The notes below the pieces were generated by a model. It searched no databases, had not been told where the DNA came from, and saw only the letters and a list, made by a program, of their open reading frames with translations. A stretch of DNA of 36,026 bases from an uncultured Caulobacteraceae bacterium (GTDB lineage Bacteria; Pseudomonadota; Alphaproteobacteria; Caulobacterales; Caulobacteraceae): positions 1 to 36,026 of the forward strand of contig CAIXWN010000253.1 of assembly GCA_903923135.1 (NCBI GenBank), read 5' to 3'. Position numbers and translations under genes: made by a program. Shown piece after piece: positions 1 through 36,026 of the stretch (within the stretch, counting starts at the first letter, position 1; every line of letters begins with the position of its first letter).

Positions 1-2454
1 CCCATCTTCCTGGACTATGTCCTGGGGCTGGAGACCGCCACGTTGCGGGATATCCTGGCGATCTTGAAGCGAACGTACTGCGGCGCGGTGGGCGTGCAGT
101 ATATGCACATCACCGATCCGCGCGAGAAGGCCTGGCTGCAGCGCCGCATCGAAGGGCGCGACAAGGAGATCACCTTCACCCGCGAGGGCAAGATCGCCAT
201 CCTGAAGAAGCTGATTGAGTCCGAAGGCTTCGAGCGCTTCCTCGCCAAGCGTTATCCAGGCACCAAGCGGTTCGGCCTGGATGGCGCCGAATCGGCAGTG
301 CCTGCGCTGGAGCAGATCATCAAGCGCGGCGGCGCGCTTGGGGTTAAGGACATTGTCATTGGCATGCCGCACCGCGGCCGCCTGAACGTCCTGGCCGCCG
401 TGATGGCCAAGCCCTACCGCGCCATTTTCCACGAGTTCCAGGGCGGCTCGTCGCTGCCGTCGGACATCGAGGGCTCCGGCGACGTCAAATATCACCTGGG
501 CGCATCATCCGACCGCGGCTTCGACGACAATGAAGTTCACCTGTCTCTGACAGCCAACCCCAGCCATCTGGAAATCGTCAACCCCGTCGTTCTGGGTAAG
601 GCGCGCGCCAAGCAAGCCTTCACCCTGCGCACGAACCCCTCGTTCGGCCGCGGCCATGTCCTGCCGCTGTTGATGCATGGCGACGCCGCCTTCGCCGGCC
701 AGGGCGTGGTGGCCGAATGCTTCAACCTGATGGGTATCCGCGGCTATCGCACGGGCGGCGCCATTCACTTCATCGTCAACAACCAGATCGGGTTCACCAC
801 CAGCCCGAACTACAGCCGCACCAGCCCCTACCCGTCCGACAGCGCCCTGATGGTCGAAGCGCCGATCTTCCACGCCAACGGCGACGATCCCGAAGCGGTC
901 ACCTTCGCCGCCAAAGTCGCGGTGGAATATCGCCAGCAGTTCGGCAAAGACGTGGTGATCGACATGTTCTGCTACCGCCGGTTCGGTCACAACGAGGGCG
1001 ACGACCCGACGATGACCCAGCCCCTGATGTACAAGAAGATCAGGAGCCATCCGTCGACGCGGGAGATCTACTCCCAGCGACTGATCAGCGAGGGCGTCGC
1101 CACGGCCAAGGAGATCGAAGGCTGGGTGGCCGATTTCGCCGCCTACCTCGACATCGAGTTCGAAGCCGGCAAGACTTGGCACGCGGACAAGGCCGACTGG
1201 CTGGACGGAAAGTGGGCCGGCCTGGCCCTCGCCGACGGCGAGGAGCGACGTGGGAACACCGCCGTGCCCCTGCAGAAGCTGCGGGATCTGGGCCAGAAGT
1301 TCACGGCCATTCCGGATGACATCGACGTCCACAAGACCGTGGCCCGGGTCATCGAGGCGCGGCGCGCGGCCATAGAGTCCGGCGAGAACATCGACTGGGC
1401 CACCGGAGAGCACCTGGCGTTCGCCAGCCTGCTCGATCAGGGCGTGCCGGTTCGCCTTTCCGGCCAGGACAGCGTGCGCGGCACGTTCGTGCAGCGGCAC
1501 TGCGACCTCATCGATCAGGCCACCGACCGGCACTACACGCCGCTGCTGAACCTGCGGCCGGGTCAGGCGCACTTCGAGGCCCTAGACTCGGCCCTGTCCG
1601 AAGAGGCTGTTCTGGGCTTCGAATACGGGTTCTCGCTCACCGATCCGAAGACGCTCACCCTGTGGGAAGCCCAGTTCGGCGATTTCGCCAACGGTGCGCA
1701 GGTGGTCATCGACCAGTTCATCTCGTCGGGCGAGCGCAAGTGGCTGCGGATGTCCGGCCTGGTGATGCTGTTGCCGCATGGCTACGAGGGCCAGGGACCG
1801 GAGCATTCCTCCGCGCGTCTGGAACGCTATCTGCAGTTGTGCGCGGAGGATAATCTGCAGGTGGCCAACTGCACGACCCCGGCTAACTATTTCCACATCC
1901 TGCGTCGGCAGATCATGCGCGAGTTCCGCAAACCGCTGATCATGATGACGCCCAAATCGCTTCTGCGTCACAAGAAGGCCGTGTCGAGCCTGGCCGACAT
2001 GGCGGAGGGCTCATCCTTCCACAGGGTCCTGCGCGACGACGCCGAATTCGGCCGGCACACGGCGACGGTCCTGAAGGCTCCCGACGACATGCGACGCGTC
2101 GTGCTATGTTCGGGCAAGGTCTATTTCGATCTCCTCGAGGAGCGCGAGAAGCGCGGAATCGACGATGTCTATCTGCTGCGCCTGGAGCAGTTCTACCCAT
2201 GGCCGGTTAAGTCGCTCAGCGCCGAACTCAGCCGCTTCCGGAACGCTGAACTGGTCTGGTGCCAGGAGGAGCCGAAGAACATGGGCGGCTGGACCTTCGT
2301 GGACCCCTGGCTGGAACTGACGCTGGCCAAGCTCAACATCGCCGCCAGCCGCGCCCGATATGTGGGACGTCCCGCCTCCGCCTCGACAGCGGCGGGATTG
2401 ATGAGCCGCCATGTGAAGGAACTGCAGACTTTCCTCGCCCTGGCATTCGCTTGA
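1..2454 (+). CDS. sucA: 2-oxoglutarate dehydrogenase E1 component, 5' truncated by window edge
   Basis: E1 (ThDP-dependent decarboxylase) of the 2-oxoglutarate dehydrogenase complex in the TCA cycle. The frame is open from base 1 ([20 protein letters not shown]...), so the true start lies outside the window; about 817 codons remain, against roughly 930-990 residues for the family. Visible family motifs in order: [12 protein letters not shown] near base 361, the [10 protein letters not shown] and [12 protein letters not shown] segments, the ThDP/Mg segment from [10 protein letters not shown] to NNQIGFTT (about 675-800), [12 protein letters not shown] (about 973), [11 protein letters not shown], and the transketolase-like C-terminal half with [20 protein letters not shown]. 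It is followed after 88 bases by sucB, the expected partner. I see no disruption in the visible part. Confidence 0.97.
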
Positions 2455-2542
2455 GTTCAAGATCGGCCTAGACCCCCGTCGTGACGCGATCGTCGCGCCC
2501 GCCACCCCGTCATCCCACCACAGCGTTGGAGCCAGCACCGCC

Positions 2543-3790
2543 ATGACCGATATCATGACCCCCGCCCTCGGCGAGTCGGTCACCGAAGCGACCGTGGCGC
2601 GCTGGGCGAAACGGGCGGGGGAAGCCGTCAAGCGCGACGAACTGCTCGTGGAACTGGAGACCGACAAGGTGAGCCTGGAGGTCGTCGCCCCTGAGGACGG
2701 CGTGTTGAGTGAGATTGACGCCGCCGAAGGCGTCACGGTTGTTCCTGGCCAGCGGCTGGGCCGCGTCGGACCCGGCGCGGGCGTACCGGCGGCGACACCG
2801 GCGATCGCCGCGGCCCCCGCCCCGTCGCCCGCGCCGACAGCCCCTCCGCTGTCCCCTTCGGTCCAGCGCATCGTCACGGAAAACAACCTCGACCCGGCCG
2901 TCATTTCCGGCGCCGGCAGGGGCGGGCGGATCACCAAGGCCGATGCCCTCGCGGCGGTGGAGGCGAACATCGCCGCGGCAGCCGCGCCCCCCTCTCCGCC
3001 CTCGCCGGCGCCTGCGCCTGCGCCCACACCTGCGGCCGTCTCCCTGCAGCCCCCGGCGCCGATCGCACCCGCGACGCCCCGCGCGCCGCATGAGCGGGAG
3101 GAGCGGGTGCGCATGACCCGCCTGCGCCAGACCATCGCCCGGAGACTGAAGGAGGCCCAGCAGACCGCGGCGATGCTGACCACCTTCAACGAAGTCGACA
3201 TGAGCGCGGTGATGGCCTTGCGCAACCACTACAAGGATGCGTTCGAGAAACGCCATGGCGTGAAGCTGGGCTTCATGGGCATCTTCGTGCGCGCATGCGT
3301 CGCCGCGCTCAAGGAAGTGCCCACGGTCAACGCCGAGATCGACGGGCAGGATCTGATCTACAAGAACCACTACGACATTGGCGTAGCCGTGGGGACGGAG
3401 CGTGGACTGGTGGTGCCTGTGGTGCGCAACGCCGACGCCATGAGCTTGGCCGACATCGAGCGCGAGATCGCCACCCTCGGCCGCAAGGCCCGCGATGGCG
3501 GACTGGCCATGGAGGACCTGCAGGGCGGCACCTTCACGATCTCCAACGGCGGGGTCTATGGGTCCCTGATGTCGACGCCGATCCTGAACGCGCCGCAGTC
3601 GGGCATACTGGGCATGCACAAGATTCAGGACAGACCAGTGGCGATGAACGGACAGATCGTTATCCGGCCGATGATGTATCTGGCGTTGTCGTATGACCAT
3701 CGGGTGGTGGATGGCCAGGGCGCGGTGACGTTCCTGGTCAAGGTGAAAGACAACATCGAGGATCCGCAGCGGCTGCTGCTGGAAATCTAG
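2543..3790 (+). CDS. sucB: Dihydrolipoyllysine succinyltransferase (E2 of 2-oxoglutarate dehydrogenase)
   Basis: E2 core of the 2-oxoglutarate dehydrogenase complex; it moves the succinyl group from lipoyl-lysine to CoA. 415 residues. Domain order: one lipoyl domain (residues 1-75, with Lys42 in [11 protein letters not shown] as the lipoylation site), an Ala/Pro linker, the peripheral subunit-binding domain (about 103-141, binds E1/E3), a second Ala/Pro linker, then the catalytic domain from about 185. The catalytic DHRVVDG motif places the active His at 386 and Asp at 390. The ATG is preceded by GGAG about 11 bases upstream. A single lipoyl domain is normal for SucB. It lies between sucA and an unrelated fkbM-type gene, with lpd further on. 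Confidence 0.97.
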
Positions 3791-3819
3791 CGCGCCGATC
3801 GTCCGCGGGATCAGGAACG

Positions 3820-4533
3820 ATGCGACTGACCCTCCGCCAGCGCGCCTCCTGGCTCGCCCACCTGTTCAAGGCCTCCGCGCAGCAGCATCACCTGCCGTTG
3901 CGCGAGGCGTTCAGGAGTCACATTCCCGATGACGCCGTGGTTGTGGATATCGGCGCCCATGCAGGGCAGTTCTCCAAACTGTTCGCCCGTATGGCGCCCC
4001 GAGGGACCGTCTACGCCTTCGAACCCTCGGCCTACGCCCGGTCGATCCTGGAGCCGGCCCTGCGCTGGAACGGGATCGGCAATGTGCGGCTGACGCCGGC
4101 CGGCCTGTCCGATGGTGTGGGACAAACCGTCCTGCACACCCCGATCAAACGGTCCGGCTCGATGGGATTCGGCACAGCGCACATGGGCGGGGTGCCGGCC
4201 GCGACGCATCACGAGCAGGGCGTGGTTCTGACTACGCTCGACGCGTTCGCATCGACAGAGAAATTGACCCGCCTTGACTTCATCAAGGCCGATATCGAAG
4301 GCTGGGAACTGCGCGCCCTGAAAGGCGGCGAGGCAACCATCCGCCGTTTCCGGCCGGCGCTCTACCTTGAGGTCGACGCCGCCTGTCTCGTGCGGGCGGG
4401 CGATACGCCCGAAGACCTGTTCGACTGGCTCGGCGGCCTAGGGTACAGCGCCTTTGCCTCGCCGGACCACCGGCCGGTGAGCGCCTGGCAGGGGGCGGGC
4501 GACTATCTCTTCGTGGCCACAGAAAAGCCCTGA
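3820..4533 (+). CDS. FkbM-family SAM-dependent methyltransferase
   Basis: 237 residues with the FkbM methyltransferase pattern: VVDIGAHAGQFSKLF (SAM-binding motif I, about residues 41-55), VYAFEPS (motif II, acidic residue for the ribose) and LDFIKADIEGWELRALKGG (conserved C-terminal motif). FkbM enzymes methylate sugar or polyketide hydroxyls; the substrate here cannot be told. AGGA lies 5 bases before the ATG. The gene sits 29 bases after sucB and 56 bases before lpd on the same strand, so it is probably transcribed with the TCA genes although nothing in the family links it to the 2-oxoglutarate dehydrogenase complex. No signal peptide is seen, so it should be cytoplasmic. Confidence 0.88.
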   Translation: MRLTLRQRASWLAHLFKASAQQHHLPLREAFRSHIPDDAVVVDIGAHAGQFSKLFARMAPRGTVYAFEPSAYARSILEPALRWNGIGNVRLTPAGLSDGVGQTVLHTPIKRSGSMGFGTAHMGGVPAATHHEQGVVLTTLDAFASTEKLTRLDFIKADIEGWELRALKGGEATIRRFRPALYLEVDAACLVRAGDTPEDLFDWLGGLGYSAFASPDHRPVSAWQGAGDYLFVATEKP

Positions 4534-4589
4534 CCACAGGCGCGATCAAATCTATATCCACCACCGCGACGGCAGCGAGAGGGCTTCAC

Positions 4590-5987
4590 ATGGCCGACTA
4601 TGACGTGATCATCATCGGGGGCGGACCGGGCGGTTACAACGGCGCAATCCGCGCCGGCCAGCTTGGCCTGAAGGTCGCCTGCGTGGAGAAGCGTGAAACC
4701 CTAGGCGGCACATGTCTGAACGTCGGTTGCATTCCCTCGAAGGCCCTGCTGCACGCATCGGAAATGTTCGAACTGGCCAGAAAGGACTTTGGCGGTCTGG
4801 GCATCGAGGTGACGCCCACCCTGAACCTGTCCGTGATGATGAAGCAGAAGGCCGATTCGGTCGGCCAGCTGACCAAGGGTATCGAGTTCCTGTTCAAGAA
4901 GAACAAGGTCGACTGGATAAAGGGCGCCGGCCGCCTGGCAGGGGCCGGCAAGGTGGAGGTCACCGCCGCCGACGGCTCCAGGACGGTGCTCGAGGCCCGG
5001 TCGATCGTCATCGCCTCGGGTTCGCGGCCCTCACCGCTTGCCGGCGTGGTCGTGGACCAGAACCGGATTGTCGATTCCACCGGCGCCCTGACCCTGCCGC
5101 AGGTCCCCGGATCGCTGATCGTGATCGGAGCCGGGATCATCGGGCTCGAACTGGGTTCGGTCTGGCGTCGGCTCGGCGCCAAGGTCACGGTCGTCGAATT
5201 CCTCGACAGGATCACCCCGGGTCTGGACCAGGAGACAGCCAAGACCCTCCAACGGGCCCTGACGCGCCAGGGCATGAGCTTCAAGCTCGGCTCCAAGGTC
5301 ACCGGCGCGGTCGCCGGGCCAGACGGTGTCGACCTCAGCGTCGAACCGGTGGCAGGCGGCGCAATAGAGACGCTGCGGGCTGAGTGTGTGCTTCTGGCGA
5401 TCGGACGCCAACCCTTCACCGATGACCTGGGACTCGAATCCGTCGGCCTTGGGACGGACAAGCGCGGCTACATCGAGACCGACCACTTCAGGACCGGCGC
5501 ACCCGGGGTGTTCGCCATCGGCGATGTCACTCACGGACCGATGCTGGCCCACAAGGCGGAGGACGAGGCCGTCGCCTGTATCGAACTCATCGCCGGCAAG
5601 GCCGGCCACGTGAACTACGATGTCATTCCGAACGTGGTCTACACCTATCCTGAGGTGGCCTCGGTCGGGAAGACGGAAGAGGAACTGAAGGCCGCCGGCG
5701 TGGCGTACAAGGTCGGCAAGTTCCCCTTCACGGCCAACTCCCGCGCCAAGGTGAACCACGAGGGAGACGGCTTCGTGAAGGTTCTGGCCGACGCGAAAAC
5801 CGACCGAATCCTGGGCGTGCACATGATCGGGCCGGACGTGAGCGAGATGATCGGCGAATACTGCGTAGCCATGGAGTTCGGCGCTGCATCTGAAGATGTC
5901 GCCAGGACCTGCCATCCCCACCCGACCCGCTCCGAGGCGTTGCGCCAGGCCGCCATGGGCGTGGAAGGCTGGACGATGCAGTCGTGA
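4590..5987 (+). CDS. lpdA: Dihydrolipoyl dehydrogenase (E3)
   Basis: FAD-containing E3 that reoxidises dihydrolipoamide with NAD+, shared by lipoyl-dependent complexes. 465 residues, a usual family length. Visible features: N-terminal FAD motif GGGPGG (10-15), redox-active disulfide Cys42/Cys47 in GGTCLNVGCIPSK, NAD-binding motif VIGAGIIGLELG (about 180), the second FAD segment GVFAIGDVTHGPMLAHKAEDE, and the HPHPTRSE active-site segment near the C-terminus (His444/Glu449 dyad). GAGAGGG lies about 7 bases before the ATG. It closes the suc operon and ends 4 bases from the convergent xerC. Confidence 0.97.
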   Translation: MADYDVIIIGGGPGGYNGAIRAGQLGLKVACVEKRETLGGTCLNVGCIPSKALLHASEMFELARKDFGGLGIEVTPTLNLSVMMKQKADSVGQLTKGIEFLFKKNKVDWIKGAGRLAGAGKVEVTAADGSRTVLEARSIVIASGSRPSPLAGVVVDQNRIVDSTGALTLPQVPGSLIVIGAGIIGLELGSVWRRLGAKVTVVEFLDRITPGLDQETAKTLQRALTRQGMSFKLGSKVTGAVAGPDGVDLSVEPVAGGAIETLRAECVLLAIGRQPFTDDLGLESVGLGTDKRGYIETDHFRTGAPGVFAIGDVTHGPMLAHKAEDEAVACIELIAGKAGHVNYDVIPNVVYTYPEVASVGKTEEELKAAGVAYKVGKFPFTANSRAKVNHEGDGFVKVLADAKTDRILGVHMIGPDVSEMIGEYCVAMEFGAASEDVARTCHPHPTRSEALRQAAMGVEGWTMQS

Positions 5988-5991
5988 ATCG

Positions 5992-6906
5992 TCACGCTCT
6001 GGGGTGGGCGTCGGCGTAGGCTCGCAGCAGTCCGGCCGCGTCGACGGCGGTGTAGCGCTGGGTAGTCGACAGCGACGCGTGGCCAAGCAATTCCTGAATC
6101 GAACGCAAATCCGCACCGGCACCCAGAAGATGGGTGGCGAACGCATGCCGGAGCGCGTGCGGCGTCGCCCGCTCGGACAGGCCCAGCTTCGACCGCAAGC
6201 CCTGCACCAGACTCTGCACCTGACGCGCCGCCAGGGGACCGCCCCGATTTGCGCGGAAGAGGAGGTCGTCGGGCTCAAGGGGAAAGGGCACGAGGCGGAC
6301 ATAGACGTCGACGGCCTCCCGCACCCGCGTCAGAACGGGCACGAACCGGGTCTTGCCGCCCTTGCCGACGATGCGCAGGGATTCGGCCAATGGGACGTCA
6401 CGCCGCCGAAGCGACAATCCTTCGGAAATGCGCAGGCCACATCCCCAGAGCAGGGTGAGGACGGCCTGATCGCGCGCGCCGAGCCAGGGCGCGGTTTGCG
6501 GATCGCCTCCCGCCTCGACGATCAGGCCGCGGGCCTGGGCTTCGGTAACCGGACGCGGCGCGGAGGGCTTGATCCTGGGGCCGCGCACAAGAGTCACGGC
6601 AGTGTTGGGCGTGCCCAGTCGACGGTCCAGAAAGCGATAAAACGCGCGGATGGCCGACAGCGCCTGGGACAAGGATCGCGCGGCCAAGGGGTGGTCCCCG
6701 GAACGGCGGCTGGCCAGATAGGCCCGCAATTCCGCGGCGCTGACGTCCCCCAGACTGACCAGAGTGATCGACTCACCCCGGTGTCGCTGCAGAAATTCGA
6801 GATAGGCCGACACGCAGCCGCGATAGGCTTCGACCGTTCGCGGGCTGGACCGCCGCTCGCGGTCGAGATGATCAAGCCAGACCCTGAGCGCCTCGGATGC
6901 CGTCAC
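5992..6906 (-). CDS. xerC: Tyrosine recombinase XerC
   Basis: Site-specific tyrosine recombinase that, with XerD, resolves chromosome dimers at dif. 304 residues. The N-terminal core-binding SAM-like domain covers about 1-100. The catalytic set is complete: Arg159 in WGCGLRISE, Lys182 in GKGGK, His250 and Arg253 in PHALRHAF, His276 in LLGHASL, and nucleophile Tyr285 in TTQRYTAV. The start is GTG and overlaps the stop of the upstream DUF484 gene by 4 bases (GTGA on the minus strand), implying translational coupling. The DUF484-xerC pairing is common in proteobacteria, which favours the housekeeping XerC over a mobile-element integrase. Confidence 0.94.
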   Translation of the reverse strand: MTASEALRVWLDHLDRERRSSPRTVEAYRGCVSAYLEFLQRHRGESITLVSLGDVSAAELRAYLASRRSGDHPLAARSLSQALSAIRAFYRFLDRRLGTPNTAVTLVRGPRIKPSAPRPVTEAQARGLIVEAGGDPQTAPWLGARDQAVLTLLWGCGLRISEGLSLRRRDVPLAESLRIVGKGGKTRFVPVLTRVREAVDVYVRLVPFPLEPDDLLFRANRGGPLAARQVQSLVQGLRSKLGLSERATPHALRHAFATHLLGAGADLRSIQELLGHASLSTTQRYTAVDAAGLLRAYADAHPRA

Positions 6907-7619
6907 AAGCCCGCCCAGGTCTCCGCGGTGCGCTCCACGACCCGCGCCAAGAACATGACGAGTTCACATCCCATATCGGCCGTGAAGGCGTCCGGATCGA
7001 CCGAGCCGAAGGCCATGACGCCTTGACGGGCCGGGGCGCCGATGGCCAGCCTGACCAGGGCGACGCTCTCGATGGTCGGCGCATGAACCCCGAACAGTCC
7101 TGCGGCCGTGGGAACCCGCCCCAGGCGGGCCGACCGGAATTCGCCCAGGATGAGATCCGCCTGCCCCTCGACAAGCGTCAGCCAGCCGTCCGGGGTCTCG
7201 CCACCCTCAAGCGCCAGGGCTCCGATCGCGAGGCCGAAGCGCTGCTTCGCCAGGGCGTCCACCCGGCCCGCCAGATCTGCCAGGCTGACCGCGTGCAGCA
7301 CCTCGACCACGGCCGCGTGGGTCTGGGTCTGGGCGGCGAAGTTGGCCTGGGCCATGGCTTCGAGCCGCTTGCGTTCGCCGGATTCGCGCCTGTGCGCGGC
7401 GCTGACACGCGACAGGGCTACGGGCCCGAAGTCGACGATATTGGCCGCATCCAGCCGCAGCCCGAGATCCGCCAACAGTTGAGGGTCATCCCGTAACCAT
7501 TCCGGATGAGCCAGAAGCACGTCCCGGATGAATCCCGGATCGACCACGTCCGACGGATCGAAGTCCAGGCTCGCCTCATTCACATCTGCCGCCATGGCGC
7601 CCGTAGCCTTCCCGTTCAC
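6903..7619 (-). CDS. DUF484 family protein, GAF-like
   Basis: 238 residues from a GTG; an ATG at codon 9 (base 7595) is an equally possible start. The N-terminal part matches the DUF484 pattern (FIRDVLLAHPEWLRDDPQLL, about 29-48), followed by a helical linker and a C-terminal GAF-like fold. The biochemical role of DUF484 proteins is unknown; they are typically encoded next to xerC, as here, with a 4-base overlap. No signal peptide or membrane segment is seen. It is divergent from priA across a 141-base gap. Confidence 0.85.
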   Translation of the reverse strand: MNGKATGAMAADVNEASLDFDPSDVVDPGFIRDVLLAHPEWLRDDPQLLADLGLRLDAANIVDFGPVALSRVSAAHRRESGERKRLEAMAQANFAAQTQTHAAVVEVLHAVSLADLAGRVDALAKQRFGLAIGALALEGGETPDGWLTLVEGQADLILGEFRSARLGRVPTAAGLFGVHAPTIESVALVRLAIGAPARQGVMAFGSVDPDAFTADMGCELVMFLARVVERTAETWAGL

Positions 7620-7760
7620 AGATCCGAGACCCGTTCCCGCCCCGTTCCCTCCAACATCAGCGCGGAGGAGTTAACTTCCGGTTGCGACCCCGTGCGGCGC
7701 GGGAGTCCGTTCATCGATGATGGTCTCGACGGGGCCGCCGATCTCGGCGAAGACCCGTTC

Positions 7761-9950
7761 ATGACGTCGCCCTCGAACAACGACTCAAGCGTGGCGCGAA
7801 TCGCCGAGGTTCTGCTCCCCCTGCCCCTGCCTGAGGCCTTTGACTATTCGGCCCCCGAAGACATGGGCCTTACCGTCGGCGACCTGGTGGCCGTGCCGCT
7901 CGGACCCAGGACCCTGCGGGGCGTCGTGCTGGGCCTGCGGGAGGGAAGGGGCGGCAACCGGCCTCTGAAGGCGGTCGAGGCTCGCCTTGACGAGCCAGGC
8001 CTGCCGGCGCGCACGCTCGAGTTCATTCAATGGGCGGCGCGCTACTCAGTCGACTCACCAGGGGCGGCCCTGGCGATGACCCTCAGGGGTCTGAACGCCC
8101 CCCGCCCCAGGCCGGAGCGCCGGCTGGTCGCAACCGGCAAGGCGCCCACGCGTGCGACCGTGGAGCGAAGCCGGGTGATCGCCGCGGCGACGCAGCCGCG
8201 GTCACGCACCGAACTCGCCCACCTCGCCGCCGTATCGGACGGCGTGATCAAGGCTCTGCTTGAGCAGGGCGTCCTCGAGTCGCTCAAGGTCGAACGACCC
8301 TCTCCGTTCCAGCCTCCCGATCTCAGTTGCCCCGGCGCAGAGCTCAACCCAAGCCAGGCCGCCGCAGCGGAGGCGCTGTGCGCCGTGGTTCGGGCAGACC
8401 ACTTCGAAGCGGTGCTGCTTGATGGTGTCACCGGGTCGGGCAAGACCGAAGTCTACCTCGAAGCCGCGGCGGCGGCCCTCCAGGCAGACGATCTGGCGCA
8501 GGTTCTGGTGCTGCTGCCCGAGATCGCCCTGACGCAGGCGGTGATCGACCGCTTCACGACACGTTTCGGGACGGCCCCGGCGGAGTGGCACTCCATCGTT
8601 CCACCTCCCCGCCGGCGGGAAACCTGGGAGGCGGTGGCCAGCGGCGCGGCGCGGATCGTGGTCGGCGCTCGGTCAGCGCTTTTCCTGCCCTTCCCCCACC
8701 TCAAGCTGCTGATTGTCGATGAGGAGCACGACGGATCCTACAAACAGGAGGAAGGTTTCATTTACCAAGCGCGGGATCTGGCGGTGGCGCGCGCCAAGAT
8801 CGAAGGCTGCACGGTGATTCTCGCCTCGGCGACGCCGTCTCTGGAATCTCTGTGGAACGCCCAGTCCGGGCGCTATCGCTGGCTGCGGTTGGGCGACCGT
8901 CACGGCGCGGCGGTCATGCCGGACATCGGCCTGATCGATATGCGCGAGGCTCCGCCTCAGCCCGGACAGTGGCTGTCGCCTCGTCTGACCGCCGCCGTCG
9001 CCGAGACCCTGGCCCGAGGCGAGCAGGCGCTGCTGTTCCTCAACCGTCGCGGCTACGCCCCACTGGTGCTCTGCAAGGCCTGTGGCGAGCGCTTGAAATC
9101 CCCGGACAGCGACTCCTGGCTGGTGGAGCACCGCTACAGCGGCCGTCTCGTCTGCCATCTGACCGGGTTCTCCATGGCCAAGCCAGCCGCCTGCCCGCAC
9201 TGCGGCGCCAGAGACAGCCTCATCTCCATCGGGCCTGGCGTCGAACGGGTGGAGGAGGAGGCCCAGCTCCGGTTCCCCCAGGCGCGTCTGGCGGTGTTTT
9301 CCTCCGACACGATCGCCGACGCCAACGCCGGCAGGGCGATGATCGCCTCAATGGAGCGGGGGGAGTTCGACATCATGATCGCCACCCAGGCGGCCGCGAA
9401 GGGTCACAACTTTCCCCATCTGACGCTGGTTGGCGTGGTGGACGGCGACCTGGGCCTGCGAGGCGGAGACCTCCGCGCCGCCGAGCGCACCTATCAGTTG
9501 CTGACGCAGGTGTCTGGCAGGGCCGGTCGCCATCTGCACGCCGGCCGGGCCCTGATCCAGACGTGGACGCCGGACCATCCTGTGATGAAGGCCCTCGCGG
9601 CCGGCGACCGGGACGGCTTTCTGGCGGTGGAGTTGGCCGAACGTCAGGCCGTGCGACTGCCGCCGTTCGGGCGTCTGGCCGCCGTCATCCTGTCCTCCCC
9701 AGACTCGACCCGACTGCAGGAGTTCGCCCGCGAATTCGCCGCGGCCGCGCCCAACGGCGCGGGCGTCAGTGTCTATGGTCCCGCCGACGCACCTCTGGCG
9801 TTGGTCCGGGGGTTCCGTCGCAAGCGCTTCCTGGTGCAGTCGGACAAGGCCGTCGACCTGTCATCGTTCCTCGCAGCGTGGCGGGCCCGCGTCAGAGTCC
9901 CCGGCCAGATCAGACTGACCGTGGACATGGATCCCTACAGCTTTCTCTGA
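7761..9950 (+). CDS. priA: Primosomal protein N' (replication restart helicase PriA)
   Basis: Superfamily 2 DNA helicase that reloads the replisome at stalled forks. I choose the ATG at 7761 (729 residues) because Walker A Lys is then residue 228 and the whole alignment follows E. coli PriA closely; the frame stays open further upstream, but that part lies over the DUF484 5' end. Motifs: VTGSGKTEV (Walker A), DEEH at 320-323, ILASATPSLES, and the late helicase motifs ending in QVSGRAGR. The zinc-binding insert is unusual: Cys438, 441, 478 and 481 (one site) are kept, but the second site reads Ser447, Ser450, Cys465, Thr468, so three of its four ligands are replaced. Confidence 0.95.
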   Translation: MTSPSNNDSSVARIAEVLLPLPLPEAFDYSAPEDMGLTVGDLVAVPLGPRTLRGVVLGLREGRGGNRPLKAVEARLDEPGLPARTLEFIQWAARYSVDSPGAALAMTLRGLNAPRPRPERRLVATGKAPTRATVERSRVIAAATQPRSRTELAHLAAVSDGVIKALLEQGVLESLKVERPSPFQPPDLSCPGAELNPSQAAAAEALCAVVRADHFEAVLLDGVTGSGKTEVYLEAAAAALQADDLAQVLVLLPEIALTQAVIDRFTTRFGTAPAEWHSIVPPPRRRETWEAVASGAARIVVGARSALFLPFPHLKLLIVDEEHDGSYKQEEGFIYQARDLAVARAKIEGCTVILASATPSLESLWNAQSGRYRWLRLGDRHGAAVMPDIGLIDMREAPPQPGQWLSPRLTAAVAETLARGEQALLFLNRRGYAPLVLCKACGERLKSPDSDSWLVEHRYSGRLVCHLTGFSMAKPAACPHCGARDSLISIGPGVERVEEEAQLRFPQARLAVFSSDTIADANAGRAMIASMERGEFDIMIATQAAAKGHNFPHLTLVGVVDGDLGLRGGDLRAAERTYQLLTQVSGRAGRHLHAGRALIQTWTPDHPVMKALAAGDRDGFLAVELAERQAVRLPPFGRLAAVILSSPDSTRLQEFAREFAAAAPNGAGVSVYGPADAPLALVRGFRRKRFLVQSDKAVDLSSFLAAWRARVRVPGQIRLTVDMDPYSFL

Positions 9951-10014
9951 CCCGGGACCGATCAGCGGGCGCCATACGATTGATCCCCATGGCCGTGCCC
10001 GGTCATAAGGAAGC

Positions 10015-10758
10015 ATGTCCCAGTTCCTGACAGGCGAGGGCCTCGCCTCGTTCGCCGCCCTGACCTTCCTCGAGGTTGTCCTGGGCATAGACAACATCGT
10101 GTTCCTGGCGGTGGCCGTGCAACGGCTGGCCCCCGACAAGCGCCCCATGGGTCGCCGGATCGGGCTGTCTCTGGCCATGCTGCTGCGGATTCTGATGCTG
10201 GTCAGCCTCGTATGGCTCTCCAGTCTCGACCTGCCTCTTTTTCGACTGATGGGGCGCAGCCTGACGGTCAAGGATCTGGTGCTGATCAGCGGCGGCCTGT
10301 TCCTTCTCGCCAAGGGCACCAATGAAATTCACGACGCCATGGACGAGGCGACCGGTGAATCGGCGCCAGACGCCGTGACGGAGGCAACACGTTGGGCCGG
10401 CATGACGAGCGTGGTCATGCAGATCGGCCTGATCAATATCATCTTCTCTCTGGACAGCGTGATTACCGCGGTGGGCATGACCAACGACCTGCCGATCATG
10501 ATCGCCGCCGTCATCGCCTCGACCCTGGTGATGCTGTTCGCCGCAGCGCCGGTCGGGGACTTCATTCACCGCCAGCCGACGGCCAAGATGCTGGCCCTCG
10601 CCTTCATCCTCCTCATCGGCGTCGCCTTGATCGCCGACGGACTCGGGTTCCACATTCCGCGCGCCTACGTCTACTTTGCGATCGCCTTCTCGCTGTTCGT
10701 GGAACTGCTGAACTCGATGTCTCGTCGGCGGCGCGGACGGCCCCCGGCGCGTCCTTAG
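10015..10758 (+). CDS. TerC-family integral membrane protein
   Basis: 247 residues with several hydrophobic helices and the two TerC signature segments, FLEVVLGIDNIVFLA near the N-terminus and IIFSLDSVITAVGM in the middle, whose acidic residues are thought to bind metal within the membrane. TerC proteins are linked to tellurite resistance or metal (Mn) export; the short bacterial type is often called YkoY/YgdQ-like, and the substrate cannot be told here. AAGGA stands 4-5 bases before the ATG. It ends in an Arg-rich tail (SRRRRGRPPARP), expected on the cytoplasmic side, and is followed by an intrinsic terminator. Confidence 0.9.
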   Translation: MSQFLTGEGLASFAALTFLEVVLGIDNIVFLAVAVQRLAPDKRPMGRRIGLSLAMLLRILMLVSLVWLSSLDLPLFRLMGRSLTVKDLVLISGGLFLLAKGTNEIHDAMDEATGESAPDAVTEATRWAGMTSVVMQIGLINIIFSLDSVITAVGMTNDLPIMIAAVIASTLVMLFAAAPVGDFIHRQPTAKMLALAFILLIGVALIADGLGFHIPRAYVYFAIAFSLFVELLNSMSRRRRGRPPARP

Positions 10759-10777
10759 GCGCCTGCCTTTCCGCGCC

Positions 10778-10798
10778 GCGGCGGATCGCCGCATTTTT
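10778..10798 (+). terminator. Intrinsic terminator after the TerC gene
   Basis: Perfect hairpin GCGGCG-GAT-CGCCGC (10778-10792) followed by A and five T (10794-10798), 20 bases after the TerC stop codon. Stem of 6 G/C pairs, loop of 3, and a T-run: the standard rho-independent pattern. Confidence 0.75.
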
Positions 10799-11270
10799 GG
10801 GCGTGCTCGCTTTCGCGGCGCCGCCCTAACGGACACCCCAGACAGGGCGAGCGCGGCCCGCCGGCCGGCGAACGCCAAATACTCCGACCGCTGGATTACG
10901 GAAGCGTAAGACTTTGCCCGAGGTCGAATGAACGTTCAGGGTGCGAAAACGCACCTTCAACCGAAACATCACTGAAAAGGGCGGACGATGAGCACAAATT
11001 GTCAACCTGAATTTATGAATAGATCATGTATATGATGGCGAGTTTTCAGGATCGTGGGCGAGAATTCCCGAGTTTTGAAGAGGGACATGGCCGGTCCAGG
11101 GCGAATCAAGGCCAACGATGACTCTCGGAAGATGCTCGGAGGCCTTAACCGCGAATCGGGGAAAGGGAGACCATCACGGATTTTCGATCCGCCTCACCGA
11201 TAAACACTCTTTTCATATGGACGTGCGAAGGCTAACCCTTAGCGACGTTGATCGGGAGATGTTTCCGCAG
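10799..11270. other. Long intergenic stretch with AT-rich core and palindromes
   Basis: About 470 bases between the TerC terminator and the start chosen for the CHAP gene. I see no convincing gene. The stretch holds a perfect palindrome TGAACGTTCA (10929-10938), directly followed by a hairpin GGTGCG-AAAA-CGCACC (10940-10955), then an unusually AT-rich segment (about 10990-11050) with an inverted repeat ATCAT-GTAT-ATGAT (11023-11036), and a small hairpin CGGAT-TTTCG-ATCCG (11177-11191). This could be a promoter with operator sites and a long 5' leader for the CHAP gene, or a small RNA. A reading frame continuous with the CHAP gene reaches back to 11118, but its leader looks non-coding. Confidence 0.45.
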
Positions 11271-11933
11271 ATGCACAAACGCACGAGAGCCATTCTCGGT
11301 TCCCTCAGCGCGGCCGTGCTCATTTGCCTGAGCCCGATCGGCGCTTCGGCTGACGACTATTGGCAGTGCGTACCGTTCGCCCGGCTGATGTCTGGCATCC
11401 AGATCTTTGGTGATGCGCACACATGGTGGCAGCAGGCGGCGGGCCGGTACCAGACCGGCTTCACGCCGAAGGCCGGAGCGGTGCTCTGTTTCAAGCCAAC
11501 GGGCCGGATGCGTCTGGGTCACGTGGCCGTCGTCAGCCAGGTCCTTACGGATCGGATAATTCAGATCACCCATGCAAACTGGTCGATCATCGAGGGCGCG
11601 CGCGGCCAGGTCGAGCAGAACGTCACGGTCATCGACGTTTCTCCGGCGGGGGACTGGAGCGAAGTGAAGGTCTGGTACGATCCAACCCGCGGCCTCGGAT
11701 CGACCGTCTACCCGACCTACGGATTCATCTACCAGGACGACGCGGCAACCCGTTTCGCCGTCGCTCAGAACGTCGCTGTTCAGATGGCTCAGAACGCGGC
11801 CAACCAGGTGGTCGCCGCCGTGCGCCCCGGATCGTCGCCGCTGCAGATGCTGGGCCAGGTGGCCGATTCCACGGATCGGATCGCCGCCCTTATCCAGCTG
11901 GCGACAGGCCAGCACCCCGACGACAAGAAGTAG
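11271..11933 (+). CDS. Secreted CHAP-domain protein (putative peptidoglycan amidase/endopeptidase)
   Basis: 220 residues from the ATG at 11271, preceded by GGGAG about 12 bases upstream. That start gives a clean Sec signal peptide (MHKRTRAILG..., hydrophobic core, cleavage after GASA at residue 27). The CHAP active-site pattern follows: Cys33 in QCVPFAR, His84 in RLGHVAVV and Asn103 in HANW. CHAP domains cleave peptidoglycan peptide bonds, so a periplasmic wall-remodelling role is likely. The C-terminal 100 residues have no recognised domain and are rich in Ala, Gln and Asn (VAVQMAQNAANQVVAAV). There is no SH3 or LysM anchor. ATG at 11259 is a possible but poorly spaced alternative start. Confidence 0.82.
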   Translation: MHKRTRAILGSLSAAVLICLSPIGASADDYWQCVPFARLMSGIQIFGDAHTWWQQAAGRYQTGFTPKAGAVLCFKPTGRMRLGHVAVVSQVLTDRIIQITHANWSIIEGARGQVEQNVTVIDVSPAGDWSEVKVWYDPTRGLGSTVYPTYGFIYQDDAATRFAVAQNVAVQMAQNAANQVVAAVRPGSSPLQMLGQVADSTDRIAALIQLATGQHPDDKK

Positions 11934-12027
11934 CCACGTCAGATCAGACGGATTGCGCCCACCGGGTGCTCGGTCCGCGCCGTCTGTTCGGGCTTGAGCT
12001 CACGCTCGGGGCAGCTTAGCGACACTC

Positions 12028-12933
12028 ATGCTCCAGCCAACCGACCCCCTCCCTCGCATGCAGGTCATCAGCCTTCCTCACCGTGGAGGCGGGGCCATGG
12101 CCTACATCGACATCGGCGAGCCAGACCGCCCCGTGGATGCGGTGTTTCTCCACGCCAACGGCTTCAACGCCCTGACCTACCGCCAGATCCTCGCGCCCCT
12201 GGCCCCACGCTATCGCATCCTGGCCGTCGACCAGAGGGGGCACGGGAACTCGACGCTCGACACCGACGCGGACGGGCGGCGCAACTGGCTGGACCTTCGC
12301 GACGATCTTCTGGCCTTCCTGGCCGCGGCCGGGCTGAAGAATGTGGTGCTGGCGGGACACTCCATGGGGGCCACAGCCAGCGTGCTGGCCGCAGGACAGG
12401 AGCCGGGCCGCTGCCGACGGCTTGCCCTCTTCGACCCCGTGATCCTGCCCCCGAACCATGGGATCATTCCCGAAGAGTCGCCGATGGTCCTGGCGGCGGA
12501 GCGCCGCCGCGCCACCTTCCCGAGCCGAGAAAGCGTGCTGGCTTCCTACCGTGGCAGGGGCGCCTTCAGGACCTGGCCGGACGCCATTCTGAAGGACTAC
12601 GTGACGGCGGGCTTCCGGGAACTGCCAGGCGGTGAGGTCACGCTTACCTGCACGCCGCGGTGGGAGGCGTCCGGTTTCGCGGCGCACGGCCATGATCCGT
12701 GGGAAGCGATCAGCCGGTCGAAATGTCCCATGGACATTCTGCGAGCCGAGACGGGCTCGACCTTTCACATGGCCGATGGGTCCGCCTTCGACCCCACGCG
12801 CGTCCGCATCACCACCGTCCCCGGCTCGACCCACTTCCTGCCGATGGAGAGGCCGGACCTCATCCAGGCCACACTGTCGGCAGCCATCGACGCGGACGTG
12901 CAGACAGACTTTAGAGAGACAGTCCCGGTATGA
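12028..12933 (+). CDS. Alpha/beta-fold hydrolase
   Basis: 301 residues. Alpha/beta hydrolase features: VFLHANGFNALTYR (oxyanion-hole strand), VDQRGHGNS, nucleophile elbow AGHSMGA with Ser112, and the C-terminal catalytic His in VPGSTHFLPME. The acid residue is not certain. No signal peptide, so probably cytoplasmic; the substrate cannot be predicted. A second in-frame ATG at 12058 is also possible, and neither has a strong ribosome-binding site. The last 23 bases overlap the end of the convergent thioesterase gene. Confidence 0.85.
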   Translation: MLQPTDPLPRMQVISLPHRGGGAMAYIDIGEPDRPVDAVFLHANGFNALTYRQILAPLAPRYRILAVDQRGHGNSTLDTDADGRRNWLDLRDDLLAFLAAAGLKNVVLAGHSMGATASVLAAGQEPGRCRRLALFDPVILPPNHGIIPEESPMVLAAERRRATFPSRESVLASYRGRGAFRTWPDAILKDYVTAGFRELPGGEVTLTCTPRWEASGFAAHGHDPWEAISRSKCPMDILRAETGSTFHMADGSAFDPTRVRITTVPGSTHFLPMERPDLIQATLSAAIDADVQTDFRETVPV

Positions 12934-13840
12934 CGCGCGCCTGCAAACGGGCCTGATCCTCCGGGCTGTTGGAGATGACCTTGCGCGCCTCGAGATCCAG
13001 GGAGATCGCCACCGCCTCGGCCGTACCCCAGGGCCGCCCCGTCTCGGGATTGAGCATCCAGTGGACGAAGCGCTGGGTCTTCTCGTTCACACCGGCCAAG
13101 CCTGAGCGAATCTCGAAACGATCGCCCGCCCTGGGCCACGCCTGATAGGCGACACGGTACTCGAGGACCGCGCCACCAGTTCCGGTCCGCTGCGGCTCAC
13201 CGGCGCCGGCGCGAAGGGCGGCTCCGAGGGCGGGAATGCCGTCCGAGACCCTGCCGATGAACACCTCCGGCCGCATGCGACCGAAAACGTCGCAATCGGC
13301 GGCACCCACGGCGCCGGAGCCGATGCGGATCATGCCCAGCGCCTCGGCATCGACAAGACCGGCCGTCCCGGCGCCCGGGGCCAGATCCAGGCTCCGCGGC
13401 TTCGCCGGCTCTGGCACGGTCAGCATCAACGCCTCGGCCCGCCTCCGGGTCGATGCTGTCCAGGGGAACGGACGCCCGTCGAGGGCCGTCGCGTGGACCA
13501 CCAAGGTCTGGAAGGCCGCAGCCAGCTCGCCCGTCGTCGAATGAATCAGCAGTTGAAGGAAGCGAGCCTCGCACTCGTCCACAGCCAGAACCCCGGCGAC
13601 CATGTGCAGGGGCGCGCGACCTCTCGCCTCCCGGAGAAAGCGGATGTGATGATCTTTGATTAGCAATGTGGCGTTGGCCCGCTCGCCGAAAGCGCCGTTG
13701 AGTCCGATTCCACTGGCCAGGCCGACGAGCCCCTCCATCGCCCGCGCGACGTAGAAGCGCACGTTCATGTGCCCCATCTCGTCGCATTCCCAGGTGTTGA
13801 CGCCGCCGCGCCAGACCTCAAGGCCTTCGAAATTGCTCAC
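12911..13840 (-). CDS. Double-hotdog acyl-CoA thioesterase-like protein
   Basis: 309 residues from a GTG with AGGAG upstream. Two tandem hotdog units can be seen: the first contains WECDEMGHMNVRFYVARA, the usual 4-hydroxybenzoyl-CoA thioesterase-type segment, and the second begins near CDVFGRMRPEVFIGRVSDG, with VNEKTQRFVHWMLNP near the end. The likely activity is acyl-CoA thioester hydrolysis, substrate unknown. A three-codon frame (ATG CCG GCG TGA) in the leader ends on the GTG start codon, which may be chance. It faces the alpha/beta hydrolase and overlaps it by 23 bases at the 3' end. Confidence 0.82.
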   Translation of the reverse strand: MSNFEGLEVWRGGVNTWECDEMGHMNVRFYVARAMEGLVGLASGIGLNGAFGERANATLLIKDHHIRFLREARGRAPLHMVAGVLAVDECEARFLQLLIHSTTGELAAAFQTLVVHATALDGRPFPWTASTRRRAEALMLTVPEPAKPRSLDLAPGAGTAGLVDAEALGMIRIGSGAVGAADCDVFGRMRPEVFIGRVSDGIPALGAALRAGAGEPQRTGTGGAVLEYRVAYQAWPRAGDRFEIRSGLAGVNEKTQRFVHWMLNPETGRPWGTAEAVAISLDLEARKVISNSPEDQARLQARVIPGLSL

Positions 13841-14011
13841 GCCGGCATTTCTCCTGCGAAGTCGATCCGGCGGATCGTCCCGGGACAGATGTCCTCATGC
13901 AGGCGATAGAAACGACACAGGGCCCGCGCGCAAGCCCCACCCAGGTGTTGCTGTGGTCAACGAGGCCTCGCTAGGACGCCGGCGCCAGACCGACGAAAGT
14001 CGGCTTGTGGC

Positions 14012-15061
14012 TCAGCCCGCGAAAAGGGACGCAAATCGACGCTTCGCACGCCGACGCCACCCGCCCCGGTGATAGGCGTCGGACCCGATCAGGGGCACCA
14101 CCGTCGTCGCCTCGGCGAAGACCATCTGCTCCCAGGTGACGTCGACCTTTCCCCAGGAACAGGCTTCCTTGAGCGTCGATGAGGAACAGGCGCCGTCGCG
14201 AACATCGGCCACTGTGATCTGCACGGCGTACTTGTGCATCTCGGCCTCGACACCGAGAATTTCCGCGCAGACCACCGTGTCCTGGGCGAAGTTCTTCGGC
14301 ACGCCGCCCCCCACCATGAACAGCCCCGTCGTCCCGGCGGCGATCTTAATGTCGGTCAGTTCGCGGAAGTCCGCCACCGAATCGATCGTCACATAGGGCT
14401 GCCTCGCCTTGATGCGCTCGACCTGATGTTTGACCAGCCCGAACCCCGCCGAACTGTCGGTGAACGCAGGGCAGAAGATCGGGCAGCCTTCCTCGTAGGC
14501 GGTCTGGATCAGGCTTCCCGGCTTTTTCGCATTACCCGCCGCCAGCCACCGGCCGATCTCATGGATGAACTCCCGCGACGAATAGGGCCTCGGCTCGAGG
14601 CCGTCGGTGATCGACTTGATGGCGTGATCGCAGGCCTGCAGTTCCTCTTCATCGATGTAGGTGTCGTAGATGCGGTCGATGTAGAGGGCGCGCAGGTCCC
14701 GGTCGTCGACGCCCCCTTGGGCCTGATAGTGCCGAAATCCCAAGGCCTCAAAGAAGTCCATGTCGATGATCGAGGCGCCTGTGGCGACCACGACGTCCGC
14801 CATGCCGTACTTCAGCATGTCGCGATAGACGTGCATGCAGCCGCCGGCGCTGGTGGATCCCGCCAGGGTGATCCACACCGAGCAGGCCTCATCCTCAATG
14901 GCCATGGACAGGATATCGGCTGCCCGCGCCGTGTCCCGCGAGGTGAAGCTCATCTTGCGCATGGCGTCGATCACCGGCCGTGCATCATAGGCGGCGATGT
15001 CGACGTGCTCGACCACCTTCGACAGCAACTCGGCCTTGGCGTTAGGGGCAGGGGCATTCAT
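14012..15061 (-). CDS. Deoxyhypusine synthase-like protein (probable homospermidine-type polyamine synthase)
   Basis: 349 residues, homologous along its length to deoxyhypusine synthase: ITLAGSTSAGG, the NAD-binding VVATGASIIDMDF, CPIFCPAFTDSSAGFG, MVGGGVPKNF, and SWGKVDV, whose Lys305 corresponds to the catalytic lysine of deoxyhypusine synthase. Bacteria lack eIF5A, so hypusine formation is not expected; bacterial relatives make homospermidine or guanidino relatives by aminobutyl transfer. The gene lies 93 bases downstream of an ornithine-type decarboxylase on the same strand, which supports a polyamine role. The C-terminus is strongly basic (GGWRRRAKRRFASLFAG). Confidence 0.87.
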   Translation of the reverse strand: MNAPAPNAKAELLSKVVEHVDIAAYDARPVIDAMRKMSFTSRDTARAADILSMAIEDEACSVWITLAGSTSAGGCMHVYRDMLKYGMADVVVATGASIIDMDFFEALGFRHYQAQGGVDDRDLRALYIDRIYDTYIDEEELQACDHAIKSITDGLEPRPYSSREFIHEIGRWLAAGNAKKPGSLIQTAYEEGCPIFCPAFTDSSAGFGLVKHQVERIKARQPYVTIDSVADFRELTDIKIAAGTTGLFMVGGGVPKNFAQDTVVCAEILGVEAEMHKYAVQITVADVRDGACSSSTLKEACSWGKVDVTWEQMVFAEATTVVPLIGSDAYHRGGWRRRAKRRFASLFAG

Positions 15062-15092
15062 GGTGCGGATTCCACTTTCAGATAGGAGGGCG

Positions 15093-15121
15093 CTCCCCCG
15101 GTGATCGATGGCGCCGGGGAG
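15093..15121 (-). promoter_or_regulatory. Hairpin in the decarboxylase-DHS-like intergenic leader
   Basis: Inverted repeat on the plus strand CTCCCCCGG ... CCGGGGAG (15093-15101 with 15114-15121), giving 8 pairs with one bulged C and a 12-base loop. It sits in the 93-base gap between the decarboxylase and the DHS-like gene, 32 bases before the latter's ATG. There is no T-run on the minus-strand side, so an RNA-stability or translation element seems more likely than a terminator. Confidence 0.4.
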
Positions 15122-15154
15122 AGCACGACAAACAGACGGCGCTGCAGATTGGCC

Positions 15155-16396
15155 CTAGCGACGACGGCGCTTCTTGCCTCGCGCCCGCGTCAGCTTGATG
15201 ACAGAGCCGCTGTCCTGGCGCGGGGTGGGGATCGACCTGGGGGCAAGCCCGAACATTGAGGCCATGGGGGCGTCATTCGCCCGCACGGTCTCCACATCGC
15301 CAAATCCATTGAACCGAGTGGCCATGGCGACGCCGTAGGCGCCGAGCATGCCGATCTCGATATGATCGCCCTCGGCGATGTCGTCGGGAAGCCAGAACGG
15401 GCCGGGCATCTGGTCGATGGAGTCGCAGGTCGGGCCGTAGAACTGAAACGGCTTCAAGGGCGCGCTTGAGCCCCCGTCAGCCCGGACAAGTTTTACTGGA
15501 AACGGCCACTTGGAATGCGCAGCGTCGAACAGCGATCCGTAGGCCCCGTCGTTGAGGTAAAGGGCGTCGCCCTTTCGAAGCTCGACACGGGTGAGCAGCG
15601 ATGTGCCCTCCGCCACCAGAGCGCGGCCAGGCTCACACCAAAGCTCGGTGGTCTCGTGGACCATCATTTCGCTGAACCCACGATCGATGGCGGCGACGTA
15701 TTCCGCGAGATCGGGCGGGGCCATGCCCGGATAGACGGATGGAAATCCGCCGCCCACGTCCACGACATCGGCGAAGACCGCAGCGCGAACCAGAGCGCGC
15801 GACGCCTGGGCCATGGCGGCCTGGTAGGCCGAGGGCCGCATGCACTGGCTGCCGACGTGGAAAGAGACGCCCATGAGTTCGCTCGTGGCCTGACGGGTCG
15901 CTCGAAGCAGCTCCGGCGCCTCGTAGGGCGAAATGCCGAATTTGCCGTTAAGCGCGTAGGCCGCCCCCGGCGCCTCGACAGCCAGACGAACGATCAGATT
16001 TAGATCGCGGGCGCCGCCCGTCGCCGCCAGGATCTTCGCCAGTTCAGCATGGCTGTCGAGCGCGAACGTCCTGACGCCATGGTCCGAATAGGCCGAAGCG
16101 ATCGCCGCCCGGCTCTTCACCGGATGCATGAAGGCCATGCGGCTGCCCGGCGCATGGGCGCTGACCAGCTCGATCTCTGCGGTGGAGGCCACATCGAAGC
16201 TGGAGACCCCGTTGGCCGCCAGCTCGCGGATCGCCCACGGCGAAGGGTTCGCCTTCACCGCATAGAACACGTCGCCTGTGAAGCTTGTCCTGAACCAGCG
16301 CGCCGCTACGGCCAGGGCGTCAGGTCGCACGAATGCGACAGGACGTTCCGGCGACCGCTCACGGACCAGGTCCAGGGGTGTATGGTACGTGTGCAA
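15155..16396 (-). CDS. Group IV PLP-dependent ornithine/lysine-type decarboxylase
   Basis: Fold-III (alanine-racemase-like) decarboxylase making putrescine or cadaverine. The PLP lysine is in FYAVKANPSP (Lys48 with this start); other family motifs are FHVGSQ, VVDVGGGFPS, CEPGRALVAEG and the active-site YGPTCDSIDQ. I choose the TTG at 16396 (413 residues) because AGGGGG lies 9 bases upstream and the N-terminus then has the usual short lead into TPLDLVRERSPE. An ATG at 16483 would add 29 residues but has no visible ribosome-binding site. The C-terminal tail is basic (LTRARGKKRRRR). It heads a two-gene unit with the DHS-like enzyme and is divergent from phnC. Confidence 0.9.
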   Translation of the reverse strand: MHTYHTPLDLVRERSPERPVAFVRPDALAVAARWFRTSFTGDVFYAVKANPSPWAIRELAANGVSSFDVASTAEIELVSAHAPGSRMAFMHPVKSRAAIASAYSDHGVRTFALDSHAELAKILAATGGARDLNLIVRLAVEAPGAAYALNGKFGISPYEAPELLRATRQATSELMGVSFHVGSQCMRPSAYQAAMAQASRALVRAAVFADVVDVGGGFPSVYPGMAPPDLAEYVAAIDRGFSEMMVHETTELWCEPGRALVAEGTSLLTRVELRKGDALYLNDGAYGSLFDAAHSKWPFPVKLVRADGGSSAPLKPFQFYGPTCDSIDQMPGPFWLPDDIAEGDHIEIGMLGAYGVAMATRFNGFGDVETVRANDAPMASMFGLAPRSIPTPRQDSGSVIKLTRARGKKRRRR

Positions 16397-16626
16397 TTCA
16401 CGTAGCCCCCTGTAGATTGTTAAACCCAGGCCGGCGTTAGCAGCGCTTTTGAGGACAACGGGTCCGCCGGAGACGGGGCACATAGTGATGAAGGGCGGAC
16501 GTGTAAAGAAAAAATCGGAACTCGGGGCCCGCGCGGACGGACTGGACCGGCCGACGCCGGGCATGGCATGACGGGCTGCGGGTCACGGTCGACCCAAGCG
16601 GCCCCGCGCAAGCCCAAGGAACGCCC

Positions 16627-17424
16627 ATGACGGTCGCCGACGCCGTTCTGTCCGTGCGCAAGGTTTCGAAGAGCTTCGGCGCGGCGCGCGCCCTGGACGA
16701 GGTGTCACTGGAGGTCCGCAAAGGGGAGATGATCGCCCTTATCGGCCCGTCGGGTTCGGGCAAGTCAACGCTCCTGAGGACCATAGCCGGCCTGGCGACC
16801 ATCGACACCGATTCCGGAACCATCGACGGGTTCGACGCCCGACTGCAGGAGAAAGGGCGGCTGACGTCCAGCGTGCGCGACGCGAGGCGACGTATCGGCT
16901 TCATCTTCCAGCAGTTCAATCTGGTCGGACGCCTGTCTCTGTTCACGAATGTGGCGTTAGGGTCGCTCGGACGGATCGGATTCTGGCGCGGTCTCCTCGG
17001 CCGATGGCCTGAGGAAATCCGTGTCGCGGCCATGGCGGCGCTGGTCCGGGTCGGCGTCTCCGAGCGCGCCGGCCAGCGGGCGAACACGCTCTCCGGCGGA
17101 CAGCAGCAGCGGGGCGCCATCGCTCGCACCCTGGTGCAGCGCGCCGAAGTCATCCTCGCGGATGAACCGGTCGCCTCCCTCGATCCGGTTTCCGCCCGCA
17201 GGGTGATGGACATTCTGCGCGACCTCAATCGCCAGGACGGCCTGACCGTTCTCGTGACCCTTCACCAAGTTGACTATGCGCTGCGCTACTGCGACCGCGT
17301 GGTCGCCCTGAAAGGCGGGCGGATAGCCTACGACGGTCCCACCTCCGGTCTCGGCCAGGATATTCTCATCGACATCTACGGCCCTGAGTTTCAGGACGCA
17401 TTCTGGGAAGGAGCGCCGACATGA
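16627..17424 (+). CDS. phnC: Phosphonate-type ABC transporter ATP-binding protein
   Basis: 265 residues. ATPase of a PhnCDE importer. Walker A GPSGSGKST, Q-loop region FIFQQFN, signature LSGGQQQR, Walker B EVILADEPVASLD and H-loop TLHQVDYA are all present and in order. AAGGA stands about 6 bases before the ATG. The stop overlaps the phnD start by 4 bases (ATGA), so the two are translationally coupled. The substrate could be phosphonate, phosphite or phosphate; the ATPase does not tell. Confidence 0.92.
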   Translation: MTVADAVLSVRKVSKSFGAARALDEVSLEVRKGEMIALIGPSGSGKSTLLRTIAGLATIDTDSGTIDGFDARLQEKGRLTSSVRDARRRIGFIFQQFNLVGRLSLFTNVALGSLGRIGFWRGLLGRWPEEIRVAAMAALVRVGVSERAGQRANTLSGGQQQRGAIARTLVQRAEVILADEPVASLDPVSARRVMDILRDLNRQDGLTVLVTLHQVDYALRYCDRVVALKGGRIAYDGPTSGLGQDILIDIYGPEFQDAFWEGAPT

Positions 17425-18443
17425 TCACCCGACGGAGATGGGCCGTTCTCTGGGCCGCGGCGGCCGCGCTGGCCGCGTGCGGCAAGACCGGCCCGGCGCC
17501 GGAATCCCGCCCGCCGGGCGAGGTGCGCTTCTCGGTGCTGTCGACGGAGTCGACCCAGACGATGGCTCAGTACTGGAGCCCGATCCTGGCCGACATGCAG
17601 AAACAGACGGGCCTGAAGGTAACGCCCTATTTTTCCAGTAACTACACGCTGCTGGTGGAAGCCATGCGCTTCAAGAAGACCGATGCGGGGTGGTTTTCCA
17701 ACCAGTCGGGTCTGGAGGCGGTGCGGCGAGGCGGCGGCGAGGTTTTCGCCCGGACCTTCAACGCCTCGGGCGTCGATGGCTATACCTCCGTGCTCATCGT
17801 CAACGCCAAGAGCAATCTGACGCTCGACAAGGTGCTCGCCTGCCACAGGACCCTTTCGTTTGGTCTTGGCGACGTGCTGTCCACCTCCGGGACGCTCGCG
17901 CCGATGACCTACCTGTTCGCGCCCAAGACCATCAAACCCGCCGATTGCTTTAAACAGGTCCGCAGCGGCTCGAGCCATCAGACCAATCTCGTCGCCGTGG
18001 CCAACGGACAGATCGATGTGGCCACCAACAACTCCACCTCGCTGATGCTGAACCAGCAGAACGGCGGCCACGAGTGGGAGAAGGTGCGGGTCATCTGGCG
18101 CTCGCCGGTGCTGCCCGAAGACCCGATCATCTGGCGCAAGGATCTCGACCCGGACGTGAAGGAAAAGCTGCGCCAGTTCTTCCTGACCTATGGCCAGGGC
18201 GACACCCCAGACGCAGCCCGGCAGCGCGCGAACATGGCCAAGGTGCATATCGGGGGGTTCAAGTCGGCAGACGACAATCACCTGCTGCCGGTGCGGGAAA
18301 TGGAGGCGACAGAGCACTGGCTCGTCGCCCGGGATGGCGGCGACCCAGCCAAAATTGCCGCGGCGAAAGCGGCGCTTGACACAATTCGCGACCAGAGGGT
18401 CGCCCTCGAGGCGCGCACACGGGCGCCGGCCGCGGCGCAATAG
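17421..18443 (+). CDS. phnD: Phosphonate-type ABC transporter substrate-binding lipoprotein
   Basis: 340 residues. Begins with a lipoprotein signal: MITRRRW, hydrophobic Ala-rich core and lipobox LAAC (Cys20), so it is anchored at the periplasmic face of the inner membrane. The mature part follows the PhnD/PtxB pattern: FSVLSTESTQTMAQYWSPIL, FSSNYTLLVEAMRF, VLSTSGTLAPMTYLF and IDVATNNSTSLML, which form the anion-binding cleft in this family. Three bases separate its stop from phnE. Confidence 0.9.
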   Translation: MITRRRWAVLWAAAAALAACGKTGPAPESRPPGEVRFSVLSTESTQTMAQYWSPILADMQKQTGLKVTPYFSSNYTLLVEAMRFKKTDAGWFSNQSGLEAVRRGGGEVFARTFNASGVDGYTSVLIVNAKSNLTLDKVLACHRTLSFGLGDVLSTSGTLAPMTYLFAPKTIKPADCFKQVRSGSSHQTNLVAVANGQIDVATNNSTSLMLNQQNGGHEWEKVRVIWRSPVLPEDPIIWRKDLDPDVKEKLRQFFLTYGQGDTPDAARQRANMAKVHIGGFKSADDNHLLPVREMEATEHWLVARDGGDPAKIAAAKAALDTIRDQRVALEARTRAPAAAQ

Positions 18444-18446
18444 CCG

Positions 18447-19250
18447 ATGAGCGGCGCCTCCGAGACCGTTCCCCGTCCGCCTGAGCGCGCGATTGGCGAG
18501 CGACTGTTCGACCTGGCGATCTGGGGCGGCCTGGCCCTGCTTCTGGTGGCGGGCTTCCGTGGGGCGGAAATCGCCAAGATCGGGGACCTGTTCACTGGTA
18601 GCCAGAACATGCGCCAGCTCGGCGTCGAATTTGTCAGGCCCAACTTCACCGAATACCGCCTCTACATCACCGACATGTGGCTGACAGTGCAGATGGCGCT
18701 GTGGGGAACCGCCCTGGCCATCGTCATCGCCATTCCCCTGGGTCTGGCCGGCGCGCGCAATGTGACGCCGGTCTGGGTGCAGCAACCGGTGCGCCGGCTT
18801 CTCGACGTCCTGCGCTCGGTGCCGGATCTGGTGATCGGCGCGATCTTCGTGGTCGCCGTCGGCCTCGGCCCCTTCGCCGGCGTGATGGCTCTGGCCGTGA
18901 ACACCGGCGGCGTGCTTGGGAAGCTCTTCTCCGAAGCTGTGGAGGCCATCGACCGGGCGCCCGTCGAGGGGGTTCGGGCGACGGGGGCGGCTCCGCTTCA
19001 CGAGATCGTCTGGGGCGTGCTGCCGCAGGTCGCGCCGCTGTGGACGAGCTACGCGCTCTATCGGTTCGAAGCCAATGCGCGGTCGGCCACCGTGCTGAGC
19101 CTGATCGGCGCCGGTGGTATCGGCCAGCCGCTCTTCGATTCGATCAACAGCTTCGCCTTCGACCAGACCAGCGCCATCGTCATCGTCATCGTCGTGGCGG
19201 TGTCCGGCATCGATCTGCTGTCACAGGTCATCCGGTCGAGGCTGCTTTAG
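18447..19250 (+). CDS. phnE: Phosphonate-type ABC transporter permease
   Basis: 267 residues with about six hydrophobic helices and the EAA-type coupling loop (EAIDRAPVEGVRATGAAPL) that docks on PhnC. C-terminal LSLIGAGGIGQPLFDSINSF is typical of PhnE-like permeases. No phnG-N C-P lyase gene or htx/ptx oxidoreductase follows; the operon stops here. Its TAG stop shares bases with the TAA stop of the convergent glycosyltransferase gene (TTAG at 19247-19250). Confidence 0.9.
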   Translation: MSGASETVPRPPERAIGERLFDLAIWGGLALLLVAGFRGAEIAKIGDLFTGSQNMRQLGVEFVRPNFTEYRLYITDMWLTVQMALWGTALAIVIAIPLGLAGARNVTPVWVQQPVRRLLDVLRSVPDLVIGAIFVVAVGLGPFAGVMALAVNTGGVLGKLFSEAVEAIDRAPVEGVRATGAAPLHEIVWGVLPQVAPLWTSYALYRFEANARSATVLSLIGAGGIGQPLFDSINSFAFDQTSAIVIVIVVAVSGIDLLSQVIRSRLL

Positions 19251-20356
19251 GAAGAGACGCGGGCGGCGGATTGAGGCCCACGCCTTAGACGGGCCAGACG
19301 CCGCAGGCGGCGCCAGAACCGACTTTTCTCGGGTTCCGGATAGGGCTGCAACAAGCGCAGGAACTCCTCGGCGCACGCGCGCCAGGAATATCGCTCGGCG
19401 ACCGACCGCACATGCGCCCGATCCAGTTGCAGAGCGTCCAGGCAAGCTTGCCGCAAGCCGTCTACCCGCCCTGGCGCCAACACGCCGGCGCCGGTCCCCG
19501 GAATGATGTCCACGGGCCCCGGAGCGGAGAACGCCGCCACGGCCGTCCCCGCGCCCCAGGCTTCGAGGATGACCAGGCCGAAGGTGTCGGTCAGCGAGGG
19601 GAACACGAAGACATCCGCACAGGCGTAGTGGGCCGCAAGGTCGGCGTTGAATTTCGCCCCGACGAATTTCACCTCCGGATAGCGCGCCGCCAGATCCTCC
19701 CGCTGGGGTCCGTCGCCGACGACAACCTTCGTGCCGGGTAGGTCGAGACTGACGAAGGCCTCGATATTCTTCTCCACGGCCACACGGCCGACATTCAGCC
19801 AGATCGGCCGGGCGAGGCCCTCGAATATATCAGGATCACTCTGGCCGCGAGGGCGGAACATCTCGGTGTCCAGCCCCTTCGACCAGAGGGAAATGTTGCG
19901 GAATCCGTGCTGCTCGAGCTCATCCCTCATGGTCGGCGTGGCGACCATCAGACGCCCGGACGGGCGGTGGAACCAGCGCATGTACGCGTAGCCGGCGGCC
20001 AACGGCACAGGCAGGCGGGCAGTGACATACTCGGGAAACCGGGTGTGGTAGCTGGTGGTGAACGGCAGCTTCCACTCGAGGCAGATGCGCCGTGCGGCCA
20101 GGCCGATCGGCCCTTCCGTCGCTATGTGTATGGCTTCGGGTTCGAAGGCCTTGAAGCGCTCCTGAACCTTCTCATAGGCGCCCAGCGCCAGCCTGATCTC
20201 CGGATAGGTTGGCAGGGGCACCGTGGCGAACTGATCGGGGCTGATCACCTCGACCTGTTCATCCATCTGCCGGAGTTCGGCGACCACGCGGGTCAGGGTT
20301 CGGACGACACCATTCACCTGGGGTTCCCAGGCGTCGGTGGCTAAGAGAATGCGCAT
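19247..20356 (-). CDS. GT4-family glycosyltransferase
   Basis: 369 residues, GT-B fold. The N-terminal acceptor domain starts MRILLATDAWEPQVNGVVRTL; the donor domain has NVGRVAVEKNIEAF, VVGDGPQREDL and the catalytic-site segment SLTDTFGLVILEAWGAG. This group resembles enzymes that glycosylate diacylglycerol or phosphatidylinositol, so a membrane glycolipid product is a fair guess but unproven. The C-terminus is Arg-rich (RRLRRLARLRRG), as in peripheral membrane glycosyltransferases. Its ATG overlaps the stop of the upstream metallophosphoesterase by one base (TGATG), so the two are coupled. Confidence 0.87.
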   Translation of the reverse strand: MRILLATDAWEPQVNGVVRTLTRVVAELRQMDEQVEVISPDQFATVPLPTYPEIRLALGAYEKVQERFKAFEPEAIHIATEGPIGLAARRICLEWKLPFTTSYHTRFPEYVTARLPVPLAAGYAYMRWFHRPSGRLMVATPTMRDELEQHGFRNISLWSKGLDTEMFRPRGQSDPDIFEGLARPIWLNVGRVAVEKNIEAFVSLDLPGTKVVVGDGPQREDLAARYPEVKFVGAKFNADLAAHYACADVFVFPSLTDTFGLVILEAWGAGTAVAAFSAPGPVDIIPGTGAGVLAPGRVDGLRQACLDALQLDRAHVRSVAERYSWRACAEEFLRLLQPYPEPEKSRFWRRLRRLARLRRGPQSAARVSS

Positions 20357-21183
20357 CAGGCGATCGAGGGTTCCGATATTGGCGAAGGCGCGTCATCCAC
20401 GCGGCGCGCCCTGTCTATCATGGACCAGGATCGAAGCGCTGCCCAATGCAGGATTTCAAGCCGGCCGTCCGTATGCTCCACCAGGGCGGTGCAGCTCTCC
20501 ACCCAGTCGCCGTCGTTCACATAGAGCGTGCCGGAGAAATCGCGCATCTCGGCCTTGTGGATGTGACCGCAAATGACGCCGTCCACATTCCGCCGCCGCG
20601 CCTCCTCAGCGACCGCCGCCTCGAAATTCTCGATGAACTGCAGGGCGTTCTTCACCCGGGATTTCAGGAACGCCGACAGGCTCCAGTAGCCGAAGCCAAG
20701 ACGGCGGCGCAGCCGGTTGAGCACGGTGTTCAGGGCCAGAAGCGCGCGGTAGGCCACATCTCCGGCAACCGCGAGCCAGGCGGCGTGCTGGACCACCGCG
20801 TCGAACTCGTCGCCGTGCACGACCAGGAAACGGCGACCGTCCGCGGTCTGATGAAGGGCGTCTCGGGCCACCGTCACGCCGCCGAAATGAACGCCGCAGA
20901 AGTCGCGGACGCGATCATCGTGGTTTCCGGGAATATACGTCACCACGGCGCCCTTCCGCGCGAGGCGGAGAATCTTCTGGACCACATCGTTGTGGGTCTG
21001 GGGCCAATGCCAGCCCCGCTTCAACCGCCATCCGTCGACGATGTCTCCCACCAGATAGAGCCGCTCGCAGGTCGTGTGCCTGAGGAAATCGAGCAGAAGC
21101 TCCGCCTGGCAACCACGTGTCCCCAGGTGCAAATCCGAGATGAACACACTGCGGTAGTGGGTCGGCGTTATCTGATCCGTCAT
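20356..21183 (-). CDS. LpxH-like calcineurin-type metallophosphoesterase
   Basis: 275 residues from the ATG at 21183. Complete two-metal phosphoesterase set: ISDLHLG (Asp17, His19), LVGDIVD (Asp47), PGNHDD (Asn86, His87), VVHGDEFD and CGHIHKAEM. It is similar to UDP-2,3-diacylglucosamine hydrolase (LpxH) relatives. Alphaproteobacteria such as Caulobacter use the unrelated LpxI for lipid A, so this protein probably cleaves another phosphate ester, perhaps in the glycolipid path of the coupled glycosyltransferase. The frame stays open upstream, but the family N-terminus begins at this ATG. It lies 80 bases after the DUF1365 gene, same strand. Confidence 0.85.
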   Translation of the reverse strand: MTDQITPTHYRSVFISDLHLGTRGCQAELLLDFLRHTTCERLYLVGDIVDGWRLKRGWHWPQTHNDVVQKILRLARKGAVVTYIPGNHDDRVRDFCGVHFGGVTVARDALHQTADGRRFLVVHGDEFDAVVQHAAWLAVAGDVAYRALLALNTVLNRLRRRLGFGYWSLSAFLKSRVKNALQFIENFEAAVAEEARRRNVDGVICGHIHKAEMRDFSGTLYVNDGDWVESCTALVEHTDGRLEILHWAALRSWSMIDRARRVDDAPSPISEPSIA

Positions 21184-21263
21184 GCCCGCCGCGCCCCTCT
21201 CAGGGTCGAAACGGGTAGGCTGATTGCTTGTCGGTTTTGTGAACCCGGCCGCGGCCGTCCGCG

Positions 21264-22046
21264 TCAGCGGGGCGGAACGAGCGTAACTCCGGCGCGGGGC
21301 GCTGGAGGACCGGCACGTAGTCGCAGCCCCTTGGCCAGCATTTTGACCGCCTCCCAATGGATGGCGACGACCACCCCCAGGGTTAGGAACGGGAAGGCCA
21401 GCAGGACGCGGAGCAATGCGCCGTCCGACAGTTCGCGGCGCCGGCCGGTGAAGCTGGCGAAAATCATCGGATCGCCGCCGCCAGTGCGGCCATTGACGGT
21501 CGTGGCGATGGTCGGACCGGGAGGACCCATTCGGAAGTCGTAGACAATGTCCATGTCCATGAAGGGCGAGACATGGAAATCCTTCGCGCAGGATTGCTGG
21601 ACGAGTTCGCCCTGCGAGGCGTCTTTCGGAATCAGGTAGGTATGACGCTGGCCGAAGGTGTTGTTCACCTCGTAGAGCATCGCCATGAGATCGCCGTCAG
21701 GGCCGTAGCCGTAATAGATGCTCAGCGGATTGAAGACGTGCCCGAAGATCCGCGGCATGCAGAGCAGGCGGATTTTCCCGCCGACCGACGACAGGCCGGC
21801 CTGCCCCATCAAGCCTTCCACGTAGGGCCGCAGAGGCTGGCCTGAGCCGTCTCCGTGGTCGGCGTCGTAGAAGCTGAAGGCGTTAAACCGGTTGTGCGAG
21901 AACAGGCGCAACCGAGCCGACAGATCCGGCAGCTCGTCCAGATCGAACAGCATCTGGAACATGCCGTAGCGAAGTCCGTGACGCTTCGGCGAGAAGCGCT
22001 GGTGGACGACCTCGCCCACGTACAGACCCGAAGCCCAGCCGCTCAA
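21264..22046 (-). CDS. DUF1365 family protein
   Basis: 260 residues. Family pattern: GLYVGEVVHQRFSPKRHGLRY at the N-terminus, RIFGHVFNPLSIYYGYGPDG in the middle, EVNNTFGQRHTYLIP and a conserved KDFHVSPFMDMD. A hydrophobic helix near residues 210-228 (LRVLLAFPFLTLGVVVAIHW) suggests membrane association. The function of DUF1365 is not established; it typically neighbours FAD amine-oxidase-like and CFA-synthase-like genes, as here. It overlaps the FAD gene by 4 bases (ATGA), so they are coupled. Confidence 0.87.
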   Translation of the reverse strand: MSGWASGLYVGEVVHQRFSPKRHGLRYGMFQMLFDLDELPDLSARLRLFSHNRFNAFSFYDADHGDGSGQPLRPYVEGLMGQAGLSSVGGKIRLLCMPRIFGHVFNPLSIYYGYGPDGDLMAMLYEVNNTFGQRHTYLIPKDASQGELVQQSCAKDFHVSPFMDMDIVYDFRMGPPGPTIATTVNGRTGGGDPMIFASFTGRRRELSDGALLRVLLAFPFLTLGVVVAIHWEAVKMLAKGLRLRAGPPAPRAGVTLVPPR

Positions 22047-23407
22047 AGCGCCAGCTCGGGCGACGCGGCGGGGGCGGCGTTCGCGGTCAGGTGGATGCGT
22101 CCCGACTCGTCGGCCACCGTCCAGGGGCGTCTGCCCCCCCCGATGGCTTCGGCGACCGCCAGCCCGGCCTGCAGGCCGTCCTCATGAAAGCCCGAGCCGA
22201 AATAGGCCCCGCACCACCAGACCCCGCCCTCCCCCTGGAGAGACCAGAGCTGCTTCTGGGCGCGGATGGCGGCAGCGTCGAAACGCGGATGCTCGTAGAC
22301 TTCGGTCCTGACGACCTTGGCCGGGTCGGGCGGCTGCAGGGGGTTTAGGGTGACGAACAGCGGCGTGTGCGCCGGCAGATCCTGCAGGCGGTTCATCCAG
22401 TAGGTCACACAGAGCGACCGGTCCCCTCCGGGGCCGGTGCGTCCCATATAGTTCCAGGCCGACCAGAGCCCGCGCCGGCGCGGCATCAGGGCGAGATCCG
22501 AATGCAGGACGGTGAGATTGCGGCTGTAGCCGAAAGCGCCGAGCACGGCCTGTTCGCGCGGGGACGGCGCTTCCAGCAGGGCCAGTGCCTGATCGGCGTG
22601 GCAGGCGATCACCACCTGGTCGAACGTCTGCCGGCCACCGGTCACGTCCCGCACCACCACGCCCTCGGGCGTTCGCGCCACGCCGGCCACTCCAGCGCCC
22701 AGGCGGACCCGGTCGGCGTAGGTCGCGGTCAGACGCGACACATAGGCGCGGCTGCCGCCGTCAACGGTGCGCCAGACGGGCCGGTCGGTGATCTTCAGCA
22801 GGCCGTGGTTCTCGCAGAAACGGATGAACGCCGCGGCCGGATAGTCGCGTATGTCCCGCGCCGACGCCGACCAGATAGCCGCTGCCTGGGGGATCAGATG
22901 GTCGTTCTGGAAGGCGGCGCCATAGCGGCCCCGATCGAGAAAATCGCCCAGGGTGGTCATGTCCGCTTCCAGCGCTTTCGCATGAGCCGGCGCCTCGCGA
23001 TAGAATCGCAGAAGATCGCTCAGCATCGACCAGAACCTCGGACTGACAAGATTGCGCCACTGGGAGAACAGGGTGACCAGGTTGTCGCCGCCGTACTCCA
23101 TTCGTCCACCATCGAGGCTGACGGCGAAGCCCATGTTGGAGTCCTTGGTCGGCACACCGAGGTGGTCGAACAGCGCCACAAGATTGGGATAGTTCACCGC
23201 GTTGTAGACGATGAACCCCGTGTCGACGGGGATGTCGCCGTGCGGCGAAGGGGCATCAACGGTGTGGCTGTGACCACCGAGCCGGTCCTCGGACTCGTAG
23301 ACGGTGACGTCGTGGGCCTGGGACAGCAGCCAGGCGGCCGACATGCCCGAAATGCCGGTTCCGATGATCGCTATCTTCTGGCGCGTTCGGTTTTGTGGGA
23401 TGGTCAC
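22043..23407 (-). CDS. FAD-dependent amine-oxidase/desaturase-like protein (candidate UfaD-like)
   Basis: 454 residues from a GTG. N-terminal FAD Rossmann motif IGTGISGMSAA (GTGISG at 16-21), then VYESEDRLGGHSHT with the ribose-binding Glu, and a C-terminal FAD segment WWCGAYFGSGFHEDGLQAG. This type is found with DUF1365 and CFA-like genes. In Rhodobacter sphaeroides UfaD is the fatty acid desaturase of furan fatty acid synthesis; assigning this protein to that step is inference from domain type and neighbourhood. It opens the left arm of the RpoE locus and has a TGATCC-N18-TAGA promoter about 60 bases upstream. Confidence 0.85.
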   Translation of the reverse strand: MTIPQNRTRQKIAIIGTGISGMSAAWLLSQAHDVTVYESEDRLGGHSHTVDAPSPHGDIPVDTGFIVYNAVNYPNLVALFDHLGVPTKDSNMGFAVSLDGGRMEYGGDNLVTLFSQWRNLVSPRFWSMLSDLLRFYREAPAHAKALEADMTTLGDFLDRGRYGAAFQNDHLIPQAAAIWSASARDIRDYPAAAFIRFCENHGLLKITDRPVWRTVDGGSRAYVSRLTATYADRVRLGAGVAGVARTPEGVVVRDVTGGRQTFDQVVIACHADQALALLEAPSPREQAVLGAFGYSRNLTVLHSDLALMPRRRGLWSAWNYMGRTGPGGDRSLCVTYWMNRLQDLPAHTPLFVTLNPLQPPDPAKVVRTEVYEHPRFDAAAIRAQKQLWSLQGEGGVWWCGAYFGSGFHEDGLQAGLAVAEAIGGGRRPWTVADESGRIHLTANAAPAASPELAL

Positions 23408-23467
23408 GGGGTAGGCTTACGCTCCGGTCTTGGCCCCCACATCATAGGGACATGGCTCTGGCGCGAA

Positions 23468-23497
23468 AGTCTACGCCAGACGGGGCGGCGCGGATCA
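23468..23497 (-). promoter_or_regulatory. Predicted RpoE (ECF11) promoter for the FAD-DUF1365 operon
   Basis: On the minus strand: TGATCC (23497-23492), 18 bases, TAGACT (23473-23468). The reading TGATCCGCG-N9-TGGCGTAGA is shared with the divergent promoter of rpoE. The -35 and spacer length agree with the described Rhodobacter RpoE promoter form (TGATCC, about 18 bases, TAAGA-like). The GTG of the FAD gene lies about 60 bases downstream. Confidence 0.7.
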
Positions 23498-23521
23498 AGA
23501 GCGGCCGGCGCGGGCTTGGGG

Positions 23522-23551
23522 TGATCCGCGATTTCGCGGATGGCGTAGAAA
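23522..23551 (+). promoter_or_regulatory. Predicted autoregulated RpoE promoter for rpoE-chrR
   Basis: TGATCC (23522-23527), 18 bases, TAGAAA (23546-23551), about 83 bases before the rpoE start codon. It shares TGATCCGCG-N9-TGGCGTAGA with the opposite promoter; the two -35 elements are back to back, 24 bases apart. This fits positive autoregulation of an ECF sigma factor. Confidence 0.72.
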
Positions 23552-23634
23552 GAGTCATGCATGCGACCTTGTCTGGCGGCCGTCACGGCGCGATTCCGGG
23601 GACCGCCCCGACATCGGAGGCGGTCTTTCGCTCC

Positions 23635-24210
23635 ATGAACACGCCCCCGGCGCCTCGCGGTCCGGACGGCGCCACCCTGTCCGGCCTTATTGTGAGAATC
23701 GCCGAGCGCGGCGATCGCGAGGCCTTTACCGCTCTGTTCAGTCACTTCGCTCCGAGGGTGAAGAGCTATCTGCTGCGCCTCGGCGCCGCGCCGGAGGCCG
23801 CCGAGGAGCTCGCCCAGGAAACTCTTCTCACCGTCTGGCGCCGAGCCGCCTCGTTCGATCCTTCCCGGGCCGCCGCCTCCACCTGGATCTTCACCATCGC
23901 CCGGAACCTACGGATCGACCTGTCGCGCCGGGACGGACGGTCGCCTCCGGTCGATGACCCGTCGATGATGAACGACGGCCCCTCCCGGCCGGACGATGCG
24001 CTGGGCGCGGTTGAGGACGAAGCCCGCATCCTTGCGGCCATGGCGCGGCTGCCCGCCGAGCAGGCCCAGGTGATCACCCTGGCCTTTTACGCCGACAAGC
24101 CCCACTCCGAGATCGCCGGGGACCTCGGACTGCCTCTTGGCACCGTCAAGTCGCGGTTGAGGCTGGCCATGGCGCGACTGCGCATCGCCCTGGCGGAGCC
24201 ACCCCTTTGA
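23635..24210 (+). CDS. rpoE: ECF sigma factor, RpoE/ECF11 type
   Basis: 191 residues from the ATG at 23635; an in-frame ATG at 23557 falls right at the predicted transcription start and is less likely. Region 2 spans FTALFSHFAPRVKSYLLRLG through ASTWIFTIARNLRIDLSRR, and region 4 is the C-terminal MARLPAEQAQVITLAFYA ... EIAGDLGLPLGTVKSRL helix-turn-helix. There is no region 1.1 or 3, as in ECF factors. The downstream anti-sigma gene overlaps it by 4 bases (TTGA). The pairing with a ChrR protein and the TGATCC promoter points to the singlet-oxygen/peroxide-responsive group. Confidence 0.92.
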   Translation: MNTPPAPRGPDGATLSGLIVRIAERGDREAFTALFSHFAPRVKSYLLRLGAAPEAAEELAQETLLTVWRRAASFDPSRAAASTWIFTIARNLRIDLSRRDGRSPPVDDPSMMNDGPSRPDDALGAVEDEARILAAMARLPAEQAQVITLAFYADKPHSEIAGDLGLPLGTVKSRLRLAMARLRIALAEPPL

Positions 24211-24845
24211 GCGCCTCGCACCATCCCGCCGAGGCGCTGCTGGTGGACTATGCGAGCGGAGCCCTTCGCGGCGGAGGCCGCATGGTCCTGAGCAGCCACC
24301 TGATGGCCTGTCCGGCCTGCCGCGACTCCATCGCCCGGTTCGAGGCCGTGGGCGGCGCCCTGCTGTCCGCCCTTCCGCCCGCCACGCTCCACAAGGACGC
24401 CCTTGCCCTGGCCCTGGCGAGAATTGAACGGCCCGTGCCGCCCGCGCCTGCGACCACCGGGCCGATCGCGGGCTGGATCACGACCCCCGCGGATGTGGTG
24501 CGCGCCGCCCGGGATCGGCGCCGCTGGGCCGCTCCGGGGGTCTGGGTGGCGTCCGTCACGCGAGGACCGGGTCGGGCGAGCACCTACCTGCTGGGCGTCG
24601 CCGCTGGCATGACCGTGCCGCGCCATACCCATCGCGGCGCCGAGATGGTCTGTGTTCTCAAGGGCGCCTATGTGGATGACGATGTCCGCCATGCGCCCGG
24701 GGATTTCGCCTTCAACGACGACAGCGTCGATCACCGCCCCGGTATCACCGCGGAGGGCGACTGCGTCTGTCTGGTGTTCACAGAGGCGCCGCTGGTGCCG
24801 CGCGACTGGGTCGGCCGTCTGTTCCAGCCGCTGGTGGGTATCTGA
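24207..24845 (+). CDS. chrR: ChrR-type zinc anti-sigma factor with cupin domain
   Basis: 212 residues from a TTG that overlaps the rpoE stop. The N-terminal anti-sigma domain has zinc ligands His6, His31, Cys35, Cys38, the same positions as in Rhodobacter sphaeroides ChrR, which supports the TTG start. The C-terminal cupin has His140, His142, Glu146 and His176, one residue off the Rhodobacter metal ligands. The family role: the N-terminal domain holds RpoE inactive, and the cupin domain is needed for release by singlet oxygen. It is followed directly by the hydrolase gene (TGATG). Confidence 0.93.
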   Translation: MSASHHPAEALLVDYASGALRGGGRMVLSSHLMACPACRDSIARFEAVGGALLSALPPATLHKDALALALARIERPVPPAPATTGPIAGWITTPADVVRAARDRRRWAAPGVWVASVTRGPGRASTYLLGVAAGMTVPRHTHRGAEMVCVLKGAYVDDDVRHAPGDFAFNDDSVDHRPGITAEGDCVCLVFTEAPLVPRDWVGRLFQPLVGI

Positions 24846-25720
24846 TGAATATTCTGGTCTCTCTGGGCGTGACCGTGCTCACCCTGTCATCCCCAGGAGG
24901 GGTCAGCGTGCGTCACGACCTGATCTATGCGCAGGGCGGGCGGGGGCGGATGGACGTCTATGCGCCGCGCACCGTCAAACCCCATGCTCCGGTCGCCGTG
25001 TTTGTCTATGGCGGCAGCTGGCAGTCGGGCGAGAAGGCCCTCTATCGCTTCGTTGGCGTATCCCTCGCCTCGCGCGGAATCGTCACGGTCATTCCAGACT
25101 ATCGGGTCTACCCGGAAGTCCGTTATCCGACGTTCCTGAACGACAACGCCCAGGCTGTGGCCTACGCCGCGCGCCATGCCGCCGAATGGGGCGGCGATCC
25201 TGGCCGGCTGTTCCTGGTCGGCCATTCGGCCGGCGCCTACAACGCCGCGATGCTGGCGCTGGACCCCCGCTGGCTGGGCGCGGTCGGCTTGAACGCGCGG
25301 CGGGACGTGGCCGGCGTCGTCGGATTGGCCGGTCCTTACGATTTCCTGCCTCTGCGCGACCCCAAGCTGAAGACCATCTTCGGGCCGGACGATCAGCTGG
25401 CCGACACCCAGCCGATCAACCATGTTGATGGAAGCGCCCCGCCCATGCGCCTGCTGGCCGGCGACAAGGACACCGTGGTGGACCCCGCCAACGCCACGCG
25501 CCTGGCCGCCGCCATCCGCGCCCGCGGCGGGACGGTCTCGACGCGGCTCTACCCAGGCCTCGGTCATGTGAGTCTGCTGACCGCTGTGTCGGGCCTGTTC
25601 CGCGGTCGCGCGCCGGTGCTCGACGACATCGCCGGCTTCATAAACGGCGCGCCCGCCCCAGTCAGAGCCGCCGCTGGCGTCAACGGGCTTAGCCCGCAAC
25701 CCGTGGGAGCGGCCTCATGA
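24845..25720 (+). CDS. BD-FAE-like alpha/beta hydrolase (esterase/carboxylesterase type)
   Basis: 291 residues. Features of the esterase/lipase branch: VFVYGGSWQSGEK (in the HGGxW place), VIPDYRVYPEVRYP, nucleophile elbow VGHSAGAYN with Ser128, RLLAGDKDTVVDP with the likely acid Asp, and YPGLGHVSLL with the catalytic His. The N-terminus is hydrophobic (MNILVSLGVTVLTLS) and could be a signal or membrane-anchor sequence, so periplasmic action is possible. It is coupled to chrR (TGATG) and to the CFA-like gene (ATGA), so it belongs to the stress operon. A lipid or peroxidised-lipid ester is a plausible substrate but not shown. Confidence 0.85.
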   Translation: MNILVSLGVTVLTLSSPGGVSVRHDLIYAQGGRGRMDVYAPRTVKPHAPVAVFVYGGSWQSGEKALYRFVGVSLASRGIVTVIPDYRVYPEVRYPTFLNDNAQAVAYAARHAAEWGGDPGRLFLVGHSAGAYNAAMLALDPRWLGAVGLNARRDVAGVVGLAGPYDFLPLRDPKLKTIFGPDDQLADTQPINHVDGSAPPMRLLAGDKDTVVDPANATRLAAAIRARGGTVSTRLYPGLGHVSLLTAVSGLFRGRAPVLDDIAGFINGAPAPVRAAAGVNGLSPQPVGAAS

Positions 25721-26760
25721 GTCTCACCGCCGCCGCAGGCCGCGCTGTCGAACGTCTGCCGGTGCCGGATGCCGTGACGCGTCTGGGCATCGGCTATCTT
25801 GTAGCCCGCGCCCGCCGCCGGCTGGGGATCGGGCCCGACGGCGCCGAGGCGGCCTTCGCCGAAGATATGCGCGATCACCCGATCGCCGAGAACACCGACG
25901 ACGCCAACGCACAGCACTATGAAGTGCCGGCCGACTTCTTCCGTCTCGTGCTGGGGCCGCGCCGCAAGTATTCCAGCGGCCTCTACGACGCCGGCGTCTC
26001 GACCCTGGCCCAGGCCGAGGAACGCGCCCTGGCCGAGACCTGCGCCCACGCCGATCTCGCCGACGGCCAGGACATCCTCGAACTGGGCTGCGGCTGGGGC
26101 TCGCTCAGCCTGTGGATGGCGGAGCACTACCCCAGGGCGCGCATCACCGCCGTCTCCAATTCCCGCTCGCAGCGGACCGCAATAGAGGCGACCGCCCGCG
26201 AGAAGGGCTTCGACAATCTCACCGTCATCACCTGCGACATGAACGACTTTCAGACCGACGCCCGGTTCGACCGCGTTGTGTCAGTGGAGATGTTTGAGCA
26301 CATGTCAAACTGGCAGGCCCTGCTGGGCCGGGTGGCGACGTGGCTGCGCCCGGACGGTCGGCTGTTCCTCCACGTTTTCACTCACCGCGACACGCCCTAC
26401 CGCTTCGACATGAACGACAAGGAGGACTGGATCGCCCAGCACTTCTTCACCGGCGGCATCATGCCCAGCCACGGCCTGATCCGCCGGTTCCCGGACCTCT
26501 TCACCGTCGAGGCGGACTGGCGCTGGAGCGGCGAGCATTATCGGCGGACCGCGATGGACTGGCTGGCCAATTTCGACCGCCACTCCGATCAGATCGACGG
26601 CATTCTGCGCGGCGTCTACGGCGAAGACCTGGCCATGTGGAAACGACGCTGGCGGGTGTTTTTCCTGGCGACGGCCGGATTGTTCGGCGACAGTGGCGGC
26701 GCGGTCTGGGGGGTGAGTCACTATCGCCTGAAGCCTGCCGCGCCCGGGGAGGCCGTCTGA
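25717..26760 (+). CDS. CFA-synthase-like SAM methyltransferase (candidate UfaM/CfaA-like)
   Basis: 347 residues. It has the phospholipid-acyl methylase pattern: HYEVPADFFRLVLGPRRKYSS, SAM motif LELGCGWGSL (Glu122 to Gly128), VSVEMFEHM, and HRDTPYRFDMNDKEDWIAQH in the acyl/bicarbonate-site region. It differs from classic CFA synthase in HYEVPADFF in place of the usual HYDxGNDFF. This shorter form is the one found in RpoE-ChrR regulons; in Rhodobacter such methylases make methylated unsaturated fatty acids, precursors of furan fatty acids. Function here is inferred. Confidence 0.9.
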   Translation: MSLTAAAGRAVERLPVPDAVTRLGIGYLVARARRRLGIGPDGAEAAFAEDMRDHPIAENTDDANAQHYEVPADFFRLVLGPRRKYSSGLYDAGVSTLAQAEERALAETCAHADLADGQDILELGCGWGSLSLWMAEHYPRARITAVSNSRSQRTAIEATAREKGFDNLTVITCDMNDFQTDARFDRVVSVEMFEHMSNWQALLGRVATWLRPDGRLFLHVFTHRDTPYRFDMNDKEDWIAQHFFTGGIMPSHGLIRRFPDLFTVEADWRWSGEHYRRTAMDWLANFDRHSDQIDGILRGVYGEDLAMWKRRWRVFFLATAGLFGDSGGAVWGVSHYRLKPAAPGEAV

Positions 26761-27167
26761 TGCTGCGCTATGTCGTCGCCTGGCTGGGAGCGGGCCTGCT
26801 CCTGGCCGGCCTGGACGCCGTCTGGCTGACCACCACCAACGCCAGCCTCTATCGGCCGACACTGGGCAAACTGCTCGCCGACAGCCCTCATATGGGTCCG
26901 GCCGTTCTGTTCTACCTGGTCTACCTGGTGGGGGTGGTCATCTTCGCCGTGTCGCCGGCAATCCGCAGCGGCCGCTGGAGGGACGCCACCCTGATGGGGG
27001 GCCTGTTCGGCTTCTTCTGTTACGCCACCTACGACCTGACCAACCAGGCCACCCTGGTCGTGTGGGCGACGAAGATTACCATTATCGACCTGTGCTGGGG
27101 AACGTTCCTCACGGCCTCGGGGGCAACGGCGGGCTATTTCGCCTCGAAGCTCGTGGCGAAACGCTAG
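26760..27167 (+). CDS. DUF2177 family membrane protein
   Basis: 135 residues from the ATG that overlaps the CFA-like stop by one base (TGATG). About four membrane helices: VVAWLGAGLLLAGLDAVWL, VLFYLVYLVGVVIFAV, LMGGLFGFFCYATYDLTNQ and IDLCWGTFLTASGATAGYF. DUF2177 has no known function but is seen with CFA-type and RpoE-ChrR genes. Its stop shares bases with the stop of the convergent msrC (CTAG, 27164-27167). Confidence 0.87.
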   Translation: MLRYVVAWLGAGLLLAGLDAVWLTTTNASLYRPTLGKLLADSPHMGPAVLFYLVYLVGVVIFAVSPAIRSGRWRDATLMGGLFGFFCYATYDLTNQATLVVWATKITIIDLCWGTFLTASGATAGYFASKLVAKR

Positions 27168-27661
27168 ATCGCGAAGCTCTGGCGGAGGATGGCTTCCAGC
27201 CCCGCCTGGTCGGCCTCGTCGAACGCCGCCGGTTCGGTGCTGTCGACGTCCAGAACGGCGATGAGCCCGCCGTCGCCATCGAACACCGGAACGACGATCT
27301 CGCTGCGCGAGCGCGAATCACAGGCGATGTGGCCAGGGAAGGCCTCGACATCGGCAACGATCACCGTTTGCCGCTCGGCCGCCGCCAGGCCGCAGACACC
27401 GCGGCCGAACGCGATCCTCAGGCAACCCAGGGTTCCCTGATAGGGGCCCACGACCAGCTCGTCCGGCTTGTCCCGATCGACCACATAGAACCCGGTCCAG
27501 AAGAAGGTGTCGAACGAGGCCGCCAGCAGGCTCGCGACCGTCGCCATGCGCGCCACGCGGTTGGTCTCGCCCTCCAGCACGGCGGCGATCTCTCCCAGCA
27601 GGACGCCGTAGCGGTCGGCCTTCCCGGCGGGCAGGGTCTGGGCGCTGAAGGCTTCGGCCAT
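27164..27661 (-). CDS. msrC: Free methionine-(R)-sulfoxide reductase, GAF domain (fRMsr)
   Basis: 165 residues, the usual length for this single GAF-domain enzyme, which reduces free Met-R-SO with thioredoxin. The three conserved cysteines are present: Cys80 in LGCLRIAFG, Cys90 in GVCGLAA and Cys114 in HIACDS, with the same spacing (10 and 24) as E. coli Cys84/94/118. The GAF core (VVPVFDGDGGLIAVLDVDS) follows. It is convergent with DUF2177 and lies next to the oxidative-stress locus, which fits a repair role, although it is not under the visible RpoE promoters. Confidence 0.9.
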   Translation of the reverse strand: MAEAFSAQTLPAGKADRYGVLLGEIAAVLEGETNRVARMATVASLLAASFDTFFWTGFYVVDRDKPDELVVGPYQGTLGCLRIAFGRGVCGLAAAERQTVIVADVEAFPGHIACDSRSRSEIVVPVFDGDGGLIAVLDVDSTEPAAFDEADQAGLEAILRQSFAI

Positions 27662-27704
27662 GGTCGACCTATAACCTGCGCCCCGCCGCGGGTCAGCCAC
27701 GGGC

Positions 27705-27766
27705 TGCAAACAATTGCAAACCCCGGCCACGAAGGGCTTGTATTCTATGCTGCACTGCAACATATT
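27705..27766 (+). promoter_or_regulatory. Putative promoter with TGC-rich palindromic operators
   Basis: Two inverted repeats with TGCA half-sites: TGCAA-ACAA-TTGCA (27705-27718) and TGCTGCA-C-TGCAACA (27748-27762). The second lies between a weak -35 (TTGTAT, 27738-27743) and a weak -10 (CATATT, 27761-27766; 17-base spacer). It contains CTGC-N3-GCA, similar to described PhaR repressor sites (CTGC-N3/4-GCAG). The small gene at 27815 starts about 48 bases downstream. The role is inferred. Confidence 0.45.
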
Positions 27767-27814
27767 CCCCTTGAGACGACGCCTCATGACGACGTTGTCC
27801 CCGGAGGACCGTCG

Positions 27815-28108
27815 ATGAAGCCGCGCCGCAATCCCTGGCTGGACCTGTCGCTGGACACCGTGCGCCTGACCTGCGAATCGGGTCACGTCATTGGCCTGCG
27901 CCTGGCCTTGGCCGCCCGGGGGGGCCCGGACGCGCAGGCGGAACTGGGGCGCATGATCATTGAAAAGGCCCGGGCGGCCGTCGACGCTCATTTTATGATC
28001 GCCTCAAGCCTGTTGAGCGGTGAGGCGCACCTCGCCCCGGCGCGCGCCGTGGCGCTTTACCGTGACCGCGTTCAAGCCAATCAACGACGCCTAGCCAACC
28101 CCGCCTGA
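27815..28108 (+). CDS. Small helical protein, possibly phasin-like
   Basis: 97 residues with a good ribosome-binding site (GGAGG, 7 bases before the ATG). The sequence reads as alpha-helical: WLDLSLDTVRLTCESGHVIG, then LRLALAARGGPDAQAEL, EKARAAVDAHFMIASSLLSG and a basic end LYRDRVQANQRRL. Small proteins of this pattern are common in alphaproteobacteria; some look like short phasins, the proteins that coat polyhydroxyalkanoate granules. The TGC-rich palindrome upstream resembles the operator of the phasin repressor PhaR. I do not recognise a definite family, so the phasin idea is tentative. Confidence 0.7.
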   Translation: MKPRRNPWLDLSLDTVRLTCESGHVIGLRLALAARGGPDAQAELGRMIIEKARAAVDAHFMIASSLLSGEAHLAPARAVALYRDRVQANQRRLANPA

Positions 28109-28123
28109 CCGTCCTGCCAACCC

Positions 28124-28456
28124 ATGAAGACCGCGATGAAGACCTATAACCTCGATCTGCGCCACGCGCCGTCCAAGCGCCGCCTCAACGCCCTGCCAGG
28201 CAACCGCCTCGAGCCGTTGAAGCAGCGATGCGCCGACGATGACGCCGCGATCCGCTGGGCCCAGGCCGAGCTGCTGGACTTCGCACGCCACGCGCGCGGG
28301 GCGAACTACCAGTACGTCGAGGCGGCCCTGGTGGAGCTCCTGCCGTTCGGCAAGTTCATCGAAGGCAAGGATTTCCGCCGTCTCGGCCGCTGGGTGTGTA
28401 ACGCCGACGGCCTGAACTGGCGGGAATCGCCGGTGGACGCGCTCGAGGACGCCTGA
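28124..28456 (+). CDS. Hypothetical protein
   Basis: 110 residues; a second in-frame ATG at 28136 (MKTYNLDLRHAP) may be the true start, and neither has a clear ribosome-binding site. No signal peptide or membrane segment. The composition is that of a small soluble protein, with Arg/Lys clusters near the start (HAPSKRRLNALPGNR) and an acidic end (VDALEDA); it contains two Cys. It lies 15 bases after the phasin-like gene on the same strand and may be co-transcribed. I do not recognise a family. Confidence 0.62.
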   Translation: MKTAMKTYNLDLRHAPSKRRLNALPGNRLEPLKQRCADDDAAIRWAQAELLDFARHARGANYQYVEAALVELLPFGKFIEGKDFRRLGRWVCNADGLNWRESPVDALEDA

Positions 28457-28467
28457 CCGACGGCTGG

Positions 28468-28914
28468 TCAGCCGGCCAGAACGCCCATCGACTGCAGACC
28501 GATGCGGGGCCCCGCGGATCGGGCGGCGACGTCGACGATCATCGGCGACAGGAACAGGGCGATGTTGATCAGGAATCCGGCGGTCCAGATGACGCTGCGC
28601 AGCAGCGCCCGGTCGCCGATATAGGCCGCGACGTAGGCCACCCGCGCCGCCAGAAAGGCCGTCGCCAGGGTGTCGACGACGTCCTGCGGAACGGCGCGGA
28701 ATTCCGCGAGCAGCACGGAAGCGAAGAAGAACGGCAGGGCCTCCAGGCCATTCTGGTGCGCGCCAAGCGCCCTCGCCCGCCAACCCGAGGCGTAGAACCC
28801 CTCCGACCGGGGCCGGGCGTTGTCATAGTCCCGCCAGCCGAACCCCTTGGCCAGGCCGATTGTCGCCAGCCACAGGATGACTGCGGCGAGCAGGCAGAGT
28901 TCGGCGAGGGTCAT
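28468..28914 (-). CDS. MAPEG-family membrane protein
   Basis: 148 residues with four hydrophobic segments and the MAPEG signature RARALGAHQNGLEALPFFFA in the loop after the first helix. MAPEG proteins include membrane glutathione transferases and leukotriene-type enzymes; bacterial members of this short type have no firm substrate. Convergent with the hypothetical gene ending 11 bases away. The start is an ATG at 28914. Confidence 0.87.
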   Translation of the reverse strand: MTLAELCLLAAVILWLATIGLAKGFGWRDYDNARPRSEGFYASGWRARALGAHQNGLEALPFFFASVLLAEFRAVPQDVVDTLATAFLAARVAYVAAYIGDRALLRSVIWTAGFLINIALFLSPMIVDVAARSAGPRIGLQSMGVLAG

Positions 28915-29326
28915 GGCGGGGGCTCCGTCGGGCTGGCGTCCGCGACGCTATACGATCATCACCGCCCGGCTGATCAGTCCGTGGGCCCGACCGCGGAGCG
29001 AAGTCAGCCCTGGACGTCGAAGCCGACGAACACCGCCGCCTCTTCGATCGACCTGCGCCTTGAGGCGACCGGTTTGGCGATCTCAATGGCATCCCGGATC
29101 AGCGATCCGGGCACGGGGTTCGGCCTGTAGCCGCGGATGCTCCCCCGTCCCAGCAAACCTCCTTGAACGTCAGCGGGCGGAGGCCGCGGGTGGGGTCGAC
29201 TCATTCATGTCCAGGTCGGGTGTCACCGACGGTCGGACGGCGCGCACAGGCGGGCGGGGTACAGCACAGGGCGGGCGGCCGAAAACTCGCAGGATGCGAA
29301 GTCTGTCGCGCCCGCGCCCGAAAGCG
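28915..29326. other. Intergenic stretch without a convincing gene
   Basis: About 410 bases between the MAPEG start and the next small gene. A minus-strand frame of 66 codons (29004-29204) ends in a protein-like stretch (SLIRDAIEIAKPVASRRRS, then IEEAAVFVGFDVQG), but it has a Pro/Arg-rich start and no good ribosome-binding site. It may be a small gene or a remnant. No tRNA, repeat array or clear terminator is seen. Confidence 0.35.
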
Positions 29327-29536
29327 TTACCGATAAACGTGCGGCCAGGGGCCGTTCGGCGACGGCGGCGGCGTGGCCGGGTCCGCCCCTGCCCCGTCCT
29401 TGTGAGGGCCGAAGGCGACGAGACGCCGCCTGATATTGCCCAACCGCTGCGAGAACGTGTGTTTGGCCTTGTAAACCGCCAGGGCGGTGGCGATCAGCAC
29501 GGCCGTATCGACAAGAACGACGGCTATGGTCGGCAC
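29327..29536 (-). CDS. Small single-pass membrane protein
   Basis: 69 residues from a GTG at 29536 with GGGAGG about 6 bases upstream, which decides the start. One N-terminal membrane helix (VPTIAVVLVDTAVLIATALA) followed by a basic stretch (VYKAKHTFSQRLGNIRRRLV) and a Pro/Ala-rich tail. No family recognised. The orientation rule suggests that the basic tail is cytoplasmic. It lies downstream of the tRNA gene on the same strand. Confidence 0.55.
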   Translation of the reverse strand: MPTIAVVLVDTAVLIATALAVYKAKHTFSQRLGNIRRRLVAFGPHKDGAGADPATPPPSPNGPWPHVYR

Positions 29537-29779
29537 AACCTGCCTCCCTTCGGCCCATCCCCATGGCGACGTGTCTGGCGACGGCCCTGCGCCCGCCGCC
29601 AGGCCGCCGGCCAGACGCGGCTGCGGCGAGGACAAACGAAGGACGTCATCAAACTTGACCATGAGCCGCCGTGTCGGCCCGCACGTCAACTGTTCTTTTC
29701 GACAGTCGGGCGGTTCATTTGCCGCTGGCGGACGGGTGCGATCCCTGGCCGCCGAAATCCCCCGCGTCCGATGCGCTCC

Positions 29780-29855
29780 TGGTAGGCCCGGAGGGACTCG
29801 AACCCCCAACCAGACCGTTATGAGCGGCCGGCTCTAACCATTGAGCTACGGGCCC
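29780..29855 (-). tRNA. tRNA-Ile (CAU, lysidine type)
   Basis: A 76-base cloverleaf with encoded CCA: acceptor GGGCCCG pairing with CGGGCCT (first pair G-U), D arm GCTC/GAGC, anticodon stem GGCCG/CGGTC, loop CTCATAA with anticodon CAT (29820-29822), T arm GGGGG-TTCGAGT-CCCTC, discriminator A. The pairs C4-G69 and C5-G68 are the ones known as TilS determinants, and the body resembles E. coli tRNA-Ile2 rather than elongator or initiator tRNA-Met. It should therefore read AUA after lysidine modification of C34. Confidence 0.93.
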
Positions 29856-29933
29856 CCGGGCGCATATCCGTGGGACGTCGCGGTTAGCATGGGCCGCGCG
29901 CCGCCGGAAGGGTTACCGGGGGGCGCCGCGGGC

Positions 29934-30416
29934 TCACAGCCCGGCCTTGCGGAAGGCGCCCTCCAGGCGGCTGCCGATCTCGTGGCCCGGCAGGGCGGTG
30001 TCACCCTCCATCATCGCCGAATAGATCAGGTCGCGGGTCGGGCTGCTCACCCGGCCCTCGGCCCAGCCGACCATCCGGGTCGCGTCCGAAGGCGACGAAG
30101 GGCAGCTCGCCCCGCGCCCGCCCGGCGTCGAGGCCAGGGCCAGGGCCTGGGCGGCGGACATGAATCCGGGTCGGTCACAGACTGGCGCGCCACGAACGCA
30201 GTTGAACGCCGCCCCATATCGATAGACCACCTTGCCGGTCGACCGCTCGGCGAGCAGCACGCACGTCGCCGGATCGCCCACGACCTTGCCGATGGCCTGG
30301 TCGAGAGCGTCGACCGGAAGGCCGCCGCCCGTCACCGGGGCCGAGCACCCCGCCGCCGAAAGGGCGGCCAGGGCGGCCAGGACCGGGATCGACGGGAACG
30401 GGCGGTTGGGGGCCAT
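29934..30416 (-). CDS. Putative lipoprotein of unknown function
   Basis: 160 residues. N-terminal signal with hydrophobic core (IPVLAALAALSAAGC) and a lipobox-like SAAGC, Cys24, so probably lipidated. Four further Cys (ATCVLL, FNCVRG, VCDRPG, ASCPSS) could form two disulfides in the periplasm. No known domain recognised. It starts 2 bases after the stop of the CPBP gene on the same strand, so the two are likely co-transcribed. Confidence 0.72.
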   Translation of the reverse strand: MAPNRPFPSIPVLAALAALSAAGCSAPVTGGGLPVDALDQAIGKVVGDPATCVLLAERSTGKVVYRYGAAFNCVRGAPVCDRPGFMSAAQALALASTPGGRGASCPSSPSDATRMVGWAEGRVSSPTRDLIYSAMMEGDTALPGHEIGSRLEGAFRKAGL

Positions 30417-30418
30417 GG

Positions 30419-30976
30419 TCACAGGATAAACCCGCCCAGCCATGTCTGCCAGATCGTCACCATCGTCCAGTGAAGGCCGACGGCCGGCCACAAGGAACCG
30501 GTACGCCAGCGGATCCAGCCGCAGCCCAGGCCCAGCACAGCGGCGCAGGCCAGGAAATCGGGACGCTCGAACATCGGCGCCGCCCTTCCCAGGAAGGTCT
30601 CCGCCTCGGTCAGATGCCAGATGACGAAGACGCCCGTAGCAAGCGCCAGCGCCGCGCCGGGCTGGTCGGTCTCGCCGCGACCGGGGACCAGCAGTCCGCG
30701 GAAAACCGCCTCCTCGCCCAGGGCCGGAACGATCGCCACCGTCAGCAGGCGCAACGGCAGGCCGGTCAGATTGGCGGGATGCAGGCTGTAGAGGCCGGTG
30801 GAAAGTCCCAGGGCGCCCATCGCCGCCAGGGTAACGCACCCAGCGACCAGGCTGGCCAGCCAGCCGGCCGGGTCCGGCCAGGTCTTCAGGCTGGCGATCA
30901 GTCGCGCCGCCAGCCGCGCGGCCGGCGCGGGTTTCGCCACGGTCACGGGAGGGCGGACGGGCGTCAGCTCGTCCAT
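30419..30976 (-). CDS. CPBP-family intramembrane metalloprotease-like protein
   Basis: 185 residues from the ATG at 30976, with several membrane helices. CPBP (Abi/CAAX-protease-like) motifs: EEAVFRG (about residue 107, the EExxxR type) and FVIWHL (the H motif), plus a C-terminal LHWTMVTIW segment with the last conserved His. Substrate unknown. It starts 13 bases inside the end of the Rieske gene in another frame, implying coupled translation. Confidence 0.8.
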   Translation of the reverse strand: MDELTPVRPPVTVAKPAPAARLAARLIASLKTWPDPAGWLASLVAGCVTLAAMGALGLSTGLYSLHPANLTGLPLRLLTVAIVPALGEEAVFRGLLVPGRGETDQPGAALALATGVFVIWHLTEAETFLGRAAPMFERPDFLACAAVLGLGCGWIRWRTGSLWPAVGLHWTMVTIWQTWLGGFIL

Positions 30977-32076
30977 CGCAGTGTCGTCGCCTCCACAGGA
31001 TTGACGAAGGGCCGGCCCTCCCGACGGCTGGCGATCCATTCGCGCTTCAGGGCGTGATACCAGCGCGCCTGACGGTCGGCGTCGTCGATCCACACCAGCG
31101 ACGGATCGTACTTCAGGCCCTGGTTCTGCAAGGTCACCATGTCGCCGTCCTGGCGCAGGAACCGCATGGCCCCCTCGCGCACGAAGGGCGCCAGCACGGT
31201 GAAGACCGGATGGTCCGACCACAGGATCTGGGTGATCCGAGTCGATCCCTCGTTCAGCGGCGTCAGGCAGGTCAGCGACAGCACCTGGCGGGCGCCCACC
31301 GTCACATGCTCCCAGCGCAGGCCCGGCAGACGGAAGGTGATCTCGGTCTCCGGCCGGCCGCCCAGCAGCACATAGGCCCGGGAATTGCTCGACGGCGGGT
31401 GACGGACCATGGCGAAGCCGGCCTCGGTCGGCGCGAACCGCTTGGCCTTGGCGTGCATCGAGGCCTGACTGCGCCACCACCACTGCTGATGCACGAACGG
31501 GCCATGCGCCGGGTCCATCAGGCCCACCACCGCGTGGTCGATGTGGGCGGCGAACTCCATGGTCAGCGCCAGTTTCGGCGCTCCGCCCACCACGCCTGGA
31601 AAGGTCGGCGGGGCTGAGTCGGGCAGGCCCTCGCCGCGGGCGTCCCCGGCCATCCAGATGAACACCAGTCCCTGGCTCTCGGCCGTGGGGTATCGCCGCA
31701 CGCGCAGGCGATCGAGGTCGAACGCCTGGCCGTCGGCCAGAGACGGGATCGCCCGGCACGCGCCGTCCGCCCCGAACCGCCACCCGTGATAGGGGCATTC
31801 GACGCTGACCGCTCCGTCCGCCTCACGCCGGAACCGGCCGGCCGACAGCGGCGCGGCCCGGTGCGGGCAGATGTCGCGTAGGGCCGTCACAGCCCCGTCC
31901 GGGCCCCGGCCCAGCATCACCGGCTGCCCGAGAATCTCGTAGCGCTTCAGGGCGCCGGGCCTCAGGTCGCGCGACAGGGCGGCGAAGTACCAGATCTCGG
32001 TGAGGAAGCCTCGGCCGAAGCCCGCCCCCCCGCCGCTCCGCGCCGCGCCCGTCATGCTCGCCTGATCCTGCGCCAT
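30964..32076 (-). CDS. Rieske-type non-heme iron oxygenase, catalytic subunit
   Basis: 370 residues. [2Fe-2S] Rieske site: Cys70-x-His72 (CPHRAAPL) and Cys94-x2-His97 (CPYHGW). The mononuclear iron site follows with HIDHAVVGLMDPAHGPFVHQ, which contains the HxxxxH histidine pair (GPFV between them) and an upstream Asp as electron bridge. It is of the type seen in aromatic ring, choline/betaine and chlorophyllide-like oxygenases; no substrate can be named. The usual ferredoxin and reductase partners are not nearby. An ATG at codon 8 is an alternative start. Its end overlaps the CPBP gene by 13 bases. Confidence 0.9.
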   Translation of the reverse strand: MAQDQASMTGAARSGGGAGFGRGFLTEIWYFAALSRDLRPGALKRYEILGQPVMLGRGPDGAVTALRDICPHRAAPLSAGRFRREADGAVSVECPYHGWRFGADGACRAIPSLADGQAFDLDRLRVRRYPTAESQGLVFIWMAGDARGEGLPDSAPPTFPGVVGGAPKLALTMEFAAHIDHAVVGLMDPAHGPFVHQQWWWRSQASMHAKAKRFAPTEAGFAMVRHPPSSNSRAYVLLGGRPETEITFRLPGLRWEHVTVGARQVLSLTCLTPLNEGSTRITQILWSDHPVFTVLAPFVREGAMRFLRQDGDMVTLQNQGLKYDPSLVWIDDADRQARWYHALKREWIASRREGRPFVNPVEATTLRWTS

Positions 32077-32193
32077 GACCGCAAGGCTCTAGAGGATCAG
32101 ACCGTGCCCGGCCAGTCGCGCGATCGCGCCGGGTGTGCCAGACTTCGCGCCCGTGACCGTCGGCGCCGCGCCGGCGCCCGCGGAGACACCCCG

Positions 32194-32778
32194 ATGAACC
32201 CCGGCATAACCATCGCCGCCGTGCTGATGCTGTCCGCCAGCGCCGCGGCCGCCGCCCCGCCCGCCCCTCCCGAAGCCCTGATCGCCCGGGCCCTTTCCGC
32301 GGCGCCGCCCGCCGTGGCCGCCGGCGCCGCGGTCATGACCATCGACGCCGCGGGCCGCATGGCGGCCCTGAGATCGGGGGCCAATGGCTGGACCTGCCTG
32401 CCCTACGACGTCGGCACGCCCACCGAATCGCCGCTCTGTCTCGACCGCAACGGACTGGCCTGGCTCGAGGCGGTGATGGCCGGACGCACGCCCGATCCGG
32501 CTGCCGTGGGCTTGTCCTACATGCTGCAGGGCGGATCGGTGTGGAGCAACCTCCACGGCGACGCCACGCGCCCCGAACCCGGCCAGACCGCCGGCCTGGC
32601 CATCCCGCCTCATGTCATGGTGCTCAGCGCCGCGGTCGCCGCCGCCTCGGGCTACCCCTCCGGCCAGGTCAGTCCGGACACCAGCCGACCGTTCGTCCTG
32701 CTCGGCGGCACGCCCCAGGCCGTGGTCATCCTTCCGGTCGGCGGCTGGCCCCCGCGGCTGCCCTCGCAGGCGCCTTGA
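32194..32778 (+). CDS. Secreted protein of unknown function
   Basis: 194 residues from the ATG at 32194, which gives a signal peptide (MNPGITIAAVLMLSASAAAA, cleavage near APPAPP). The mature protein has WTCLPYDVGTPTESPLCLD (two Cys, possibly disulfide-bonded), SYMLQGGSVWSNLHGD and IPPHVMVLS. No family recognised; the pattern recalls uncharacterised periplasmic proteins next to oxidoreductase genes. The frame stays open upstream, but that part is not protein-like. It lies 81 bases before the SDR gene. Confidence 0.72.
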   Translation: MNPGITIAAVLMLSASAAAAAPPAPPEALIARALSAAPPAVAAGAAVMTIDAAGRMAALRSGANGWTCLPYDVGTPTESPLCLDRNGLAWLEAVMAGRTPDPAAVGLSYMLQGGSVWSNLHGDATRPEPGQTAGLAIPPHVMVLSAAVAAASGYPSGQVSPDTSRPFVLLGGTPQAVVILPVGGWPPRLPSQAP

Positions 32779-32859
32779 CCTCGACCGTCCGTCCTCCGAT
32801 GGTGCGCGCCGTTCCGGCCCGGCCGGACGGCAAAGACAAAAGGACAAGGGAAAAGCGCC

Positions 32860-33621
32860 GTGGAACTCTTCGATCTCACCGGCAAGGTCGCCGTGGTCAC
32901 CGGCTCGTCCAAGGGCATCGGCCGCGCCATCGCCGAACGTCTGGCCGAGCACGGCGCGAAGGTGACCATCTCCTCGCGCAAGGCCGGCCCCTGCGAGGAG
33001 ACCGCCGCCGCCATCAACGCCAAAAACCCCGGCGCGGCCATCGCCGTGCCCGCCAACATCTCCTCCAAGGCCGATCTTCAGCGGCTGATGGACGAGACCC
33101 GCGCCGCCTTCGGCAGGATCGACATCCTGGTCTGCAACGCCGCCTCTAACCCCTATTATGGGCCGATGGCCGGCATCAGCGACGAGGCGTTCCGCAAGAT
33201 CCTCGACAACAACATCATCTCCAACCACTGGATGGTTCAGATGGTGGCACCGGAAATGAAGGAACGCCACGACGGGGTGATCATCATCATTTCCTCGGTC
33301 GGCGGCCTGCGCGGCAACGCCGTCATCGGGGCCTATAACATTTCCAAGGCGGCCGACTTCCAGCTTGCCCGCAACCTCGCCCACGAGCTTTCACCCAGCA
33401 ACATCCGCGTCAACTGCATCGCCCCGGGCCTGGTCAAGACCGACTTCGCCCGCGCCCTGTGGGACACCCCGGAAGCCGAGAAGCGCTCCAGCTCGGGCAC
33501 GCCCCTGCGCCGCCTGGGCGAGCCGGATGACATCGCCGGCGCGGCGGTGTTCCTCGCCTCCCGGGCCGGCGCCTGGATGACCGGCCAGGCCATCGTGGTG
33601 GATGGGGGCGCCACCATCTAG
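32860..33621 (+). CDS. Short-chain dehydrogenase/reductase (SDR)
   Basis: 253 residues from a GTG. Classic SDR: TGSSKGIG (residues 14-21, NAD(P) binding), CNAAS in the NNAG position, Ser146 in IISSVGG, Tyr159-x3-Lys163 (YNISK), and PGLVKTDF. Ser38/Arg39 after the second strand (TISSRKAG) suggest NADP preference. It looks like the DHRS4/enoyl-reductase type; the substrate is unclear. It shares strand and close spacing (19 bases) with the MFS gene downstream. Confidence 0.9.
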   Translation: MELFDLTGKVAVVTGSSKGIGRAIAERLAEHGAKVTISSRKAGPCEETAAAINAKNPGAAIAVPANISSKADLQRLMDETRAAFGRIDILVCNAASNPYYGPMAGISDEAFRKILDNNIISNHWMVQMVAPEMKERHDGVIIIISSVGGLRGNAVIGAYNISKAADFQLARNLAHELSPSNIRVNCIAPGLVKTDFARALWDTPEAEKRSSSGTPLRRLGEPDDIAGAAVFLASRAGAWMTGQAIVVDGGATI

Positions 33622-33640
33622 GGGCGCTGACCGGCGCGCC

Positions 33641-35044
33641 GTGACCACCCCTGCCGCCCCGGCCCGCTGGCGGGACCTGCTCTCGCCAGCGCTGGCGCCG
33701 CGGGCGGCCCTCGTCGTGCTGGGCGTCTGGCTCAACGCCGCCGACGCCCTGGTCACCGCCACCATCATGCCCAGCGTCGCCCACGACCTGGGCGGCGCCG
33801 CCTACTACGGCTGGGCGGTAGCCTTCTATCTTACCGGTTCCATCCTCGCCGGCTCCAGCACCGGCCAGCTCTCCCATCGCCTGGGCCTGAGGCCGGCGAT
33901 GATCCTCGCCGCCATGGCCTACGCCGCCGGCTGCGCCCTCAGCGCCGCGTCGCCCACCATCGAGGCCTTCCTGCTCGGCCGCGTCCTCCAGGGCGTCGGC
34001 GCCGGCTGGCTGGTGGGCTTCTGCTATGTGGCCATCGGTGTGGTGTTCCCCGAAGGCCTGTGGGCGCGGATGTTCAGCGCCACGGCCGGGGTCTGGGGCG
34101 TCGCCAGCATCCTGGGGCCTCTGGTCGGCGGGATCTTCGCCTCGGCGGGGTTCTGGCGGGGGGCGTTCTGGATGTTCGCCGCCCAGGGCGGGCTGTTCGC
34201 CGTCGCCTGCCTGGTGCTGCTCCCGGCCGTCCGCGGAGACGACGCCGACGTCCGACCTATGGCCTGGCGCACCCTGGCGGCCCTGGCCGCGGCCATCGTG
34301 GTCATCGCCGCCGCCGACGTCATCGGCGGTGTTGTCGCCCCCACCCTGCTGCTGACCGCGGGTGTCGCCCTGCTGGCGCTGGCCGCGCGCGTCAACGCCT
34401 GGCCCGGCGAGCGGCTGCTGCCGCCCGAGGCGGCCAGCCCCGTCACGGTGGCCGGGGCCGGCTACGCCATGATCTTCGCCATGGAGGTCGCCACCGTGGT
34501 GATCAATGTCTATGAGGCGGCCATCCTGCAGAGCGTCTATCGCGTCTCGCCGCTCATCGCCGGCTACGCCGTCTCTGTAATGGCCGTGGGCTGGACCGGG
34601 GCGGCCTTCCTGGTCAGCGGCCAGCCCGAGCGCCGCCACGGCGCCTTCATCGTCGCCGGCGCGGCGATCATCGTGGCCGGCTGCGGGCTGATGGCTTTAG
34701 CGATCGGCCGCTGGCCGCTCGGCTGGATCGTCGCCGCCGGGGCGATCATCGGCGCGGGGTTCGGTCTCTCCTGGTCGCTGGCCACCGGCCGCATCCTGCG
34801 GGCCCTGCCGCCCGAGGACCGCGCCATCGGCTCGGCCGCCGTCCCCACCACCCAGCTCATCGGCGGGGCCGTCGGGGCCGCCGCGGCCGGGGCCGCGGCC
34901 AATCTGCTCGGCCTGGCCCAGGCCTTCACCCCGGCCCACGCCGCCGCCGCCGGCCCGTGGCTGTTCGGCGCCTTCGTGCCCGTGGCCGCTCTGGGTCTGC
35001 TCGCCTCGGTCAGGCTCGCCCGGGGCCCGGCCCCGCCGCCCTGA
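33641..35044 (+). CDS. MFS transporter, drug-exporter type
   Basis: 467 residues from a GTG at 33641; an open frame starts at 33602 inside the SDR end, but the GTG gives a normal N-terminus. There are 12 or more hydrophobic helices. MFS signature regions: LNAADALVTATIMPSVAHDL (helix 1), GQLSHRLGLRPAMI (loop 2-3 motif A), GRVLQGVGAGWLVG (helix 4) and GVWGVASILGPLVGG (helix 5, motif C, typical of exporters). Substrate unknown. It is convergent with the secreted protein gene 9 bases away. Confidence 0.87.
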   Translation: MTTPAAPARWRDLLSPALAPRAALVVLGVWLNAADALVTATIMPSVAHDLGGAAYYGWAVAFYLTGSILAGSSTGQLSHRLGLRPAMILAAMAYAAGCALSAASPTIEAFLLGRVLQGVGAGWLVGFCYVAIGVVFPEGLWARMFSATAGVWGVASILGPLVGGIFASAGFWRGAFWMFAAQGGLFAVACLVLLPAVRGDDADVRPMAWRTLAALAAAIVVIAAADVIGGVVAPTLLLTAGVALLALAARVNAWPGERLLPPEAASPVTVAGAGYAMIFAMEVATVVINVYEAAILQSVYRVSPLIAGYAVSVMAVGWTGAAFLVSGQPERRHGAFIVAGAAIIVAGCGLMALAIGRWPLGWIVAAGAIIGAGFGLSWSLATGRILRALPPEDRAIGSAAVPTTQLIGGAVGAAAAGAAANLLGLAQAFTPAHAAAAGPWLFGAFVPVAALGLLASVRLARGPAPPP

Positions 35045-35053
35045 GCGCGCCGG

Positions 35054-35680
35054 TCAGGGGCCGACCGTCGGCCCGCCTTCCGACCACCATGAGAAACGCC
35101 CCTTCACCATTGCCTCCTCCTTCAGGGTCACGCTGAAGGTCGCCCGCGTCCCGGCGGTGAGCAGGGCGTCGACCCCGCTGCCGGTGGGGATCAGCACCGG
35201 CGCTCCGTTGACTTGGCCATAGGTCATCTCCCGAGGATCGACCGGCCAGGTCACCTCCAGGGGATCGCCGGGGCCCAGCGGGCGGTCGGTGAAGGCGCAG
35301 AACCCGGGTGGAACGCCCGCCGACGCCGGCTGGCCCGTCTGGTTGAACTGCAGGCGCACCACGTCACGGCTTGGGATCCACGTCATGGTGTTCTGGCTGC
35401 CGACATAGACCCCGAACGACGGGCTCGAGTAGTCATAGTCGATGTCGATGCGCTGGCGGCCGCTGGCCACGCACACCAACACCCCCGACGGCGCCGCCTC
35501 GGAGGGCGCAGGCCCGCCGGACGGCGGCTGCAGACGTCGGAAACCCGGCGTGGGGGCGAAGGGACGCGGGGTGAACACCGGCCGCGCCGGGCCCTGAGCC
35601 TGGATCTGGGCGGCGAGCGGCGTCGCCGCGGCGAGCGCCGCGACGGCGGCGCACAGGGCGAGGACGGTGGGGCGGGTCAT
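35054..35680 (-). CDS. Secreted protein of unknown function
   Basis: 208 residues from the ATG at 35680, with a Sec signal peptide (MTRPTVLALCAAVAALAAAT, cleavage after LAA/Q). The mature protein starts with a Pro-rich linker, then a beta-rich part: VASGRQRIDIDYDYSSPSF, VYVGSQNTMTWIPSRDVVRL, and FSVTLKEEAMVKGRFSWW near the end. Two Cys (VLVCVAS, GFCAFTD) may pair. No family recognised. Confidence 0.7.
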   Translation of the reverse strand: MTRPTVLALCAAVAALAAATPLAAQIQAQGPARPVFTPRPFAPTPGFRRLQPPSGGPAPSEAAPSGVLVCVASGRQRIDIDYDYSSPSFGVYVGSQNTMTWIPSRDVVRLQFNQTGQPASAGVPPGFCAFTDRPLGPGDPLEVTWPVDPREMTYGQVNGAPVLIPTGSGVDALLTAGTRATFSVTLKEEAMVKGRFSWWSEGGPTVGP

Positions 35681-35764
35681 GGCGCGGCTCCTGGGCGGCG
35701 CCCCGGTCGGGGCGGAACGCCGCATCAACCTGCCGCCTCGATCAGGCGGGCGCCTTAACCCTGA

Positions 35765-36026
35765 TCAAACGGGCGGCGGCGGCGCGGTCAGCCGTGTCAG
35801 CATCTGCCGGGCCACGTCCGTGGCCTCGTCCAGATTGGCGTCGGTCGGGTCGAAACCGGCGACGGCCTGCGGCGCCAGGCCCCGCGCGACCAGGACCGGC
35901 GCCATGTGCGCCAGAATCGCCCGCCGCTCGGCATAGTCATAGGCCTTCAGCCCGGCCCCCAGACTGGCCAGCAGGTCGGCCTGCTGCGCCGCCCGCGTCC
36001 GCGCCTCGCCGGTCAGGGCGTCCAGC
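35765..36026 (-). CDS. C-terminal part of an unknown protein, cut by window edge
   Basis: Minus-strand frame open from the right edge to a TGA at 35765-35767; 86 residues visible, reading LDALTGEARTRAAQQADL onward, with a helix-rich sequence (YDYAERRAILAHMAPVLVAR, DEATDVARQMLTRL) and a Pro-rich end. Composition and codon use look coding. No family recognised; the start lies outside the window. Confidence 0.6.
   Translation of the reverse strand, partial: LDALTGEARTRAAQQADLLASLGAGLKAYDYAERRAILAHMAPVLVARGLAPQAVAGFDPTDANLDEATDVARQMLTRLTAPPPPV

Follow-up and report, generated by a model that had tools for sequence, protein, structure and literature searches.

The locus analyzed here, from an uncultured member of the Caulobacteraceae, probably directs RpoE–ChrR-controlled synthesis of a dimethyl furan fatty acid (dimethyl-FuFA), forming a response island for singlet oxygen and lipid peroxides that abuts a phosphate-response lipid unit. 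It lies in contig CAIXWN010000253.1, of which positions 1–36,026 are hereafter called the window. What is observed, in this genome or its relatives, is which families the genes belong to, sites resembling promoters, orthology on a tree and co-conservation. The original prediction was that the locus makes methylated or furan fatty acids. Its association of RpoE–ChrR with FuFA genes stands, while its candidates for oxygen insertion, its methylase and the roles of its LpxH-like phosphoesterase and GT4 glycosyltransferase are reassigned below.

Locus organization

An ECF sigma factor, ChrR and two divergent gene arms are present where first described, with each family matched by Pfam and all nine open reading frames intact at the location originally given. 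Six of the seven within-arm junctions overlap (agt/plcP by 1 nt, ufaO/ufaD by 4, rpoE/chrR by 4, chrR/esterase by 1, esterase/CMAS by 4 and CMAS/DUF2177 by 1), in agreement with the earlier remark that almost every junction overlaps by 1–4 nt; the exception is an 80-nt gap between ufaO and the phosphoesterase gene. The start of rpoE is most likely ATG 23635, 3' of its promoter, with an upstream GTG frame also open.

The RpoE–ChrR switch

RpoE (23635–24210, plus strand; Pfam Sigma70_r2 and r4_2) is an ECF sigma factor partnered by the zinc/cupin anti-sigma factor ChrR (24207–24845, plus strand; Pfam Cupin_7 and zf-HC2). ChrR scored 161.7 bits against TIGR02451 (cut-off 124.5), fell short of the >300 bits set for NCBIfam NF051881, the cadmium/peroxide/UV ChrR equivalog, with 146.6, and aligned to PDB 2z2s with an E-value of 5.5e-30 and 71 of 190 aligned residues identical. 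On this alignment the eight expected metal ligands, already counted in the original prediction, are all kept: H6, H31, C35 and C38 at the N terminus, presumably zinc ligands, followed by H141, H143, E147 and H177. Ligands of the ChrR cupin-like domain are named in PMC6852236. A zinc anti-sigma domain with cupin-like ligands, and a sigma gene adjoining chrR behind a TGATCC-type site, place the pair among ECF11-type systems.

Two outward-facing putative sigma-E-type promoters of the form TGATCC-N17-GTAGA, in which we take TGATCC to be the sigma-E −35 element, occupy the divergent gap: one serves the ufaD–ufaO arm (23470–23497, minus strand) and the other the rpoE–chrR arm (23522–23549, plus strand). 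Such an outward pair was expected 0.02 times against the 2 sites observed, and two sites arose in none of 100 shuffles. We read the divergent gap in 11 genomes of the genus, counting the window; the ufaD-side site is present in all and the rpoE-facing site in 8, and one genome (G056) has rpoE on a different contig. All 17 motif matches in 160 kb from 15 genus loci sit in this gap, a short way upstream of ufaD. Genome-wide the motif has five matches; one falls inside coding sequence and another 248 nt ahead of an oxidase gene that looks unrelated, so by itself it is not specific, and it is missing from 3 of 11 rpoE arms and 4 of 10 phr–ufaM operons. The lipid genes also often occur without ChrR, as 53 of 131 UfaO-bearing family genomes have no clear ChrR match. 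FufM and ChrR are present independently of one another in the family (p = 0.50), and 17 of 50 genomes have the two no more than 4 kb apart; these ChrR counts keep 80 of 92 genomes, omitting second copies and 12 genomes in which no match reached 1e-10.

The main signal may differ from the one we favor. Cadmium, organic hydroperoxide or UV-A could drive the switch, with singlet oxygen minor and FuFAs serving as structural antioxidants rather than messengers. The sigma-E–ChrR system of C. crescentus is switched on quickly when singlet oxygen or organic hydroperoxides are present, other inducers acting more slowly (PMC6852236), and the title of Lourenco and Gomes 2009, cited there, names cadmium and UV-A. 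Such a signal would not conflict with the enzymology and is not a property readable from sequence; we consider it unlikely as the main one.

Predicted ring-forming genes

The DUF1365 protein (21264–22046, minus strand; PF07103, E-value 3.9e-76, 256 bits against a cut-off of 25) is the sole match to its family in the genome, has an AlphaFold model with pLDDT 92.8 and is encoded next to UfaD within a FuFA gene set. We identify it by homology as UfaO, the predicted enzyme of O2-dependent furan-ring formation. The published oxygen-insertion enzyme, UfaO RSP1090, is itself a DUF1365 protein, with UfaD an FAD protein (PMC7380195), so the extra genes once proposed for oxygen insertion are not needed for that step. 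UfaD (22043–23407, minus strand), an FAD/NAD-binding protein of the phytoene-desaturase/amine-oxidase-like type (Pfam Amino_oxidase/NAD_binding_8; PF01593, PF13450), is a predicted 11-methyl-18:1 desaturase. It shares 58–62% identity with five alphaproteobacterial relatives adjoining DUF1365 and 49% with the gene in the UfaD position of the ufaD–ufaO–ufaM order in two Rhodopseudomonas genomes.

Co-conservation in relatives, which the original prediction had put forward as a check, was found for ufaO, DUF2177 and the FufM-type methylase. ufaD mostly sits beside ufaO, in 58 of the 80 named loci, which are the best 80 of at least 585 confirmed loci, many ending at contig edges. Gene positions behind the co-occurrence and distance counts were transcribed by hand from match listings.

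The PlcP–Agt-like neighbors

The metallophosphoesterase (20356–21183, minus strand; Pfam Metallophos) had been called LpxH-like. It falls far under both curated NCBIfam cut-offs for LpxH (54 against 190.35 bits for TIGR01854 and 48.5 against 134 for NF003743), and so is not an LpxH by those cut-offs. With the GT4 glycosyltransferase (19247–20356, minus strand; Pfam Glyco_transf_4/Glyco_trans_1_4), it resembles the PlcP–Agt pair described in PMC4796936. They have the look of a unit induced on phosphate starvation from a promoter of its own, and would replace phospholipid head groups with sugars. The GT4 gene comes after plcP in 12 of 12 genus genomes, its protein reached none of the NCBIfam equivalogs set for other GT4 enzymes, and the phosphoesterase has homologues in 92 of 149 family genomes.

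Upstream of plcP is a Pho-box-like element, TTCACAAAACCGACAAGCAATCAGCCTA (21216–21243, minus strand), which suggests Pho control of the pair. It is conserved across the genus (12/12), including genomes where plcP is unlinked (G050, G080) or lies 2.4 and 3.2 kb off (G085, G071), and its 24-base core has a sole match in its own genome at up to 2 mismatches. In other genera 15 of 20 upstream regions outscore every shuffle, the shuffles preserving single-base content, and GTCAY direct repeats 11 bp apart, judged by eye, are exact in 3 of the 20 (G011, G012, G049). The window copy is degenerate, with one mismatch in the first half-site and two in the second.

Both genes had been counted as members of the ufaD–ufaO arm. 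On that view a single sigma-E regulon would include GT4 and the phosphoesterase as full members that trim damaged lipids or build a protective glycolipid, and UfaM would lie in the window. Read-through from the sigma-E promoter is possible, since plcP–agt lies on the ufaD–ufaO strand, the 80-nt gap holds no terminator-like site on that strand, and 8 of 12 genus genomes keep plcP and ufaO linked, their matches no more than about 215 nt apart. However, the element stays with plcP even where ufaO does not; of the 80 family genomes that have both genes, 10 place them no more than 10 kb apart, every one of them a member of this genus, against 0 of 69 outside it, where 13 have the two on a shared contig at least 54.5 kb apart. 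Furthermore, plcP/agt occurs near FufM in only 1 of the 80 named loci (L102; best 80 of at least 585), and the window methylase is not UfaM by identity or tree. The single regulon is thus quite improbable, and we read the pair as adjoining the sigma-E arm, not as an established part of it, because it has its own conserved element and its linkage to ufaO is confined to the genus.

FufM-type methylase and UfaM

The CMAS-family SAM methylase of the window (25717–26760, plus strand) was first described as CFA-type. It shares 61–62% identity over at least 340 aa with a Rhodopseudomonas methylase that adjoins DUF1295 and differs from both UfaM and the third CFA there, and it clades with this FufM-type enzyme (support 100/100), against 27–32% with UfaM/CFA types, whose UfaM clade excludes it. 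By homology to two Rhodopseudomonas relatives, taken in place of RPA0924, the protein is FufM-type, not UfaM, and it is predicted to methylate the ring a second time, turning 9M5-FuFA into 9D5-FuFA. Dimethyl-FuFA (9D5-FuFA) is the product of R. palustris FufM (PMC7380195). The best PDB relatives of the window protein are coclaurine- and pavine-type N-methyltransferases, coclaurine N-methyltransferase at the top, and FufM is reported to resemble AT4G33110 (37.87%; PMC10940516). FufM matches occur in 89 of 149 family genomes, each also holding UfaO (89/89), and in 0 of 18 genomes without UfaO.

The UfaM orthologue (G000:C178) shares 46–48% identity and a clade (support 90/93) with the Rhodopseudomonas ufaO-adjacent methylase. 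It lies elsewhere in the genome in a photolyase–ufaM operon behind a third sigma-E-type motif; phr adjoins ufaM in 10 of 12 genus genomes, 6 of which also carry the motif there. The RpoE regulon of R. sphaeroides includes both phrA (RSP_2143) and cfaS (RSP_2144) (PMC7074977), and RSP2144 is ufaM (PMC7380195). That the window enzyme is instead the first methylase, substituting for UfaM, or makes a cyclopropane or other product with no dimethyl-FuFA formed is highly doubtful: it is the sole methylase inside the locus, its substrate is not readable from sequence and 29 of 89 genomes have no FufM-type gene within 8 kb of ufaO (partly owing to contig ends), but each of the 12 genus genomes encodes a distinct UfaM-type enzyme, the tree divides the two as above, and 18:1(11Z) was not significantly methylated by FufM in published work (PMC7380195).

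DUF2177 and the esterase

The DUF2177 membrane protein (26760–27167, plus strand, start ATG 26760; PF09945, E-value 1.2e-42) is a tight conserved companion of UfaO. Across 149 family genomes, 128 hold both DUF1365 and DUF2177, 16 neither and 3 and 2 just one (128/3/2/16), and in 69 of 88 no more than 1.6 kb separates DUF2177 from FufM. We tentatively suggest that DUF2177, with its frequent partner DUF1295, might be an unrecognised component of the FuFA pathway kept in singlet-oxygen regulons from Alphaproteobacteria to green algae, a membrane protein presenting or finishing the FuFA phospholipid or relaying its oxidation product to ChrR. With fufM and DUF2177 forming part of the rpoE–chrR transcription unit, the finished messenger in this genus might, on the same tentative reading, be dimethyl-FuFA.

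The BD-FAE/hormone-sensitive-lipase-like esterase (24845–25720, plus strand; Pfam BD-FAE, E-value 6.1e-28) matches PDB esterases with E-values from 2.7e-16 to 9.7e-11. It is a recurrent but optional member of the locus, found near FufM in 21 of the 80 named loci (best 80 of at least 585) and absent between chrR and the methylase in four genus genomes (G066, G033, G071, G080).

Proposed pathway

We propose that ChrR, with its zinc anti-sigma domain and cupin sensor, would hold RpoE, and that on loss of ChrR RpoE would fire the two outward promoters. One arm would yield UfaD and UfaO and the other more RpoE–ChrR, the esterase, FufM and DUF2177, with photolyase–UfaM expressed from the third RpoE-type promoter. 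If the chemistry and ChrR feedback described in other species carry over, UfaM would methylate cis-vaccenoyl chains on membrane phospholipids, UfaD would desaturate the methylated chains, UfaO would insert oxygen from O2 and close the furan ring to give 9M5-FuFA, and FufM would add the second ring methyl; the organism would then produce 9D5-FuFA, presumably under RpoE control. Singlet oxygen destroys FuFAs, and R. sphaeroides needs its FuFA genes to turn over ChrR (PMC6852236), so the FufM product may serve as a shield and also as a messenger, completing a positive feedback loop. PlcP–Agt would act as a separate phosphate-response unit, affecting FuFA-bearing lipids only indirectly.

Comparison with known systems

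One close likeness is to R. (Cereibacter) sphaeroides, where an ECF11-type RpoE–ChrR pair lies next to ufaD–ufaO (RSP1091–1087; PMC7380195, PMC7074977) and photolyase and UfaM genes (RSP2143–2144) are further RpoE targets (PMC7074977). Its operon continues with RSP1089 (a GPH symporter), RSP1088 (hypothetical) and RSP1087, none of which is required for FuFA (PMC7380195, PMC7074977). It made 9D5-FuFA once given R. palustris fufM (PMC7380195), whereas the window has a FufM-type gene and DUF2177 in the rpoE–chrR unit itself. R. palustris has the same four enzymes as this genome (RPA2571–2569, ufaD–ufaO–ufaM, plus RPA0924, fufM), and the Rhodopseudomonas relatives AAP120 and B29 have the same three-methylase set. 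In the two Rhodopseudomonas relatives read (L161, L175) the FufM-type gene lies beside DUF1295, with no rpoE–chrR, ufaD or ufaO in the stretches examined.

A Phyllobacterium sp. 628 plasmid (L042), Shinella (L045) and R. tropici (L043) carry rpoE–chrR near ufaD–ufaO, divergently in L042. Rhizobial and other alphaproteobacterial loci combine the esterase, DUF1295, FufM-type and DUF2177 genes in varying mixes and, unlike the window, without PlcP–Agt; DUF1295 is usual in them (63 of the 80 named loci, best 80 of at least 585) but absent from the window locus genes. The PlcP–Agt pairs of Phaeobacter, SAR11 and Erythrobacter, and Agrobacterium Agt, share with the window the order of metallophosphoesterase then GT4, a Pho-box-like promoter element, degenerate in the window, and a nearby phosphonate-type transporter; within the sampled genomes of the family, no other genus has the pair close to FuFA genes. 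In Chlamydomonas, a eukaryote whose likeness is one of parts, by description rather than sequence comparison, the SAK1-dependent genes induced by singlet oxygen include CFA1, CFA2, DUF1365, DUF2177 and DUF1295, with CFA2 (Cre09.g398700) labelled also CPLD27 coclaurine N-methyltransferase (PMC4067076).

Significance

A 2019 review names as an open gap the route by which singlet oxygen acting in the membrane leads to destruction of an anti-sigma factor in the cytoplasm, FuFA oxidation being the proposed messenger (PMC6852236). The locus ties the last predicted ring-methylation step and a DUF2177 membrane protein to the switch itself, an arrangement of fufM or DUF2177 in an rpoE–chrR operon that we did not find described in the open-licence literature searched, and this coupling makes the messenger question addressable by single-gene deletions. 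Two lipid programmes that annotation would merge, one for singlet oxygen and one for phosphate, are told apart. The DUF2177 link offers this DUF family a place to look, and may extend to algae.

Locus organization and switch

As contig C253, the window belongs to a 4.6 Mb genome assembled in 279 contigs. The locus has two divergent arms: the minus-strand arm runs through ufaD (22043–23407), ufaO (21264–22046), a plcP-like metallophosphoesterase gene (20356–21183), and an agt-like GT4 gene (19247–20356), while the plus-strand arm comprises rpoE (23635–24210), chrR (24207–24845), an esterase gene (24845–25720), a FufM-type methylase gene (25717–26760), and a DUF2177 gene (26760–27167). The near-universal overlap of neighboring genes in the original prediction holds at six of the seven within-arm junctions, with overlaps of 1 or 4 nt; the exception is an 80-nt gap between ufaO and the plcP-like gene. 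Likewise upheld was the prediction of a ChrR with its expected metal ligands, as all eight are kept and the protein passed TIGR02451.

A GAF-domain protein (27164–27667, minus strand) converges on DUF2177 with a 4-nt overlap, and its motif leads us to presume a free methionine-(R)-sulfoxide reductase, a further oxidative-damage repair enzyme. Farther away, two adjoining minus-strand frames (14012–16564) presumably represent a polyamine pair, resembling deoxyhypusine/homospermidine-synthase-type and ornithine-decarboxylase-type proteins.

Two outward-facing sigma-E-type sites, TGATCC-N17-GTAGA, lie in the 227 nt that separate ufaD from rpoE and are the only matches in the window (0.02 expected; none of 100 shuffles had two). 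A slightly looser pattern matched 17 times in 160 kb from 15 loci of the 11 other genus genomes, always directly 5′ of ufaD. Counting the window, the ufaD-side site is kept in all 11 genus genomes in which the gap was read and the opposite, rpoE-side site in 8 of these, although the sequence between the boxes varies. The twelfth genus genome, G050, yielded no ufaO, DUF2177, ChrR, or FufM match. Genome-wide, the pattern matched five times against one for the control, and the third meaningful match ends 55 nt 5′ of a photolyase frame, which in turn overlaps the frame of a full-length CFA-type methylase. At the corresponding locus of another genus genome (G061, L199:2646–4410), a sigma-E-type site and ufaM are retained, and the photolyase match ahead of ufaM is down to ~114 residues, as though the photolyase gene had largely been lost and the promoter and ufaM kept. 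We infer singlet-oxygen regulation of the locus by carrying it over from reports on R. sphaeroides and C. crescentus; our claims on the locus rest on sequence throughout.

Predicted furan fatty acid enzymes

The additional genes of the locus had been proposed as candidates for oxygen insertion. That proposal is superseded, because the published UfaO domain is DUF1365 (PMC7380195), placing the predicted oxygen step already inside the window, where ufaO is the sole DUF1365 match of its genome. The best solved relative of the UfaD homologue (22043–23407) is LkcE, a named amine oxidase (E 4.6e-45), which may serve as a template for the predicted UfaD desaturase. In R. sphaeroides, the laboratory chrR mutant has abundant 9M5-FuFA.

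R. palustris is described as having a UfaM adjoining UfaO/UfaD plus two further such genes: RPA3082, 38% identical to R. sphaeroides UfaM and deleted without effect, and FufM (RPA0924), 26% identical to it (PMC7380195). Two Rhodopseudomonas genomes reached through our named-locus scan each hold three strong CMAS matches, one adjoining ufaO-ufaD, one lacking any queried neighbor, and one beside DUF1295. The window methylase is 61–62% identical to the DUF1295-side gene versus 27–32% to the other types, and the photolyase-linked methylase of the same genome is 46–48% identical to the ufaO-adjacent gene and 34% to the other CFA gene. The types also separate in a 45-row tree. Support is 100/100 for the FufM clade, and the fork uniting this genome’s UfaM with Rhodopseudomonas UfaM has 90/93, albeit with a program warning about long branches joining at the deepest split. 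Best solved relatives are CFA synthases for this genome’s UfaM and coclaurine- and pavine-type N-methyltransferases for the window methylase. We take the plant protein AT4G33110 to be coclaurine-methyltransferase-like. FufM has been reported as similar to AT4G33110 (37.87%; PMC10940516).

FufM matches (E 1e-60) occur in 89 family genomes, all 89 with UfaO, and in none of 18 UfaO-less genomes (p 1.3e-8, ignoring shared descent), as expected if the substrate of FufM is the product of UfaO. Among 149 family genomes, 128 encode both DUF1365 and DUF2177, 3 only DUF1365, 2 only DUF2177, and 16 neither (Fisher 1.2e-16, again ignoring shared descent). The two lie <8 kb apart in 103 of the 128, and DUF2177 lies <1.6 kb from FufM in 69 of 88 genomes and inside the 10-kb flanks of FufM at 55 of the best 80 named alphaproteobacterial loci. 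A similar set is reported for Chlamydomonas, where CFA1, CFA2, DUF1365, DUF2177, and DUF1295 are among the SAK1-dependent singlet-oxygen genes (PMC4067076); furan-type modification there is under investigation according to a review. Published R. sphaeroides deletions covered RSP1087–1089 (245, 186, and 402 aa; PMC7380195), lengths all unlike DUF2177 (135 aa here), so these deletions seem to have bypassed it.

The plcP-agt pair

Of the 149 family genomes, 92 have a close plcP homologue, and ufaO is also present in 80 of the 92. The genes are <10 kb apart in 10 of these 80, all from the window’s genus, and in none of the 69 outside it, where 13 genomes have both on one contig at least 54.5 kb apart and the others on separate draft-assembly contigs. 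Within the genus (n = 12), the matches are at most ~215 nt apart in eight genomes and 2.4 and 3.2 kb apart in two; in the last two, plcP is unlinked or ufaO is missing. Before plcP, all 12 genus genomes carry the element TTCACAAAAnnGACAAGCAATCAGCyTA, or a variant close to it, regardless of the upstream neighbor. Regions from 12 other genera were also scored (n = 20): 15 reached 19–26 of 28 and five did not, the best of 1000 mononucleotide shuffles scoring 17. Three of the 20 (G011, G012, G049) have direct GTCAY repeats at a distance of 11 bp, as in a classical Pho box; of these, G011 is among the five low scorers. An order of plcP then agt, with Pho boxes, has been described (PMC4796936). A phnC-phnD-phnE-like phosphonate/phosphite ABC transporter (16627–19250, plus strand; PhnD called by TIGR01098, PhnC and PhnE by eye) converges on the agt-like gene. 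In six other genus loci (G061, G043, G090, G066, G085, G071), a phnD-like gene is found ~1–2 kb past agt. None was seen in G033, G020, or G050, nor in G056 and G080, where the stretch read was at most 1.6 kb. Given its own element, its unlinking outside the genus, the Pho-box precedent, and the transporter, the pair is best read as an adjacent phosphate-response unit. Read-through from the sigma-E arm is possible, since the sole terminator-like site in the gap sits on the opposite strand.

Regulatory wiring

In Brevundimonas, Phenylobacterium, and other loci (L110, L111, L114, L119, L123, L125, L127, L139), ufaO-ufaD and fufM-DUF2177 are divergently arranged and the stretch gave no match to rpoE-chrR, so a different regulator may control the same lipid genes at these loci. 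In Caulobacter vibrioides OR37 (L118), esterase, DUF1295, FufM, DUF2177, rpoE, and chrR matches run consecutively along a single strand, and the 21-kb stretch gave no match to ufaO or ufaD; by gene order, this is a different wiring of the same parts. Of the 50 genomes that have both FufM and ChrR, 17 place them <4 kb apart, and 10 of the 17 belong to the window’s genus. Within the family, FufM and ChrR are statistically independent (p 0.50; ChrR counted from 80 of 92 matched genomes), so the placement of FufM in an rpoE operon would be a local wiring.
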